Source: a virus
Direction: 5' to 3' (one strand)
IMG/VR virus record: IMGVR_UViG_3300030329_003131
Location: 1-41,409 of that record
DNA: 41,409 nucleotides
This document shows positions 1-41,409 of this stretch, piece by piece (the stretch's first letter is position 1; each line of letters starts with the position of its first letter). Made by a program: the position numbers and the translations under genes. The notes beneath the pieces are model-generated. The model saw nothing but the letters and a program-made list of their open reading frames with translations, was not told where the DNA came from and searched no databases.

Positions 1-552
1 TGGAAGCACTACGTTAGAGAGGAAGAAACAGGTACCGGCTACTACCGCGTTGAACGCACTATTAATTTCCAGCAAGAGCTGGTACATCCCAAGACCCCAC
101 GATCAAAAGCTACTATACGCCTCGGATCCCAAGGTGTAGCCATCCTTGAGAAACACCGAGCCGAACAAGCCCAGCTACGTTTGCAATACCCTGGCTGGCT
201 CGACCAGGACGACCCGCTAATATTTCCAACTCAACCCATCTTCACCTATAGCTCGTACCCCAACCGCAGTGGGCATCAACCTGATCAGTTAGGCCGCTAC
301 CAATATAGCGACATTATCCGTAAGGCTATCCAACGGGCTGCGACTAACGCAGGATTGGGCCAAGTAAACCCTCACGACTTCCGCCATACCCATGCCTCTA
401 AGCTCATCAGCGAGGGATGTAATATTAAGGCCGTCAGCCACCGGCTCCGCCATACCTCCATACAAACCACCCTGGACGTATACGGCCACCTCTACTTAGA
501 CGATCAGCAAGAGGTGGCCGATATAGCAGACCGAGCGTTTAATTTTGGGTAA
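1..552 (+). CDS. Tyrosine recombinase / phage integrase, C-terminal part (5' end outside window)
   Basis: The frame is open from base 1 to the stop at 550-552, giving 183 residues with no start visible, so the gene begins upstream of the window. It carries the C-terminal catalytic core of a tyrosine recombinase: the box II H-x-x-R motif in HDFRHTHAS, the following histidine in RLRHTSIQTT, and the nucleophilic tyrosine in LDVYGHL. The first catalytic arginine would lie before base 1. Such enzymes integrate and excise temperate phage DNA between attP and attB. The 3' end faces a repeat-rich AT-rich gap, the usual lambda-like position of attP. The fold and motifs are certain; a role as this phage's own integrase is inferred from context. 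Confidence 0.93.
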   Translation, partial: WKHYVREEETGTGYYRVERTINFQQELVHPKTPRSKATIRLGSQGVAILEKHRAEQAQLRLQYPGWLDQDDPLIFPTQPIFTYSSYPNRSGHQPDQLGRYQYSDIIRKAIQRAATNAGLGQVNPHDFRHTHASKLISEGCNIKAVSHRLRHTSIQTTLDVYGHLYLDDQQEVADIADRAFNFG

Positions 553-560
553 AAAGGTAC

Positions 561-576
561 GAAACCAGCGGGTTTC
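561..576 (+). terminator. Small hairpin just after the integrase stop
   Basis: GAAACC and GGTTTC form a perfect 6-bp stem with the loop AGCG, 8 bases after the integrase stop. No T-run follows, so it is a weak intrinsic terminator at best. It overlaps the first 26-bp repeat and may instead be part of the att region. Confidence 0.3.
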
Positions 577-596
577 TATAGATAATCTATAGATTG
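571..596. repeat. 26-bp direct repeat, copy 1
   Basis: This copy matches 791-816 at 22 of 26 positions, with the shared pattern GGTTT-TATAGAT-TATAGATTG. It contains a near-perfect palindrome of CTATAGAT around one A (576-592). The two copies are 220 bp apart in the same orientation. Integrase arm sites are possible. Confidence 0.6.
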
Positions 597-615
597 ATCA
601 AATTGACATTCCATA

Positions 616-638
616 AATATCATTAATTTAATGATATT
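616..638. repeat. Perfect 23-bp palindrome (11-1-11)
   Basis: AATATCATTAA and its exact reverse complement flank a single T. The site is wholly AT-rich and lies between the two 26-bp repeats. It could be a dimeric protein-binding site (Xis, integrase or repressor) or a cruciform. Confidence 0.6.
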
Positions 639-790
639 ACACTCGCATGGACGATATTCGAATGAAATAGCAACCGAATTTCCTAACAGTTTATAACTAC
701 GCCTAATAGCGTATAATAATACTGCTATTATAGGACATAGCGCGAATACTAATTAAGTACCGTTGCCATCAATTAGTGTGTTTTCCCAAC

Positions 791-816
791 GGTTTTTATA
801 GATGGTTTATAGATTG
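791..816. repeat. 26-bp direct repeat, copy 2
   Basis: This is the second copy of the element at 571-596; the differences are C/T, AA/GG and C/T. It lies just before the 32-bp tandem repeats. The two copies bracket the palindromic part of the gap. Confidence 0.6.
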
Positions 817-828
817 GAATAGATAAGA

Positions 829-932
829 CTACCTACTCCCCCCAAATATCGACCACCGACTGACCTACTCCCCCCACGTATCCACCACCGTCTGACCTAC
901 TCCCCCCACGTATCCACCACCGTCTGACCTAC
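829..932. repeat. 32-bp tandem repeat, about 3.2 copies
   Basis: Units start at 829, 861, 893 and 925 (partial). Copies 2 and 3 are identical and copy 1 is diverged. The unit starting at 893 contains the last codons and stop of the leftward 56-residue gene, so the array is a tandem duplication of that gene's 3' end into its downstream region. A 32-bp unit breaks the frame, so only one copy is translated in frame. Confidence 0.85.
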
Positions 933-1067
933 GATATACGCCACCGCCACCGCGGCCATTGGCCAGGTAAGCTCAATAGTCCCGGTCACCGCAGCAGCAC
1001 CCGCCACCGCGGTCACCGCCAGCTTACGGCTGGCTACCTTGTTAACGATTCCCTTGATTACGTCCAT
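897..1067 (-). CDS. 56-aa predicted membrane protein, holin-like
   Basis: The ATG at 1067 follows a strong Shine-Dalgarno (GGAGGG, 5 bases away). The product has a short basic amphipathic start (MDVIKGIVNKVASRK), then two hydrophobic stretches at about residues 16-30 and 34-47 separated by a turn, ending VVDTWGE. The size and two-helix layout fit a small phage holin, but no family is recognised. It is the last gene of the leftward late region, next to other tiny membrane and coiled-coil proteins. The 77-residue protein at 40639-40872 has the same layout and may be its counterpart in the second cassette. The 3' end is tandemly duplicated downstream. Confidence 0.7.
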   Translation of the reverse strand: MDVIKGIVNKVASRKLAVTAVAGAAAVTGTIELTWPMAAVAVAYIVGQTVVDTWGE

Positions 1068-1097
1068 TGGTCCCTCCTGCTTCTATATATAATAGTA

Positions 1098-1337
1098 TTA
1101 GGCTACTGCTAACTCTTCCTCTACTACCTGCCCGTTCTGGTTAGTGGCCTCGGCGCCTTCTTCCTCCTGACCTTCTTCCGGGGGCGCGAACTCATACAAG
1201 GCCGCGATAGCCCCGTTGGTCTGCTGGTAAGCAGTCTCGAGCTGCTGGCGCTGGGCCGTGTTCTGCTGGACCTGGCCGAGTATCTGGTCCCGCTGGGCCA
1301 GTAGCTCTTGGATGCGGGCTTTCATCTGGTCTTCCAT
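1098..1337 (-). CDS. 79-aa coiled-coil protein with acidic tail
   Basis: The ATG at 1337 has a GGGGAAA site upstream. Residues 1-50 are a Gln-rich heptad-type helix (IQELLAQRDQILGQVQQ), followed by a Pro/Glu-rich acidic tail. No membrane segment or known domain is seen. The 76-residue protein at 40395-40625 has the same plan (coiled coil plus Glu-rich tail) and sits in the matching position of the duplicated cassette, so the two are probably equivalent. The function is unknown; the location suggests a role with the lysis-like proteins. Confidence 0.75.
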   Translation of the reverse strand: MEDQMKARIQELLAQRDQILGQVQQNTAQRQQLETAYQQTNGAIAALYEFAPPEEGQEEEGAEATNQNGQVVEEELAVA

Positions 1338-1350
1338 TGTATTTCCCCTT

Positions 1351-1587
1351 TTACTTGTTGGCGAGAATGCCCTCTAATCGGGCTTGGCTGCGTAATAGCT
1401 CATTGAGCAATTCATTGGTGTTGTCCAGCTTATGGCCGATACCCGACAGCTCGGACTTAAGGTCTGCATTATCTGCGGGCTTGCCGTTACCCAGTACACG
1501 CGACAGTAGATACCCACCTATCGCACCTCCACCAAGACCACCTCCACCAGTAACCAGCATACTAATCGGATCCGTACTTCCATCCAT
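1351..1587 (-). CDS. 78-aa small protein: Gly-rich hydrophobic segment plus coiled coil
   Basis: The ATG at 1587 lies just after the stop of the 146-aa gene, with GGAGAG upstream inside that gene. Residues 9-30 are Gly-rich and hydrophobic (LVTGGGGLGGGAIGGYLLSR) and could insert in a membrane. Residues 42-75 form a coiled coil (IGHKLDNTNELLNELLRSQ). This is a layout often seen in small phage membrane proteins of lysis cassettes, but no family is assigned. No counterpart is found in the second cassette at 40-41 kb. Confidence 0.75.
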   Translation of the reverse strand: MDGSTDPISMLVTGGGGLGGGAIGGYLLSRVLGNGKPADNADLKSELSGIGHKLDNTNELLNELLRSQARLEGILANK

Positions 1588-1589
1588 TA

Positions 1590-2030
1590 TTATTTACTCT
1601 CCGGGTGCATTGCTTTGTACGCCCATCCAAACAATGCCGTTACCATAAATGTCAAGGTCGAAACCATCGCTTCATGTTGCCAAAAATCTTGGAACTTTAC
1701 CCCACCTATCCAAGTATTACCTGCTTTACATAGTTCGTAAAATAGTGCTACTGTTACCGCTGCGCCCCCTGACCAATATCCTGCTTTACTGGCTTCCTCT
1801 TTTGCTTTTTGCTTTTTGGTGATCGTCACCAAGTCGCGCCGTACTTTTTTGGCCTCCTGCACCGCTTCCTTTTCGCTTTTCCCTGTACGCCTTAAGGCTG
1901 TTTCAGTGGCTCCCTTCATCCGCTTACATTCTTGGTAGGATTCCATTAGCCGACTATAACACATCTTTAGCTCCCCAAAACTCGCGCACTCATCGGGGCT
2001 TTGCGGGAAGTTCCGATAGGGTCTATTCAT
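1590..2030 (-). CDS. 146-aa two-helix membrane protein, cassette copy 1
   Basis: The N-terminal half is basic and helical, with a KKQKAKEEASK stretch at about residues 72-82. Two hydrophobic segments follow, at about 84-103 (GGAAVTVALFYELCKAG) and 121-138 (MVSTLTFMVTALFGWAYK). The ATG overlaps the stop of the upstream 61-aa gene (ATGA), so translation is coupled. A close paralogue lies at 40896-41336: about 131 of 146 residues match, while the DNA differs much more, mostly at silent sites. Both copies therefore seem to be kept under protein-level selection. The function is unknown; the membrane topology and neighbours suggest lysis (holin or antiholin-like). Confidence 0.8.
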   Translation of the reverse strand: MNRPYRNFPQSPDECASFGELKMCYSRLMESYQECKRMKGATETALRRTGKSEKEAVQEAKKVRRDLVTITKKQKAKEEASKAGYWSGGAAVTVALFYELCKAGNTWIGGVKFQDFWQHEAMVSTLTFMVTALFGWAYKAMHPESK

Positions 2031-2212
2031 CTGTAAACTCTTGTCTTGTCAGCAAGCCAATCGTTTATCCTATCTACTGATCTTTTCAGAGATTCAATTT
2101 TCTTATTTGCTCTTTCCACCTCACTACGCACCATCAGTATTAGTAACAGATTGAGTGCTAATAATGATATGCCTACAACCGCAAATGTGGCTTGGATCTC
2201 TTCAGCGTCCAC
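2027..2212 (-). CDS. 61-aa membrane-anchored coiled-coil protein, cassette copy 1
   Basis: The start is GTG at 2212, inside the 3' end of the 39-aa gene, and the stop overlaps the next start by 4 bases. Residues 9-28 are a clear membrane helix (FAVVGISLLALNLLLILMV), followed by a charged coiled coil (EVERANKKIESLKRSVDR). An N-terminal anchor with a helical extension is typical of inner-membrane spanin or antiholin-type lysis proteins, but the family is not identified. The last 24 residues are closely matched by the partial gene at 41333-41409. Confidence 0.75.
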   Translation of the reverse strand: MDAEEIQATFAVVGISLLALNLLLILMVRSEVERANKKIESLKRSVDRINDWLADKTRVYR

Positions 2213-2321
2213 GACTTTTCTTCTTTTGCTTGTCTGCGACTATTCCAGCAAAAATCAACGCCACTGCAAATGCGACAATCGAACTCGACAGCATCGTGAA
2301 TGCCAACTCGCAGTTCGTCAC
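2202..2321 (-). CDS. 39-aa predicted membrane peptide
   Basis: A GTG start at 2321 overlaps the stop of the upstream gene by 4 bases (GTGA), and its own stop lies inside the next gene, so it fits a chain of coupled genes. The product has one hydrophobic helix (about residues 10-29, SSSIVAFAVALIFAGIVAD) and a very basic tail (KQKKKSRGR). It is too short for standard gene callers. The coupling on both sides and the clean topology are the evidence; no family is known. Lysis is a reasonable guess from the neighbours. Confidence 0.6.
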   Translation of the reverse strand: MTNCELAFTMLSSSIVAFAVALIFAGIVADKQKKKSRGR

Positions 2322-2677
2322 GCTGCCCACGTTGCGGTTTTCTCAACAGACGCAGTTTTTTGCGATTCGATGCTATTTGCTAATTGTTGCCGCAACTCTG
2401 CATCGTTGCCCCACGCCTCAAGCTGAGTTTTAATTTTGTCGGGCAACGCATCCATATCGCTGAACGCCGCGAAAGCAGAACGCTCAACGGTGGACGGATC
2501 GCTAAGACTAACCCAAGGATCTGTTGATGCTGTATACGTTTTATCGTCCACGGTTTCGCTTGCAGTGAGAACGCAGACAATGGCTTCGATAAAGTCTGGT
2601 GCCTCTTCTCCATCGGCCAACACTCGGTTCGCGGTCTGGACGCGATCAGTGATTGTTAGATTGTATTCGATTGCCAT
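2318..2677 (-). CDS. 119-aa protein downstream of the tail fibre
   Basis: The frame is open from 2731, but the ATG at 2677 lies just after the fibre stop (TAATATG) and gives a natural start, MAIEYNLTITDRVQTANR. The first half is predicted beta-rich and the second half helical and acidic (PDKIKTQLEAWGND). No domain is recognised. A small gene right after a fibre gene is often a fibre-assembly chaperone or a tip protein; that role is only inferred here. It overlaps the 39-aa gene by 4 bases. Confidence 0.75.
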   Translation of the reverse strand: MAIEYNLTITDRVQTANRVLADGEEAPDFIEAIVCVLTASETVDDKTYTASTDPWVSLSDPSTVERSAFAAFSDMDALPDKIKTQLEAWGNDAELRQQLANSIESQKTASVEKTATWAA

Positions 2678-2678
2678 A

Positions 2679-5600
2679 TTAAGCGGACTCCAATGCCGCG
2701 ATTTTTGCCTCTGCCGCCTCCACGCGATCAAGCAATTCTTGGATTGCGACTAACGCTACTCCACTCAAGTCCTTTGGTGCGATGCTCGGATTTAGTATTT
2801 GCTCACCCTCGGCATTTAACACCTCTCGCCGTGGATCTTGCCCGATCTGAAAAGTATCCCAAAAATCTTCGGCAGTAGGAGAAACGTGAGTTTCAGTAAC
2901 AGGTTTATCATCGGGCAAATCGGCTTGTTTGTATTTCGATACCCGTAGTGTTTTGAGTTTCGGCAAAACACCATCGGGCCAAACTTCTTGGCGTGTTCCG
3001 TAGTATTTTTTGTTTGCCGCCGCAGAGGAATCAGTCCACACGCCACTCGATGATAATGTGCCAGCAACCGCCGAATTATTGCTGTATACCCGCAAATAGA
3101 AATAACTATCAATCGTACCGGCAGAAACATCGGTCACGAACCAACCACTCGACCCCACTTGGACTTTACTGCCGCCATCGTCTTTGTAGTATACGCCGTA
3201 CGCCCCGGCAAAATCGTTATCGGCAGGTGAGGAGGACTCCATGTAACTGTCAATGCTCGTACCCGTCACATTTCCAGAGGTTCCATGTACCAGAATTTGC
3301 GGTGCGGTAGTGTCTGAAATCGTCAGCCTTGCGCTGGGCGAGGACGTTCCAATGCCAAGGTCGCCGCCCACCAAAGCCATTTCTACCGCCTGTCCATTGC
3401 AGGCAAAACCCATCGTGTCGATGTTTTGAGTGTATTGGATATACCCTTTCCATTGATCGGGATCGCCGTTACCATCGCCAAACGCAAGTCGCCCAATACC
3501 ACTTGCGTTAGTAATTATTGAGACTCCGCTGCGAGTTGCAGTACCAGACGTATTGCCGACAACGAGAACTGCACCAGACGCATCTGTGTAGTCTTCTGGA
3601 TCGGTGATATTGATGCCGACTTTGCCCGATACCAACGCCATTGTGTCTGTAAGCGTTCCGGCTATTGTATTACGAAACTTGATCGACCCGTCCTCCGTCC
3701 CATCGGTAACATCGTCAGTGTACGCTTTTATATCACCAAACAATGTTTCCTCATCCGCTGAATTATCTGCGTAAAACCCAACAGATCCCACAGCATCAGC
3801 ATCAGCCGGAGAAGATCCCGTTTTGTAAAAGTGAAGCATCCCTTCGTGCTGATCGGCATTAGTATTTTCGATCTTGATTTTTGGATCACCCGCGCCAGAG
3901 CTTTTCAGATGCAATAAAGTGCTTGGCGCGTTCGTGCCTATGCCAATCCGATCAGTAGACGCATCCGCGAAAAATAGATTGGCATTGGAGTCGCCTTCTA
4001 TCCTAAAATCCTTATCCGCACCGGCTTCATTAAAGACAAACGATCCACCGTCAAAGCTCACATTGCCCGTTGCTGTCAACGCTCCCGTAACCGCAAGCGT
4101 CGAACCATCGAAGGTGAGGTTGGCCTCGCCATTCAAGGAGTTAGAATCCGTGAATGTAGCAATGCGGTTGTCTGCGCCATTAGCAGCATCCACGCTTCCC
4201 GCACCGGGTGCCGCTTCCCACGCAGGGACTGTACCAGCACCTCCGGTGGTGAGTACGTAACCGTCAGTGGACGCACCCAGTCGCGCCAAGAACCCAGACG
4301 CATTGCGGTAATACAGGTCGCCTGTAGCATCCGATCCCACTGCAATTCCAGCATTGGTGAAGATCAGATCGTCAGCACTCTCGTCCCAAAGCAAGTTGCT
4401 TCCACTGGTATCCCCATAGAACCTTACATCCTTGCCAGTCCCATTCACCCCTACGGTTACAGTGCCGGTAAACGTCTTGTCACCGGTGAATGTTTGCGTA
4501 GTGGTAAGGTGGGCGGTGTCAGCATCCAGATAGGCAGACGCGATTACCCCGCCATTCCAAGTCTTGTTCGTCAGGGTATGGGTGCTGGAGATTGTCGGTA
4601 TTGCAACTCCCTCAATGCTCAATATACCACTGGAAGCGGTTAGTGTATTCTCGGAGGCATGAGAGAGTTCAATGCCTGTAAATTGTGGGCTGTTACCAGT
4701 GCCTACTCCAATGCTTGTACGTAGGGTGGCCCCACTCTCCGCTACTGGGTCCGTTGTTCCATCCCCGACTATCATCTCCCCATCACCTAATACTGCCATC
4801 GCGGTTACAGCACCCGTCCCGCTGCCCAGCAACACACCCCCGTCCGTGAGGGAGGTCGCTCCTGTCCCACCGTAAGGCACGGTTACAGCAGTTCCTTGCC
4901 AAGTGCCAGTGCCAATCGTGCCTACGGTTGCTATATTGGTTCCACCCACGCTATGGGACGCGAAGTAGGTCGATACTGTATCGACGTTGGTCATCCGCAT
5001 CGTCCCGCCATCGTTGATGAGTATCCCATCACCCGATGCTACGGCAGTGGTGCCTCGCGCTGTTCCTCCGTCAATTAGGTTTATCTCAGCGGTAGTGGTT
5101 GTTACCCCGTCCAATATGTTGAGTTCAGCAGCAGAGGATGTAACCACCGTCCCAGCAAGAGAGAGGCCGTTTGTCCCATCGTGACTTGCGATATTAAAGT
5201 TGTAACTACCATCACTGAAAGTCGTATTCCCGGTGATCGTCGGCGTGTTGATCGTGGGGCTGGTGATCGTCTTGTTCGTTAAGGTATCAGTGCTGGATAT
5301 AGTGGGGATCGCCACACTCTCAATACTCAAGATGCCACCGGATGCGGTAAGCGTATTGGCCGAAGCATGAGAGAGTTCGATACCACCCGTAGCAGTGGTG
5401 GTTCCTGTAACCGTCAGGTTATCAGCTACGGTAGTCTCGCTGGTCGTGTGGCCTATGGTTACAGCAATGCCGGAAGTCTCAGTAGCCAGCTTTAGTGCGC
5501 CAGTGGCATTCGTGATATACGAGTCGCTTCCATCATGGTATAGCTGAAGATCATCTCCAGTTCCCAATTTGATATTCGCGCTATCAGGCATATCAATATG

Positions 5601-5888
5601 GGTAGTTGGGTTGATCTGCCCGGTTACACTGAGCGATCCAGCTACTATACCATCCCCGGCTATGCTTAAGTTGCGTATCTGATTGCCAGCAGTTCCATCA
5701 TCAAGATCCCGGTTGGCATCTAACACAAGGGCCTTTGATGCTGCGGCTATACCAGCGGTTACACCGAGGTTGGCAGCATTTAAATTGCCATTGGCTGTAG
5801 CTATAATATTGTCAAATTCAGCATTTAAGTCTGAGGCAGTAAGTGTCTCGCTCGCCGCCCAAGTCTTAGTTCTTGATATAGTTGCCAT
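2679..5888 (-). CDS. Tail fibre / tailspike with degenerate S74-like C-terminal chaperone
   Basis: This is a 1,069-residue fibre. The N-terminus (residues 1-60) is the particle-attachment type found in many aquatic-phage fibres. The shaft has repeated LTNKTITSPTINTPTITG-type beta elements. A block near residues 168-206 (GIELSHASANTLTASGG) recurs near 402-443, an internal duplication also visible in the DNA. The last roughly 110 residues resemble the intramolecular-chaperone domain of peptidase S74 fibres: IAPKDLSGVALVAIQELLDR followed by a terminal coiled coil. The usual Ser-Asp cleavage motif is not evident; the aligned region reads DSSAAANKKYYGTR, so self-cleavage may be lost. It would bind the host surface. 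Its start overlaps the upstream stop (TAATG). Confidence 0.9.
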   Translation of the reverse strand: MATISRTKTWAASETLTASDLNAEFDNIIATANGNLNAANLGVTAGIAAASKALVLDANRDLDDGTAGNQIRNLSIAGDGIVAGSLSVTGQINPTTHIDMPDSANIKLGTGDDLQLYHDGSDSYITNATGALKLATETSGIAVTIGHTTSETTVADNLTVTGTTTATGGIELSHASANTLTASGGILSIESVAIPTISSTDTLTNKTITSPTINTPTITGNTTFSDGSYNFNIASHDGTNGLSLAGTVVTSSAAELNILDGVTTTTAEINLIDGGTARGTTAVASGDGILINDGGTMRMTNVDTVSTYFASHSVGGTNIATVGTIGTGTWQGTAVTVPYGGTGATSLTDGGVLLGSGTGAVTAMAVLGDGEMIVGDGTTDPVAESGATLRTSIGVGTGNSPQFTGIELSHASENTLTASSGILSIEGVAIPTISSTHTLTNKTWNGGVIASAYLDADTAHLTTTQTFTGDKTFTGTVTVGVNGTGKDVRFYGDTSGSNLLWDESADDLIFTNAGIAVGSDATGDLYYRNASGFLARLGASTDGYVLTTGGAGTVPAWEAAPGAGSVDAANGADNRIATFTDSNSLNGEANLTFDGSTLAVTGALTATGNVSFDGGSFVFNEAGADKDFRIEGDSNANLFFADASTDRIGIGTNAPSTLLHLKSSGAGDPKIKIENTNADQHEGMLHFYKTGSSPADADAVGSVGFYADNSADEETLFGDIKAYTDDVTDGTEDGSIKFRNTIAGTLTDTMALVSGKVGINITDPEDYTDASGAVLVVGNTSGTATRSGVSIITNASGIGRLAFGDGNGDPDQWKGYIQYTQNIDTMGFACNGQAVEMALVGGDLGIGTSSPSARLTISDTTAPQILVHGTSGNVTGTSIDSYMESSSPADNDFAGAYGVYYKDDGGSKVQVGSSGWFVTDVSAGTIDSYFYLRVYSNNSAVAGTLSSSGVWTDSSAAANKKYYGTRQEVWPDGVLPKLKTLRVSKYKQADLPDDKPVTETHVSPTAEDFWDTFQIGQDPRREVLNAEGEQILNPSIAPKDLSGVALVAIQELLDRVEAAEAKIAALESA

Positions 5889-8083
5889 TAGTAAGTCCCA
5901 GTTGCTGAGTATGCTTCTATGTTGAGGTTGTCAATGTCTGATCTTGAAGTAGGTGTTCCCCGTGCTGCCCTGCTCAGTGCCTCTTGTATTGTAGTCTTCT
6001 TTTCTTTTGGGATATTTTCTTCAAGTTGGTTTATCAACCTACCCACATCCCATCCATACTTGGCCGAATCTTTAAGTATTCGCCACACCTTTAGTCCATT
6101 TTCATAGTCAGCGCCCATAAATTTATTTAACTTACCTTCATTCTTACTTAACCATTCCCCAAACCGAGGGTGACCTGCCGCCATTTTAGTTAGGAACCGA
6201 GGGTTCATCATAAGCATTGAACTAATAGCGCCCAATGCTCCGCCTACTGCCATGCCAGCAGTTGGGAATGAATCTCCTGTCATTGCGCCCTCAAACATCC
6301 CCACGCCCAACGCCCCATACATGGCGTGTCGCGCTACTAAATTATTCGCCACTATTGGACTTGCCACTGAAGCGATTAACATTGGGACAATATCATTACT
6401 ACCAGTCATCCGCTCTAAATCTTTTAAAAGATCCAGATTGTACCGCGCCATATCCGTATTGCCAAGTGTTTGTACTAATTTATTATATACCCCAGTCCTA
6501 ACCCCTTCACGCGGCCTCGCAAACTCTGTACCACTTCCAACTACCTGTCCGGGTTGTACCCCAAAAGACTCACTGAGATCAGACATGACAATTCTATGCT
6601 GCTCATAGTCACGCATTACTTTATTATAGTCTGGACCCAATAGTCGCCCAAGTTCTTCTTGCAATACTGTCCGTAGGTTATTGTATGCAACGCGGGCATC
6701 TCTCGTCATTTTGTCTTCGGGTGTAAATGAGTCGATTAATAGGTCCACCTCCCGCCTCATTTTATACACATCACGCAATGTTACCGGGGTTTCCATTCCC
6801 CAAGTGGTAGTATTAAAGTTGAGTATTTTTCTTAAAACCTCTTCAACCTTACTTGTCCTATCTTTTAAAAACTCAGACAATGGCCCTTTTTCTAAGTCCA
6901 CCTTCAATGGATGTATGGGGTTTTTGGGTTTTGGGACATCCTTTGGTGGATCAGGTAATTCTACTACATGGGTAATATCAAACCCTAAATCAACAAGCCT
7001 TTCTTCAATGGCCTCTTTTACTTCATGGTATGTATGCTTGTCTGTAAATTCGTCCAGCTTATCTCCCATTGCAGCCAGCCCCTTATTATAATGCTGGGAT
7101 GCTGACTTCTGTAGTTGATCTGCTCCACTATTTACCCTTAATATAAGTCGATCTATGCGCTCTGGTGAGGTTAGTTTTTGAAACTCTTTTATCCGGTCAC
7201 CCACCTTGATATTCTTGACTACGCCATTCTCAATAACTGGATCGTTGGATATATTAAGAGTTTCAGCTATTGTGCGGGGAGGAGATCCACCCATCATTGA
7301 TATAGGCTGCCCAAACATTTCTATAGAGTGACTCGGAACATTCTCTGCGCCTCTGCCCACTGTCTCTAATGGTATACCTTTATTAGTTAGGTCTTCCCAC
7401 TTTGATGGTATTTCCCTTCTAAGTATATCTGCTGTGCGAACAAAGCCTCGTGCAGTATTGCCTGTTAGAAATCCAAAATCAAGTCCCGCCACCTGAGATG
7501 CTGTGTGAGCAGTCCCGGCCAACTTCTTTACCATGCGAGGGACTTTAGTCGCCGCCGCCGCCGACCTCAAAGGCCCCGTAGGTGCTACTTGTGCCGCTGT
7601 AACCGCCGAGCGCAATGGGTCTGCTGATATACCTTGTGGACTTGCCTGATACCGGGCTTGTTCTACTACCGCATCTGCCAGCGCCCTCTTTTCTTTCATG
7701 CCCGGTAAGTCACGATGCCCTTTCCCTTGTCGAGTAAGGCCCGTAGCAATATCCCACCCTATTTCTGCGGTGCCAAGTGGATCAGAGATAAGATCAGCTA
7801 TGGCTGTCACCTCTTCGGATATTATCTCGCCAAACCTATCCCAAGTAGCATTTTCCCACATAATTTGGGGGTCTAATTCGCTATACTCTTGTGGTACAAT
7901 AGTAATACCAGCCGCGTCTATTATTCCCCTATCCTTGGAATAATTCCAAAAAACATCAGGACTATTATAGTTTGTCCCATACTCCGCCTTCATTGCCGCT
8001 ACTGTTCTGTGCTTATCATCCTCACTGAGAGTGGGCCACACATAATTCATAAACTCGCGGGTGGTTCTAAATTCAGTTTTCAT
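5888..8083 (-). CDS. 731-aa large virion protein, unknown function
   Basis: This is a large, mostly helical protein. It starts MKTEFRTTREFMNYVWPTLS. A region near residues 560-630 is Gly/Ala/Met-rich and hydrophobic (AVGGALGAISSMLMMNPR), which could insert in a membrane. No lytic transglycosylase or protease motif is found. It lies between the fibre and an 800-aa protein and overlaps the latter's stop by 4 bases, so the two are made together. In short-tailed phages this position is held by internal core or ejection proteins that enter the host during infection; that role is inferred from position and size. Confidence 0.8.
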   Translation of the reverse strand: MKTEFRTTREFMNYVWPTLSEDDKHRTVAAMKAEYGTNYNSPDVFWNYSKDRGIIDAAGITIVPQEYSELDPQIMWENATWDRFGEIISEEVTAIADLISDPLGTAEIGWDIATGLTRQGKGHRDLPGMKEKRALADAVVEQARYQASPQGISADPLRSAVTAAQVAPTGPLRSAAAATKVPRMVKKLAGTAHTASQVAGLDFGFLTGNTARGFVRTADILRREIPSKWEDLTNKGIPLETVGRGAENVPSHSIEMFGQPISMMGGSPPRTIAETLNISNDPVIENGVVKNIKVGDRIKEFQKLTSPERIDRLILRVNSGADQLQKSASQHYNKGLAAMGDKLDEFTDKHTYHEVKEAIEERLVDLGFDITHVVELPDPPKDVPKPKNPIHPLKVDLEKGPLSEFLKDRTSKVEEVLRKILNFNTTTWGMETPVTLRDVYKMRREVDLLIDSFTPEDKMTRDARVAYNNLRTVLQEELGRLLGPDYNKVMRDYEQHRIVMSDLSESFGVQPGQVVGSGTEFARPREGVRTGVYNKLVQTLGNTDMARYNLDLLKDLERMTGSNDIVPMLIASVASPIVANNLVARHAMYGALGVGMFEGAMTGDSFPTAGMAVGGALGAISSMLMMNPRFLTKMAAGHPRFGEWLSKNEGKLNKFMGADYENGLKVWRILKDSAKYGWDVGRLINQLEENIPKEKKTTIQEALSRAARGTPTSRSDIDNLNIEAYSATGTY

Positions 8084-10482
8084 TCTGGAACCCCCGTTGA
8101 GTCTTGTGCTGCTTCGCTATACAAATTGCTAAATGACTGTCCTTCAGCCTTAGATGCCTGTTCAATGCCCCCTTCTCCACTCCACACTACAGTCCCATCT
8201 TCGTTTTCTGTAAAATTATTATTAAACCCTTCCCCAAGGGTGTTTCTTATTGTATTGATATACTGTTGGCGTATTTTTACTACAGATGGATCACTCTGGT
8301 TTTTTAAAAACTCAGTGTTTATTTGTTCTACCATTCCCCGTATAGCACTCTCTGACACTATACCCCTTTTCTGTGCCGCCTTCCACCCCTTTAAGTCAAA
8401 TTCGCCACTTTTAGTGTAGTCCCACACCGGAACATGGAACTCCTGCTCGTTGCCAAACTGATCTACTATAGCCTCTCGTTTAGCCACAAGCATATCTGTT
8501 AGGTTTTGAAATAATGCTTTCGCTGTAACTTTCCTATCCGATCTTTCTGGTATAAGATTAGCAACCGCTTCTGCATCTTTATCTGATGGTCTACCGCCAT
8601 TAATTAATGAAGCAAGCTCTACTGTCCAGCCCTTTCGCGTGGACTCCCACACCGCCTCATCGACAGCCCAGAATTGGTGGATAGGAATGTGTCCAAATAT
8701 TGGCCCTGAAAGACTCTGTTTAAAGAATAATTCTTCCTTTTGCTGTATTTGTGCTATACCAGCATTAATATTTGCGATCTCTTTCTTGGCCCAAGCATCT
8801 AAGGAAAAACCTTCACGTTCCTCTTCTTGTGCTTCAAATTGGGCTGAGTTGTAGGCTAATTGATATGTTGCTAATCCGCCTCCGCCGCGAACTTTCTCTA
8901 AATCTGTAACCAGCCCCGGATTTTTCGCTAACATCTCAGAAAAAGTATCATTGGTCCTCCAGTTACTTTTGCCAGATTCTCGTATTACACGAATTAGCTG
9001 AGAGGGACCAAGACCCTTGGAAGTTGTTTGAATTTGCCCAGCAACCTTACCTGCCTCATATGCTGCTAAGGCAGCCTCTCTCTCTTCCATTGTTATGGGA
9101 TCGTTAGTTTTCTTTTCCCATTCTTCGAGTATATCTTCTAATGGCCTGCGCTCACCAGACAGAAAACCATATTGCGCTGACTCTTTTACGAATTTCTCAA
9201 ACTGCATTAAACTATTGTTTATTCTTGTCTTGTCCTTATTTCGTCTGGTTGTTCTTTCTTCTTTTTGCCCTTTTTCAAAGCCCTCTGAAAGCGAAGAAAT
9301 CAATGCCCTCTGTATTGCTGGAGATTTCTGCTTTAGGGATTTTAATAAATTTGGATTTAAGGATGCCTCTGGGTTACTATAAAATTCTTCCGTATCCCTT
9401 CCCTCTTTCCATTTTCTTCCCAAACTTTCACCAAATGCTTTAAATATTCCCTTATCTGTAGTTTCTTCTGCATGTGATGGAGAATCAAGTTTGGGCTTGG
9501 TTAGCTTAGTGAGAATAGCTTGTTGATCCAGTGCGCGTTGTGCTTCCCTCTGTTTAACAAACTGGTCAGCACCACTTGCAAGGCCCTTCATAATAGAGGT
9601 CATCTTCCCAGCGCGAGGGGTTTCCCTTGGGGCCTGAGCGACCATGTTACCAGCCAGTGCATTGATAAGGTTGGCCTGAGCTACGCCCTGTGCTTGTCTC
9701 TTGTCCGAAGCCGCAACATCTCTGCCGCCAAAGTAGGCACCACCCGCCGTAGCCAGCGCCCTCAATATACCGAGTCCGGTGTCCAGCCCACTTCGTTCGG
9801 TTACAGGTTCGCCATAGACCTCTTGGCCGCCACCCATTTGCGGCCCAGCCATATTGTAACCATCGACGGCCCTCTCATCGCCCGGAGCTAAGTCGGGTTG
9901 ATCCGGTTGAGCTACATCTTCTGCAACAGGAGAGTCTATTCCTTCGTACTCTGGAGATATTAACCCCAGTTCTTCTTTCTTGTCGCCGCCATACTGAGGC
10001 TGTATAGGCTGGCTAATGGATGGCTTGGCCGCCTGTCCAATAACAGACAACATTCCTCCGCCAAGTCGGGGGTCTACCTGTCGTCCTCCCGGCTCCTGTG
10101 CCAGTCTCTTATACATCTGGATGGCGGTACGCCTATCTACTCCAGACTCCTGCATTATCTGCTGTATTGCAGCCTCGACCTGTGGATCGTCGTAGGGCCT
10201 AAGTTCGGGCATTATATTGTCCGCCTGTTGCTGTTCGTATTCACTGAAAGCCTTAAAGAAGGCGCGGGACATTGGGTCGCGCTCCCAGCGTTCCCCGGTG
10301 CCACCTTCCATACTCTTTGAATATAACTCATCTGGCTCGTAACCGCTCCATATCTCATTAGCCCTACGCTCTATCGCTTGCCATGCTTCTGGGTCAGACT
10401 CAAGAAGCGCATTAAGCCGAGGCACCCACTGAGCTACGCCCTTGTATCCCTTAAGGCTGGGGCTGTAACCGTAGGCTGGCAC
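8080..10482 (-). CDS. 800-aa large virion protein, unknown function
   Basis: This is a long helical protein starting MPAYGYSPSLKGYKG. Residues 1-110 are compact. Residues about 120-240 are Pro/Gln/Gly-rich and probably disordered. The rest is charged helix with many Glu/Lys pairs. A short Gly/Ala stretch (LRALATAGGAYFGG, about 243-256) is the only hydrophobic piece. I do not recognise a family. It is the middle of three large genes between the tail nozzle and the fibre, coupled to the 731-aa gene, and is a candidate ejection or internal virion protein. Confidence 0.8.
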   Translation of the reverse strand: MPAYGYSPSLKGYKGVAQWVPRLNALLESDPEAWQAIERRANEIWSGYEPDELYSKSMEGGTGERWERDPMSRAFFKAFSEYEQQQADNIMPELRPYDDPQVEAAIQQIMQESGVDRRTAIQMYKRLAQEPGGRQVDPRLGGGMLSVIGQAAKPSISQPIQPQYGGDKKEELGLISPEYEGIDSPVAEDVAQPDQPDLAPGDERAVDGYNMAGPQMGGGQEVYGEPVTERSGLDTGLGILRALATAGGAYFGGRDVAASDKRQAQGVAQANLINALAGNMVAQAPRETPRAGKMTSIMKGLASGADQFVKQREAQRALDQQAILTKLTKPKLDSPSHAEETTDKGIFKAFGESLGRKWKEGRDTEEFYSNPEASLNPNLLKSLKQKSPAIQRALISSLSEGFEKGQKEERTTRRNKDKTRINNSLMQFEKFVKESAQYGFLSGERRPLEDILEEWEKKTNDPITMEEREAALAAYEAGKVAGQIQTTSKGLGPSQLIRVIRESGKSNWRTNDTFSEMLAKNPGLVTDLEKVRGGGGLATYQLAYNSAQFEAQEEEREGFSLDAWAKKEIANINAGIAQIQQKEELFFKQSLSGPIFGHIPIHQFWAVDEAVWESTRKGWTVELASLINGGRPSDKDAEAVANLIPERSDRKVTAKALFQNLTDMLVAKREAIVDQFGNEQEFHVPVWDYTKSGEFDLKGWKAAQKRGIVSESAIRGMVEQINTEFLKNQSDPSVVKIRQQYINTIRNTLGEGFNNNFTENEDGTVVWSGEGGIEQASKAEGQSFSNLYSEAAQDSTGVPE

Positions 10483-10485
10483 TGA

Positions 10486-10929
10486 TTATCTGAGGCCCCT
10501 TTTAAGACGCTCCCAGTCTATATTGGGAGAACCGCCTTGAGGAAAAGCCGGACCACCCCAGTTCAGCCCACCGGATACGCCCGGCGCACCCATGCCGCGA
10601 GCGGCTTGGTTGATCTTATTGGCTCCGCCAAATAAGCCCGACAGTGCATTAGTCAATGCCCCACCCTTGCTTTCAATGAGTTTCTGTACAAGATCCTGAA
10701 CTACCGGATCTCCCAACATACTCTCTGCTGCTCCGGGTGGCCTACGGTCCAAGGCTGTAGAGCGGCCCATCGTAGAGCTACCAAGGGCTTGTGTCATATT
10801 CCTCATAGACTCTTTGCGATCTGCTCTTCTTGACTCTCTGGCTTGCGCTCTATTGCCAAGTAGCTGACTAAGAAGAGTCATGCCCCCCTTAGCTAATAAA
10901 CTCAAAGTTACAGGATCAGGCATTGCCAT
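10486..10929 (-). CDS. 147-aa protein, possible small ejection / virion protein
   Basis: It starts MAMPDPVTLSLLAKGGMTLLSQLLGN: a hydrophobic, Gly-containing N-terminal helix followed by a very basic stretch (RAQARESRRADRKESMR). The C-terminal half is Gly/Ala/Pro-rich. The layout is reminiscent of small internal virion proteins that cross membranes, but there is no family match. Only 3 bases separate it from the 800-aa gene, and 13 from the 1,435-aa gene. Confidence 0.75.
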   Translation of the reverse strand: MAMPDPVTLSLLAKGGMTLLSQLLGNRAQARESRRADRKESMRNMTQALGSSTMGRSTALDRRPPGAAESMLGDPVVQDLVQKLIESKGGALTNALSGLFGGANKINQAARGMGAPGVSGGLNWGGPAFPQGGSPNIDWERLKRGLR

Positions 10930-10942
10930 TAGCTATTCCTTT

Positions 10943-13900
10943 TTATTCGTCTTTGGGTGTTGGTGTAGGACCGGGGCGATTTCTACTGTCTCGCAGCGCC
11001 CTGCGCTCCCAATCCGCACGGCGATCTATGGACTCTTGATCTGATCCGGGGTATATAATCCCAGCCAAGGCACTAATTGTCTCGGGCGGCAGATCAAGTT
11101 GAGTGGTGATGAGTTCAAATAGTTGCCTATTTGCATCAGAAAGGTCATCAGTGCCTAACTGAAGGTCTGGGTCAAGGGCAGACATCGCAGCAGCAAGGAC
11201 ATCCATATCAGCCTCTCTGCCACCAAGCGTCCTATCCTCTCCCAAGTACCCTAAGAGATCAGCAATGCCTATGTCGCGCCTCGACATAGTGTCGGTGAGG
11301 GCAGCGGCTCTATCCATAGCGCCCGTCCTCAAGTCCTGCATGCGCTTGGCTGCATCGCTCAGGACATCTGCTTCGCCTCTCATAGCTGCGGTATCATAAT
11401 CCACTAAGGCATCCGTGGTGTCAGTAGATGTAGTAAGGAGGCCAAGCCTATTAAGGTCTTCCTCAAGCTGGCTCCTTCCTTCCTTGGTTTGTTTGCCAAA
11501 ATCAGCAAGCAGTGAAGCTGTAATTGGGTCGGCGCGTAACCAATCCGAGTACGTTTTTCCCGGCGCTGTGCCAAACTCCGATGGATCTCGCCCATACGCT
11601 GCGGTTATCTGATCTTGTAAGCCCCTTAGCCATGCGTCTGTTCCAAATGGCATCTCATCTTCTCCTGTGGAAGCGTCACCTGCGCCATCCCCATCCCCTA
11701 CGCCATCCTCACCGCCAGCCGTTGCGAGTTTTCCGGCGCGAATTTCTTTAGTTAGGTCTGTATCAAGCCGTGCTATTGCTGTATTAAAATCCTCCGCACT
11801 CATTCTGCCTTCCAGAAAACCCTGTAGGTTCCCCCAGAAACCTTGATCCATGCCGCCAACAAAATTAGCCAGATCGCCTACGCCTGAAAACTGATTCCAT
11901 ATCTCTTCTGGCATCCCCATCTCGGTAAGATCTCTTATCCCAGAGAAGTCGAGTCCCAAATTTTGTAAATTGCTAAGTTGATCCTCTCCACTGAAGTCAA
12001 TCCCTACATCGCCGGGTAGTAGGTTTTGGCCGCTGAAGTCAATGCCTACATCACTGGGGATTAAGTCTTGGCCGCTGAAGTCAATCCCCACATCGCCGGG
12101 GATTAGGTCATCTGGAAGTCTACCCGATATAAGATTGAGGACGTTCTGGCGGCTTGGTAAAAAGCCACCAATTTGCTCATCTGTTAAGGTTTCAGGTAGG
12201 AAGCTGCTGATTTGCTCGTCTGTTAGCTTGTCGGGTAGCAATGCCTCTATTTGAGGGGTTAGGTCTGTTGGCATCGCACCTGTAAGTAAATCGGTTACAT
12301 TCTTCTCCAAACTGTCAGGCAGTAAGTCCTCTACTTGGGGGATTAAACTTTCTGGTAGTAAGCCGCCAATTTCCCCTTCTAAATACTTAGAAAAACGCTC
12401 CTTGGCGAACTCCTTTTGCAGTGGGTCAACGAGAGTACCAAATGGGTCAAAATTAGATACACTCCTTACTGTTTCATCCCATTGGCTGTCTCCACCAAAC
12501 ATTTCATTTACATAATCCACCATACCTGCTTCGATTGGATCGAAGAAGTCGGCTCCTCCCATCGCCCCCAACATTTGATCCCCGGTAATTTTACCAAGAG
12601 GCCCACTAATGGCCCCCAGTATTGCATCTTGGGTTACAGGGTCAATGGTAGGCTTCAGGTCTTGTATTCGACTTGCTGCACCACGAATAGCCATGTCTAA
12701 AGGGGAGTCTGCGCCAGTAGCATCTGCCAACGCCATTTCAAGGGGGTTAAAGAACGTGGTTGTATCTAACCCCATGTCTGCAAGGGTTGTTCCAGATAAG
12801 TCAGGAGGAGTTATTTCACTAATACGAGTCCCAAGGTCGCCAATTTCGGTATCTGCTGCTCTTTGGAATGCGTCTATAACATCTGCGAAGGTATTAACCG
12901 CCTCTGGAAGACCAAGGTCCGCAGCGGTTACACCCGGCAAGTCGAGATCAGCCGCACTTAGGCCCGGCAAGACTCCAAGCTGCTTCATGTCCGCTGCGGT
13001 TACTTTTGGAAGGCCAAGGTCTGCTTTAGTAAGTCCGGGCAGTAGTCCGGTTAAAAAGTCGTACATCTGCTCTCTACCCGGAACACCTAAGTCAGATACG
13101 TCCACGCTGGGAAGTTGTAAGTCGGCAACACTAAGTCCGGGTAAAACACCAAGCTGTCTCATATCCGCTGCGGTTACTTCTGGCAGGTCGAGGTCGCTTG
13201 CGGTTATCTTAGGCAAAAACTGTAATAATGCCGCTTGAAACTCATTTGGTGAGGTAAGGAATTGATTAAGTAAATCGGACTTGGTTACCTCATCGAAGGG
13301 GAGGGCTGATAGAATTTCCCCCGCTTCTGGCAAGCTAAGGTCACCAGCCTCAATCTTGGGCATCAAGCTCAGGATTTTATCTTGAAACTCTACAGGACGC
13401 ACCCCCGGCATCCTGTCCAGTATATCAGCACCAGTAATATCTTGGAATGGTAGCTCACCCAATATCTGAGCAGCATCCGGCATGTTTATAGCCCTCAACA
13501 CATCCATAGCACCCGGCAGAGATAAATCAGTAGCTGCGATGTCGGGCATTAAGTCGAGAACTTCATCCTTGAATGCAACTGGATCTACTCCGGGTAATAA
13601 CCCAAGCAAGTTATCGCTCGTTATATCGCCAAAGGGTAACTTGCCAAGTATTTGATCAGCATCTGGCATCGCCATCTTACCCAACAACATTGACGCATCG
13701 GGCATAATCAGCTTGTCTAATATATTCTGATCCGTGGGAAGTAGTCCCAATACAGCCTTAGATACAGCATCCTTTTCGGGTAATCCAAGCTGGTCTACGC
13801 CAAGTTCGGGTAGCTTGCCTTGCAAAAGACCAAGCATCGCTTGCTCATCAGGCATGGTCAGGTCAGAAGCTGTAATGTCTGGGAGAGATCCCAATACAGC

Positions 13901-15250
13901 GGTTTCTACAATATCTTCACTTGGCAATCCAATATCTTCTACGCCAAGTTCGGGGATAGCGCCCTTAATCAGGCCCTCCATCACTTCAGTATCAGGCATA
14001 GTCAGGTCACTTGCGGTAACCTGATAGGGCTGTAGCTCAGGAGTGAGGGCGGTTACAATGGCTTGCATCTCCGCAGCCGTTGGCATCCTGCCGCCCATCA
14101 TCTGGCTTATGACGCTCATTAACTCACGGTCTGCCGACCCCATGCCTGTAATATTGGAAAGGCGTTCATCTATCCCCGGCAACTGCTCGGCCATTGTCGT
14201 TATTTGGCTTGGTAATTGTCCAAGGTTAGGTACTTCTATTTCTCCGAGCGTATTACCAAGGAGCCTTGCCCTTTTTATCTCATCGTTAATGAGTTCTGTT
14301 ATACCCCCATCGCCGGGGAAAGTGCCTCTTATATCTTGATTCAGGGTTTGCAGTAAGGCATCGGCCTGATCTTGAGCCTGACCAATGCCAGCGGGAGGTG
14401 TAAAGTCTGTGATCTCACCAAGGAGGCCCTTGACCTTATCTGCGGCTATTGCCAAGCCTCCATCGGGGTATAATTCTCCCAAGCCCCCTGCCTGTGCATC
14501 AAACCCACTAATACCCGTACCGTAACCACCTCCCCCATATAGCCGCTGGTAGATGTCGGTTACACTGGTCCCTAAGTTCTCTATGGCGGGTAATTCGGGA
14601 CTCCATGCCTCTATCTGGCCTAATCGGTCTTGAATGCCCCTTAACTGGGTATCGTCAAAGTTTAAATTAAGATCAGCAAAAGAAGGCAGGGACGGGGGTA
14701 GATCCGAAAAGCCTTGAAAAACCGGGTCAAACACATTCCCTTCAGTGCCAGTTGGATCTGCGCCTTCTCTTGCCGTATAGGACCATGGAGTAACACCCGA
14801 TGATCCACCACCTTCGGCGGTGTCGGTAGACAGTGGACCTCCCCTTAGTGCCGGGAGAAATGTTCCTTGCCACCAATCATGGAGGGTGTCTCTGTCTTGT
14901 CCCTGAAGCTGAGATCCTTCCCTTCCTCCTATGTCTGAGGCATATCCGGGTATACCAAGAGTGTTAATGATTCCCTGAGCAATAGTGTCGCCCAACCCAT
15001 GTCCGCCTCTATTCCATGCAAGTTCAGCCAGTGTATTTCCGGGGTCCATCCCGTGGATGCCTTGATCCCATATTCCTCCAACATGGGCCTTCCATGGGTT
15101 GACAAGGGAATTAGTGAAGTCCACTTTGTTTCGACTGGCACCAGTGCTATCACCGCCATATCCAAATAGTGTTTCATCTAATGGCCTGTTTTTATTCGTT
15201 AGCCCTGTACCCTCAAACTTTTTAAAAGATCCCCCTGACGTTGCTGCCAT
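10943..15250 (-). CDS. 1,435-aa repeat-rich giant virion protein
   Basis: This is the largest gene in the window. Residues about 400-790 hold degenerate repeats built on the pattern xADLxLPxxxxxLxxLLPxI (for example ITASDLTMPDEQAMLGLL and LTKADLGLPKVTAADMKQL). Residues about 1000-1040 hold TDEQI-SFLP repeats. Residues about 1045-1090 hold three 14-residue repeats of the type LIPGDVGIDFSGQD, encoded by a 42-bp tandem repeat. The N- and C-terminal parts are non-repetitive. The amphipathic repeats predict a long helical rod. In a phage without a visible tape-measure gene, it may be an internal core, ejection or tail-associated fibrous protein. No enzyme motif is seen. It starts one base into the stop of the nozzle gene. 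Confidence 0.8.
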   Translation of the reverse strand: MAATSGGSFKKFEGTGLTNKNRPLDETLFGYGGDSTGASRNKVDFTNSLVNPWKAHVGGIWDQGIHGMDPGNTLAELAWNRGGHGLGDTIAQGIINTLGIPGYASDIGGREGSQLQGQDRDTLHDWWQGTFLPALRGGPLSTDTAEGGGSSGVTPWSYTAREGADPTGTEGNVFDPVFQGFSDLPPSLPSFADLNLNFDDTQLRGIQDRLGQIEAWSPELPAIENLGTSVTDIYQRLYGGGGYGTGISGFDAQAGGLGELYPDGGLAIAADKVKGLLGEITDFTPPAGIGQAQDQADALLQTLNQDIRGTFPGDGGITELINDEIKRARLLGNTLGEIEVPNLGQLPSQITTMAEQLPGIDERLSNITGMGSADRELMSVISQMMGGRMPTAAEMQAIVTALTPELQPYQVTASDLTMPDTEVMEGLIKGAIPELGVEDIGLPSEDIVETAVLGSLPDITASDLTMPDEQAMLGLLQGKLPELGVDQLGLPEKDAVSKAVLGLLPTDQNILDKLIMPDASMLLGKMAMPDADQILGKLPFGDITSDNLLGLLPGVDPVAFKDEVLDLMPDIAATDLSLPGAMDVLRAINMPDAAQILGELPFQDITGADILDRMPGVRPVEFQDKILSLMPKIEAGDLSLPEAGEILSALPFDEVTKSDLLNQFLTSPNEFQAALLQFLPKITASDLDLPEVTAADMRQLGVLPGLSVADLQLPSVDVSDLGVPGREQMYDFLTGLLPGLTKADLGLPKVTAADMKQLGVLPGLSAADLDLPGVTAADLGLPEAVNTFADVIDAFQRAADTEIGDLGTRISEITPPDLSGTTLADMGLDTTTFFNPLEMALADATGADSPLDMAIRGAASRIQDLKPTIDPVTQDAILGAISGPLGKITGDQMLGAMGGADFFDPIEAGMVDYVNEMFGGDSQWDETVRSVSNFDPFGTLVDPLQKEFAKERFSKYLEGEIGGLLPESLIPQVEDLLPDSLEKNVTDLLTGAMPTDLTPQIEALLPDKLTDEQISSFLPETLTDEQIGGFLPSRQNVLNLISGRLPDDLIPGDVGIDFSGQDLIPSDVGIDFSGQNLLPGDVGIDFSGEDQLSNLQNLGLDFSGIRDLTEMGMPEEIWNQFSGVGDLANFVGGMDQGFWGNLQGFLEGRMSAEDFNTAIARLDTDLTKEIRAGKLATAGGEDGVGDGDGAGDASTGEDEMPFGTDAWLRGLQDQITAAYGRDPSEFGTAPGKTYSDWLRADPITASLLADFGKQTKEGRSQLEEDLNRLGLLTTSTDTTDALVDYDTAAMRGEADVLSDAAKRMQDLRTGAMDRAAALTDTMSRRDIGIADLLGYLGEDRTLGGREADMDVLAAAMSALDPDLQLGTDDLSDANRQLFELITTQLDLPPETISALAGIIYPGSDQESIDRRADWERRALRDSRNRPGPTPTPKDE
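11991..12110. repeat. 42-bp tandem repeat inside the 1,435-aa gene
   Basis: Units begin at 11991, 12033 and 12075, each starting CTGAAGTCAAT on the plus strand. A 42-bp unit keeps the reading frame and encodes 14 residues (VGIDFSG-D/N-LIPSD type). The copies differ by a few bases, so the expansion is not brand new. Confidence 0.85.
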
Positions 15251-16854
15251 TATTCTACTCCCACTCTACGCTTGCGCTTTTGGCCCAGAGGCTTATAAGC
15301 AAGGTGTACATTGCGAAACACAAATGGCTCATCAGCATCAGTGTTTTTAACGATCAGGCTTGTATGGGCATCGTACCCTTGTAACCGGACATCTCCATAA
15401 ACTACTTTTGGCTTGTTTGGGAACCCAGCGCCGAGAGGGTCTGCGTCAAGGGTAAAAGCGCCAAGTACCCCCTCAGTTATACCCATGCTCAATACGCTGG
15501 GCGCACCACCGACAAGGCCAGCCGATGCTTGCTGTACTTGAACCTGCCAATCGCCGCCCTGCTCATCGAAGTAGCACCGAGCATATACCCACCTCTTGCG
15601 TACCACATCATCCTCAGTATGGCCGCTCGTCTGGAAAGAAGCTACGATAGCATCGGTTTCGTCTTTGTCACCAACCGCGAGGTCTAAGAGCTTGCCGGTG
15701 TAGGTGCCGCCATGGGGCTTGTTGTCTATAAGTGCAGCGCAGTTGATCTCCCGATCTTCATAGGGACCAAACCAGAAGTCATCAAGGATATTGTATATAA
15801 TAATAGAGTTGAACTTAACCTGAGTGGTAGGCTCAGAGGAGTCTGTAAAGAAGAACCAAACCTCATTCTCATTAGGGTAGTAGACCGCAAACCCATCCTC
15901 AAGTCCATCATGTTGATTGTCTTGGCGACTCACCCTCAACTTGCTCCAGTAACCGGCATCCAAGGCTTGGGACTTTTTCTCTAAGGCTTCTCCTCCATCC
16001 CAAGAGTATATACCATCGCGCCGAACCATCATCTGAGTTCCATCTGGCAAGGCGATAGTATTGCGACCACCTATCCCGCCCTGCGTTGTAACCGGCTTGA
16101 TGGAGTATGGGGTATTTGCCGTTCCCGTTGGTGACAACACCCAGATACCTGACTCTGTGTGGACAGCCAATGAGTCATCTTGGGCCACCAGTGCTGTTAT
16201 GGGACCACCAAGGTCGTAGTTGCCCTCCCAACTCTCATAGTTGCCAGCCCCGGATCGGTATACCCGGTCTTTTTGTGCGCTTGATCCACTGCTATTTGCT
16301 ATCCAAAGCCTATTGTCCCAATGGGCAATATGGGCTGCCGTGGTTACACCAGAGGGCAGTGCGCTCCATGCGGTGATCGTCGCCCCTCCAGCCGCCTTGA
16401 TTGGTGGGTCTTCCCCATTCAGTGCATACAGCACCCCGTTGGCGTTGACCCACTGCCACACGTAACCATTGCTGCCATCCACATCATCTGCGGTGATGGT
16501 TACAGATCCCCTGCGGTTCACCCAATCCGCGTCACTGGCCCCGGTATGTTCGTAGTACTCGTCCTTGACGAACATGAACGTGTACTTCACATTCGACGCA
16601 TTCACCCACTGACCACACCCGGTTACTGTATTGATGACTGGGTCGCCGGGCGATGCCACCGCAGTCTCAAGGGCCGATTCGCCATTGTAGCTTGCCGATC
16701 CCTTGCGCTTCTCTACTTGACCAGCCGTACCGATCCGACAATTTACCGTAGAGGCAAGTTCATCAGGTAGGGTGTTTTCAGTAGGCTTATCATACCTTAC
16801 GCCACCCATCCATGGACCCAATACAACGGTCTGACCTTGGCGGATACCCGGCAT
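15250..16854 (-). CDS. Tail nozzle / stabilisation-like beta-propeller protein
   Basis: The frame opens at 16887, but the ATG at 16854 overlaps the upstream stop (TAATG) and has GGAAGGA upstream, giving 534 residues starting MPGIRQGQTVVLGPWMGGVR. The early part (LPDELASTVNCRIGTAGQVEKRKG) is the usual opening of phage proteins that list genome-wide beta-strand blades. Repeated short Trp/Gly/Asp strands follow (AHWDNRLWIANSSG, VRRDGIYSWDGGE, NEVWFFFTDSS). This pattern is known in short-tailed phages for the tail tube or nozzle (T7 gp12-like, P22 gp10-like), which closes the portal channel below the adaptor. It is coupled to the adaptor gene, as expected. Confidence 0.75.
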   Translation of the reverse strand: MPGIRQGQTVVLGPWMGGVRYDKPTENTLPDELASTVNCRIGTAGQVEKRKGSASYNGESALETAVASPGDPVINTVTGCGQWVNASNVKYTFMFVKDEYYEHTGASDADWVNRRGSVTITADDVDGSNGYVWQWVNANGVLYALNGEDPPIKAAGGATITAWSALPSGVTTAAHIAHWDNRLWIANSSGSSAQKDRVYRSGAGNYESWEGNYDLGGPITALVAQDDSLAVHTESGIWVLSPTGTANTPYSIKPVTTQGGIGGRNTIALPDGTQMMVRRDGIYSWDGGEALEKKSQALDAGYWSKLRVSRQDNQHDGLEDGFAVYYPNENEVWFFFTDSSEPTTQVKFNSIIIYNILDDFWFGPYEDREINCAALIDNKPHGGTYTGKLLDLAVGDKDETDAIVASFQTSGHTEDDVVRKRWVYARCYFDEQGGDWQVQVQQASAGLVGGAPSVLSMGITEGVLGAFTLDADPLGAGFPNKPKVVYGDVRLQGYDAHTSLIVKNTDADEPFVFRNVHLAYKPLGQKRKRRVGVE

Positions 16855-17762
16855 TATAGTGATCCTTCCGGTACGCCGTATGTCCACCCAGAATCAGTCA
16901 TGGGTGGCAGCATCTGTCGGGTTACAATATCCCCAAGTACGTCTATGTTGTTCCTCCTTGCCCTACTCATAGCCTTCTGAAACTCAGCCTCTTCAATCAA
17001 GCCCCCCTCATCATCGCCCTCCTGCTGCTTGAGCAGTCGAGCTATTCCAAAATATAATGCTGGCTGAACGATAGGATGGATGTAACCATCCAAGGAGTCA
17101 GTGTCATTTTCTACTGTGAAGTCAGGGGTGTAGGAGTAGTACTGGTAGGTAATAGACTCGTTAGTAGTAGAGTCCATTGGGTATAATGCAAGCTGTATAA
17201 CCCCGGAAGAGTCAATACCCCATGGATATAAGTAGCATGGGGTACCCTTCTCGGTGAAATCGGGGTCTTGGCGCTGTATAATGCGAGGACGCTCTATAGA
17301 GAGTGTGTCGTTACCAGATTCGTTAAACGCACTGATAAGGGACTGTACGTTGCTTGCCCCAGAATACAACCTCGTAGTAGTGTCGCTGACGTAGGTTCCC
17401 AGATCCCCAGAGCTTGTACCACTAACTGTATCGGAAGTGGTAAACGTCCCAGATTCCGACTTGAAGGTGAGGGTGGACTCCCCAGCGGTATGGGATACTA
17501 CAGTAGCTGTTGCACTGGAAGAACTGCCTGTGATTGTATCTCCAGCAGTATATTGCTCAGAGGAGCCAATACCGGAGAGGGTCATTGTCTTAGTAGTAGT
17601 AATAGTCCCAGTTTTGAACTTCCACCACCAAGTGGCATCTCCCTCAATCTCTTTGATTACCGCATTGAGATAGGTTCTGCCGTAGTCCTTGTAGGCTGTA
17701 TTTGTCTCTTCAAGACCAGCCCTTCTGAGGCCGACCTGTATAGTAGCGAGAACAGTTGCCAT
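16854..17762 (-). CDS. Head-tail adaptor protein with inserted beta domain
   Basis: This is a 302-residue protein. Residues 1-50 (VGLRRAGLEETNTAYKDYGRTYLNAVIKEIEGDATWWW) and the C-terminal helices (GYIHPIVQPALYFGIARLL, EAEFQKAMSRARRNN) are typical of short-tailed phage adaptor proteins (gp4/gp11-type) that dock under the portal ring. Between them, residues about 52-135 are a Ser/Thr/Gly-rich beta insertion (TGTITTTKTMTLSGIGSSE), probably a surface or decoration domain. It lies directly upstream of the nozzle-like gene, the classic order. Confidence 0.8.
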   Translation of the reverse strand: MATVLATIQVGLRRAGLEETNTAYKDYGRTYLNAVIKEIEGDATWWWKFKTGTITTTKTMTLSGIGSSEQYTAGDTITGSSSSATATVVSHTAGESTLTFKSESGTFTTSDTVSGTSSGDLGTYVSDTTTRLYSGASNVQSLISAFNESGNDTLSIERPRIIQRQDPDFTEKGTPCYLYPWGIDSSGVIQLALYPMDSTTNESITYQYYSYTPDFTVENDTDSLDGYIHPIVQPALYFGIARLLKQQEGDDEGGLIEEAEFQKAMSRARRNNIDVLGDIVTRQMLPPMTDSGWTYGVPEGSL

Positions 17763-17770
17763 GCGAGTCC

Positions 17771-17995
17771 TTAATGTAAGTCAGTCCAAGATCCGCCAGC
17801 ATAAACTTGTAACTTGTTCGTGGTTTCATTGTATACCACCATCCCATTACTCGCCGTAAGCGCGTTGCGCTCTGTGGTGGTAAGGGACGGGAACAGCACT
17901 GTCTCACCTGCCTCAAAGTTGTTTATACGGGCCGAGTTGCCAATGAAAGCGGTTGCTCTCGCCTCTCCACTGACATCAAGGTTCCTCGCGTTCAC
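17771..17995 (-). CDS. 74-aa small tail-fibre-like protein
   Basis: The C-terminal half, LTTTERNALTASNGMVVYNE followed by TTNKLQVYAGGSWTDLH, is a short motif that is very common at the ends of phage and bacterial fibre or receptor-binding proteins. The first half (VSGEARATAFIGNSARI) resembles a short fibre shaft. As a separate 74-residue gene between the adaptor and a 167-aa protein it may be a head fibre, a short tail fibre or a leftover of a larger one. The ATG overlaps the upstream stop at 17995. Confidence 0.75.
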   Translation of the reverse strand: MNARNLDVSGEARATAFIGNSARINNFEAGETVLFPSLTTTERNALTASNGMVVYNETTNKLQVYAGGSWTDLH

Positions 17996-18498
17996 TACCC
18001 GGTCAATCCTTCAGTGGGAAATTCCATCTGAGCGCGATCCGCAAGCTCTTCGGCACTGCCAAAATTCATGCCTTGGAGTGTCATCTGCCGCGATGAAATA
18101 GAATTACCCTCATGCCACCTGCGTAACCACGCCTTGGCGTGGGGTCCATTGCCAGAGGGATCTCCATCCTTGTCTGTAACCGAAGATGGAGGCACTGGCT
18201 CAAAGCCCTCTTCGTGAATGACGCTGCCAAACGCAGCTACCACACTCGATGGATTGGGAACCTTTTTCTTTTTAACGCCGGGCCTTTCCTGCCCAACTGC
18301 ATTGGGATTGTAACCGGAGGATTGAGACAGCTTCTGCACGATCTGTGCTTGTAATTCTGGGCTGGCTTTTTCCAAGATTCCAATCAACTGAGATGCAGTC
18401 TCGTCCGCATTTGGAGCTACTGCCGGAACTGGCGCAGTGTCTTCCGCTACGGTTACCGAAATCGGCTCTACAGCCTCGGTCTTTTTCTGATTAGCCAT
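17995..18498 (-). CDS. 167-aa protein of unknown function
   Basis: It starts MANQKKTEAVEPISV. Residues 1-35 are Ala/Pro/Val-rich and probably disordered, 36-62 form a helix (ASQLIGILEKASPELQAQIVQKL), and a basic KKKK patch follows near 77. The C-terminal half is mixed. No domain is recognised. It is the first gene after the hairpin that follows the capsid genes, and it overlaps the 74-aa gene start by one base. Virion or assembly roles are possible. Confidence 0.7.
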   Translation of the reverse strand: MANQKKTEAVEPISVTVAEDTAPVPAVAPNADETASQLIGILEKASPELQAQIVQKLSQSSGYNPNAVGQERPGVKKKKVPNPSSVVAAFGSVIHEEGFEPVPPSSVTDKDGDPSGNGPHAKAWLRRWHEGNSISSRQMTLQGMNFGSAEELADRAQMEFPTEGLTG

Positions 18499-18522
18499 TA
18501 GTTCCTCTGTTTAGAGTAAAGG

Positions 18523-18564
18523 TTGCAGGTGGGTACCGTGTTCGCTGGGGGCACCCACCTGCAA
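18523..18564 (-). terminator. 12-bp-stem hairpin after the capsid decoration gene
   Basis: TTGCAGGTGGGT (18523-18534) pairs perfectly with ACCCACCTGCAA (18553-18564) around an 18-nt loop. It lies 6 bases beyond the stop of the leftward decoration gene. On the minus strand it is followed by CCTTTACTC, not a clean T-run, so it may be a partial terminator that reduces expression of genes after the capsid, or an RNA-processing or stability element. Confidence 0.65.
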
Positions 18565-18570
18565 GGTTAC

Positions 18571-19071
18571 TTAGTTGTCCAGACCATTTCTGACGAATGG
18601 GCGAGACAATTCAACGTCCGCAACGCCACTGGAAATGGCACTTGCGCCCTTCATGCCGCTAATAAAATCACCGGCTACATCTTCATCGTCTACCTCACCA
18701 GCAGTGCTGGTAAGGTAGCAGTCGCCATTGTCGGCAAAGCTCGCCGACACTTGTACAGACCCCTTGCCTTGGACCTGATACCATCCGTAGCGAGAGGCCA
18801 CCGTAGCCGCCATAGCGATGGCAATCGGGCCAATATCGTCGGCATCAGCCCTCTTTGTCGAATAATCGTCGGCATTATAGATAACTGCGTCACCGGCAAC
18901 GGTAGACGCAACGCCCTGAAGATAAATGAACTCACCATCGCCGCGATCATCGTCACCAGTATCGCTGGCCGTAACAATAGCGCCAAGCTGGTGATTCTTG
19001 ACCGTTGACACATCGGTGATGGGCTGTGCGCCGACAAAGCCGGGCTGGGTAACTTTCCAAGAAGCCGCCAT
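18571..19071 (-). CDS. Capsid decoration / head-stabilising protein
   Basis: This is a 166-residue beta-rich protein starting MAASWKVTQPGFVGAQPI, with a DTGDDDRGDGEFIYLQGVAS segment and a C-terminal VADVELSRPFVRNG. Proteins of this size and pattern, directly after the major capsid gene, are usually capsid-surface decoration proteins of aquatic phages. An RGD triplet (DDDRGDGEF) is present but may be chance. The ATG has GGAG upstream. It precedes the 12-bp hairpin at 18523-18564. Confidence 0.7.
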   Translation of the reverse strand: MAASWKVTQPGFVGAQPITDVSTVKNHQLGAIVTASDTGDDDRGDGEFIYLQGVASTVAGDAVIYNADDYSTKRADADDIGPIAIAMAATVASRYGWYQVQGKGSVQVSASFADNGDCYLTSTAGEVDDEDVAGDFISGMKGASAISSGVADVELSRPFVRNGLDN

Positions 19072-19086
19072 AGTATATGTCTCCTC

Positions 19087-20097
19087 TTAGGCCGCAGTCA
19101 TGGCTGTAGAACGTCCCAGCCGTGCGCGGTGATTGGTGGTCAACTGCATTCCAGCAACCACAAACGCAACCTTTGCAAGCTGGTTTGACGGTTTCTCAAA
19201 TGGAGTCTTGGCGAAGTTCATGCCAGCCTGAACCTTGAGTTTTAGAAACTTCTTGTTGATAAAGTACATCTCCGATGCGGGAGCATCGCGGTCAGGAACA
19301 ATAGACGCGCCACGGAAGGTCGGGTTACGACCATCCACGCCCACGCGACCACCAACCGTGGTCCTCAAATGCCCGGTACCCTCGAAAATCTCCTCATAGT
19401 TACCATACAAATCATAGTTGGTAAAAATGATGTCAGGCGATTCGTTACCTTCCGTGCAAAGGTTCCACATATCGCCCATCTTGGCAACGCCGTCATAGAT
19501 ATCGCCATTGGTTTTCGTAAGGAAATTAGTGGCAAGAGCCGTGCTGTCGGTCTGGTTGGCCCACCACGTATGCTCCGACGCTGTAGAGGTGATGCCACCA
19601 AGAGCGCCAATCCCGTTCTGGCCCTTCGCACCCGCAGTAAGAATGTCCTGCAAGCCCAACATCGACTTGCCACTCTGGGCGCTGAAGATTTGAGAGTTAG
19701 CCGTGTCAAAAGCACCCTGCATCGCCTGCGTGGTTTTAGCTTCGATGAGCTTAATAGCCCGATCAGAAGCCCGGTTTTCCATCTCCTCGACATGGGAGAT
19801 CACGATGGGTACCGCGAGGTACGACCAATCGTAGATGGCGGCGGTGATACCGTCGATGCGATCCGTTGCCAGAACATCGTAGGTGTCGAACCACTGACCA
19901 CCCTGAAGTGCGTACATGAGATCCTCTTGGATCTGCTTGCCGCCGTTCTCGGTTTCGATCATACCAGACTTGCGGAACTCGCCAAGGGTCGGATATGAGT
20001 CCGAGATATTGTCGGTCAGTCTCTTGCGCTTGGCTCGCATTGTAAGCGTCCATAGCGCATCAAAACTTTCCGTAGAACTGGAATTGGGAACGGCCAT
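19087..20097 (-). CDS. Major capsid protein (HK97-type)
   Basis: This is a 336-residue protein. The C-terminal part carries the marks of this capsid family: NPTFRGASIVPDRDAPASEM followed by YFINKKFLKLKVQAGMNF, then TPFEKPSNQLAKVAFVVAGM ending LTTNHRARLGRSTAMTAA. The middle has the spine-helix region (MENRASDRAIKLIEAKTTQA). It forms the head shell. It follows the scaffold gene and precedes the decoration gene, the standard order. The GGAG site and ATG at 20097 are clear. The assignment to this role is strong; the fold is inferred from the family. Confidence 0.92.
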   Translation of the reverse strand: MAVPNSSSTESFDALWTLTMRAKRKRLTDNISDSYPTLGEFRKSGMIETENGGKQIQEDLMYALQGGQWFDTYDVLATDRIDGITAAIYDWSYLAVPIVISHVEEMENRASDRAIKLIEAKTTQAMQGAFDTANSQIFSAQSGKSMLGLQDILTAGAKGQNGIGALGGITSTASEHTWWANQTDSTALATNFLTKTNGDIYDGVAKMGDMWNLCTEGNESPDIIFTNYDLYGNYEEIFEGTGHLRTTVGGRVGVDGRNPTFRGASIVPDRDAPASEMYFINKKFLKLKVQAGMNFAKTPFEKPSNQLAKVAFVVAGMQLTTNHRARLGRSTAMTAA

Positions 20098-20122
20098 TAC
20101 CGTTACTCCTCTAAATTATGAA

Positions 20123-21076
20123 TCAGTAGCTTCTGCCCTGAAAGCCCGGTAGGGCCTCCACTTGGGCCAGAAGATCCGACTCAGACAGTGGCGCTCCGTC
20201 AGAATTGTCAGTCACCACCCCCGCACCCGCAATAGTGCGCTTGGCATCATTGCGAGCATTTCTGTCCCGTGCCTGTGCAGCAGTCTGGGATTGGTTATCA
20301 CGGCCCGATAAGAGGCCAAAAGCCTCTGTAACCGAGAATGCCTTGCCGGATGCTGGGTTACGCTGTTTCATCAGCGCGTGTATCGCATCCTTATTGGCAC
20401 CATAGAACTCATCCACAAATCCACTGCCGTGAGATTGGCGGAGTTCTTGCACCTCAGTGTCCAGTGTTCCCGCTTGCTGTTGAGCCATCATAGCGTACAT
20501 CTGCTGCATGGCAGTAGCTGCGTTCTTCTGAAAAGCCTGAAGTTGCTCCATCTGTTCGCCAAACTTACGACTCACGATCTGATCCATCACATCAATAGAT
20601 GCTTCATCGCCGGGCGTGTAACCATCCGCAGAACGTATATTCTGCTTCAGGTCGTGGTACGGGTCATTCGATTCGGGTCCGTGGATGGCCTCCCTGACTG
20701 CGCTCCCCACCTGCTGGGCCGTATTGTTGTTCTGCTGCGAGGCAGCCTGTACAGCCCTGATCTGGTTTTGAAGCTCGGAGACTTGCCGGTCAGATGCGGC
20801 CTGACGACTACGCATCCACGCTTGTGCTGACTTCCACTCCTCTGGAAGCGAATTAGTATCCCTCTGCAAGAGATCCTGCGGAGAGATTTGGGACAGATCC
20901 GCACTTCCATTCCCGCTTGTCGCCTCAAACTGAGTATTCGCCGCTGCGGGGCCGTTCGTACCCTCATCGGAATCTACATCTACAAGGTCTGCGCCGAGGT
21001 CGAATCCCCCGCCAGCCTCTCCCGATGTTGCTTGGCTTTCCTCGTCCAACGCGCCACTGGGCGTTAGTTCGGTCAT
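20123..21076 (-). CDS. Scaffolding protein
   Basis: This is a 317-residue, highly acidic and Gln-rich protein. The N-terminus is disordered and acidic (LGADLVDVDSDEGTNG). Long helices follow (SDRQVSELQNQIRAVQAASQ, FGEQMEQLQAFQKNAATAMQ). The C-terminus is basic (NARNDAKRTIAG) before a short end. Scaffolds have this composition and sit immediately upstream of the capsid gene, as here. It would template procapsid assembly and then leave. No protease domain is seen. Confidence 0.85.
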   Translation of the reverse strand: MTELTPSGALDEESQATSGEAGGGFDLGADLVDVDSDEGTNGPAAANTQFEATSGNGSADLSQISPQDLLQRDTNSLPEEWKSAQAWMRSRQAASDRQVSELQNQIRAVQAASQQNNNTAQQVGSAVREAIHGPESNDPYHDLKQNIRSADGYTPGDEASIDVMDQIVSRKFGEQMEQLQAFQKNAATAMQQMYAMMAQQQAGTLDTEVQELRQSHGSGFVDEFYGANKDAIHALMKQRNPASGKAFSVTEAFGLLSGRDNQSQTAAQARDRNARNDAKRTIAGAGVVTDNSDGAPLSESDLLAQVEALPGFQGRSY

Positions 21077-21082
21077 CTGTGG

Positions 21083-21499
21083 TTACTCCTTTGCATCGTC
21101 TGGAGAGGATATCCATTCTGCGGCAGGAAGCGAGTCTTTATCCGTCCCCGGCAGAATTTCAATGTCCTTATCCAAAGCAGATAGTGCCGGTGCATGGTCA
21201 TCGGCGCGGTAACATCGTGACCCTCCCACCGGATCGGAGGATTCAATTACGCCGTATTTCTTTAATAATGCTTGCTTATGGGATCTGGACTCAACCACTT
21301 CTCCAAAACATGGCTCATACTTCCCATACATAGAAGAGTTAGTAGGGTGTATGAAGTTGGTTGTATTCCAAAGCCTCATTGCTTTCTGGTTACACTCAGG
21401 ACAGTCAAGAGTGTTTACTATAGACTTCTTGCTGGTAAAGCAATGCTCCCAACTATAATTACACTTTTCGCACTTAAAGTCAATAAGGGTTACAGACAT
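21083..21499 (-). CDS. 138-aa zinc-ribbon protein
   Basis: The N-terminus has two CxxC pairs, CEKC (residues 10-13) and CPEC (33-36), in an FmdB-like zinc-ribbon setting (FKCEKCNYSWEHCF, LDCPECNQKA). The C-terminal part includes SHKQALLKKYGVIESSDPVG, seen in proteins encoded between portal and scaffold genes of related phages. It is coupled to the 46-aa gene upstream (TAATG). The function is unknown; a metal-binding head-assembly factor is a fair guess. Confidence 0.75.
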   Translation of the reverse strand: MSVTLIDFKCEKCNYSWEHCFTSKKSIVNTLDCPECNQKAMRLWNTTNFIHPTNSSMYGKYEPCFGEVVESRSHKQALLKKYGVIESSDPVGGSRCYRADDHAPALSALDKDIEILPGTDKDSLPAAEWISSPDDAKE

Positions 21500-21639
21500 T
21501 ATTTCTTCTCCGACTCCCTATTGAGCCTTGAAAATTCTTCCAGTGATTTTACCGGCCTTCCTTTATGTTTTAGCCTAATCCGCACTTTGGGCCTATCCTT
21601 AGCCGGAGTTTTGTGGGGTTCCTTTTGTAAGGTATTCAC
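21499..21639 (-). CDS. 46-aa basic peptide between portal and zinc-ribbon genes
   Basis: The GTG start at 21639 lies 18 bases after the portal stop. The stop overlaps the next ATG (TAATG). The product is strongly basic (KDRPKVRIRLKHKGRPVKS) with a C-terminal amphipathic helix (LEEFSRLNRESEKK), suggesting nucleic-acid contact. It is below usual gene-calling length. The coupling and coding-like composition support it; no family is known. The symmetric element at 21641-21656 sits right before the start and contains the only purine-rich ribosome-binding candidate. Confidence 0.6.
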   Translation of the reverse strand: MNTLQKEPHKTPAKDRPKVRIRLKHKGRPVKSLEEFSRLNRESEKK

Positions 21640-21640
21640 T

Positions 21641-21656
21641 TTGAACCACCGTTCAA
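21641..21656. promoter_or_regulatory. TTGAAC-CACC-GTTCAA palindrome, site 1
   Basis: This is a perfect 6-bp inverted repeat with a 4-bp centre, between the portal stop and the 46-aa start. The same arms occur at 32472-32489 and 40279-40295. On the minus-strand transcript the loop is GGTG, close to the GTG start, so it could act as an RNA hairpin hiding the start region or as a DNA operator. Confidence 0.6.
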
Positions 21657-21657
21657 T

Positions 21658-23742
21658 TTAGTTTTGGTCGGGGTTAGCTACAGCCCCGCTCTGGGAAATC
21701 TTCTGAGCATCTGACCTAACTTTATTGATTGTTCCCGATGCCATTTCCATAGCTGGATTTCCCCCGCTCCCGTTAGCCCCTGCCGCATCCTGCATGGACG
21801 GAACAGACTTGCCGCCACCACCAGTGGCTTGTTGTTGTAGTATCTGTTGGTGCATCTGGATGTGTTGCTGTACCATCTGGATGACCTGCTGCTGCATCGG
21901 TTGAGGCAACTGCATAAATGACTGGTCTTCCTGTATGGATGGATGGGCCTGAATGTGGAGGCGATGGTTTTGATTGGGCAGCACCTGAGCTATCTGGGCG
22001 CTTCCAAGCATTATAGAAGCAATCATGGTCTGGTTTTCCAGTTGGGCAGCCCGTATAGCCTCTTCATTTACAGCCATACCCAGTATCTTCTCTTGATTAG
22101 GCACCCGGAAGCTGCGAAGGATCATCTTGATAACCTCTTCGCGGTTCACCTCTGGTAGCTGTATTAGGTAATTAACCAGCGCCAGAGTCTCCTCTCTCTC
22201 TAATTGCTCGGTGAGAGGCTGCATAGACCCCGGAACAACATTGACCTTAAACCGACTCTTGAAGATATCGGCGGTTACAGCCTGAATGACCGGATCGTTC
22301 TCATCTTTCCCCATGTTAACTAAAAAATCTTCGGGGGTATATCTTTCATCCGCCATTATTCTCAATGTATTATGGGCGACAGTTTTGAAGACATCCGCTA
22401 TGGCAGATTGCATCCATTCGCGGTTCAGTTGCCCAAAACCAGCGATGAGGGAGGATTCAGTTGCCGTCCTCGCAGGACCGCCGCCCAATGCCATCTGGGA
22501 AACCTGAAGAATCTGCTCTTCGTAGTTCCTCATATCAGACTCAAGGCCAAGCTGGTCTGGGGGCAGCGCATCCATGGGCATACCCCTAAAAGCACTGTTG
22601 GGATCTTCAACCCATGCAACTACCCCATCTTCACCCTCTCTAATACGATCTTCAAGGCCCTCATTGCGTTCTCGCTCTTGTCTGCGGCCCAGAATAATCC
22701 TCGCACCCCTCTTAACATGGTCTACTCGCCTACTGACCGACTCTGTGATTACCAACTGAGAGTCTTCAACATACGCCATGGGCGGCAACCCATAAAAAGC
22801 CTCTCCCGGCATATCCATGCGTAGTGGGATATACGGGAATCCTCCTTTTACGATGTAACCGCCCGTAGGCGTAAAGTTACCCGTTAATAGAGATCGTCCA
22901 GTCTGAGGGTCTACGCCCTCGGTTTCGGTTTCACCATCCAAGAAGGGGTGAGGGATCGACTCTATGGGCTGGTGTACGCCCTGTGCAAAAGTGTGGCGCA
23001 TACGATGAGTTCGGTCATGTATCTCCCACAACATCGTCATCTTGCGGTTACCGACTGACTCCTTTAGCGCCTCAACCTCATCATTATTGCCAAGGGGAGA
23101 TCCACCCATGTCCTTCAACATATCTTCATCCATGTCATCAAATCCGATTGGGTTGATTTTGTTGCGATTATCAAACCTCGGATCATTCTTCACAAACTCA
23201 ACAGGCACCATAATCTTCTCAATAACATACTCAGCGTATGCGAGGCCCTGCGGAGGACAATTTGGATCTACAAAGATATTAAAGGGGGATATTCTACGGA
23301 CAAACGGCATATCCTCGGCCATTGCGTCATTGGCTATATAAGGGGATATATTATCATCCCCAGCCGGGTTGTGGCCCATTTTGAGCCACCCCACATAGCA
23401 ATAGAGAGAATCAAAGGTCTGCTGACGCACTTCCGGCATAACATTCATCATGTCGAATGCACTATTTGCAGTTCTTTGGTAAATCTCAGCAGCAAACTCT
23501 AAATTAGAGTCTTCTACGTGAAAAAAGACTTCTGGGTACTTAAATGTAACCGAAGCCATAATTTGTCGGGTGAGGGGGTAAAACCGAGACACTTTACGAG
23601 GCTTAACTTTGCCAAGCTGGAGATCCTTAAACTCAAGCGCATACGCCTTGAGTAACCTTCTCCATAGCCTGTGTTTGGGTTCGTAAAACTTCTTACAAGC
23701 CTCAATTTGATTGTGCCAGTACGTAGTGTCTTTAGTGTTCAT
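21658..23742 (-). CDS. Portal protein
   Basis: This is a 694-residue portal of the large, P22-like kind. It opens with helices (WHNQIEACKKFYEPKHRLWR) and has a central conserved area (SPFNIFVDPNCPPQGLAYAE), the typical MDMPGEAFYGLPPMAYVEDS segment, and a Gln-rich helical C-terminal barrel (QQQVIQMVQQHIQMHQQILQ). Twelve copies would form the DNA channel at one head vertex. It directly follows the large terminase gene (4-base overlap), the standard packaging-module order. The length fits short-tailed phages. Confidence 0.9.
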   Translation of the reverse strand: MNTKDTTYWHNQIEACKKFYEPKHRLWRRLLKAYALEFKDLQLGKVKPRKVSRFYPLTRQIMASVTFKYPEVFFHVEDSNLEFAAEIYQRTANSAFDMMNVMPEVRQQTFDSLYCYVGWLKMGHNPAGDDNISPYIANDAMAEDMPFVRRISPFNIFVDPNCPPQGLAYAEYVIEKIMVPVEFVKNDPRFDNRNKINPIGFDDMDEDMLKDMGGSPLGNNDEVEALKESVGNRKMTMLWEIHDRTHRMRHTFAQGVHQPIESIPHPFLDGETETEGVDPQTGRSLLTGNFTPTGGYIVKGGFPYIPLRMDMPGEAFYGLPPMAYVEDSQLVITESVSRRVDHVKRGARIILGRRQERERNEGLEDRIREGEDGVVAWVEDPNSAFRGMPMDALPPDQLGLESDMRNYEEQILQVSQMALGGGPARTATESSLIAGFGQLNREWMQSAIADVFKTVAHNTLRIMADERYTPEDFLVNMGKDENDPVIQAVTADIFKSRFKVNVVPGSMQPLTEQLEREETLALVNYLIQLPEVNREEVIKMILRSFRVPNQEKILGMAVNEEAIRAAQLENQTMIASIMLGSAQIAQVLPNQNHRLHIQAHPSIQEDQSFMQLPQPMQQQVIQMVQQHIQMHQQILQQQATGGGGKSVPSMQDAAGANGSGGNPAMEMASGTINKVRSDAQKISQSGAVANPDQN

Positions 23743-25145
23743 ATAAACTGGCTCGCCTTAAATTGCTCACGGAGGCCCTTTAGTACATTGTCTGCCTGAA
23801 AATTCACTATCTCAGGCTCTATGGGCTTCTCGTAGGGTTTCCACGCATGAAGAGCAACGTAGCGCCACTCATCAGCACAATGGTCTTCGGCCCTTGTATC
23901 CAAGTCCTCGGCATTATTGTGGGCGCGTGGTAACTGAGGGACGGTACGAATAAAGTTCTCGTTCCATCCACCGTCAAATATGTGGAAGTTCTTTCTGTAA
24001 AGCAAATCCTTGCAAACTCGCCAGCCAGCAATCCTATCGTTATTGGCCTTAACAAGATAGAGGTCTTCGTCTGTAAAAAAGTCTGATGGTGCGCGGGAGT
24101 ATGCTTCGGACAGTCTTCTTGTAACCCACATAGAAGGGTCGCTAAAAATAGCCTCTGGTAACCGGCCCTGAGTGAAGGGACAGGTTTCTATAAGATCACG
24201 AACTCCTCTGGCGTGTTCCGTGGCCGTTGCGTCCGCCTGATAGTACTCAGCAATACGAATAAGCCTATCGTCAAAATCCCGAGTGTACAGCCCAAAACTT
24301 GTAGGACTCGCTTCCCCATAATCCAACCCTCCGTAAATGGGCCAATCTGCTGGAATATCAAATGGCTCTATGTGAAGAGACTTATCATCCCACATTCCAA
24401 AATATTGACCAACAAAAGCATCCCAATCCCCATCCAGCCATGCTTTTACTAACTGCTCGTCACCATGAGCCTGAGAACGTAACCGGCCCTCGTAACCGGG
24501 GTCGTTGGTTACAAGTATCTTGTTGTCGGTTACACGGGAGGGTATAAACATCCGAGTCATATCAGATATATCATCCACGATAATCTTATGACCCTTTTTC
24601 CCCTCTCCCTCAATGTCAAAATACTTCTTAACGACCTGATGGCCCACTCCACCGGGGTTGCCAGTGCTTCTTATCCGCTTATTGGGTACATTGGCCGCAC
24701 TTCTCAAGCAAGCCTTCATCATGTGGTAGTGTTTAAGGTTGCTCCATGTGGGAAGCTCATCAAACCCAATCCAAGTATACTGGTGACCGATATACTTGTC
24801 TGCATCTACCTCCGACTCCATGTGGCGTAACCGGAGGAAGGCCCCGTTGGGGAAGTGCCAAGTCTTGGTGCCTACGCGGTACTCTGATCCGGGGAACATC
24901 CCATAAAAAAGCTCCTTGCTCCTCATTTCTATTTCTTCAAGGTCAGGGAAGTTCTTGCGAAACAGAATGCCGCGCCATGCACTCCCGTACTCGGTTACAT
25001 CTGAAGCAAAGTCTCCAAGTAGAAAATCCGACTTGCCTCCACCTCGCGCTCCGCCAAAAAATAGCTCATCCACAAACCCCGCCGTACGTATCGCGGCCTC
25101 TTGTGGGCCAGATTGGGGGGTCCAAGTGGATTCTGGGTTAATCAT
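23739..25145 (-). CDS. terL: Terminase large subunit
   Basis: This is a 468-residue packaging motor. The ATPase domain has Walker A (GGARGGGKSD, residues 31-40) and Walker B with catalytic Glu (TWIGFDE, about 124-130), followed by the coupling region (RIRSTGNPGGVGHQVVKKYF). The nuclease domain has the first metal-binding Asp in IYGGLDYGEASPTSFG and late acidic residues in NNAEDLDTRAEDHCADEWRY. It cuts concatemers and pumps DNA through the portal. The start overlaps the polyvalent gene stop by 8 bases, and the stop overlaps the portal start by 4. Confidence 0.93.
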   Translation of the reverse strand: MINPESTWTPQSGPQEAAIRTAGFVDELFFGGARGGGKSDFLLGDFASDVTEYGSAWRGILFRKNFPDLEEIEMRSKELFYGMFPGSEYRVGTKTWHFPNGAFLRLRHMESEVDADKYIGHQYTWIGFDELPTWSNLKHYHMMKACLRSAANVPNKRIRSTGNPGGVGHQVVKKYFDIEGEGKKGHKIIVDDISDMTRMFIPSRVTDNKILVTNDPGYEGRLRSQAHGDEQLVKAWLDGDWDAFVGQYFGMWDDKSLHIEPFDIPADWPIYGGLDYGEASPTSFGLYTRDFDDRLIRIAEYYQADATATEHARGVRDLIETCPFTQGRLPEAIFSDPSMWVTRRLSEAYSRAPSDFFTDEDLYLVKANNDRIAGWRVCKDLLYRKNFHIFDGGWNENFIRTVPQLPRAHNNAEDLDTRAEDHCADEWRYVALHAWKPYEKPIEPEIVNFQADNVLKGLREQFKASQFI

Positions 25146-27537
25146 TCGCGGCTCTTGCCAGTGTTTTTAGGGTGTCCCTATTGCCATTAGATGGAGGACG
25201 GTCCTCTTCTCCAATCCATTGCTCAAGCTGACCTGCGCCAAAGAATAATGGGGCAAGAACCATTGCTGCACTGCTCCCGCCGCCCGATTCCCCCTTGACT
25301 TTCTTAATGTGGTCTACCCACTCAGACACTTTGTCTACCCATTCCGAGTCGAAGACCTCCCAGTGGTGGGCAGCCCCTAAAGCGCCAATTTTTTCCTGAT
25401 GAGTGTAGGGTCTTGGCTTTGTTTTCTTGTCTTTTGGTTTTGTTAGTAATTTATCTAAGTTTTCAAAGGTTTTTGGAAACATTATTCGCGGTGGGACAGC
25501 TTCTTCTAATCCACCAAGGTAGCTTCCCGGTATCGCCGTATCATACGACCTATGGAGAGATGGAACCCCTCCCTCATCAGACAATTTTCCGTGGGGGTCT
25601 ACTTTAAACATGGTAGTCCCAGCATCGCCCCTGTTTAGCCGCATCAATTCGGGCTTAGTCACCGCCTTTAAGACATCGTGGTACACCGGGAACCCTATGT
25701 TTCTAAATTCAGTACCAAACATTAGCTGTACTAATAGCTTCCTTAAGTTTCCCGATCCGTGTCGTGGATAGTCTTTAATCCCCAATAGCTGATCCAAGGC
25801 ATCGGGGTGGTCGAGGCCCACAAAGTGGGGCATTTCTTTAGTACCTTCTTTTCGATCTTTATTGAATTTGTCTATTTCAGCATTAACTTTAGTGTCAAAT
25901 GTTTTAATAGACTTCTGTGGTATCCCTATAGCATCTAACTGCCCAACCATTGACTCAATTACTGGTGTTGAAAAGTCCACTCCTCTCTCCCCCATCACCG
26001 TAAACACCCCTACTGGAGATTTATTAGTTTCCTCAAATGCAGAAATCACGTTGTTGAGCTTATTTCGCGCTATTCCCCTATTAGATGCCCATGCCGCGCC
26101 GGGTTGTATTATTATTGGATAATCTTCGCCCCCTTGAAGGGGAACTGGACGATCCAATGGAACCCCACCCACCTGCGTTAGCTCGCCCCCAGCCCTTGAG
26201 CGATCCGCCATAAAAGGGACTCCAACCATTCCTTCAAGATCCTCTGGTTGAAGAGTCGTACGTGATATGGGGGGCAGCTTGTCAATTATTGTCTCTCCGC
26301 CCTCCCTAAAAGCCTCTCTTCTCCTCACACTTGGATTACTAAGTGTTTTTTTATGGACCTGTGGGGTAACGTCAAACAGAGACTTCGTATCGTCTGCTTT
26401 TGCGAGTGTTTTTAATGTGTCTTTAGGTTGAGAAATCTTTGTTATCATGGCCCCAGACCCACTTAAAGAGGAGCCTATAGATACCACGCTAAAGTCCTTA
26501 CCTAAAGATTCTTGCAAATAATCTATTAACTCTTTTTGAGTAAATCCTTTTTGGTAGGTTCCATCTCTTGTTATAACTGATGACTTTTCTGGCCCAACAG
26601 ACCCACTCGGAAGTGCTGTTAAGACAGCATTTGGAGTCCTTGCCGTAACAATAGCAGTCCCTCCGGGGGAAAGAACTCGGCCAATCTCACTTACTATTTT
26701 ATCCCGATCTTTTTTGCCCACCACATTCAACACAGAGAGACTAACCAGCCTTGGATAGCTATTGGTCTTAATCTTCTTAGAACTCTCATAGTCTGGAACA
26801 AACCCCTCGCGTGGATTTGGCTCTAATGTGTCGTACCCCAACTCAGTACGGGAAAGCCCTAATCCTGCTCCATAATCCAACGTCTTACCTTGGGGATGTA
26901 TCTTGTTTAGTAAATTATCTGCCTTAATGTATGTACCCAGTGTGTTTGCTCGTTGTGTTTTTTGCGAAGCAGATGGATCGGGTAACTTTGCCTTAGATGC
27001 TCTTTTAAGCAACCCAGATGCTGCTGCCCCCAAGCCGGTAACATCGCCCAACTGAAGCGACTCAGCCAGCTTTAAGGGCATATCGTCTTGGGTTATAGCA
27101 GCCCCTATCCTACTGAGAGCTTTCTGGGGATCATCAATAGCACCCATGATAGACTCGGTTACCGCATCCGTCATCCCACTTATCTGGGGTTCTCGCATCT
27201 GAAGGAGGCTGCCCCAGAAATCAGCCGTGTTAGCAGATAACTGGCCCGGAAGGGCAGCCATACGGCCCAAGGGGTTTTGGGAGGTTACATCGGGCCGTAT
27301 AGACCTGCCAAGACCCTGAAGGGAGCGACCAGCCCTCGCAGGGAGGTCAGGAGCGCCCCCCTCCACAAGCTGAGAGTAAGAAGGAGTAGATCGGGAGGCC
27401 CTTTGGGACATAAGAGCCTGAAGAAGCTCTTGAACAATAAGATCCCGATGAGTTTGGACACCACCACCACCACCACCACCTAAAAGACCCGGATCGGCAG
27501 TGCCAGTATAATCATAAACTGGGATTGGACGATTCAT
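25138..27537 (-). CDS. 799-aa polyvalent virion protein with a class I methyltransferase domain
   Basis: Domains in order: a Gly-rich start (encoded by a CAC triplet run, about 27462-27480), a disordered and helical region (30-190), a class I SAM-dependent methyltransferase-like domain (about 200-370) with motif I KTLDYGAGLG, an acidic strand end TLEPNP, a SLSVLNVVGK motif and VLSPGGTAIVTAR, then a roughly 300-residue C-terminal domain (EDYPIIIQPGAAWASNRGIA; VFTVMGERGVDFSTPVIESM). DTLKTLAKADD (373-383) recurs at the very C-terminus as DTLKTLARAAND, which suggests the C-terminal domain was inserted before an old end. Such multi-domain proteins next to terminase are known as polyvalent proteins, injected with phage DNA to modify host targets or defences; that role is inferred. 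Confidence 0.75.
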   Translation of the reverse strand: MNRPIPVYDYTGTADPGLLGGGGGGGVQTHRDLIVQELLQALMSQRASRSTPSYSQLVEGGAPDLPARAGRSLQGLGRSIRPDVTSQNPLGRMAALPGQLSANTADFWGSLLQMREPQISGMTDAVTESIMGAIDDPQKALSRIGAAITQDDMPLKLAESLQLGDVTGLGAAASGLLKRASKAKLPDPSASQKTQRANTLGTYIKADNLLNKIHPQGKTLDYGAGLGLSRTELGYDTLEPNPREGFVPDYESSKKIKTNSYPRLVSLSVLNVVGKKDRDKIVSEIGRVLSPGGTAIVTARTPNAVLTALPSGSVGPEKSSVITRDGTYQKGFTQKELIDYLQESLGKDFSVVSIGSSLSGSGAMITKISQPKDTLKTLAKADDTKSLFDVTPQVHKKTLSNPSVRRREAFREGGETIIDKLPPISRTTLQPEDLEGMVGVPFMADRSRAGGELTQVGGVPLDRPVPLQGGEDYPIIIQPGAAWASNRGIARNKLNNVISAFEETNKSPVGVFTVMGERGVDFSTPVIESMVGQLDAIGIPQKSIKTFDTKVNAEIDKFNKDRKEGTKEMPHFVGLDHPDALDQLLGIKDYPRHGSGNLRKLLVQLMFGTEFRNIGFPVYHDVLKAVTKPELMRLNRGDAGTTMFKVDPHGKLSDEGGVPSLHRSYDTAIPGSYLGGLEEAVPPRIMFPKTFENLDKLLTKPKDKKTKPRPYTHQEKIGALGAAHHWEVFDSEWVDKVSEWVDHIKKVKGESGGGSSAAMVLAPLFFGAGQLEQWIGEEDRPPSNGNRDTLKTLARAAND

Positions 27538-28078
27538 CTACCTCAACGCTTTCCGCCAGCGAATTTGTAACCTCTACACTCTCCGCCTCTACCATCTGCT
27601 TGTTTTGAGATACCCACTCATCATAACTGTTAGCCCTCGGAGGCAGGTTGGGACCAGCCGCAGCATGGGCAATCTCCCCAGATACCGAGTGGGTTACACC
27701 ACCCTGAACCTGAAGAGTCATCGGGTGGTCATCTCCCACCTCCGTGCGAATCTCCTTCAAAATCTTGAGCTTTAACTCCGTACGGTGGGACGGAACCTGA
27801 TCAAAGAGCAAGCTCAGAGCTTTTACCCGCTCCTTACGGTCAGCTAACTGGATGTCCTCAAAATTCTCCTTGTACATCCGTAGCTGACGCTCATACTCGT
27901 CCTTAAAGTACTCTTTGGCCTTCCACTTGTAAAGCGTCTGACGGGCCACCCCAAGCGTATCCGCCAACTCACTCATGCCCTTGTGGGGGTCGTAGCGCCA
28001 GAGAATCATTAACGTGATGCACTGGAGTTGGACCTCATTACACCGCTCAGATGGCTTAGTCCCTCTGTTTGGAGACAC
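27512..28078 (-). CDS. terS: Terminase small subunit
   Basis: This is a 188-residue protein with an N-terminal helix-turn-helix (MSELADTLGVARQTLYKWKA, about residues 34-53) of the small-terminase or phBC6A51 type, then a charged helix (YERQLRMYKENFEDIQLADR) for ring assembly, and an acidic C-terminal tail (SVEVDESSNPSL). It would recognise the packaging site and load TerL. The start is GTG at 28078 with GGAGGG 7 bases upstream. The usual order TerS-TerL is interrupted only by the polyvalent gene, whose start it overlaps by 26 bases. Confidence 0.85.
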   Translation of the reverse strand: MSPNRGTKPSERCNEVQLQCITLMILWRYDPHKGMSELADTLGVARQTLYKWKAKEYFKDEYERQLRMYKENFEDIQLADRKERVKALSLLFDQVPSHRTELKLKILKEIRTEVGDDHPMTLQVQGGVTHSVSGEIAHAAAGPNLPPRANSYDEWVSQNKQMVEAESVEVTNSLAESVEVDESSNPSL

Positions 28079-28193
28079 TGAATAACCCTCCTATAAATAC
28101 CAACAACCTCTCAATAGCCGCCGCATCCTCCGCACAAAGCAACTCAAGAAACTCCTCAACCCTATGATCAATAATCAGAGTACCCTTACTCAA
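28056..28193 (-). CDS. 45-aa small acidic protein upstream of terS
   Basis: A TTG start at 28193 has GGAGGAG four bases upstream. The product is MSKGTLIIDHRVEEFLELLC followed by a short hydrophobic helix (IERLLVFIGGLFSV) and a charged end. It overlaps the 86-aa gene at its start and the terS start by 23 bases, so it is translationally linked to both. It is below normal gene-calling size. No family is recognised. Confidence 0.55.
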   Translation of the reverse strand: MSKGTLIIDHRVEEFLELLCAEDAAAIERLLVFIGGLFSVSKQRD

Positions 28194-28446
28194 GCATCTC
28201 CTCCCAATCTCCAACACCCCTCTTCGCCTCTAAGACCAAAGCATCCTTCACCCGCGACTCCTCCATCTTACGCAACTTAGATAAAACAGAGGAAGCACTA
28301 AAGACCCCATCCTTAGAGATCCACTCCGGGGAAGGATCACCCAACACCACATCCATCGCTGGTTGCGAAAGGCTGGGGAACCCCACGGAAAGACCGCTCA
28401 GGGCAAACGACAAGGCACGGGACTGAAGTGATGAAGAAGTATCCAT
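28186..28446 (-). CDS. 86-aa protein, first gene of the leftward late region
   Basis: The frame extends to 28548, but the N-terminal extension looks non-protein-like and runs into the repeat array, so the ATG at 28446 is preferred (MDTSSSLQSRALSFALSG). No ribosome-binding site precedes it. A TATATT box lies 9 bases upstream (plus-strand 28455-28460), so the mRNA may be nearly leaderless; the -35 element is poor. The product is helical at both ends (SVLSKLRKMEESRVKDALVL). The function is unknown. Its place before terS suggests a DNA-packaging or regulatory role. Confidence 0.55.
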   Translation of the reverse strand: MDTSSSLQSRALSFALSGLSVGFPSLSQPAMDVVLGDPSPEWISKDGVFSASSVLSKLRKMEESRVKDALVLEAKRGVGDWEEMLE

Positions 28447-28544
28447 GTGGGGGTAATATAGGCAATTTGGTGTAAAATAAAAAATTGAGTGGGGGCTGTA
28501 TAGCCAAAGCTTAAGACGGATCGACGGATCGGGTTCACCTGATG

Positions 28545-28647
28545 ACACTCACCAGTGTGTGTGGGGCCACCCACCAGTGAGTGTACCCCACACCCCCTTG
28601 TGTGTGTGGTGACACTGTTTGGTGTACGGACACCCACTGGTAAGTGT
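28545..28647. repeat. Array of four 18-bp near-palindromic repeats (ACACTCAC-CA-GTGAGTGT type)
   Basis: Sites at 28545-28562, 28567-28584, 28590-28607 and 28630-28647 match the symmetric pattern ACACTCACCAGTGAGTGT with few changes. Spacing between starts is 22, 23 and 40. Three more sites of the same type are at 32634-32696. The array lies at the head of the leftward late region and downstream of the MoxR operon, in non-coding DNA. It looks like a binding array for a dimeric protein (initiator or repressor). Confidence 0.75.
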
Positions 28648-29026
28648 GGGGTCTGGTTCCCGGCGGTTACAGCATCGGGTTCGATTTGTAGCCGGGGCGG
28701 TTACGAGAAACGATGGGAGCGGTTACGGGATCGGGGCGGATCAGTTACGGGAATCTGTAGCCGTGTTGATTGGGTAGGCTGGTTACACACCGTCCCGGTC
28801 GCACTTCCACATCGCACTGGCATCGTGGGCCTATCGACCTACTGGACTCCTCCAGCATCTACCCACAAGACCAACCCTACAGTATACCTGCTCTACCCCC
28901 TGTATCTATCCCCAGTGTTCAAGCCTCGTAGTCTAACGCCTGATTTCCCCCCAGAGAAACGCCGGAAATGGGTATCTAATGGACGATCTCGTATAAACTG
29001 GGGTCCACACTCCTCTTTGAACGGTT
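28648..29026. other. Non-coding GGTTAC-rich stretch
   Basis: GGTTAC occurs at about 28665, 28690, 28720 and 28780, each preceded by G or C and often followed by GGG or AGC. GGATCGGGGCGG-like and CGGGATCGG-like words recur between them. No gene with a ribosome-binding site is present. Together with the repeat arrays on each side it looks like a regulatory or origin-type region. Confidence 0.4.
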
Positions 29027-29218
29027 GGGGCTTAGAGGGCCGTTTCCGGGCCTCAGAATGGATTTGGGGCAATGCGAGTGGGCGAGAGGAGGGCAAAAGG
29101 TTGGCCGTAGGCCCTTTGGCTTGAGCGAGGCTGGATTTGGCGACAATGGAAAGCCCCCCTACCCGGTTTTTAGGGCAGAGGGGCTTAGATCGGCTTAGAG
29201 GGGCCTTAGAATGGATCA
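29027..29218. repeat. Imperfect duplicated block built on GGGGCTTAGA
   Basis: A roughly 38-bp block at 29027-29064 recurs at about 29179-29216: both start GGGGCTTAGA or CGGCTTAGA, have a GGGCC or GGGGCC part and end in AGAATGGAT. The copies flank about 115 bp that include a hairpin. The second copy abuts the stop of the last gene in the MoxR operon. Confidence 0.55.
29151..29186 (-). terminator. Candidate terminator of the MoxR operon
   Basis: AAGCCCC and GGGGCTT pair, with an inner CCC/GGG part, around a TAAAAACC loop. It lies 30 bases after the last leftward stop (29216). On the minus strand the stem is followed by TCCATTGTC, a weak T-run, so efficiency is uncertain. Confidence 0.45.
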
Positions 29219-29308
29219 GTGGTCGAAGAGGTCAGCCAAGAGCGAGGCTATACCCCCGACAATCATCACTCCGCAATACGCGATGGCTGCAATCTCAACC
29301 AACCCCAT
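29216..29308 (-). CDS. 30-aa membrane peptide
   Basis: The longer frame to 29521 is a shadow; the ATG at 29308 follows the upstream stop by one base with GAGGA upstream. The product is MGLVEIAAIAYCGVMIVGGI plus ASLLADLFDH: a single membrane helix with a short acidic end. It is the last gene of the MoxR operon. No family is known. The clean helix, the ribosome-binding site and the tight spacing support it. Confidence 0.55.
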   Translation of the reverse strand: MGLVEIAAIAYCGVMIVGGIASLLADLFDH

Positions 29309-29309
29309 C

Positions 29310-29606
29310 TTAATAGTCCTCGTCCCATCGCTCACCGCAAATGGTCGGATCGAACCAATCCGGTGCAACCTCCGGTAGGGGGTTGCCCTCTTCCTTGGTC
29401 GAGTGGTCCAGCACCTCAGCAGTGGGATAGACTTCGATCGCAGTCTCCAGCGCCAGGAACGCATCGACAAAGGTTCGCTTGGGCAGCCCTTCCAACACGC
29501 TGCCCTTCTCGTATGTCCCATGCTCTATAACGTGCCAATCAATCCCCACCGAGCCACTGGGGGTTGCTGGCTCAATCGTCAACTCTCTCCGCTTAGTCAG
29601 TCCCAT
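29310..29606 (-). CDS. 98-aa protein of unknown function
   Basis: It has a strong GAGGAGGAG site before the ATG at 29606. The product is mixed alpha/beta and acidic, with aromatic residues (VGIDWHVIEHGTYEKG; VAPDWFDPTICGERWDEDY). No motif is recognised. It sits 1-3 bases from genes on each side and is part of the small-protein tail of the MoxR/VWA operon. Confidence 0.7.
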   Translation of the reverse strand: MGLTKRRELTIEPATPSGSVGIDWHVIEHGTYEKGSVLEGLPKRTFVDAFLALETAIEVYPTAEVLDHSTKEEGNPLPEVAPDWFDPTICGERWDEDY

Positions 29607-29609
29607 GAG

Positions 29610-29765
29610 TTACTCCTCCTCGTTAGTGGGAACGTAGTATAACGCCAGATACATCGTGTGCGAGGTGATGCCATCCTCGAAGCACCCCTCGCAAAGTCCA
29701 TCCTCCGACAATAGCTCCTCCTCCTCATCCTCTACGACTCTTTCACAGGCGATGCAATTCTCCAT
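29610..29765 (-). CDS. 51-aa acidic zinc-finger-like protein
   Basis: The frame opens at 29870, but the ATG at 29765 has GGAGGAG upstream and gives MENCIACERVVEDEEEELL. Two CxxC pairs, CIAC (residues 4-7) and CEGC (about 26-29), separated by an acidic run, make a small zinc ribbon. No enzymatic motif is present. The function is unknown. Confidence 0.7.
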   Translation of the reverse strand: MENCIACERVVEDEEEELLSEDGLCEGCFEDGITSHTMYLALYYVPTNEEE

Positions 29766-29766
29766 G

Positions 29767-29964
29767 CTACTCCTCCTTCTCAGGGAATACCTCTGCAAAA
29801 TGCCGCTCAATCTCAACTCGCAGATCGTAGAGTCCCGCCATATCGTCCACTGCACAACAGGCAATCTCAAACAGCCGCCGCTTCAGATCCTCAACCTTGG
29901 GGTGGCCTTTTTTACCCATCGCTTCCCATGCACTATCCATCTCCGGCATGTATTTGCGTTTCAT
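29767..29964 (-). CDS. 65-aa helical protein
   Basis: AGGAGATAGAG precedes the ATG at 29964. It is basic at the start (MKRKYMPEMDSAWEAMGKKG), then one long helix (VEDLKRRLFEIACCAVDDMA), then an acidic end. The phrase DSAWEAMGK recalls DSSWEEMGKAIG in the ATPase encoded upstream in the same operon (near residue 192 of the longest frame), a possible shared short motif. The function is unknown. Confidence 0.65.
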   Translation of the reverse strand: MKRKYMPEMDSAWEAMGKKGHPKVEDLKRRLFEIACCAVDDMAGLYDLRVEIERHFAEVFPEKEE

Positions 29965-29966
29965 CT

Positions 29967-30023
29967 CTATCTCCTCTTAATGAGTTTGTAAATAAGCAGC
30001 ACCAATGCTGCGAAAACCTCCAC
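29967..30023 (-). CDS. Possible 18-aa membrane micropeptide
   Basis: GTG at 30023 follows the VWA-like stop by one base and an AGAGG site. It would encode MEVFAALVLLIYKLIKRR, one hydrophobic helix with a basic end, filling the gap exactly. The length is too short to be sure; it is listed because its topology is clean and it is tightly packed between real genes. Confidence 0.3.
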   Translation of the reverse strand: MEVFAALVLLIYKLIKRR

Positions 30024-30024
30024 C

Positions 30025-30861
30025 TCAGACCTCTACTTCGATCAGGTCGCCAGCAGCAGCGATCACGGTTTCGAGGGCGACCTCTTTCGTCCCACTGGTC
30101 GAGCGATCCGGTGCCGGGATCAGGATATCCCAATCGTCAGCTTCATCGTCTGAGATCGCGTTAGGAGTGCCGTATCCCCAACCAAGGGTACTCTGGTCTT
30201 TTGCGTCCAGTAGTTCGATCCACCTAAAGAATAGCCGCCGAAAAAACGCCGGGTGACATATCGCATACGCCATCCGGTCTACATCCACATACTCTTCACT
30301 ACTCTTAACGACTACGTTACAGGCCGCAGTTAGCCGGGGATCGTAACCCCCCGACAACCGGAAGCAGCTAACCAACTCTACAGCGTAGCCAGCAGCTTCC
30401 ATCGCATCCAGCAACGTCAGCACTGCACCCCCCATGTTGGTGGCGTATTTGGCGTTATTCCCGGCATGGTAACAGCCAGCAATGCCGATCCGCAAAACAG
30501 GTCTGGCCTCCTCATCCGACCAGCCCATCATATTCTCAGGATTGCCCGACAAGAACTCTGGAATGTCGGGCGACATCCCGGTTACGTCCCACTCGTAAGA
30601 AGGGGCACCCAAGTCGAGCAGTTGCCGGGTGGCAGCCCGAACCTGAGCAATCGCTTTGCTGGCCTTCGGGTAACCAGTAACCCCCATCTCAACCGCACCC
30701 TCCCAACCAGCACCCAAGTCCCAACTCTTCGAGGCACTCGTCAGGCTACCGGGATCAGAGGCATACATACCCTCCGGGTTGGGAGGGGTGTTGGACATCT
30801 CGCTGACGAAATCCCAATACCCATACGTCTGGTATACGTGGCGTTCCTTGCGATCTCCCAT
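30025..30861 (-). CDS. VWA-like partner protein of the MoxR ATPase
   Basis: This is a 278-residue protein. The core (about residues 120-170) reads VLRIGIAGCYHAGNNAKYAT, then GGAVLTLLDAMEAAGYAVEL and a following strand: a hydrophobic strand, a loop, a long helix and a second strand, as in von Willebrand factor A domains. The metal-site DxSxS motif is missing (AGCYHAGN instead), so it would not bind metal in the usual way. It is encoded directly after a MoxR-type ATPase, and MoxR-VWA pairs are a well-known chaperone module. The start has GGAGGG upstream. The VWA assignment is by pattern and context and is moderately sure. Confidence 0.65.
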   Translation of the reverse strand: MGDRKERHVYQTYGYWDFVSEMSNTPPNPEGMYASDPGSLTSASKSWDLGAGWEGAVEMGVTGYPKASKAIAQVRAATRQLLDLGAPSYEWDVTGMSPDIPEFLSGNPENMMGWSDEEARPVLRIGIAGCYHAGNNAKYATNMGGAVLTLLDAMEAAGYAVELVSCFRLSGGYDPRLTAACNVVVKSSEEYVDVDRMAYAICHPAFFRRLFFRWIELLDAKDQSTLGWGYGTPNAISDDEADDWDILIPAPDRSTSGTKEVALETVIAAAGDLIEVEV

Positions 30862-30863
30862 GG

Positions 30864-32330
30864 TTACTGGCCCTCCGTTTCAGCCTTAGCTTCCTTGGCC
30901 TTGGCTTCCTCTTCGATCCTCCTCATCTCCTGACGAATCTGGCGGATCTGGCCGTCATCAAGACCGGAGAAGAGATACCTTTTCTTCCGGGCTGTGGTTA
31001 GTTTCTGGCCGCTCTCAATAGCCCTAACTCCCCGGCGACTTGCTCTCATCGAAACAACCCGTTCCTTCCTCAGATTCTCGACCGCTTGACGGGTCAACTG
31101 GACCTCATCAATCCACTCCCGTCTGCGCTTTGAGAATTTGTCTTCAGCCCCATAGCCAAAGATCGCCTTTTCGTAGTTCCCATCATACCCACACTCAATC
31201 TGGACAAAGCGGTCCAGGCTGGCTTGGTCGAGTGCATTACGACCTACGTAGAGACGGGAGGCCCCGGTGCCGTAGGTGTTCATACTCGCTACTACGAGGT
31301 GCCTGTCAGTCAACTCGACTACAAGACCGCCGGGAAATTCGACCGACCTATTGTCGAGAAGCTCATGTAAGGGGGTGATCGCTTTCGGTAGGCTGCCATC
31401 CAACTCATCGAAATTCAGCACCCCCCCGTTGGGGTTGGTAGCCCAGCGATACATCGCCGTTATAGCCCTCTCACCTTTGGCATCCAGATAGCCAAGTGTC
31501 TCGTGTTTGGAGAAGATCGCTCCATGGCTATAGTAGTCCAAGCCAAGGGCCTCCGCAGCCTTCCGCGCAGCACTCGTTTTGCCGCTACCCGCCGGGCCAA
31601 TCAACACCACATTCTCCAGCAAGGAAAGTTCCTCCAACATCTCACCGAATACCGAGTGGACGGGACCGATGGACTCGAAGTCGATCTCGTCAAATCCGGG
31701 GAAATCCGCTGGCGTGTAGCCGGGACCAGCGGGGGCCTCCTTACGCTCTTTTTCTAACCGAGAGATAATTTCCCGGCACTGCTCGTAGACGGGCAGCCAC
31801 TTAGACCGCTCGTCCCTCTCTGTTTCCCTCCCGATGGCTTTCCCCATCTCCTCCCAAGAGGAGTCCATCGGCGTATCCTCCCGGCCTTCGATGCCGGGTG
31901 CCTCCGGGGGGGGTGGCATCTCAGAGGGCTGACCGCCCTCGCCCTCGCCCTCGCCCTCTTCTTCACCGTCACCCTCTCCCTGCCCTTGGCCGCCCTCACC
32001 CTCTTTGCCCTCTTCGCCCTCTTCATTATATTGGCCTTCGCCCTGACCTTCCTCCCGACCTTCTTCGCTCTGACCTTGGCCTTCGCTCTGGCCTTTGCCC
32101 TCTTGACCTTCCACTTCGATACCTCCTCCGGTTTTGTCCTCGTGTTGACGATCCGATTCTGGCATATCGCCCTCTGGATCAGTTCCGAATTCTTCCTGAC
32201 CCGAATCACCTTCCGTTTGGCGGCGGCGATAGGCATCCTGGTAATGCGCCCCACACATCCCCATCTTCCCGTTGTCCTTCCGCTCTGCACTGCGGGTGCA
32301 GCCCTCAATGTTGCAAATTCGCTTGCTCAA
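30864..32330 (-). CDS. MoxR/CbbQ-type AAA+ ATPase with N-terminal zinc finger and Gly/Glu-rich linker
   Basis: The frame is open to 32438, but a promoter (32388-32416) lies inside that extension, and TTG at 32330 has GGGAGAGAG just upstream, so 488 residues are preferred. Order (numbered on the longest frame): a small zinc finger (ICNIEGCTRS...MCGAHY, 41-66), a very low-complexity Gly/Glu/Gln linker (about 103-180), then the ATPase: Walker A GPAGSGKT (281-288), Walker B VLNFDELD (340-347), sensor Asn in VASMNTYG, and arginine finger in DQASLDRF (R410). MoxR ATPases remodel protein partners with a VWA subunit, encoded next here. The phage role is unknown. It is the first gene of the leftward operon. 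Confidence 0.85.
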   Translation of the reverse strand: MSKRICNIEGCTRSAERKDNGKMGMCGAHYQDAYRRRQTEGDSGQEEFGTDPEGDMPESDRQHEDKTGGGIEVEGQEGKGQSEGQGQSEEGREEGQGEGQYNEEGEEGKEGEGGQGQGEGDGEEEGEGEGEGGQPSEMPPPPEAPGIEGREDTPMDSSWEEMGKAIGRETERDERSKWLPVYEQCREIISRLEKERKEAPAGPGYTPADFPGFDEIDFESIGPVHSVFGEMLEELSLLENVVLIGPAGSGKTSAARKAAEALGLDYYSHGAIFSKHETLGYLDAKGERAITAMYRWATNPNGGVLNFDELDGSLPKAITPLHELLDNRSVEFPGGLVVELTDRHLVVASMNTYGTGASRLYVGRNALDQASLDRFVQIECGYDGNYEKAIFGYGAEDKFSKRRREWIDEVQLTRQAVENLRKERVVSMRASRRGVRAIESGQKLTTARKKRYLFSGLDDGQIRQIRQEMRRIEEEAKAKEAKAETEGQ

Positions 32331-32387
32331 TTTCTCTCTCCCGTGAGAGGTTATTTTCCCGGCCAGCCGGGTGCTGGTCGGACTCAC

Positions 32388-32416
32388 AATATAGGTAAAG
32401 GGACTACGATATGCAA
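32388..32416 (-). promoter_or_regulatory. Sigma-70-like promoter for the MoxR operon
   Basis: On the minus strand TTGCAT (32411-32416) and TATATT (32388-32393) are separated by exactly 17 bases. The predicted start of transcription is near 32381, giving a 5' leader of about 50 nt before the TTG start. This promoter decides against the longer N-terminus. Confidence 0.65.
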
Positions 32417-32471
32417 GCGACAATTTATCGACCGTCAAACTGGGGGGTCAATTAATCGTCACTTCCCCGAC

Positions 32472-32489
32472 TTTGAACGGCGGTTCAAA
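32472..32489. promoter_or_regulatory. TTTGAAC-GGCG-GTTCAAA palindrome, site 2
   Basis: This is a perfect 7-bp inverted repeat with a 4-bp centre, directly upstream of the iteron array and of the MoxR promoter. It shares its arms with 21641-21656 and 40279-40295. A repressor dimer site is likely. Confidence 0.65.
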
Positions 32490-32494
32490 ATCTC

Positions 32495-32617
32495 GTAACC
32501 ACATCTGGAGATTCTTGTAACCACTTCCTAAGAATCTTGTAACCGCTTCGGCTCCGGGTGCTGGAAAATCTCGTAAGTCGTATCTTTTGTAACCATGGCC
32601 CCGGTCTTGCTGTAACC
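32495..32617. repeat. GTAACC iterons with 22-23-bp spacing
   Basis: GTAACC occurs at 32495, 32517, 32539, 32589 and 32612, with a degenerate GTAAGT at 32573. Consecutive spacing is 22, 22, (50) and 23. Each is preceded by a T-rich ATCTT/ATCTC word, so the real unit is about ATCTTGTAACCRC. Equal spacing of two helical turns places the sites on one DNA face, as in plasmid and phage origin iterons. Confidence 0.7.
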
Positions 32618-32633
32618 GGATTTCTCTGAAACC

Positions 32634-32696
32634 ACACACACCAGTGAGCGTTACATACACACACCAGTAAGTGTAACAACACACACCAGTGAGTGT
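32634..32696. repeat. Three 18-bp near-palindromic repeats (ACACACAC-CA-GTGAGTGT)
   Basis: Sites at 32634-32651, 32657-32674 and 32679-32696 are spaced 23 and 22 bases start to start. They continue the helical phase of the GTAACC iterons beside them and are the same motif as the array at 28545-28647. Confidence 0.8.
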
Positions 32697-32833
32697 GGTT
32701 ACGGGCGGTTACGGGCGGCTCGGCGGGCGCGGCGGGGCGGCGGGGGCCGGTGCGCCGGGGTGGGAGGTTAGGTTGATAGGCGGATATTCCAAAAGTTTGA
32801 TAGAAGAAAATTCCAATTTATTTACCAGACAAC
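32697..32833. other. GC-rich island followed by AT-rich stretch (possible origin unwinding region)
   Basis: 32697-32767 is almost pure G+C with GGTTACGGGCGGTTACGGGC at its left end. It is followed by an AT-rich stretch (about 32775-32830) of A- and T-runs. Iterons, a GC-rich block and an AT-rich block next to divergent promoters match a replication-origin layout. No gene is seen here. Confidence 0.45.
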
Positions 32834-32862
32834 TTGACAGGTCGATCTCGTTTTGTTATACT
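32834..32862 (+). promoter_or_regulatory. Near-consensus sigma-70 promoter for the 32.9-34.0 kb operon
   Basis: TTGACA (32834-32839) and TATACT (32857-32862) are separated by exactly 17 bases. Downstream lie a small GGCAAACTGCC inverted repeat and a GGGGTACCCC palindrome (about 32890-32900), then GAGGAGG and the first ATG. It is likely a strong early promoter. Confidence 0.85.
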
Positions 32863-32916
32863 TATATATACCACAGGCAAACTGCCAGTGGGGTACCCCC
32901 ATAGAGGAGGATAGCA

Positions 32917-33117
32917 ATGGGCAATATCACAGAGAAAGGGGTCGCCAAGATGGATTGCGCGATCTGCAAGGCTGGCATTCAGCCCGACCCTATAAGTGGA
33001 TGGAAGGAAGGTCATAACGCATGGCCCCTCGCAGATGGAAGGTGCTGCGATAACTGTAATAATACAGTAGTTGGAGCAAGAATCTTAATGCTAAAGGAGG
33101 CAATGGATAATGAGTAA
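32917..33117 (+). CDS. 66-aa zinc-ribbon protein
   Basis: GAGGAGG lies 7 bases before the ATG. Two Cys pairs are visible: CAIC (about residues 14-17) and CCDNC (about 43-47), with a Trp/His-containing middle (GWKEGHNAWPLADGR). This is a compact zinc-ribbon or treble-clef fold of the kind found in many small phage proteins. It is first in the operon behind a strong promoter, so it is probably an early host-takeover or regulatory protein. The function is unknown. It overlaps the next gene by 8 bases. Confidence 0.75.
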   Translation: MGNITEKGVAKMDCAICKAGIQPDPISGWKEGHNAWPLADGRCCDNCNNTVVGARILMLKEAMDNE

Positions 33118-33421
33118 AGAGGGCGGGAAAAATAAGGAACTGACCGTATTTGAGGTTATGAAGAAGCTGTCTGAGAGTGACGCTTTTGTTATTACTACCT
33201 TCAAGCATCAGGAGGAGGAGGAAAACTCAGTTGAGGTTTCTATGAGTACTGAGGGCAGTGAAGAGGAAGTGGCATTTATTATCGCTCAAATACTCCACAA
33301 GTGCCACGACCTAACTCCCTTGATTGGAAGATTCATAATGGAACAGATCAAGGAAGACGAAGAAAAAGCCAGCAGTGAGGTCATCATCGACCAGAGAACT
33401 GAAGACAAGGGAGATAAATAA
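33110..33421 (+). CDS. 103-aa acidic protein, member 1 of a three-gene paralogous family
   Basis: The product has a helix and strand start (VFEVMKKLSESDAFVITTFK), an acidic break, a strand (SVEVSMST), and a long helix (EEVAFIIAQILHKCHDLTPL), then a charged tail. The order strand, strand, helix with S-x-x-(D/E)-(A/S/Y)-(F/Y)-(I/V) at the start also appears in the proteins at 33421 and 36481. Those three are related, probably by duplication. No known family is recognised. It is expressed early from the promoter at 32834. Confidence 0.75.
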   Translation: MSKEGGKNKELTVFEVMKKLSESDAFVITTFKHQEEEENSVEVSMSTEGSEEEVAFIIAQILHKCHDLTPLIGRFIMEQIKEDEEKASSEVIIDQRTEDKGDK

Positions 33422-33858
33422 TGCAACACAACATAGAGGGTATCACCCAACATATATCCAGTGCGGAAGAGTATATTGTATTGGCGAATGCCCCCGATGG
33501 TGAGGGGGGTGAAGTAAAGTCCCATCTATATATAAATGGAAGGGCCGACAAACTCGCGGACCTCATAGCCCAAGTCTTTAACCATCACCCCCAAATATTC
33601 AAGATAATGATGGACCGCCACCAGCCTGAAGAGGTGAAGAAGATAATGGAGATATTGGGGGGCAACACCTCTGACTTTGGCGAAGAACTCAACGAAGAGG
33701 AGGAGGGCGGTGAGGAAGAGGAAGAGGAGCCTGAGAGGTCGGGTGTAACCACTGACTCTACGCCTCCGGTTTTATTTTCAGAGGAAGACATGAGGAGCTT
33801 GATGACCGACATTGGGATAGACCTTAAGTCGGGAGGCAATAACAATGACGGGAAGTGA
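33421..33858 (+). CDS. 145-aa acidic protein, member 2 of the paralogous family
   Basis: Residues 1-75 follow the family pattern: ISSAEEYIVLANAPDG, a strand VKSHLYING, then a helix KLADLIAQVFNHHPQIFKIM. A very acidic run follows (about 100-115, nearly all Glu), then a C-terminal helix (EEDMRSLMTDIGIDLKSG). The acidic segment resembles DNA-mimic or chaperone tails. It shares one base with the upstream stop (TAATG) and overlaps the next gene by 14 bases. The function is unknown. Confidence 0.75.
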   Translation: MQHNIEGITQHISSAEEYIVLANAPDGEGGEVKSHLYINGRADKLADLIAQVFNHHPQIFKIMMDRHQPEEVKKIMEILGGNTSDFGEELNEEEEGGEEEEEEPERSGVTTDSTPPVLFSEEDMRSLMTDIGIDLKSGGNNNDGK

Positions 33859-34042
33859 GATGAAGGAAAAGAGGATGGAGATTGATGAAATGACCCAAAA
33901 GGATTTGGGGTTCGCCCTTGGACTGTCGGAAAGGACAATCTCAAGGTACGAGACAAAAGAATCAATCCCCAAGTGGCTGGCTGTCGCTATGCACGGACTC
34001 GCTTTCAATGCTTCTGTTCGTAAATCTATTTGTGGGTTCTAA
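33845..34042 (+). CDS. Small XRE-family helix-turn-helix regulator
   Basis: This is a 65-residue protein whose central part, MTQKDLGFALGLSERTISRY, is a clear Cro/cI-type helix-turn-helix, followed by ETKESIPKWLAVAMHGLAF, the usual third to fifth helices. It is short for a repressor and is likely a Cro-like monomer or dimer. It is the last gene of the operon from 32834 and ends 24 bases before a strong terminator. Targets could be the 32.5-kb or 35.2-kb control regions. Confidence 0.85.
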   Translation: MTGSEMKEKRMEIDEMTQKDLGFALGLSERTISRYETKESIPKWLAVAMHGLAFNASVRKSICGF

Positions 34043-34048
34043 ATACAA

Positions 34049-34378
34049 TTAACCCAGTGGAGAGGAACCCCCTGCCGATGCCTTGTCGGTAGGGGGTTTT
34101 CTTTTGTCCAGTGCAGCCACTACGATTTTACCATCAAGGCCAGAGTACTCCATAAAAGGATTGCGCTCGTAGAGTAACTCTTGACGGATCATCTCAATCT
34201 TGCGCTCCACTTCCTCCCTATCTTCAGCGTCCTCACCATCCCTCATCATTGTGTCTGTCAGTGCATGGTACTCCTGTACTGCTTGGTGTAACACCCCACA
34301 GCACAACCGGGCGTAGGGGTCTAACATATTCCCCCACTTCCCGGTGCGGTTACTATGGTTACGCCTGTTCGCTTCCAC
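34049..34378 (-). CDS. 109-aa protein, last gene of the repressor operon
   Basis: The start is GTG at 34378 with GAGGAAG upstream, inside the 205-aa gene. The product is helical (YARLCCGVLHQAVQEYHALT, DREEVERKIEMIRQELLYER) with a Pro/Gly/Ser-rich end. The final codons contain the opposite-strand terminator. No family is known. It is co-transcribed with the 205-aa HTH protein and the 66-aa repressor. Confidence 0.7.
   Translation of the reverse strand: MEANRRNHSNRTGKWGNMLDPYARLCCGVLHQAVQEYHALTDTMMRDGEDAEDREEVERKIEMIRQELLYERNPFMEYSGLDGKIVVAALDKRKPPTDKASAGGSSPLG
34066..34105 (+). terminator. Strong intrinsic terminator of the 32.9-34.0 kb operon
   Basis: AACCCCCT-G-CCGA and TCGG-T-AGGGGGTT form a 12-bp stem with one G-T step around TGCCTTG, followed by TTCTTTT. 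It ends rightward transcripts. It lies within the 3' coding end of the leftward 109-aa gene, so its bases are shared by two functions. Confidence 0.9.
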
Positions 34379-34976
34379 TGTCTTCCTCGACCCGGCGATG
34401 AGGGCGGCGGTCTTTTAGGTTCTTGTGAGCGCCAAGCCACCACTCAACTTGATTGTGGTCTTCCTCGGTCCAAGGATCGCCCACCTTCTTCTTGCTGTAA
34501 CCAATAACCTCTCGGGCCGCCGAAGAGAATGGCTTAGGTTGCGGCTCTGGGGTGTCCTCTTCTGGTTGCTCAGGTAACTCCTCTCCCCTTGGGGATTGCA
34601 GCATTTTCCTGACATGGGACCACCGGATCTGGTGCTTTGGAACATCCGACAGAAACTTTTCAAGGCCACCCTGCTCTGTAACCTGACGATAGAATTGAAG
34701 CACCCAGTACAGTGTGCGCTCGCCAACGCCGATGTCCTTGGCGATCATGGGTATCAACTGCTGCCCATAGGCGTGGGGTTCATACAGGCCCGATACGGCA
34801 ATGGCCTCCCCCATGTCATACTTCGCCTCTACTTTTTCCAGTTCAATTCTAAACGCCCTCTCAGTTGCTATCGACTGCAACTCTGAAACTAAGTGCGAAT
34901 ACTTGGCCTCTCTCGTTGCGCTAACCTCTATGCTTTCTTGTGGGGTAGGCAACTCTGATGGTGATGGTGGTGACAT
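34359..34976 (-). CDS. 205-aa HTH protein, possible replication or lysogeny factor
   Basis: This protein is mostly helical. Residues about 80-130 (MIAKDIGVGERTLYWVLQFY; HQIRWSHVRKML) resemble the N-terminal helix-turn-helix of DUF1016/YhcG-like proteins, with a stretch where a winged helix would contact DNA. A Pro/Glu-rich linker (about 136-155) separates it from a C-terminal helical part. It lies between a repressor and a 109-aa gene. It may control maintenance or initiate replication at the iterons; this is inference only. Confidence 0.65.
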   Translation of the reverse strand: MSPPSPSELPTPQESIEVSATREAKYSHLVSELQSIATERAFRIELEKVEAKYDMGEAIAVSGLYEPHAYGQQLIPMIAKDIGVGERTLYWVLQFYRQVTEQGGLEKFLSDVPKHQIRWSHVRKMLQSPRGEELPEQPEEDTPEPQPKPFSSAAREVIGYSKKKVGDPWTEEDHNQVEWWLGAHKNLKDRRPHRRVEEDSGSEQA

Positions 34977-35009
34977 TCGCCAGCCTTTCGATTTGGTGAA
35001 GTGTGGTGG

Positions 35010-35210
35010 TTACTGCGCCACGATCTCGCCGGGGTGTACTTGTAACCGGTCGGCAATTCGTTGCAGGGTTGTGGAGTTGAACGGTTTTCCATTGAGCAAC
35101 TTGTTCAGGTAGCGGTAGTCCATCTTTAATTCTTCCGCGAGCTTTGATTGGGATCTTATTCCATCCTTCTTCATTTGCTCAATCACTGTGTCCTTGTCTA
35201 TTCGTGCCAT
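35010..35210 (-). CDS. Phage repressor-type XRE helix-turn-helix protein
   Basis: This is a 66-residue Cro/cI-type domain: SQSKLAEELKMDYRYLNKLL is the helix-turn-helix and NSTTLQRIADRLQVHPGEIV completes the fold. The start has GAGGGG upstream. It heads a leftward operon divergent from the SSB-like operon, the usual place of a prophage repressor. It probably binds in 35211-35372 and blocks the rightward promoter. It lacks a dimerisation or cleavage domain, so induction must use another route. Confidence 0.88.
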   Translation of the reverse strand: MARIDKDTVIEQMKKDGIRSQSKLAEELKMDYRYLNKLLNGKPFNSTTLQRIADRLQVHPGEIVAQ

Positions 35211-35262
35211 TTCGCCCCTCGCTTGATTAGCAGTTATTCCAAAATTAGTAGCTTGACCCTAT

Positions 35263-35291
35263 AATATAAGGAATAGTATGGGGATGTACAA
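35263..35291 (-). promoter_or_regulatory. Repressor-operon promoter
   Basis: On the minus strand TTGTAC (35286-35291) and TATATT (35263-35268) are 17 bases apart. It faces away from the rightward promoter at 35300. A CCTATAATATAAGG near-palindrome covers the -10 box, a possible autoregulatory operator. Confidence 0.6.
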
Positions 35292-35299
35292 CTATACAC

Positions 35300-35327
35300 T
35301 TGACATAGGAACAACATTACCTATATT
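35300..35327 (+). promoter_or_regulatory. Rightward promoter of the SSB-like operon
   Basis: TTGACA (35300-35305) and TATATT (35322-35327) are 16 bases apart, inside an AT-rich stretch with CCTAT repeats at both edges. GTATGGG (about 35276) and CCCATAC (about 35344) are an inverted pair flanking the promoter. It is the likely target of the 66-aa repressor. Confidence 0.75.
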
Positions 35328-35372
35328 ATATATTATCCTATAACCCATACACCATTCCAGAGGAGGAACACA

Positions 35373-36008
35373 ATGCCAGCAACCATTAAGATCCAGCAAG
35401 CCCCAATGGAGGTCACGTTTAAATACGGGAACGTGACTCGCTCTAAGTCCAAGAGGGGAGGAGCCGACTACTTCACCTTCGATTGTGAGCAGGGAAGGAT
35501 AAATGCAGATGGCAAGTTGGGGGCCGCTATTGCCGGGAACTGGGCGGGTCGTGGAGGATCTGCTAAGATTTGGAAAACTGAAGATGGTGAATATGAAGTG
35601 GAAGTAACCGACCCCGCAGAACGTATCTACGATCTGGAGATGCGGCAATGGGACGATAATGCAAATGGATTTGAAACCATCGACATGGACTTTGGGGTTG
35701 ATGGCGGCAAGAAAACCCCATCACCCGATAAGCCGAAGGCCCACCAGCCAGCATCCAGTGGATCAGCTAAGACCTTTGAAGGGTACTCTGAGTTAATGGC
35801 TAAGTGCCTTGAGGTCGCAGTGGCTATTTGCGGAGAAGAGGTAACCGAGCAGCAGCAGAAAATTGCGGTGACATTGTTCATGCAAGCAGACCGCAAGGGC
35901 ATCACCGCAGAATCTATCGGAGGAGAGTCCTCTGATAACACACCGCAGGTCCAAGAGGAGGATAATAATGCGGAAACGAATGAAGAAGATGAGGATCTCC
36001 CATTCTAA
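35373..36008 (+). CDS. SSB-like single-stranded DNA-binding protein
   Basis: GAGGAGG precedes the ATG. Residues 1-90 are beta-rich with basic and aromatic residues (VTFKYGNVTRSKSKRGGADY, AKIWKTEDGEYEVEVTD), as expected for an OB fold. A Pro/Lys-rich linker follows, then a helical part (SELMAKCLEVAVAICGEEVT), then a very acidic C-terminus ending EEDEDLPF. The final DLPF closely matches the DxDIPF tip that bacterial and T7-like SSBs use to recruit partner proteins. The tail is the strongest evidence; the fold is inferred. It is the first gene of the rightward operon and is followed by a RusA-like nuclease. Confidence 0.75.
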   Translation: MPATIKIQQAPMEVTFKYGNVTRSKSKRGGADYFTFDCEQGRINADGKLGAAIAGNWAGRGGSAKIWKTEDGEYEVEVTDPAERIYDLEMRQWDDNANGFETIDMDFGVDGGKKTPSPDKPKAHQPASSGSAKTFEGYSELMAKCLEVAVAICGEEVTEQQQKIAVTLFMQADRKGITAESIGGESSDNTPQVQEEDNNAETNEEDEDLPF

Positions 36009-36420
36009 GGAAGAGGCACCCAAGGGACTTCCAATGACCACCCCTGATGACAGGCAGCCACCTGCTCCACCCATAGAAACTGGGGGATGGGAAAACCTTG
36101 ATGAGATATCGGACCTCATGGGTATTCTACCCCAAACCATAATAAGCTGGTCAATCCATGATAAAGATTGGCCCTGTGGTCCTATATTCAAGGAGGTTGT
36201 TGGGGGCAAAGAGGCTGGCAAAGAGAGGAAAGAGGGTAATACCTTTAAACGATACTGGCTTGCTCCGGGCAGCTTTGATTTAATAGTTCGGGTCTATCCC
36301 AAAAAAGTAATGACCTGCGTAAGTAAACCAGAGTTGGCAGAAGAAAACGCAGCATTAAAAGATAGACTCAATGACCTTGAGTTGATGGTATCGGAGCTAT
36401 TAGATAAATCCAAGGCTTGA
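35968..36420 (+). CDS. 150-aa HTH-like protein with C-terminal coiled coil
   Basis: The ATG at 35968 is served by a GAGGAGG within the SSB gene, which it overlaps by 41 bases. Residues 40-65 (WENLDEISDLMGILPQTIIS) look like an excisionase or MerR-type winged helix-turn-helix. A C-terminal heptad helix (ENAALKDRLNDLELMVSELL) gives dimerisation. It could be an excisionase, replication accessory factor or regulator. It ends just before an intrinsic terminator. Confidence 0.7.
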   Translation: MRKRMKKMRISHSKEEAPKGLPMTTPDDRQPPAPPIETGGWENLDEISDLMGILPQTIISWSIHDKDWPCGPIFKEVVGGKEAGKERKEGNTFKRYWLAPGSFDLIVRVYPKKVMTCVSKPELAEENAALKDRLNDLELMVSELLDKSKA

Positions 36421-36443
36421 CAGCATAGGATTTATAACTACCT

Positions 36444-36480
36444 TACCCCTTCAGTCACTAAACGCTGAAGGGGTATTTTT
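36444..36480 (+). terminator. Intrinsic terminator / attenuator that covers the next ribosome-binding site
   Basis: TACCCCTTCAG pairs with CTGAAGGGGTA (11 bp, 10-nt loop), followed by TTTTT ending one base before the next ATG. The only ribosome-binding candidate for the next gene (AAGGGG) is in the 3' arm of this hairpin. Transcripts that read through would have a sequestered start. Confidence 0.85.
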
Positions 36481-36774
36481 ATGTCTGTCAGTGATGCGAA
36501 GTCGATTGCGATGTCCTTAATAGATGAGTCCGACTCTTTTATATTGGTTACAAGGATTGTGTCGGATGAGGTAGTAGACGAAAGCGTTGATGGAGAGTCC
36601 GAAGATGAGGGTCAGGAGGTAAAGTATAAAGCCTATTTAATGGCCCACCCTAACCACTCCGTTGAAATGATAGAGTACTTATTCGACCGATTCCCGAAGA
36701 TCCCCAAGGCAGTCATAGAGCTTAGGGGGGAGGAAATGAAGGAGAAGAAGATATGGGTGCCGGAAGAGAGGTAA
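36481..36774 (+). CDS. 97-aa acidic protein, member 3 of the paralogous family
   Basis: The ATG directly follows the terminator T-run. The product has IDESDSFILVTRIVSDE, an acidic break, VKYKAYLMAHPNHSVEM, and a helix (IEYLFDRFPKIPKAVIELRG), the same order as the genes at 33110 and 33421. Expression must depend on read-through or anti-termination at 36444-36480, or on a different promoter. The function is unknown. It overlaps the RusA-like gene by 22 bases. Confidence 0.75.
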   Translation: MSVSDAKSIAMSLIDESDSFILVTRIVSDEVVDESVDGESEDEGQEVKYKAYLMAHPNHSVEMIEYLFDRFPKIPKAVIELRGEEMKEKKIWVPEER

Positions 36775-37145
36775 CTGTAACCCTCCATGGTTACATACCC
36801 ACCCTTAATGAGTACATAAACGCCGAGCGGACCCATCGGCTCAGGGGGGCAAGGATGAAGAAAAGGGCTGAGAGTGACTTGATTGCCCAATTTTTATCCC
36901 ATAAAATCTCCCCCTTTGATTCGGTACACCTTGGTTACAACTGGGTTCGACTCCACAAAAGAGAAGACAAAGACAATGTTTCTTTTGGTCAAAAATTTGT
37001 ACAGGATGCCATGGTTAAGTCTGGGGTGGTCAGTAATGATGGGTGGAATAAGGTGATAGGGTTTGATCACAATTTCTCTGTTGACAAGTCCATTAAGAAG
37101 CCTAAATTGATACTCACCATTAAGAGCGGTGTGGTGGAGGAGTAG
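36753..37145 (+). CDS. RusA-like Holliday-junction resolvase
   Basis: This is a 130-residue protein. The N-terminus has the family opening, HGYIPTLNEYINAERTHRLR. The active-site area has REDKDNVSFGQKFVQDAMVK and NDGWNKVIGFDHNF, with the conserved Asp residues of RusA enzymes (DKDN and NDGW). These dimeric nucleases cut four-way junctions and branches during phage recombination and before packaging. The start lies inside the 97-aa gene with GGAG upstream. Size and motifs fit well. Confidence 0.88.
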   Translation: MGAGREVTVTLHGYIPTLNEYINAERTHRLRGARMKKRAESDLIAQFLSHKISPFDSVHLGYNWVRLHKREDKDNVSFGQKFVQDAMVKSGVVSNDGWNKVIGFDHNFSVDKSIKKPKLILTIKSGVVEE

Positions 37146-37160
37146 TAGTGTGGTGATGTC

Positions 37161-37269
37161 TTGTCCTTTCCTATGGTTCGGGGAGTGAGACATAGGAAGG
37201 GCCATAGGGGGGGAGGGGCGAATGGCAAAGGACAATTCGGTCTTACTTGCCATGGGGAGCGTCCCTCCC
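37161..37269 (+). other. Two strong hairpins after the RusA-like gene
   Basis: Hairpin 1: CCTTTCCTATG (37165-37175) with CATAGGAAGG (37191-37200), one bulge. Hairpin 2 has two stacked stems: GGGAGGG (37211-37217) with CCCTCCC (37263-37269) and ATGGCAA (37222-37228) with TTGCCAT (37247-37253). Neither ends in a T-run. They may stop or protect the upstream mRNA, or belong to the structured region that follows. Confidence 0.65.
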
Positions 37270-37278
37270 ACTAACCCC

Positions 37279-37307
37279 TTGACAGTTGAATGATAATTGT
37301 ATATATT
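37279..37307 (+). promoter_or_regulatory. Near-consensus sigma-70 promoter before the structured region
   Basis: TTGACA (37279-37284) and TATATT (37302-37307) are separated by exactly 17 bases. The predicted start is about 37314. No start codon with a ribosome-binding site follows until 37840, so the transcript begins with about 525 non-coding nucleotides. Confidence 0.85.
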
Positions 37308-37313
37308 AGTACA

Positions 37314-37839
37314 AGTAGCCGATAGGGTGTCGGTTCAAAAGAGAAACGGTACTATAGTGGAATATAAAAATTTGGCCCCTCTTGTGGCCCCTCACGATGG
37401 CTTCGCTTCCGCAACCTCCTCGCGGACACTGGGCCGCCGCTTTCTCTCCCATTTACTTGGCAATCGAATGGGTTTCTTGAGGGTCATCCCGCACAAGATG
37501 GGGCCTTTTACTTTCTCTTTGATGGGGGTTGCAACGACCAAGGCATCAAAGAGGTCACACTTCCTACCTTGGGGCGCGACTACAGGAAGATCCCGGCTGA
37601 AGGCACCGAGGGATAGTCGCACGGTGGGCAGATACATCGTTTAAAGTAGGGTGCAAATTCCGAGTCACTGCCTGACCGGAATCGACCGATGCGGGGAACT
37701 CGTCCGAAAGGGGCAAGTTTAGCCGCGAGGGGAGCAGACGATCCACTGGCTTGATATAGGCCGGGGCTAAAGGATCGCTGTGCTTCCCTCCGCGAAGAAT
37801 CTGAACCGAAGGGGCAATTTAACCCACAGGAGGTAAGGG
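37314..37839 (+). ncRNA. Candidate large structured RNA or riboregulatory leader (about 525 nt)
   Basis: No credible gene lies here, but many perfect or near-perfect helices can be drawn: 37317-322/330-335; 37374-386/492-505 (13 bp, one bulge, long range); 37408-412/422-426; 37448-453/467-472; 37515-524/544-553 (10 bp perfect, capped by 527-531/535-539); 37576-582/614-620 with 591-594/610-613 stacked inside; 37657-666/674-682 (9 bp, one bulge); 37724-736/781-794 extended by 739-744/772-777. CTTCCT (560-565) with AGGAAG (584-589) would form a pseudoknot. A short element CCGAA(A)GGGGCAA occurs at 37704 and 37806. No T-run terminator is found before the gene at 37840. It could be a free large phage RNA (GOLLD- or ROOL-like in scale) or a regulatory leader. 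I know no match by sequence. Confidence 0.7.
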
Positions 37840-38091
37840 ATGAGCCAAAAGTTCACCGTCAAGAACCCCGACCAGCTACGGTGCGTCCTCGTTGACGTTG
37901 GCGTAGATGAGGATGCAATTGATAGGATGGTTGTTCAAATCTCCGATGACCTAAAAAGCACCGGAGAGGTCTTTCTATGGGATGGAAAGGGAGGATTTGA
38001 AACTATCACCAACCACGCACTTGCCGAGAGGAGGGTAAAACATGGAACGCTCAACGGAAAACCAAAACCGTCCAGAAAACGCTACAAGTAA
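37840..38091 (+). CDS. 83-aa protein of unknown function
   Basis: AGGAGGTAAGGG lies directly upstream of the ATG, just after the structured region, whose 3' part is 18-30 bases away. The product is MSQKFTVKNPDQLRCVLVDV, acidic in the middle, with a basic C-terminus (HGTLNGKPKPSRKRYK) that may touch nucleic acid. No family is recognised. It overlaps the next gene by 50 bases. Confidence 0.7.
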   Translation: MSQKFTVKNPDQLRCVLVDVGVDEDAIDRMVVQISDDLKSTGEVFLWDGKGGFETITNHALAERRVKHGTLNGKPKPSRKRYK

Positions 38092-38590
38092 AGACTACAC
38101 CCTTGAAGAGAAAAAAGAATCACTCCACGATAGCCTCAACCCATCAAAGGAAAAGGCCATTGCCGAACTGTTCAAGGTCTGCCCTGAGATAACCCAAGCC
38201 GTCAAGAAAAACCTTGGCGACACCACAACGCTATGGTCCCTTGCTGCACTGGGTAGACTGGCAACTCGCCCCGACTTGTTTGAGCTTGAAATACGGATCG
38301 TTTGCGATGTGTTGCGCCAGCGTGTGCTTTCTGGAGTCAATGGGGATGTAGAGCATTCTAAGGTATCTGAGAACAAGAAAAACACACCAACCCTTGAGCA
38401 AAAGATAACCCTTGGGTCATTCCCAGAAGATTGTGGGAGGACAATGAAGAATAAGCTGAATGAGATGGGGTTTGCTTATAGTAAGAAGTTAGGATGGTGG
38501 GCTTGGGAGAGTAAGGAGCGAATTGAGTTTGTGGATATGATGAAGAGCGATGGGATGGTAACCCAATCGGAGCTTATCAATGTCTTCTAA
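38042..38590 (+). CDS. 182-aa protein of unknown function
   Basis: GAGGAGGG lies upstream of the ATG at 38042. Residues 1-45 are charged and disordered. Residues 45-100 are helical (KAIAELFKVCPEITQAVKKN, LWSLAALGRLATRPDLFELE). The C-terminal 60 residues (TLGSFPEDCGRTMKNKLNEM; KKLGWWAWESKERIEFVDMM) look like a small compact domain. No motif is recognised. It overlaps genes on both sides, so it is translated as part of one operon. Confidence 0.7.
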   Translation: MERSTENQNRPENATSKDYTLEEKKESLHDSLNPSKEKAIAELFKVCPEITQAVKKNLGDTTTLWSLAALGRLATRPDLFELEIRIVCDVLRQRVLSGVNGDVEHSKVSENKKNTPTLEQKITLGSFPEDCGRTMKNKLNEMGFAYSKKLGWWAWESKERIEFVDMMKSDGMVTQSELINVF

Positions 38591-38936
38591 TCTAAACTTT
38601 ACTTTAAAAAAAGGACGGGTGTATGAGGAATGGTACTGCGCTTGTTCCTCATGCCACAACCATAGCAAGGTTTATTTCCGTCAACGCAATAGGTGGCCTG
38701 AAATAGCACCCATAGACACAGAGCATCGCATGGAACTCCACGGTAATGAATACCACCGGGTAGAGTTAATGCGAATATTCAAACCAGAGAGTGATATCCA
38801 CACCTCCTTTGAGGTTGTTCCAACCCACACGGAACATATGAGGGAGGTAGAAGAGAAGATGGATAAGGATATTAACGAGGCTCGAACCATAATAAGAGAG
38901 TTTAGAAAATCCAAAACAAAGGAGGGATCACAATGA
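38580..38936 (+). CDS. 118-aa protein with Cys/His cluster
   Basis: The N-terminus has YEEWYCACSSCHNHSKVYFR, a C-x-C-x2-C-x-x-H cluster that may bind metal, then His-rich EHRMELHGNEYHRVE, and ends with a charged coiled coil (MREVEEKMDKDINEARTIIR). No family is recognised. It overlaps the upstream stop by 11 bases and the next ATG by 4. Confidence 0.65.
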   Translation: MSSNLNFTLKKGRVYEEWYCACSSCHNHSKVYFRQRNRWPEIAPIDTEHRMELHGNEYHRVELMRIFKPESDIHTSFEVVPTHTEHMREVEEKMDKDINEARTIIREFRKSKTKEGSQ

Positions 38937-39235
38937 GTGGAGAAATTAGATCATTCCCTATACCCCAAGACTGGAAATCCGCCAAAGATGGTAAGGGCGC
39001 TATGGATATGCCTATATTTACCAAGATCATCAATGTTGGTTACAATGAGCATCAAGCCCTAATGGTTTGGGGCATTGTCCAAGACGGATGGAAGGACCAA
39101 GTGGCCCCCTATAAGTTTCAAATACGAAAAGATGGTGATAGGATGGAGGGGTCAGATACGACCAGCCAATTTGTTGGTATGGTGGATATAGATGGAACCA
39201 ATCATGCTGTATTTTTTGGAGGATCTACGTCATAA
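38933..39235 (+). CDS. 100-aa protein of unknown function
   Basis: GGAGGGATCACA precedes the ATG. The product is beta-rich with aromatic residues (FTKIINVGYNEHQALMVWGI, FVGMVDIDGTNHAVFFGG). No motif is recognised. The ATGA overlap links it to the upstream gene, and TAATG to the endolysin. Confidence 0.65.
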   Translation: MSGEIRSFPIPQDWKSAKDGKGAMDMPIFTKIINVGYNEHQALMVWGIVQDGWKDQVAPYKFQIRKDGDRMEGSDTTSQFVGMVDIDGTNHAVFFGGSTS

Positions 39236-39705
39236 TGGACGAACTTAAGGAACAGGCAGTTCAGCATTCGTTTTGCAAAGAAACATTGCGCGAGGATTGG
39301 CCTTCGGGTAGGTGGCCCAACTTCTCCTTCGATGAAATGGCTTGTCGCCACACCGGGCTGTGTTATATCAGTTGGTTACTGATGGATCACCTACAGAGAA
39401 TGAGGGTTGAGCTTGGCGCTCCACTCACGGTTACAAGTGGTTACAGGCATCCCACTCACCCAGTTGAAGCCGCTAAGTCGGGCGGTCCCGGCGCTCATGC
39501 CACAGGTAAAGCGGTTGATATAAAATGCCACGGCATACTGGCATGGAGAATCCTTGGGTGGAGAGGGCCAAGTTACATAGATCCAACCTTCTCTGGTATT
39601 GGAGTCTCTCAATCGGGACCGCAAGACCAGAGGTTTCTCCATCTCGACATCATCGACAAGCCAGAGGAATTTCATGCCCCCCGGCCTTGGGTCTGGAGTT
39701 ACTAA
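39235..39705 (+). CDS. Endolysin, peptidase M15-type
   Basis: This is a 156-residue protein. The zinc-peptidase motifs are complete: TSGYRHPTHPVEAAKSGGPG, then AHATGKAVDI (the SxHxxGxAxD-type motif with zinc-binding His and Asp), and later QRFLHLDII (third zinc ligand). This is the D-Ala-D-Ala carboxypeptidase / L-Ala-D-Glu peptidase group used by phages to cut peptidoglycan. The first about 50 residues (NFSFDEMACRHTGLC) are the usual start of this family. No signal peptide is seen, so it needs a holin; candidate holins lie in the leftward cassettes at 0.9-2.3 kb and 40.4-41.4 kb. Confidence 0.9.
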   Translation: MDELKEQAVQHSFCKETLREDWPSGRWPNFSFDEMACRHTGLCYISWLLMDHLQRMRVELGAPLTVTSGYRHPTHPVEAAKSGGPGAHATGKAVDIKCHGILAWRILGWRGPSYIDPTFSGIGVSQSGPQDQRFLHLDIIDKPEEFHAPRPWVWSY

Positions 39706-40019
39706 TGAAAAAATCCACTGCCATACAATTAAAAGACAAAGCGATTAAGGTGGGCAGGGATTTTAGTAATCCAGACAGAGAGCTTAATAAAACCGGAGAA
39801 TCCTTTAAGGTTAAATCAATACGCCCACTGTCCGACCACATGGCAGCAGTGATTTACATTAAGAGCAGCAACAAGCTGGCGCTGGCCTTGTTTTACTATA
39901 TTCCAGCCAAGGAGAGGTGGGAGTACTTCTTTCCCACCGACTCCCACATATTGGGCCTAAGTGGATTCACTGAACTAAAGCAAAAAGTAGAAGAGTTTAA
40001 CTTTGATGCTAATTTTTAA
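39705..40019 (+). CDS. 104-aa protein downstream of the endolysin
   Basis: The frame opens at 39525, but the ATG at 39705 overlaps the endolysin stop (TAATG), has GGAG upstream and gives a natural start, MKKSTAIQLKDKAIKVGRDF. The product is alpha/beta with strands (HMAAVIYIKSSNKLALALFY) and a C-terminal helix. No family is recognised. Confidence 0.7.
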   Translation: MKKSTAIQLKDKAIKVGRDFSNPDRELNKTGESFKVKSIRPLSDHMAAVIYIKSSNKLALALFYYIPAKERWEYFFPTDSHILGLSGFTELKQKVEEFNFDANF

Positions 40020-40026
40020 AGAGCAA

Positions 40027-40260
40027 ATGACTTACAATACCCCAGAGCTTGCGAATCTACTTGGAATACCAGTTAGGCTTCTCCAAACATGGCACAACAA
40101 AGGCTGGTTACTGCCCTCTATAAAAGAGGCTTCTGGTCATGGAACGAGAAGGATCTGGAGTCATAATGATCTTGAAAGGGGGCTTTTGGTAAAGCAATTA
40201 AGCCGCCTACTAAACCCGACTCTTGTTCACCAGATAACAGCGCAGTTCAAATCTAATTAA
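40027..40260 (+). CDS. MerR-type helix-turn-helix protein (regulator or excisionase-like)
   Basis: Residues TYNTPELANLLGIPVRLLQT then WHNKGWLLPSIKEASGHGTR and RIWSHNDLERGLLVKQLSRL form a full MerR-type winged helix-turn-helix. A longer start at 40006 is possible (overlapping the upstream gene), but the ATG at 40027 fits the family opening. The effector domain is missing, so it is a small DNA-binding protein such as an excisionase or late regulator. It is last in its operon and lies 18 bases before the third TTGAAC palindrome. Confidence 0.8.
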   Translation: MTYNTPELANLLGIPVRLLQTWHNKGWLLPSIKEASGHGTRRIWSHNDLERGLLVKQLSRLLNPTLVHQITAQFKSN

Positions 40261-40278
40261 GGAGGGTTACATTAAATC

Positions 40279-40295
40279 TTGAACGGCCCGTTCAA
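40279..40295. promoter_or_regulatory. TTGAAC-GGCCC-GTTCAA palindrome, site 3
   Basis: The arms are the same 6-bp arms as at 21641 and 32472, here with a 5-bp centre (or 7-bp arms around GCC). It follows the MerR-like gene in the gap between convergent operons. It could be an operator or a transcription-stopping hairpin. Confidence 0.6.
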
Positions 40296-40315
40296 AGTTA
40301 GGGCGGAACAAGAAA

Positions 40316-40388
40316 AGGCCCGACACTCAGAGGATAGGAGCCGGTGGCTGGCGGACACCGTGTAACCTTACCAAAGGATGTCGGGCCT
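40316..40388 (-). terminator. Large-loop terminator of the second leftward cassette
   Basis: AGGCCCGACA and TGTCGGGCCT form a perfect 10-bp stem around 53 bases that contain a further CGGTG/CACCG stem. For leftward transcripts the stem is followed by TTTTCTTG. It lies 7 bases after the stop of the 76-aa gene. The inner hairpin makes it unusual; a small stable RNA is possible. Confidence 0.7.
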
Positions 40389-40394
40389 AACTTA

Positions 40395-40625
40395 TTACTC
40401 TTCTTCGGTTACTGGTAGTTCCTCGGCCTCCCCATTGGATGCCCCCAAATCCCTCAAAGCGGCCATGTAACCTTCCTGCTGCCGCAACATAGTATTCAGG
40501 TCAGCAACCTGCTTAGAGGCCGCGTTAAGCGCCCCTGCGGTCCTCTCATACTCAGCTTGCATCGCAGCAAGGCGCTCGTCTGTGGTCAACTCATTTCCTG
40601 CAAATTCAACAGGGGTGTCCGCCAT
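40395..40625 (-). CDS. 76-aa coiled-coil protein with acidic tail, cassette copy 2
   Basis: GGAAGGA precedes the ATG. Residues 15-55 form a helix (DERLAAMQAEYERTAGALNA, KQVADLNTMLRQQEGYMAAL), followed by a Glu-rich tail (NGEAEELPVTEEE). It is the counterpart, by layout and place, of the 79-aa protein at 1098-1337, though the sequences are not close. The function is unknown. Confidence 0.7.
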   Translation of the reverse strand: MADTPVEFAGNELTTDERLAAMQAEYERTAGALNAASKQVADLNTMLRQQEGYMAALRDLGASNGEAEELPVTEEE

Positions 40626-40638
40626 TTGGTCCTTCCTT

Positions 40639-40872
40639 TCAGCTTAAGTGATTGGCGAAAAATTGCCGAACAGCGTTGATCGCTGCTGACAGACCCGCCA
40701 CGACATAGGGAACTACGTCCGGGGCGGTTAGTGCTTCGGGCATGTAACCCGAATTTGATATAACAGAATAAGCAACTGCTCCCACTCCGCCAATAGCCAC
40801 ACCCTTAGAAGTCTTAGCTGCCTCCTGTTTTCCAAACCCTATACTAATATTGTTTTTAATAAAGTCTTTCAC
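40639..40872 (-). CDS. 77-aa membrane protein, holin-like, cassette copy 2
   Basis: The GTG start at 40872 has GGGAGA upstream. The N-terminus is basic (MKDFIKNNISIGFGKQEAAK), followed by two hydrophobic parts, about 24-38 (VAIGGVGAVAYSVIS) and 53-67 (VVPYVVAGLSAAINA), then a basic end. The topology matches the 56-aa protein at 897-1067. It is a candidate holin. Confidence 0.7.
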   Translation of the reverse strand: MKDFIKNNISIGFGKQEAAKTSKGVAIGGVGAVAYSVISNSGYMPEALTAPDVVPYVVAGLSAAINAVRQFFANHLS

Positions 40873-40895
40873 AATAGTTTTCTCCCGGCCTAATT

Positions 40896-41336
40896 TTATT
40901 TTGAGTTGGGGTGCATCGCTTTATAAGCCCAAGCAAACATCGAAGTCATCATAAAGGTCAGGGTGCTAACCATTGCTTCGTGCTGCCAGAACTCTTGAAA
41001 CTTTGCTCCACCGATCCAAGTGTTACCTGCTTTACATAATTCATAAAACAGTGCTACTGTTACCGCTGCCCCACCCGACCAGTAACCAGCCTTACTTGCT
41101 TCCTCTTTTGCTTTTTGTTTCTTAGTTATTGTAACCAAGTCTTTGCGTACCTTCTTTACTTCTCGCACAGCTTCCTTCTCGCTTTTCCCTGTGCGCCTCA
41201 ATGCTGTTTCAGTCGCCCCCTTCATCCGCTTACATTCTTGATAAGCATCCATTAGCCTATCGTAACACATCTTCAATTCCCCAAAACTCGCACACTCATC
41301 GGGGTTTTGAGGAAAGTTTCTATAGGGTCTTTTCAT
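40896..41336 (-). CDS. 146-aa two-helix membrane protein, cassette copy 2
   Basis: It is the paralogue of 1590-2030: same length, about 15 differences, mainly at the N-terminus and in the last helix. The helix positions are the same (about 84-103 and 121-138). The DNA differs strongly at third codon positions. It overlaps the 61-aa-type gene upstream by 4 bases, as in copy 1. The two copies are in direct orientation, 39.3 kb apart. Confidence 0.8.
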   Translation of the reverse strand: MKRPYRNFPQNPDECASFGELKMCYDRLMDAYQECKRMKGATETALRRTGKSEKEAVREVKKVRKDLVTITKKQKAKEEASKAGYWSGGAAVTVALFYELCKAGNTWIGGAKFQEFWQHEAMVSTLTFMMTSMFAWAYKAMHPNSK

Positions 41337-41409
41337 CTGTAAATTCTCGTTTTATCAGCAAGCCAATCATTAGTTTTATCTACTGATTTCTTGAGAGAAT
41401 CAAGTCTTC
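41333..41409 (-). CDS. 61-aa-type membrane coiled-coil protein, cassette copy 2 (5' end outside window)
   Basis: Only the last 24 codons are inside the window: RLDSLKKSVDKTNDWLADKT then RIYR, which match the C-terminus of the 61-aa protein at 2027-2212 (IESLKRSVDRINDWLADKT then RVYR). The stop overlaps the next ATG by 4 bases. The membrane anchor would lie beyond base 41409. Confidence 0.75.
   Translation of the reverse strand, partial: RLDSLKKSVDKTNDWLADKTRIYR

Follow-up and report, generated by a model that had tools for sequence, protein, structure and literature searches.

A large acidic repeat protein with a conserved helical anchor domain in a putative ejection module of uncultured podoviruses

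The 41,409-nucleotide viral sequence analyzed here (the window) raises the question of what a very long, repeat-containing protein might be doing directly after the tail nozzle gene. This protein, P0001, is the product of a genuine, ATG-initiated ORF of 1,435 aa (10943..15250; this and all other features described here are on the minus strand), as proposed in a reading made without database searches (hereinafter, the sequence-only reading). The start codon of P0001 and the stop codon of the nozzle gene share a one-base overlap, and the gene belongs to a densely packed operon in which the gaps or overlaps between genes span 1-34 bases. Downstream of P0001 lie, in this order, the genes for a 147-aa basic protein (pI 11.1; 10486..10929), an 800-aa protein (8080..10482) and a 731-aa protein (5888..8083), followed by the gene for a 1,069-aa tail-fibre-like protein (2679..5888). 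P0001 itself is strongly acidic, with a computed pI of 4.1.

Judging by its genes, the phage is a podovirus: the major capsid protein (19087..20097) matches NF033394 capsid_maj_Podo (E 7.6e-59), the adaptor of the tail tubular A type (16854..17762) matches PF24175 SU10_adaptor (29.1 bits against a cut-off of 27), and the nozzle of the tail tubular B or P22 gp10 type (15250..16887) matches the virion structural proteins of phrog_3287 (E 5.9e-22). The portal (21658..23742) shares ~50% identity with its syntenic counterpart in distant loci and remotely matches a 'head to tail joining protein'. Among the genes scanned, none was recognized as encoding a tape measure, tail tube or tail terminator, in agreement with the proposal of a short-tailed phage lacking a tape-measure gene. 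The order of nozzle, internal virion proteins and fibre is also found in the genomes of phiGT1, Mx8, T7 and P22 (PMC10386132).

The repeats in P0001 are genuine and occur well beyond chance expectation. Among the 53 hydrophobic-Pro dipeptides of the protein, 15 pairs are found at a lag of 24 residues, 14 at a lag of 10 and 12 at a lag of 14, compared to a largest count of 5 at any lag in 500 shuffles of the sequence; the spacings of 14+10 or 12+12 add up to a 24-residue unit. The sequence contains 13 instances of the strict motif [DE][LIM]x[LMIVF]P (mean 0.9 and maximum 5 in 2,000 shuffles), so the reported count of more than 20 ADL/LP repeats holds only under a looser motif. The first block (~residues 405-785; 12896..14038) consists of the 24-residue unit, with steps of 14+10 or 12+12 between the hydrophobic-Pro pairs; the second (~residues 960-1046; 12113..12373) has steps of 12-14 and includes a TRF row at 12171-12253; next to it lie the tandem 14-residue repeats (11991..12109; TRF period 42, 2.8 copies, 84% matches), in accord with the three copies noted previously. 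The LRV repeat is a 24-residue helical solenoid unit of two short helical pieces; P0001 resembles it in having a 24-residue unit of this build but has no Pfam LRV match. The two repeat-bearing regions (~residues 405-785 and ~960-1087) make up about one third of P0001, and both ends, including an N-terminal segment with 25 invariant columns across three sequences (residues 74-138; 14837..15031), are free of repeats and conserved in relatives, so that describing the protein as made largely of repeats was an overstatement.

The sequence-only reading further envisaged a probable rod, perhaps an internal core or a DNA-ejection tube. The AlphaFold model of P0001 is all-helical and consists of short helices predicted with low confidence (pLDDT 55), so the rod is not supported; the AF2 model of a second family member, L060, is similarly all-helical, with short helices and poor overall (pLDDT 44.7), and nothing in these or any other results speaks for a tube. 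Foldseek comparison to the PDB yielded no match at E <= 0.001, and all VIA structure rows for both models were under Z 8, mostly on the generic hairpin. One of these rows, for the ejection protein DEV gp72 (Z 6.8, rmsd 3.9, 74 residues), was set aside because it was tied with unrelated chains. The viral Foldseek search gave two good matches, one to A0A1B1IR09 (E 3.5e-9) and one to A0A516LE70 (E 2.4e-7), both unnamed proteins.

Conservation in P0001 is highest outside the repeats, in a C-terminal helical-hairpin domain that had been overlooked. This 'anchor' domain (~residues 1202-1371; 11138..11647), delineated by a profile match to distant relatives, HMM hits and the AF2 model, is a domain of ~165 aa common to all family members. 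In the model of P0001, it forms a helical hairpin (helices ~1242-1268 and ~1276-1333) with a short strand pair, and the L060 model displays the same fold. The anchor profiles of the two main groups match each other (prob 98.0, E 3.1e-13), and the anchor HMM also matches loci that were left out of its construction. The relatives were located through their nozzle and capsid, not by P0001 itself, and include L002 and L003, whose syntenic homologous ORFs encode 1,192 and 1,264 aa. In all 20 of the 20 distinct contigs with a complete post-nozzle ORF, the slot between the nozzle gene and the other three genes of the module, with the fibre gene beyond them, is occupied by the same kind of protein, with the anchor present; these proteins are 853-1,440 aa long (mean 1,184, s.d. 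145), although their repeats are unlike. The repeats of the relatives are wholly different in kind from those in the window whereas the small anchor is kept, in a C-terminal or central location, and even the side of the anchor on which the repeats lie varies. Of the neighbors, the 731-aa protein, with a single TM-like segment (residues 565-584), is homologous to its counterpart in the distant group across 548 columns (prob 98.4), the 800-aa protein shows a weak profile match to that group (prob 21.9), and the 147-aa protein is a syntenic small gene of the module; the fibre-like protein, recognized by its sequence and without a family match, has an N-terminal part with 73% identity to L005.

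Searches beyond these loci returned little. Direct scans with P0001 detected no relative in IMG/VR or in the phage collection, and tblastn with four members (those from the window, L024, L091 and L106) against 50,697 phage records found none either, the only rows being two chance ones with the window query (E 4). The anchor alignment retrieved from IMG/VR only the two known contigs and from the PDB nothing credible (E 0.17), and the alignment of the 731-aa protein had no match in 84,980 bacterial and archaeal genomes. Sequence look-ups likewise matched P0001 to no named family, with no hits in PHROGs or NCBIfam, a single sub-threshold hit in Pfam (LRR_14, 10.5 bits against a cut-off of 40) and a best E of 0.33 against the PDB. 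No sequence or profile match was found to any ejection protein of T7, P22, Mx8 or phiGT1, and T7 gp14, P22 gp7 and P22 gp26 were rejected as homologues on profile comparison.

The virion structural proteins of phrog_6121 (Mx8 p54 and phiGT1 gp17) are encoded in the slot of P0001, behind the nozzle (and acetyltransferase) gene, but are ~330 aa long, repeat-free and mostly S74-ended: phiGT1 gp17 carries a Peptidase_S74 domain, and by eye such a C-terminal domain is present in five of six sequences of this type and absent in ctMlz233. Pfam detected no Peptidase_S74 domain in P0001. One of 17 anchor sequences gave a marginal phrog_6121 match in PHROG (E 0.08), and the best hhalign overlap, although insignificant, falls on a motif of similar appearance; the homology to phrog_6121 and Mx8 p54 that this motif led us to expect was rejected on profiles (hhalign prob 0.3% and 0.4%). 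Separately, a phrog_6121-type profile faintly touches (E 0.018) a small ORF that follows the long gene in L099.

The location of the gene, the identity of its neighbors and its rate of divergence together make an internal, ejection-related role the best-supported reading, so this part of the earlier proposal stands while the tube does not. We lean, if slightly, towards P0001 being an ejection (internal virion) protein of an uncultured podovirus, encoded first in its module and larger than the other members, and it is probably among the proteins injected with the DNA. Its gene shares with T7 gp14/gp15/gp16 and P22 gp7/gp20/gp16 the position between nozzle and fibre, and the 800-aa and 731-aa proteins sit in the positions of T7 gp15 or P22 gp20 and of T7 and P22 gp16, respectively. 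In sequence comparison of the window with L002, the nozzle (92% identity), adaptor (90%), scaffold (86%) and capsid (82%) are conserved, whereas P0001 (52%) diverges like the 147-aa (52%), 800-aa (40%) and 731-aa (37%) proteins. Ejection proteins are reported to diverge far faster than the portal, and those of the gp15 type have been paired by synteny and size because their sequences are too diverged (PMC8954989, section 4). Near-absence of cysteine is another shared trait: the 20 proteins contain no cysteine in 23,575 residues, compared to 63 in 10,142 residues of 20 nozzles, and the ejection-type proteins of T7, P22 and phiGT1 included in the computation are also cysteine-free, except for one residue in T7 gp14. 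As a control, the ORFs for fibre and scaffold in these contigs were found to lack cysteine as well, so this trait does not separate P0001 from a fibre and was dropped as proof of ejection.

Unlike the T7 and P22 ejection proteins, to which it has no detectable homology, P0001 carries long repeats and an anchor of its own, and would be a fourth, larger and extra member of the module because each T7-type part already has a candidate. Its size does not fit the T7 gp14 type (~200 aa, with predicted membrane helices); no hydrophobic segment was called in P0001 (maximum 1.13), but the test is insensitive since it misses T7 gp14 too (1.31). Against the ejection reading stand this surplus to the T7-type set, the lack of a match to known ejection proteins and the acidity of P0001, those of T7 and P22 having pI 5.6-9.5, although two proteins of the phiGT1 module have a pI of 4.9.

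An unlikely alternative places P0001 outside, as a needle or central fibre inserted in the nozzle, with the anchor binding the nozzle and the repeats forming a freely varying shaft. Proteins of the P22 gp26 type are trimeric coiled-coil fibres seated in the nozzle, the P22 needle gene comes immediately after that of the gp10 nozzle, as P0001 does, fibres commonly exchange shafts built of unrelated repeats, and the fibre ORFs here are equally devoid of cysteine. Yet gp26 is a protein of 233 aa, profile comparison with it within a set of 14 proteins yielded no match (E 0.77), the anchor here is C-terminal or central, and the monomer models, of low confidence, show short helices with prolines between them rather than a continuous coiled coil. 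Furthermore, P0001 diverges like the inner module, not like the fibre N-terminus or the nozzle, and the annotations show no separate needle gene in this slot for phiGT1 or for Mx8, which is among the nearest named capsid matches. Considerably less probable is a non-virion assembly factor, acting as a scaffold or chaperone that brings the ejection proteins together at the portal before departing: T7 gp13 and P22 gp14 are encoded near the same place, phiGT1 gp16 has the annotation 'head assembly protein', and the scaffold ORF (pI 4.5) has low cysteine and acidity in common with P0001, but gp13 and gp14, at 138 and 151 aa by their coordinates, are small, and P0001 has no sequence likeness to these factors. 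Tail tape-measure proteins are long, helical, repeat-rich and length-variable, but a ruler-like role for P0001, in which the array sets the assembly length or the reach of an ejected conduit, is very improbable despite the narrow length range of the family and some weak viral Foldseek rows to tape-measure proteins (E 0.025 or worse), given that this type of phage, with adaptor and nozzle only, has no tail tube to measure and that lengths differ by 243 aa (1,192-1,435) within the window's own group while the nozzle is nearly constant.

Returning to the ejection reading, we give a modest preference to an architecture in which the conserved helical-hairpin anchor is joined to a long acidic array of short helical repeats that differs by lineage. 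Copies of P0001 would be packaged in the head around the portal together with the 147-, 800- and 731-aa proteins, would exit through the nozzle before the DNA and would refold in the host envelope, where the anchor might link the protein to the conduit and the array could serve as a replaceable spacer or sleeve, extended in shape and with little dependence on its exact sequence. Conceivably, although we consider this rather doubtful, P0001 represents an undescribed ejection-module family with one anchor and an exchangeable spacer, in which each lineage has different, seemingly non-homologous repeats on either side of the anchor while ~1,200 residues are kept, and the array purely sets length or volume, being fitted, for example, to the depth of the host envelope.

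The current understanding of envelope conduits in podoviruses rests on a few models, namely, T7, P22 and N4-like phages. Here, a whole group of uncultured podoviruses has, in what appears to be the same module, a repeat protein of 850-1,440 aa in which the repeats are swapped between lineages. If this protein is ejected, the family would amount to a natural experiment on where an ejection protein requires its sequence and where length alone suffices.

The 1,435-aa ORF (10943-15250, minus strand), packed closely with the surrounding genes (gaps or overlaps of 1-34 bases), encodes a protein whose repeats, claimed in the sequence-only reading, clearly exceed chance: hydrophobic-Pro pairs occur 15 times at lag 24, 14 times at lag 10 and 12 times at lag 14, against a maximum count of 5 in 500 shuffles. 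The repeat unit is 24 residues, built from 14+10 or 12+12 steps, with 12-residue steps forming an exact run in the homologue from a close relative (L003), and the three tandem 14-residue copies reported by that reading were confirmed. The further description of the protein as made largely of repeats was too generous, as the repeat blocks cover only about one-third of it.

The 41,409-base virus record encodes a capsid protein of the capsid_maj_Podo family (E 7.6e-59), an adaptor matching the SU10 adaptor family and a nozzle matching phrog_3287. When the capsid of L024, a member of a distant group of relatives (the L024 type), was used as the query, the closest named capsids, from a Bradyrhizobium phage, Mx8, Mx9, BUCT555 and others (8 records), showed ~25-29% identity. 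Two contigs from one metagenome, L002 and L003, are close relatives of the window with identical gene order, and their homologues of the main protein (1,192 and 1,264 aa, respectively) retain its ends while the middle varies. A nozzle alignment yielded 29 further contigs at 38-43% identity, and a capsid alignment contributed the best 80 of 175 matches; all sources together gave 72 nozzle ORF rows.

A helical-hairpin domain of ~165 aa, the anchor, was present in all 20 distinct contigs with a complete main ORF immediately after the nozzle gene, a set that includes the window, omits repeat entries of one contig, and is not fully independent (L024/L025 and L089/L091 are nearly identical pairs, and L095/L103 are close). 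In the many contigs that break off inside the post-nozzle ORF, the anchor was visible or the contig ended before any was found. In L063, which was excluded, a closed ORF of 159 aa precedes an open one that lacks the anchor, possibly reflecting a frameshift. Because the profile behind this count was partly built from the counted sequences, a fairer test is the search with a profile from the window group and L024 type alone, which matched ten loci outside the training lineages (L106, L070, L060, L105, L103, L039, L095, L089, L091 and L083; E 4e-22 to 5e-10). Between these two groups, the anchors aligned with hhalign probability 98.0 (E 3.1e-13, 122 columns, 32% identity), and the homology was recovered again with full-length alignments.

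Around the anchor, the architecture differs. In 10 of the 20 proteins, the anchor is near the C-terminus, with 26-123 residues after it and the main repeats before it; in the other 10, 374-821 residues follow. The best repeat period, which for each protein is the best lag found, uncorrected for the choice among lags, is 24 in the window, L070, L083, L089 and L091, 23 in L060, 26 in L106, 27 in L105, 33 in L039, 14 and 36 in L002 and L003, 29 and 58 in L095 and L103, and 62-91 in the L024 type; lag counts detected no hydrophobic-Pro periodicity in the L024 type, L039, L095 and L103. The AF2 model of window protein residues 236-1435 (15 sequences; mean pLDDT 55, pTM 0.30) is almost wholly helical, the best-scored parts being residues ~615-685 and the anchor, a hairpin with helices of 27 and 58 residues. 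The model of the L060 homologue (mean pLDDT 44.7) reproduces the hairpin and strand pair of the anchor and shows two short helices in each 23-residue repeat (pLDDT ~55-65). Judging from these low-confidence models, a repeat unit probably comprises two short helices. Structure searches with both models retrieved no outstanding solved fold.

The likeliest role of the main protein, in our estimation with moderate confidence, is that of an ejection-module protein. The corresponding stretch in T7, P22, phiGT1 and Mx8 is annotated as encoding internal virion, ejection or virion structural proteins, and one study describes Mx8-like and LUZ24-like structural modules, arranged as tubeA, tubeB, internal virion proteins and then fibres, and places numerous podoviruses from marine metagenomes in the LUZ24-like group (PMC10386132). 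Among the module neighbours, the 731-aa protein is homologous between the two groups, the homology of the 800-aa protein is doubtful (probability 21.9), and none was detectable across the groups for the 147-aa protein. Between the window and L002, the main protein is 52% identical and its module neighbours 37-52%, compared with 82-92% for the nozzle, adaptor, capsid and scaffold and 73% for the fibre N-terminus; an equivalent contrast between ejection proteins and portal is reported in a review (PMC8954989). The main rival explanation, that the protein is an external needle or fibre, appears rather improbable. Unlike the T7 and P22 ejection proteins, the window protein is acidic (pI 4.1), which counts against the ejection role. 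Cysteine is absent from the 20 main proteins (0 in 23,575 residues, versus 63 in 10,142 for the nozzles), as it is from the remaining module proteins included in the count. The scaffold and partial fibre ORFs lack it as well, so this cannot separate an inside from an outside location.

Several other genes merit mention. The fibre-like protein (2679-5888, minus strand) contains numerous TTAEINLIDG-type stretches, and one piece is 60% identical to L014 despite a preceding module unrelated by BLAST, which suggests exchange of fibre parts. A small ORF 3' of the long gene in another contig (L099:17875-18273, plus strand) gave the best match outside L009 to the Mx8 p54/phiGT1 gp17 profile (E 0.018) and is perhaps the true counterpart of that protein. 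In the tail module of a distantly related podovirus (L006, MW202803; 23805-27743, minus strand), a 1,312-aa 'chromosome segregation' protein, compared with PHROGs, may be another long protein of this kind. In the window, a 138-aa zinc-ribbon-like protein (21083-21499, minus strand; weak match), retained in L002, lies between the portal and scaffold genes. A 799-aa ORF adjoining the terminase (25138-27537, minus strand), far longer than a plain methyltransferase, gave nothing in the family scan apart from a weak methyltransferase match below the cut-off. Two adjoining genes (30025-32438, minus strand) encode a DUF7192 protein (E 3e-24) and an AAA ATPase with a long Gly/Glu-rich insert that matches phrog_249, 'porphyrin biosynthesis' (E 5.9e-40), and look like a CobS/MoxR-type pair.

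Searches of open-licence papers showed us no description of a family of this kind. The novelty, seen directly in the compared proteins, is that the repeat array is replaced around a retained anchor; we infer that the array acts as a spacer.

Follow-up and report, generated by a model that had tools for sequence, protein, structure and literature searches.

The large phage RNAs GOLLD and ROOL assemble as RNA-only homo-oligomeric cages. Both are large structured RNAs of phages and prophages whose function is open (PMC12286853). The level of GOLLD rises in lysis, and its 3' part is conserved, the 5' part less so (PMC12286853). Phages are known to encode few classes of large structured RNA, whose functions are open; the one described here is compact, and its fold is defined. 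The window analysed here, a contig of 41,409 nucleotides (41.4 kb), was assigned to an uncultivated tailed phage by terminase and capsid matches. The RNA found in it is, like GOLLD and ROOL, large, structured and phage-encoded. Unlike GOLLD, many members of which exceed 800 nt, it has a core of only ~300 nt, and unlike GOLLD and ROOL, which often lie near tRNA islands, it was found in a window without tRNA genes according to ARAGORN. At the gathering threshold, none of the Rfam 15 models matched anywhere in the window, GOLLD, ROOL, HEARO, OLE and raiA included; at E ≤ 5, positions 37150-37900 yielded only chance matches to unrelated families. The original prediction had been unable to match the sequence to any known class, and the Rfam search likewise returned no family, excluding GOLLD, ROOL and HEARO. 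What is new is the family itself; RNAs of its kind, large, structured and phage-borne like GOLLD and ROOL, are already known.

The gap and its promoter

A 694-nt interval devoid of credible genes separates a RusA-like resolvase gene (36753-37145) from the gene for an 83-aa protein. The elements framing the RNA are:

37279-37307, + strand: sigma-70-type promoter TTGACA-N17-TATATT (consensus scan, 11/12), expected transcription start ~37314
37840-38091, + strand: next gene, 83 aa, function unassigned, with Shine-Dalgarno AGGAGG at 37828-37833
39235-39705, + strand: M15-type peptidase (endolysin; PF08291, E 8e-8; phrog_894 endolysin, E 1.8e-19), downstream of the RNA and in the same direction

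The consensus scan thus recovered the strong promoter that had been read from the sequence by eye. On its plus strand, the right arm has three intergenic promoters with 11/12 consensus matches. Two of them are followed by short leaders (within ~60 nt) ending in GAGGAGG and ATG; in the third, at 37279-37307, ~525 nt precede the AGGAGG-ATG at 37840. Apart from a weak match (37487), a scan for terminators detected none in 37314-37839.

The longest open run in the gap comprises 115 codons, which is within chance expectation in shuffled sequence (P 0.27), and begins within the -10 box. Its translation had no match in PHROG or Pfam and no relative by tblastn against phages, in agreement with the initial view that these ~525 nt hold no credible gene. 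The conserved core of the window contains three to five stops in each plus-strand frame, and the frame patterns differ in the related phage R introduced below. A protein frame conserved in relatives had been named as one observation that would speak against an RNA; between the window and R, no frame was conserved. A protein encoded in the gap was rejected because the open run is of chance length, without relatives and without a conserved frame.

A second strongly folded stretch (z -3.16) lies between RusA and the promoter (37146-37278). It contains two mutually exclusive hairpins, in which 37161-37174 pairs with either 37191-37204 or 37222-37235. It also holds a run rich in G and, at 37222, an ORF of 23 codons with a good Shine-Dalgarno. 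Elsewhere in the window, an AAA ATPase that falls into the phrog_249 group ('porphyrin biosynthesis'; 30864-32438, minus strand) adjoins a DUF7192 protein (30025-30861, minus strand), and a small MerR-type HTH protein is encoded close to the end of the lysis operon (40003-40260, plus strand).

Relatives in two further phages

Two phages were fetched because they share single genes with the window: R (contig 3300030329_005262, L027), chosen via ~60% identical 37840 and 38042 proteins, and X (contig 3300035162_003924, L046), chosen via a 51% identical RusA. The RNA was located at 5675-5382 on the minus strand of R and at 1695-1980 of X. A covariance model built from the window only (37621-37812) matched R over its full length with E 0.001-0.005. 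The 3' domains of the window and R are 52% identical, and their global alignment gave a z of 8.7, a score reached by 0/1000 shuffles. The 5' halves of the two RNAs were not significantly similar by plain sequence alignment (z 0.1). A window-only model of the 5' part (37512-37620) had its best match at 5675-5563 of R (9.0 bits, the next at 0.2, in a 500-nt search), and this match abuts that of the 3' domain (5564-5382). In R, the preceding stop codon lies only ~15 nt before the core. The combined window and R model in turn matched X at 1799-1980 (E 0.0006); here, too, a match of the 5' model (1695-1800; weak, E 0.08) abuts the 3' domain.

Wider searches gave no additional copies. Blastn against phages and plasmids, back-translated scans of IMG/VR and GTDB genomes for the RNA, and a profile of the downstream gene against genomes returned nothing, and exact-pattern searches for the RNA gave chance matches only. 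In the named phages that are capsid or terminase relatives (L035-L043), no copy was detectable with the two-sequence model. The whole-record search for the RNA missed even R, and its negatives were therefore left uncounted.

Over all 120 positions of its model, the Betaproteobacteria-1 RNA (RF02932) can be aligned with the 5' half of R. The likeness consists of a hairpin with GGUCGG...ACGGCAGC followed by a hairpin with the loop CUGUGGG, and the RF02932 model stops short of the four-way-junction domain. With 22.8 bits (E 0.028), R falls below the cut-off of 49.4, and RF02932 had no match in the window or X, nor by whole-record searches. Membership in RF02932 is therefore not claimed, and this assignment was rejected.

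A conserved pseudoknotted fold

The features of the RNA, all on the plus strand, are listed below.

37314-37511, +: window-specific 5' extension, without counterpart in R
37374-37386/37492-37505, +: 6+7-bp long-range helix within the 5' extension
37512-37812, +: conserved RNA core, ~300 nt; window and window+R models match R and X
37515-37553, +: H1, 10-bp outer stem and inner stem GGTTG/CGACC; R has a hairpin of other sequence at the same place
37560-37589, +: H2, CTTCCT/AGGAAG, with TTGGGG in the loop; counterparts in R and X
37576-37620, +: pseudoknot PK, GCGACTA (37576-37582, H2 loop) with TAGTCGC (37614-37620); counterparts in R and X
37592-37612, +: H3, between the PK arms, CCCGG...CCGAGGG; R has the similar GGCCGAAAGGC...GAGGG
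37621-37812, +: four-way-junction domain closed by P1, with a low folding z-score and covariation
37622-37625/37805-37808 and 37629-37633/37799-37803, +: P1, CGGT/ACCG and CAGAT/ATCTG
37650-37687, +: P2 hairpin, 8/12 pairs changed on both sides in the three phages (helices 3, 4)
37691-37726, +: P3 hairpin with GAAAG tip, double changes in 8/12 pairs (helix 5); CTCGTCCGAAAG identical between window and R
37727-37790, +: P4 hairpin, double changes in 10/11 pairs of the lower stem (helix 6)

The stretch had been proposed as a structured RNA of 525 nt. It is structured, but the conserved part covers only ~300 nt (37512-37812). The long-range helix at 37374-386/492-505, drawn as 13 bp, exists as 6+7 bp around a one-base bulge, and the argument that it would not be expected by chance did not hold, as equally good helices occurred in 10/60 shuffles. 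It lies in the 5' part that is missing from R and, like the rest of these 200 nt, is unsupported by comparison. Both the 10-bp hairpin (37515-524/544-553) and the two-part 3' hairpin, here P4, are present in the sequence. In the 5' extension, a hairpin loop ACCTCCT (37414-37420), equal to the 16S rRNA anti-Shine-Dalgarno, was predicted to be 98% unpaired; it occurred in 4% of shuffles.

The four-way-junction domain (37621-37812) had a z of -4.19 (200 shuffles; complement -3.22), with agreement of MFE and centroid structures. In a scan of 596 plus-strand windows of 192 nt, with extra ones around this region, 37611-37802 showed the lowest z and 37621-37812 the third lowest; since the domain had been picked after the fold was seen, the z-score is not proof by itself.

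The covariation is drawn from only three sequences (window, R and X). In the two-sequence alignment of the window and R, 20 pairs were changed on both sides and 91% were paired. With X added, 35/56 pairs of the 3' domain were changed on both sides and 88% of the cells were paired, a number of double changes that 0/500 shuffles reached and that compares with ≤8 in slid control structures; as the model guided the alignments, these pair counts are biased in its favour. The inner stem of P1 was kept weakly (69% of cells). Between the window and R, identity was 65% at unpaired and 46% at paired positions, which is, as read from the sequences, the pattern of a selected fold. Covariation in divergent homologues, as called for at the outset, was thus found in the form of compensatory changes.

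The pseudoknot, drawn by hand as 560-565/584-589 across 576-582/614-620, recurs in different letters at the same place in the other two phages. The H2 arms read CTTCCT/AGGAAG in the window, GCGCGC/GCGTGC in R and TGCTGA/TCAGCA in X, and the PK arms GCGACTA/TAGTCGC, CTTCTCA/TGGGAAG and CGCATC/GATGCG, respectively. A similar H2/PK arrangement was encountered in 24/3000 shuffles of R and in 0/3000 of X. None of the three models includes the PK pairs, which are therefore free of the model-fitting bias; their recurrence in R and X shows that the hand-drawn pseudoknot was right.

What the three phages conserve is hence the structure of the RNA, and neither a protein nor a close sequence; the architecture consists of H1, H2 with its loop pseudoknotted across H3, and a four-way junction of P1-P4. 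The same fold in very different letters in two distant phages identifies a real new RNA family. That the helices arose by chance, in a gap that is ordinary intergenic DNA or the remains of a decayed gene, would fit the unremarkable fold of the entire 526 nt (z -1.44, no more stable than chance) and the 10/60 shuffles that attained the best single helices. The compensatory changes across three phages, the recurring pseudoknot, the homology (z 8.7) and the lack of a common reading frame all contradict this explanation, which we regard as hardly credible.

Genomic context and proposed role

The RNA resides at different genomic places and is absent from one sister phage. In the window, it is followed by four genes and the M15 peptidase gene. 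In R, a Cro-type HTH gene, a 179-aa gene, the RNA, an M15 peptidase, the large terminase and a portal-like gene follow each other on one strand. In X, four small genes come after the RNA, then Amidase_3, a 221-aa gene and SSB. The RNA was thus located zero to four genes upstream of a peptidoglycan hydrolase gene on the same strand in 3/3 phages, a co-orientation that is suggestive of a link to lysis hydrolase genes. Lysis genes are common in phages, so that the three co-oriented cases may be coincidence. The R homologue of the 37840 gene lies ~5 kb from R's RNA on the opposite strand, and the RNA is missing beside it. A sister phage of X, G002, with 83-92% identical DNA nearby, is without the RNA; its flanking genes are adjacent, where X has 517 nt between them. 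With this empty site, and with another gene after the RNA in each phage, the RNA is a module gained or lost and not the fixed leader of one gene.

The gain or loss of ~517 nt between two genes, a position that differs in all three phages and a pseudoknotted core would also be compatible with a mobile or catalytic RNA, i.e. an intron-like or ribozyme element inserting between phage genes. The order of a hairpin, a PK arm in its loop, a further hairpin and the other PK arm resembles the P3/P7/P8 order of group I introns. Unlike these, the RNA interrupts no gene and has no P4-P6 domain, as only ~10 nt separate the 5' arm of H2 from the PK arm. A group I intron was rejected, since Rfam Intron_gpI gave no match at E ≤ 5; group II and ribozyme families did not match at this threshold either, and no endonuclease or transposase was recognised beside the RNA. 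A mobile or catalytic element therefore appears quite improbable.

The position immediately after a strong promoter and the lack of a terminator ahead of the next gene, together with a hydrolase gene downstream on the same strand in 3/3 cases, could be expected of a cis-acting leader of the lysis operon that controls its own transcript by RNA-based antitermination, processing or translation. For the latter, the Shine-Dalgarno AGGAGGU (37828-37834) is predicted to be able to pair with ACUUCCU (37559-37565) in competition with H2, and its predicted pairing falls from ~85-90% in the full leader to ~50% once the upstream part is left out. Such a translational switch would also draw on the ACCUCCU loop (37414-37420), and six Shine-Dalgarno complements were counted versus 1.4 expected. 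The sequestering pair clashes with the covarying H2, R has no Shine-Dalgarno before its next gene, and Shine-Dalgarno sites are similarly buried at other genes of the window phage; being confined to the window and incompatible with H2, the translational switch is retained as no more than a rival. Moreover, the gene directly after the RNA is different in each of the three phages, and the one in X is kept in the sister phage that lacks the RNA. We consider a leader, the main rival, possible, though unlikely.

A free-standing structured phage RNA of ~300 nt, belonging to a new family, made with lysis genes and acting in trans, is the interpretation we favour as reasonably probable. The RNA is probably expressed together with the lysis genes: it would be transcribed from the promoter at 37279 along with the lysis-gene operon. 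As there is no terminator behind it, it would work within the lysis transcript or be cut out of it. We infer an action in trans because the neighbouring gene differs in each phage; it would take place late in infection, as RNA or RNP, and host or phage factors may be bound through the conserved loops. That the RNA is a mobile pseudoknotted module, gained and lost beside lysis genes, which as an RNA machine or RNP determines in trans when or how the cell lyses is put forward tentatively; to our knowledge, no large structured RNA has been established in such a role. The class has three divergent members and a natural empty site, and it recurs upstream of lysis genes; it is directly testable by deletion, and its model can be applied to any phage genome.

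No clear promoter was found upstream of the RNA in X. At 1649-1689 of this contig, a strong terminator-like hairpin (18 pairs, T-run) ends six bases before the core and possibly insulates or attenuates the X RNA. In the circular podovirus MW202803.1 (L038), a ~2-kb annotation gap on the plus strand (16963-18998) lies soon after rusA; it had no match in Rfam or to the RNA model. In a further contig (L002, 4540-4727; at the same place in L003), RusA and a small ORF are followed by a stretch resembling a promoter and by noncoding sequence that contains an 11-bp hairpin, and a hairpin with a T-run lies just before the next large gene. This stretch looks like another small RNA or leader.
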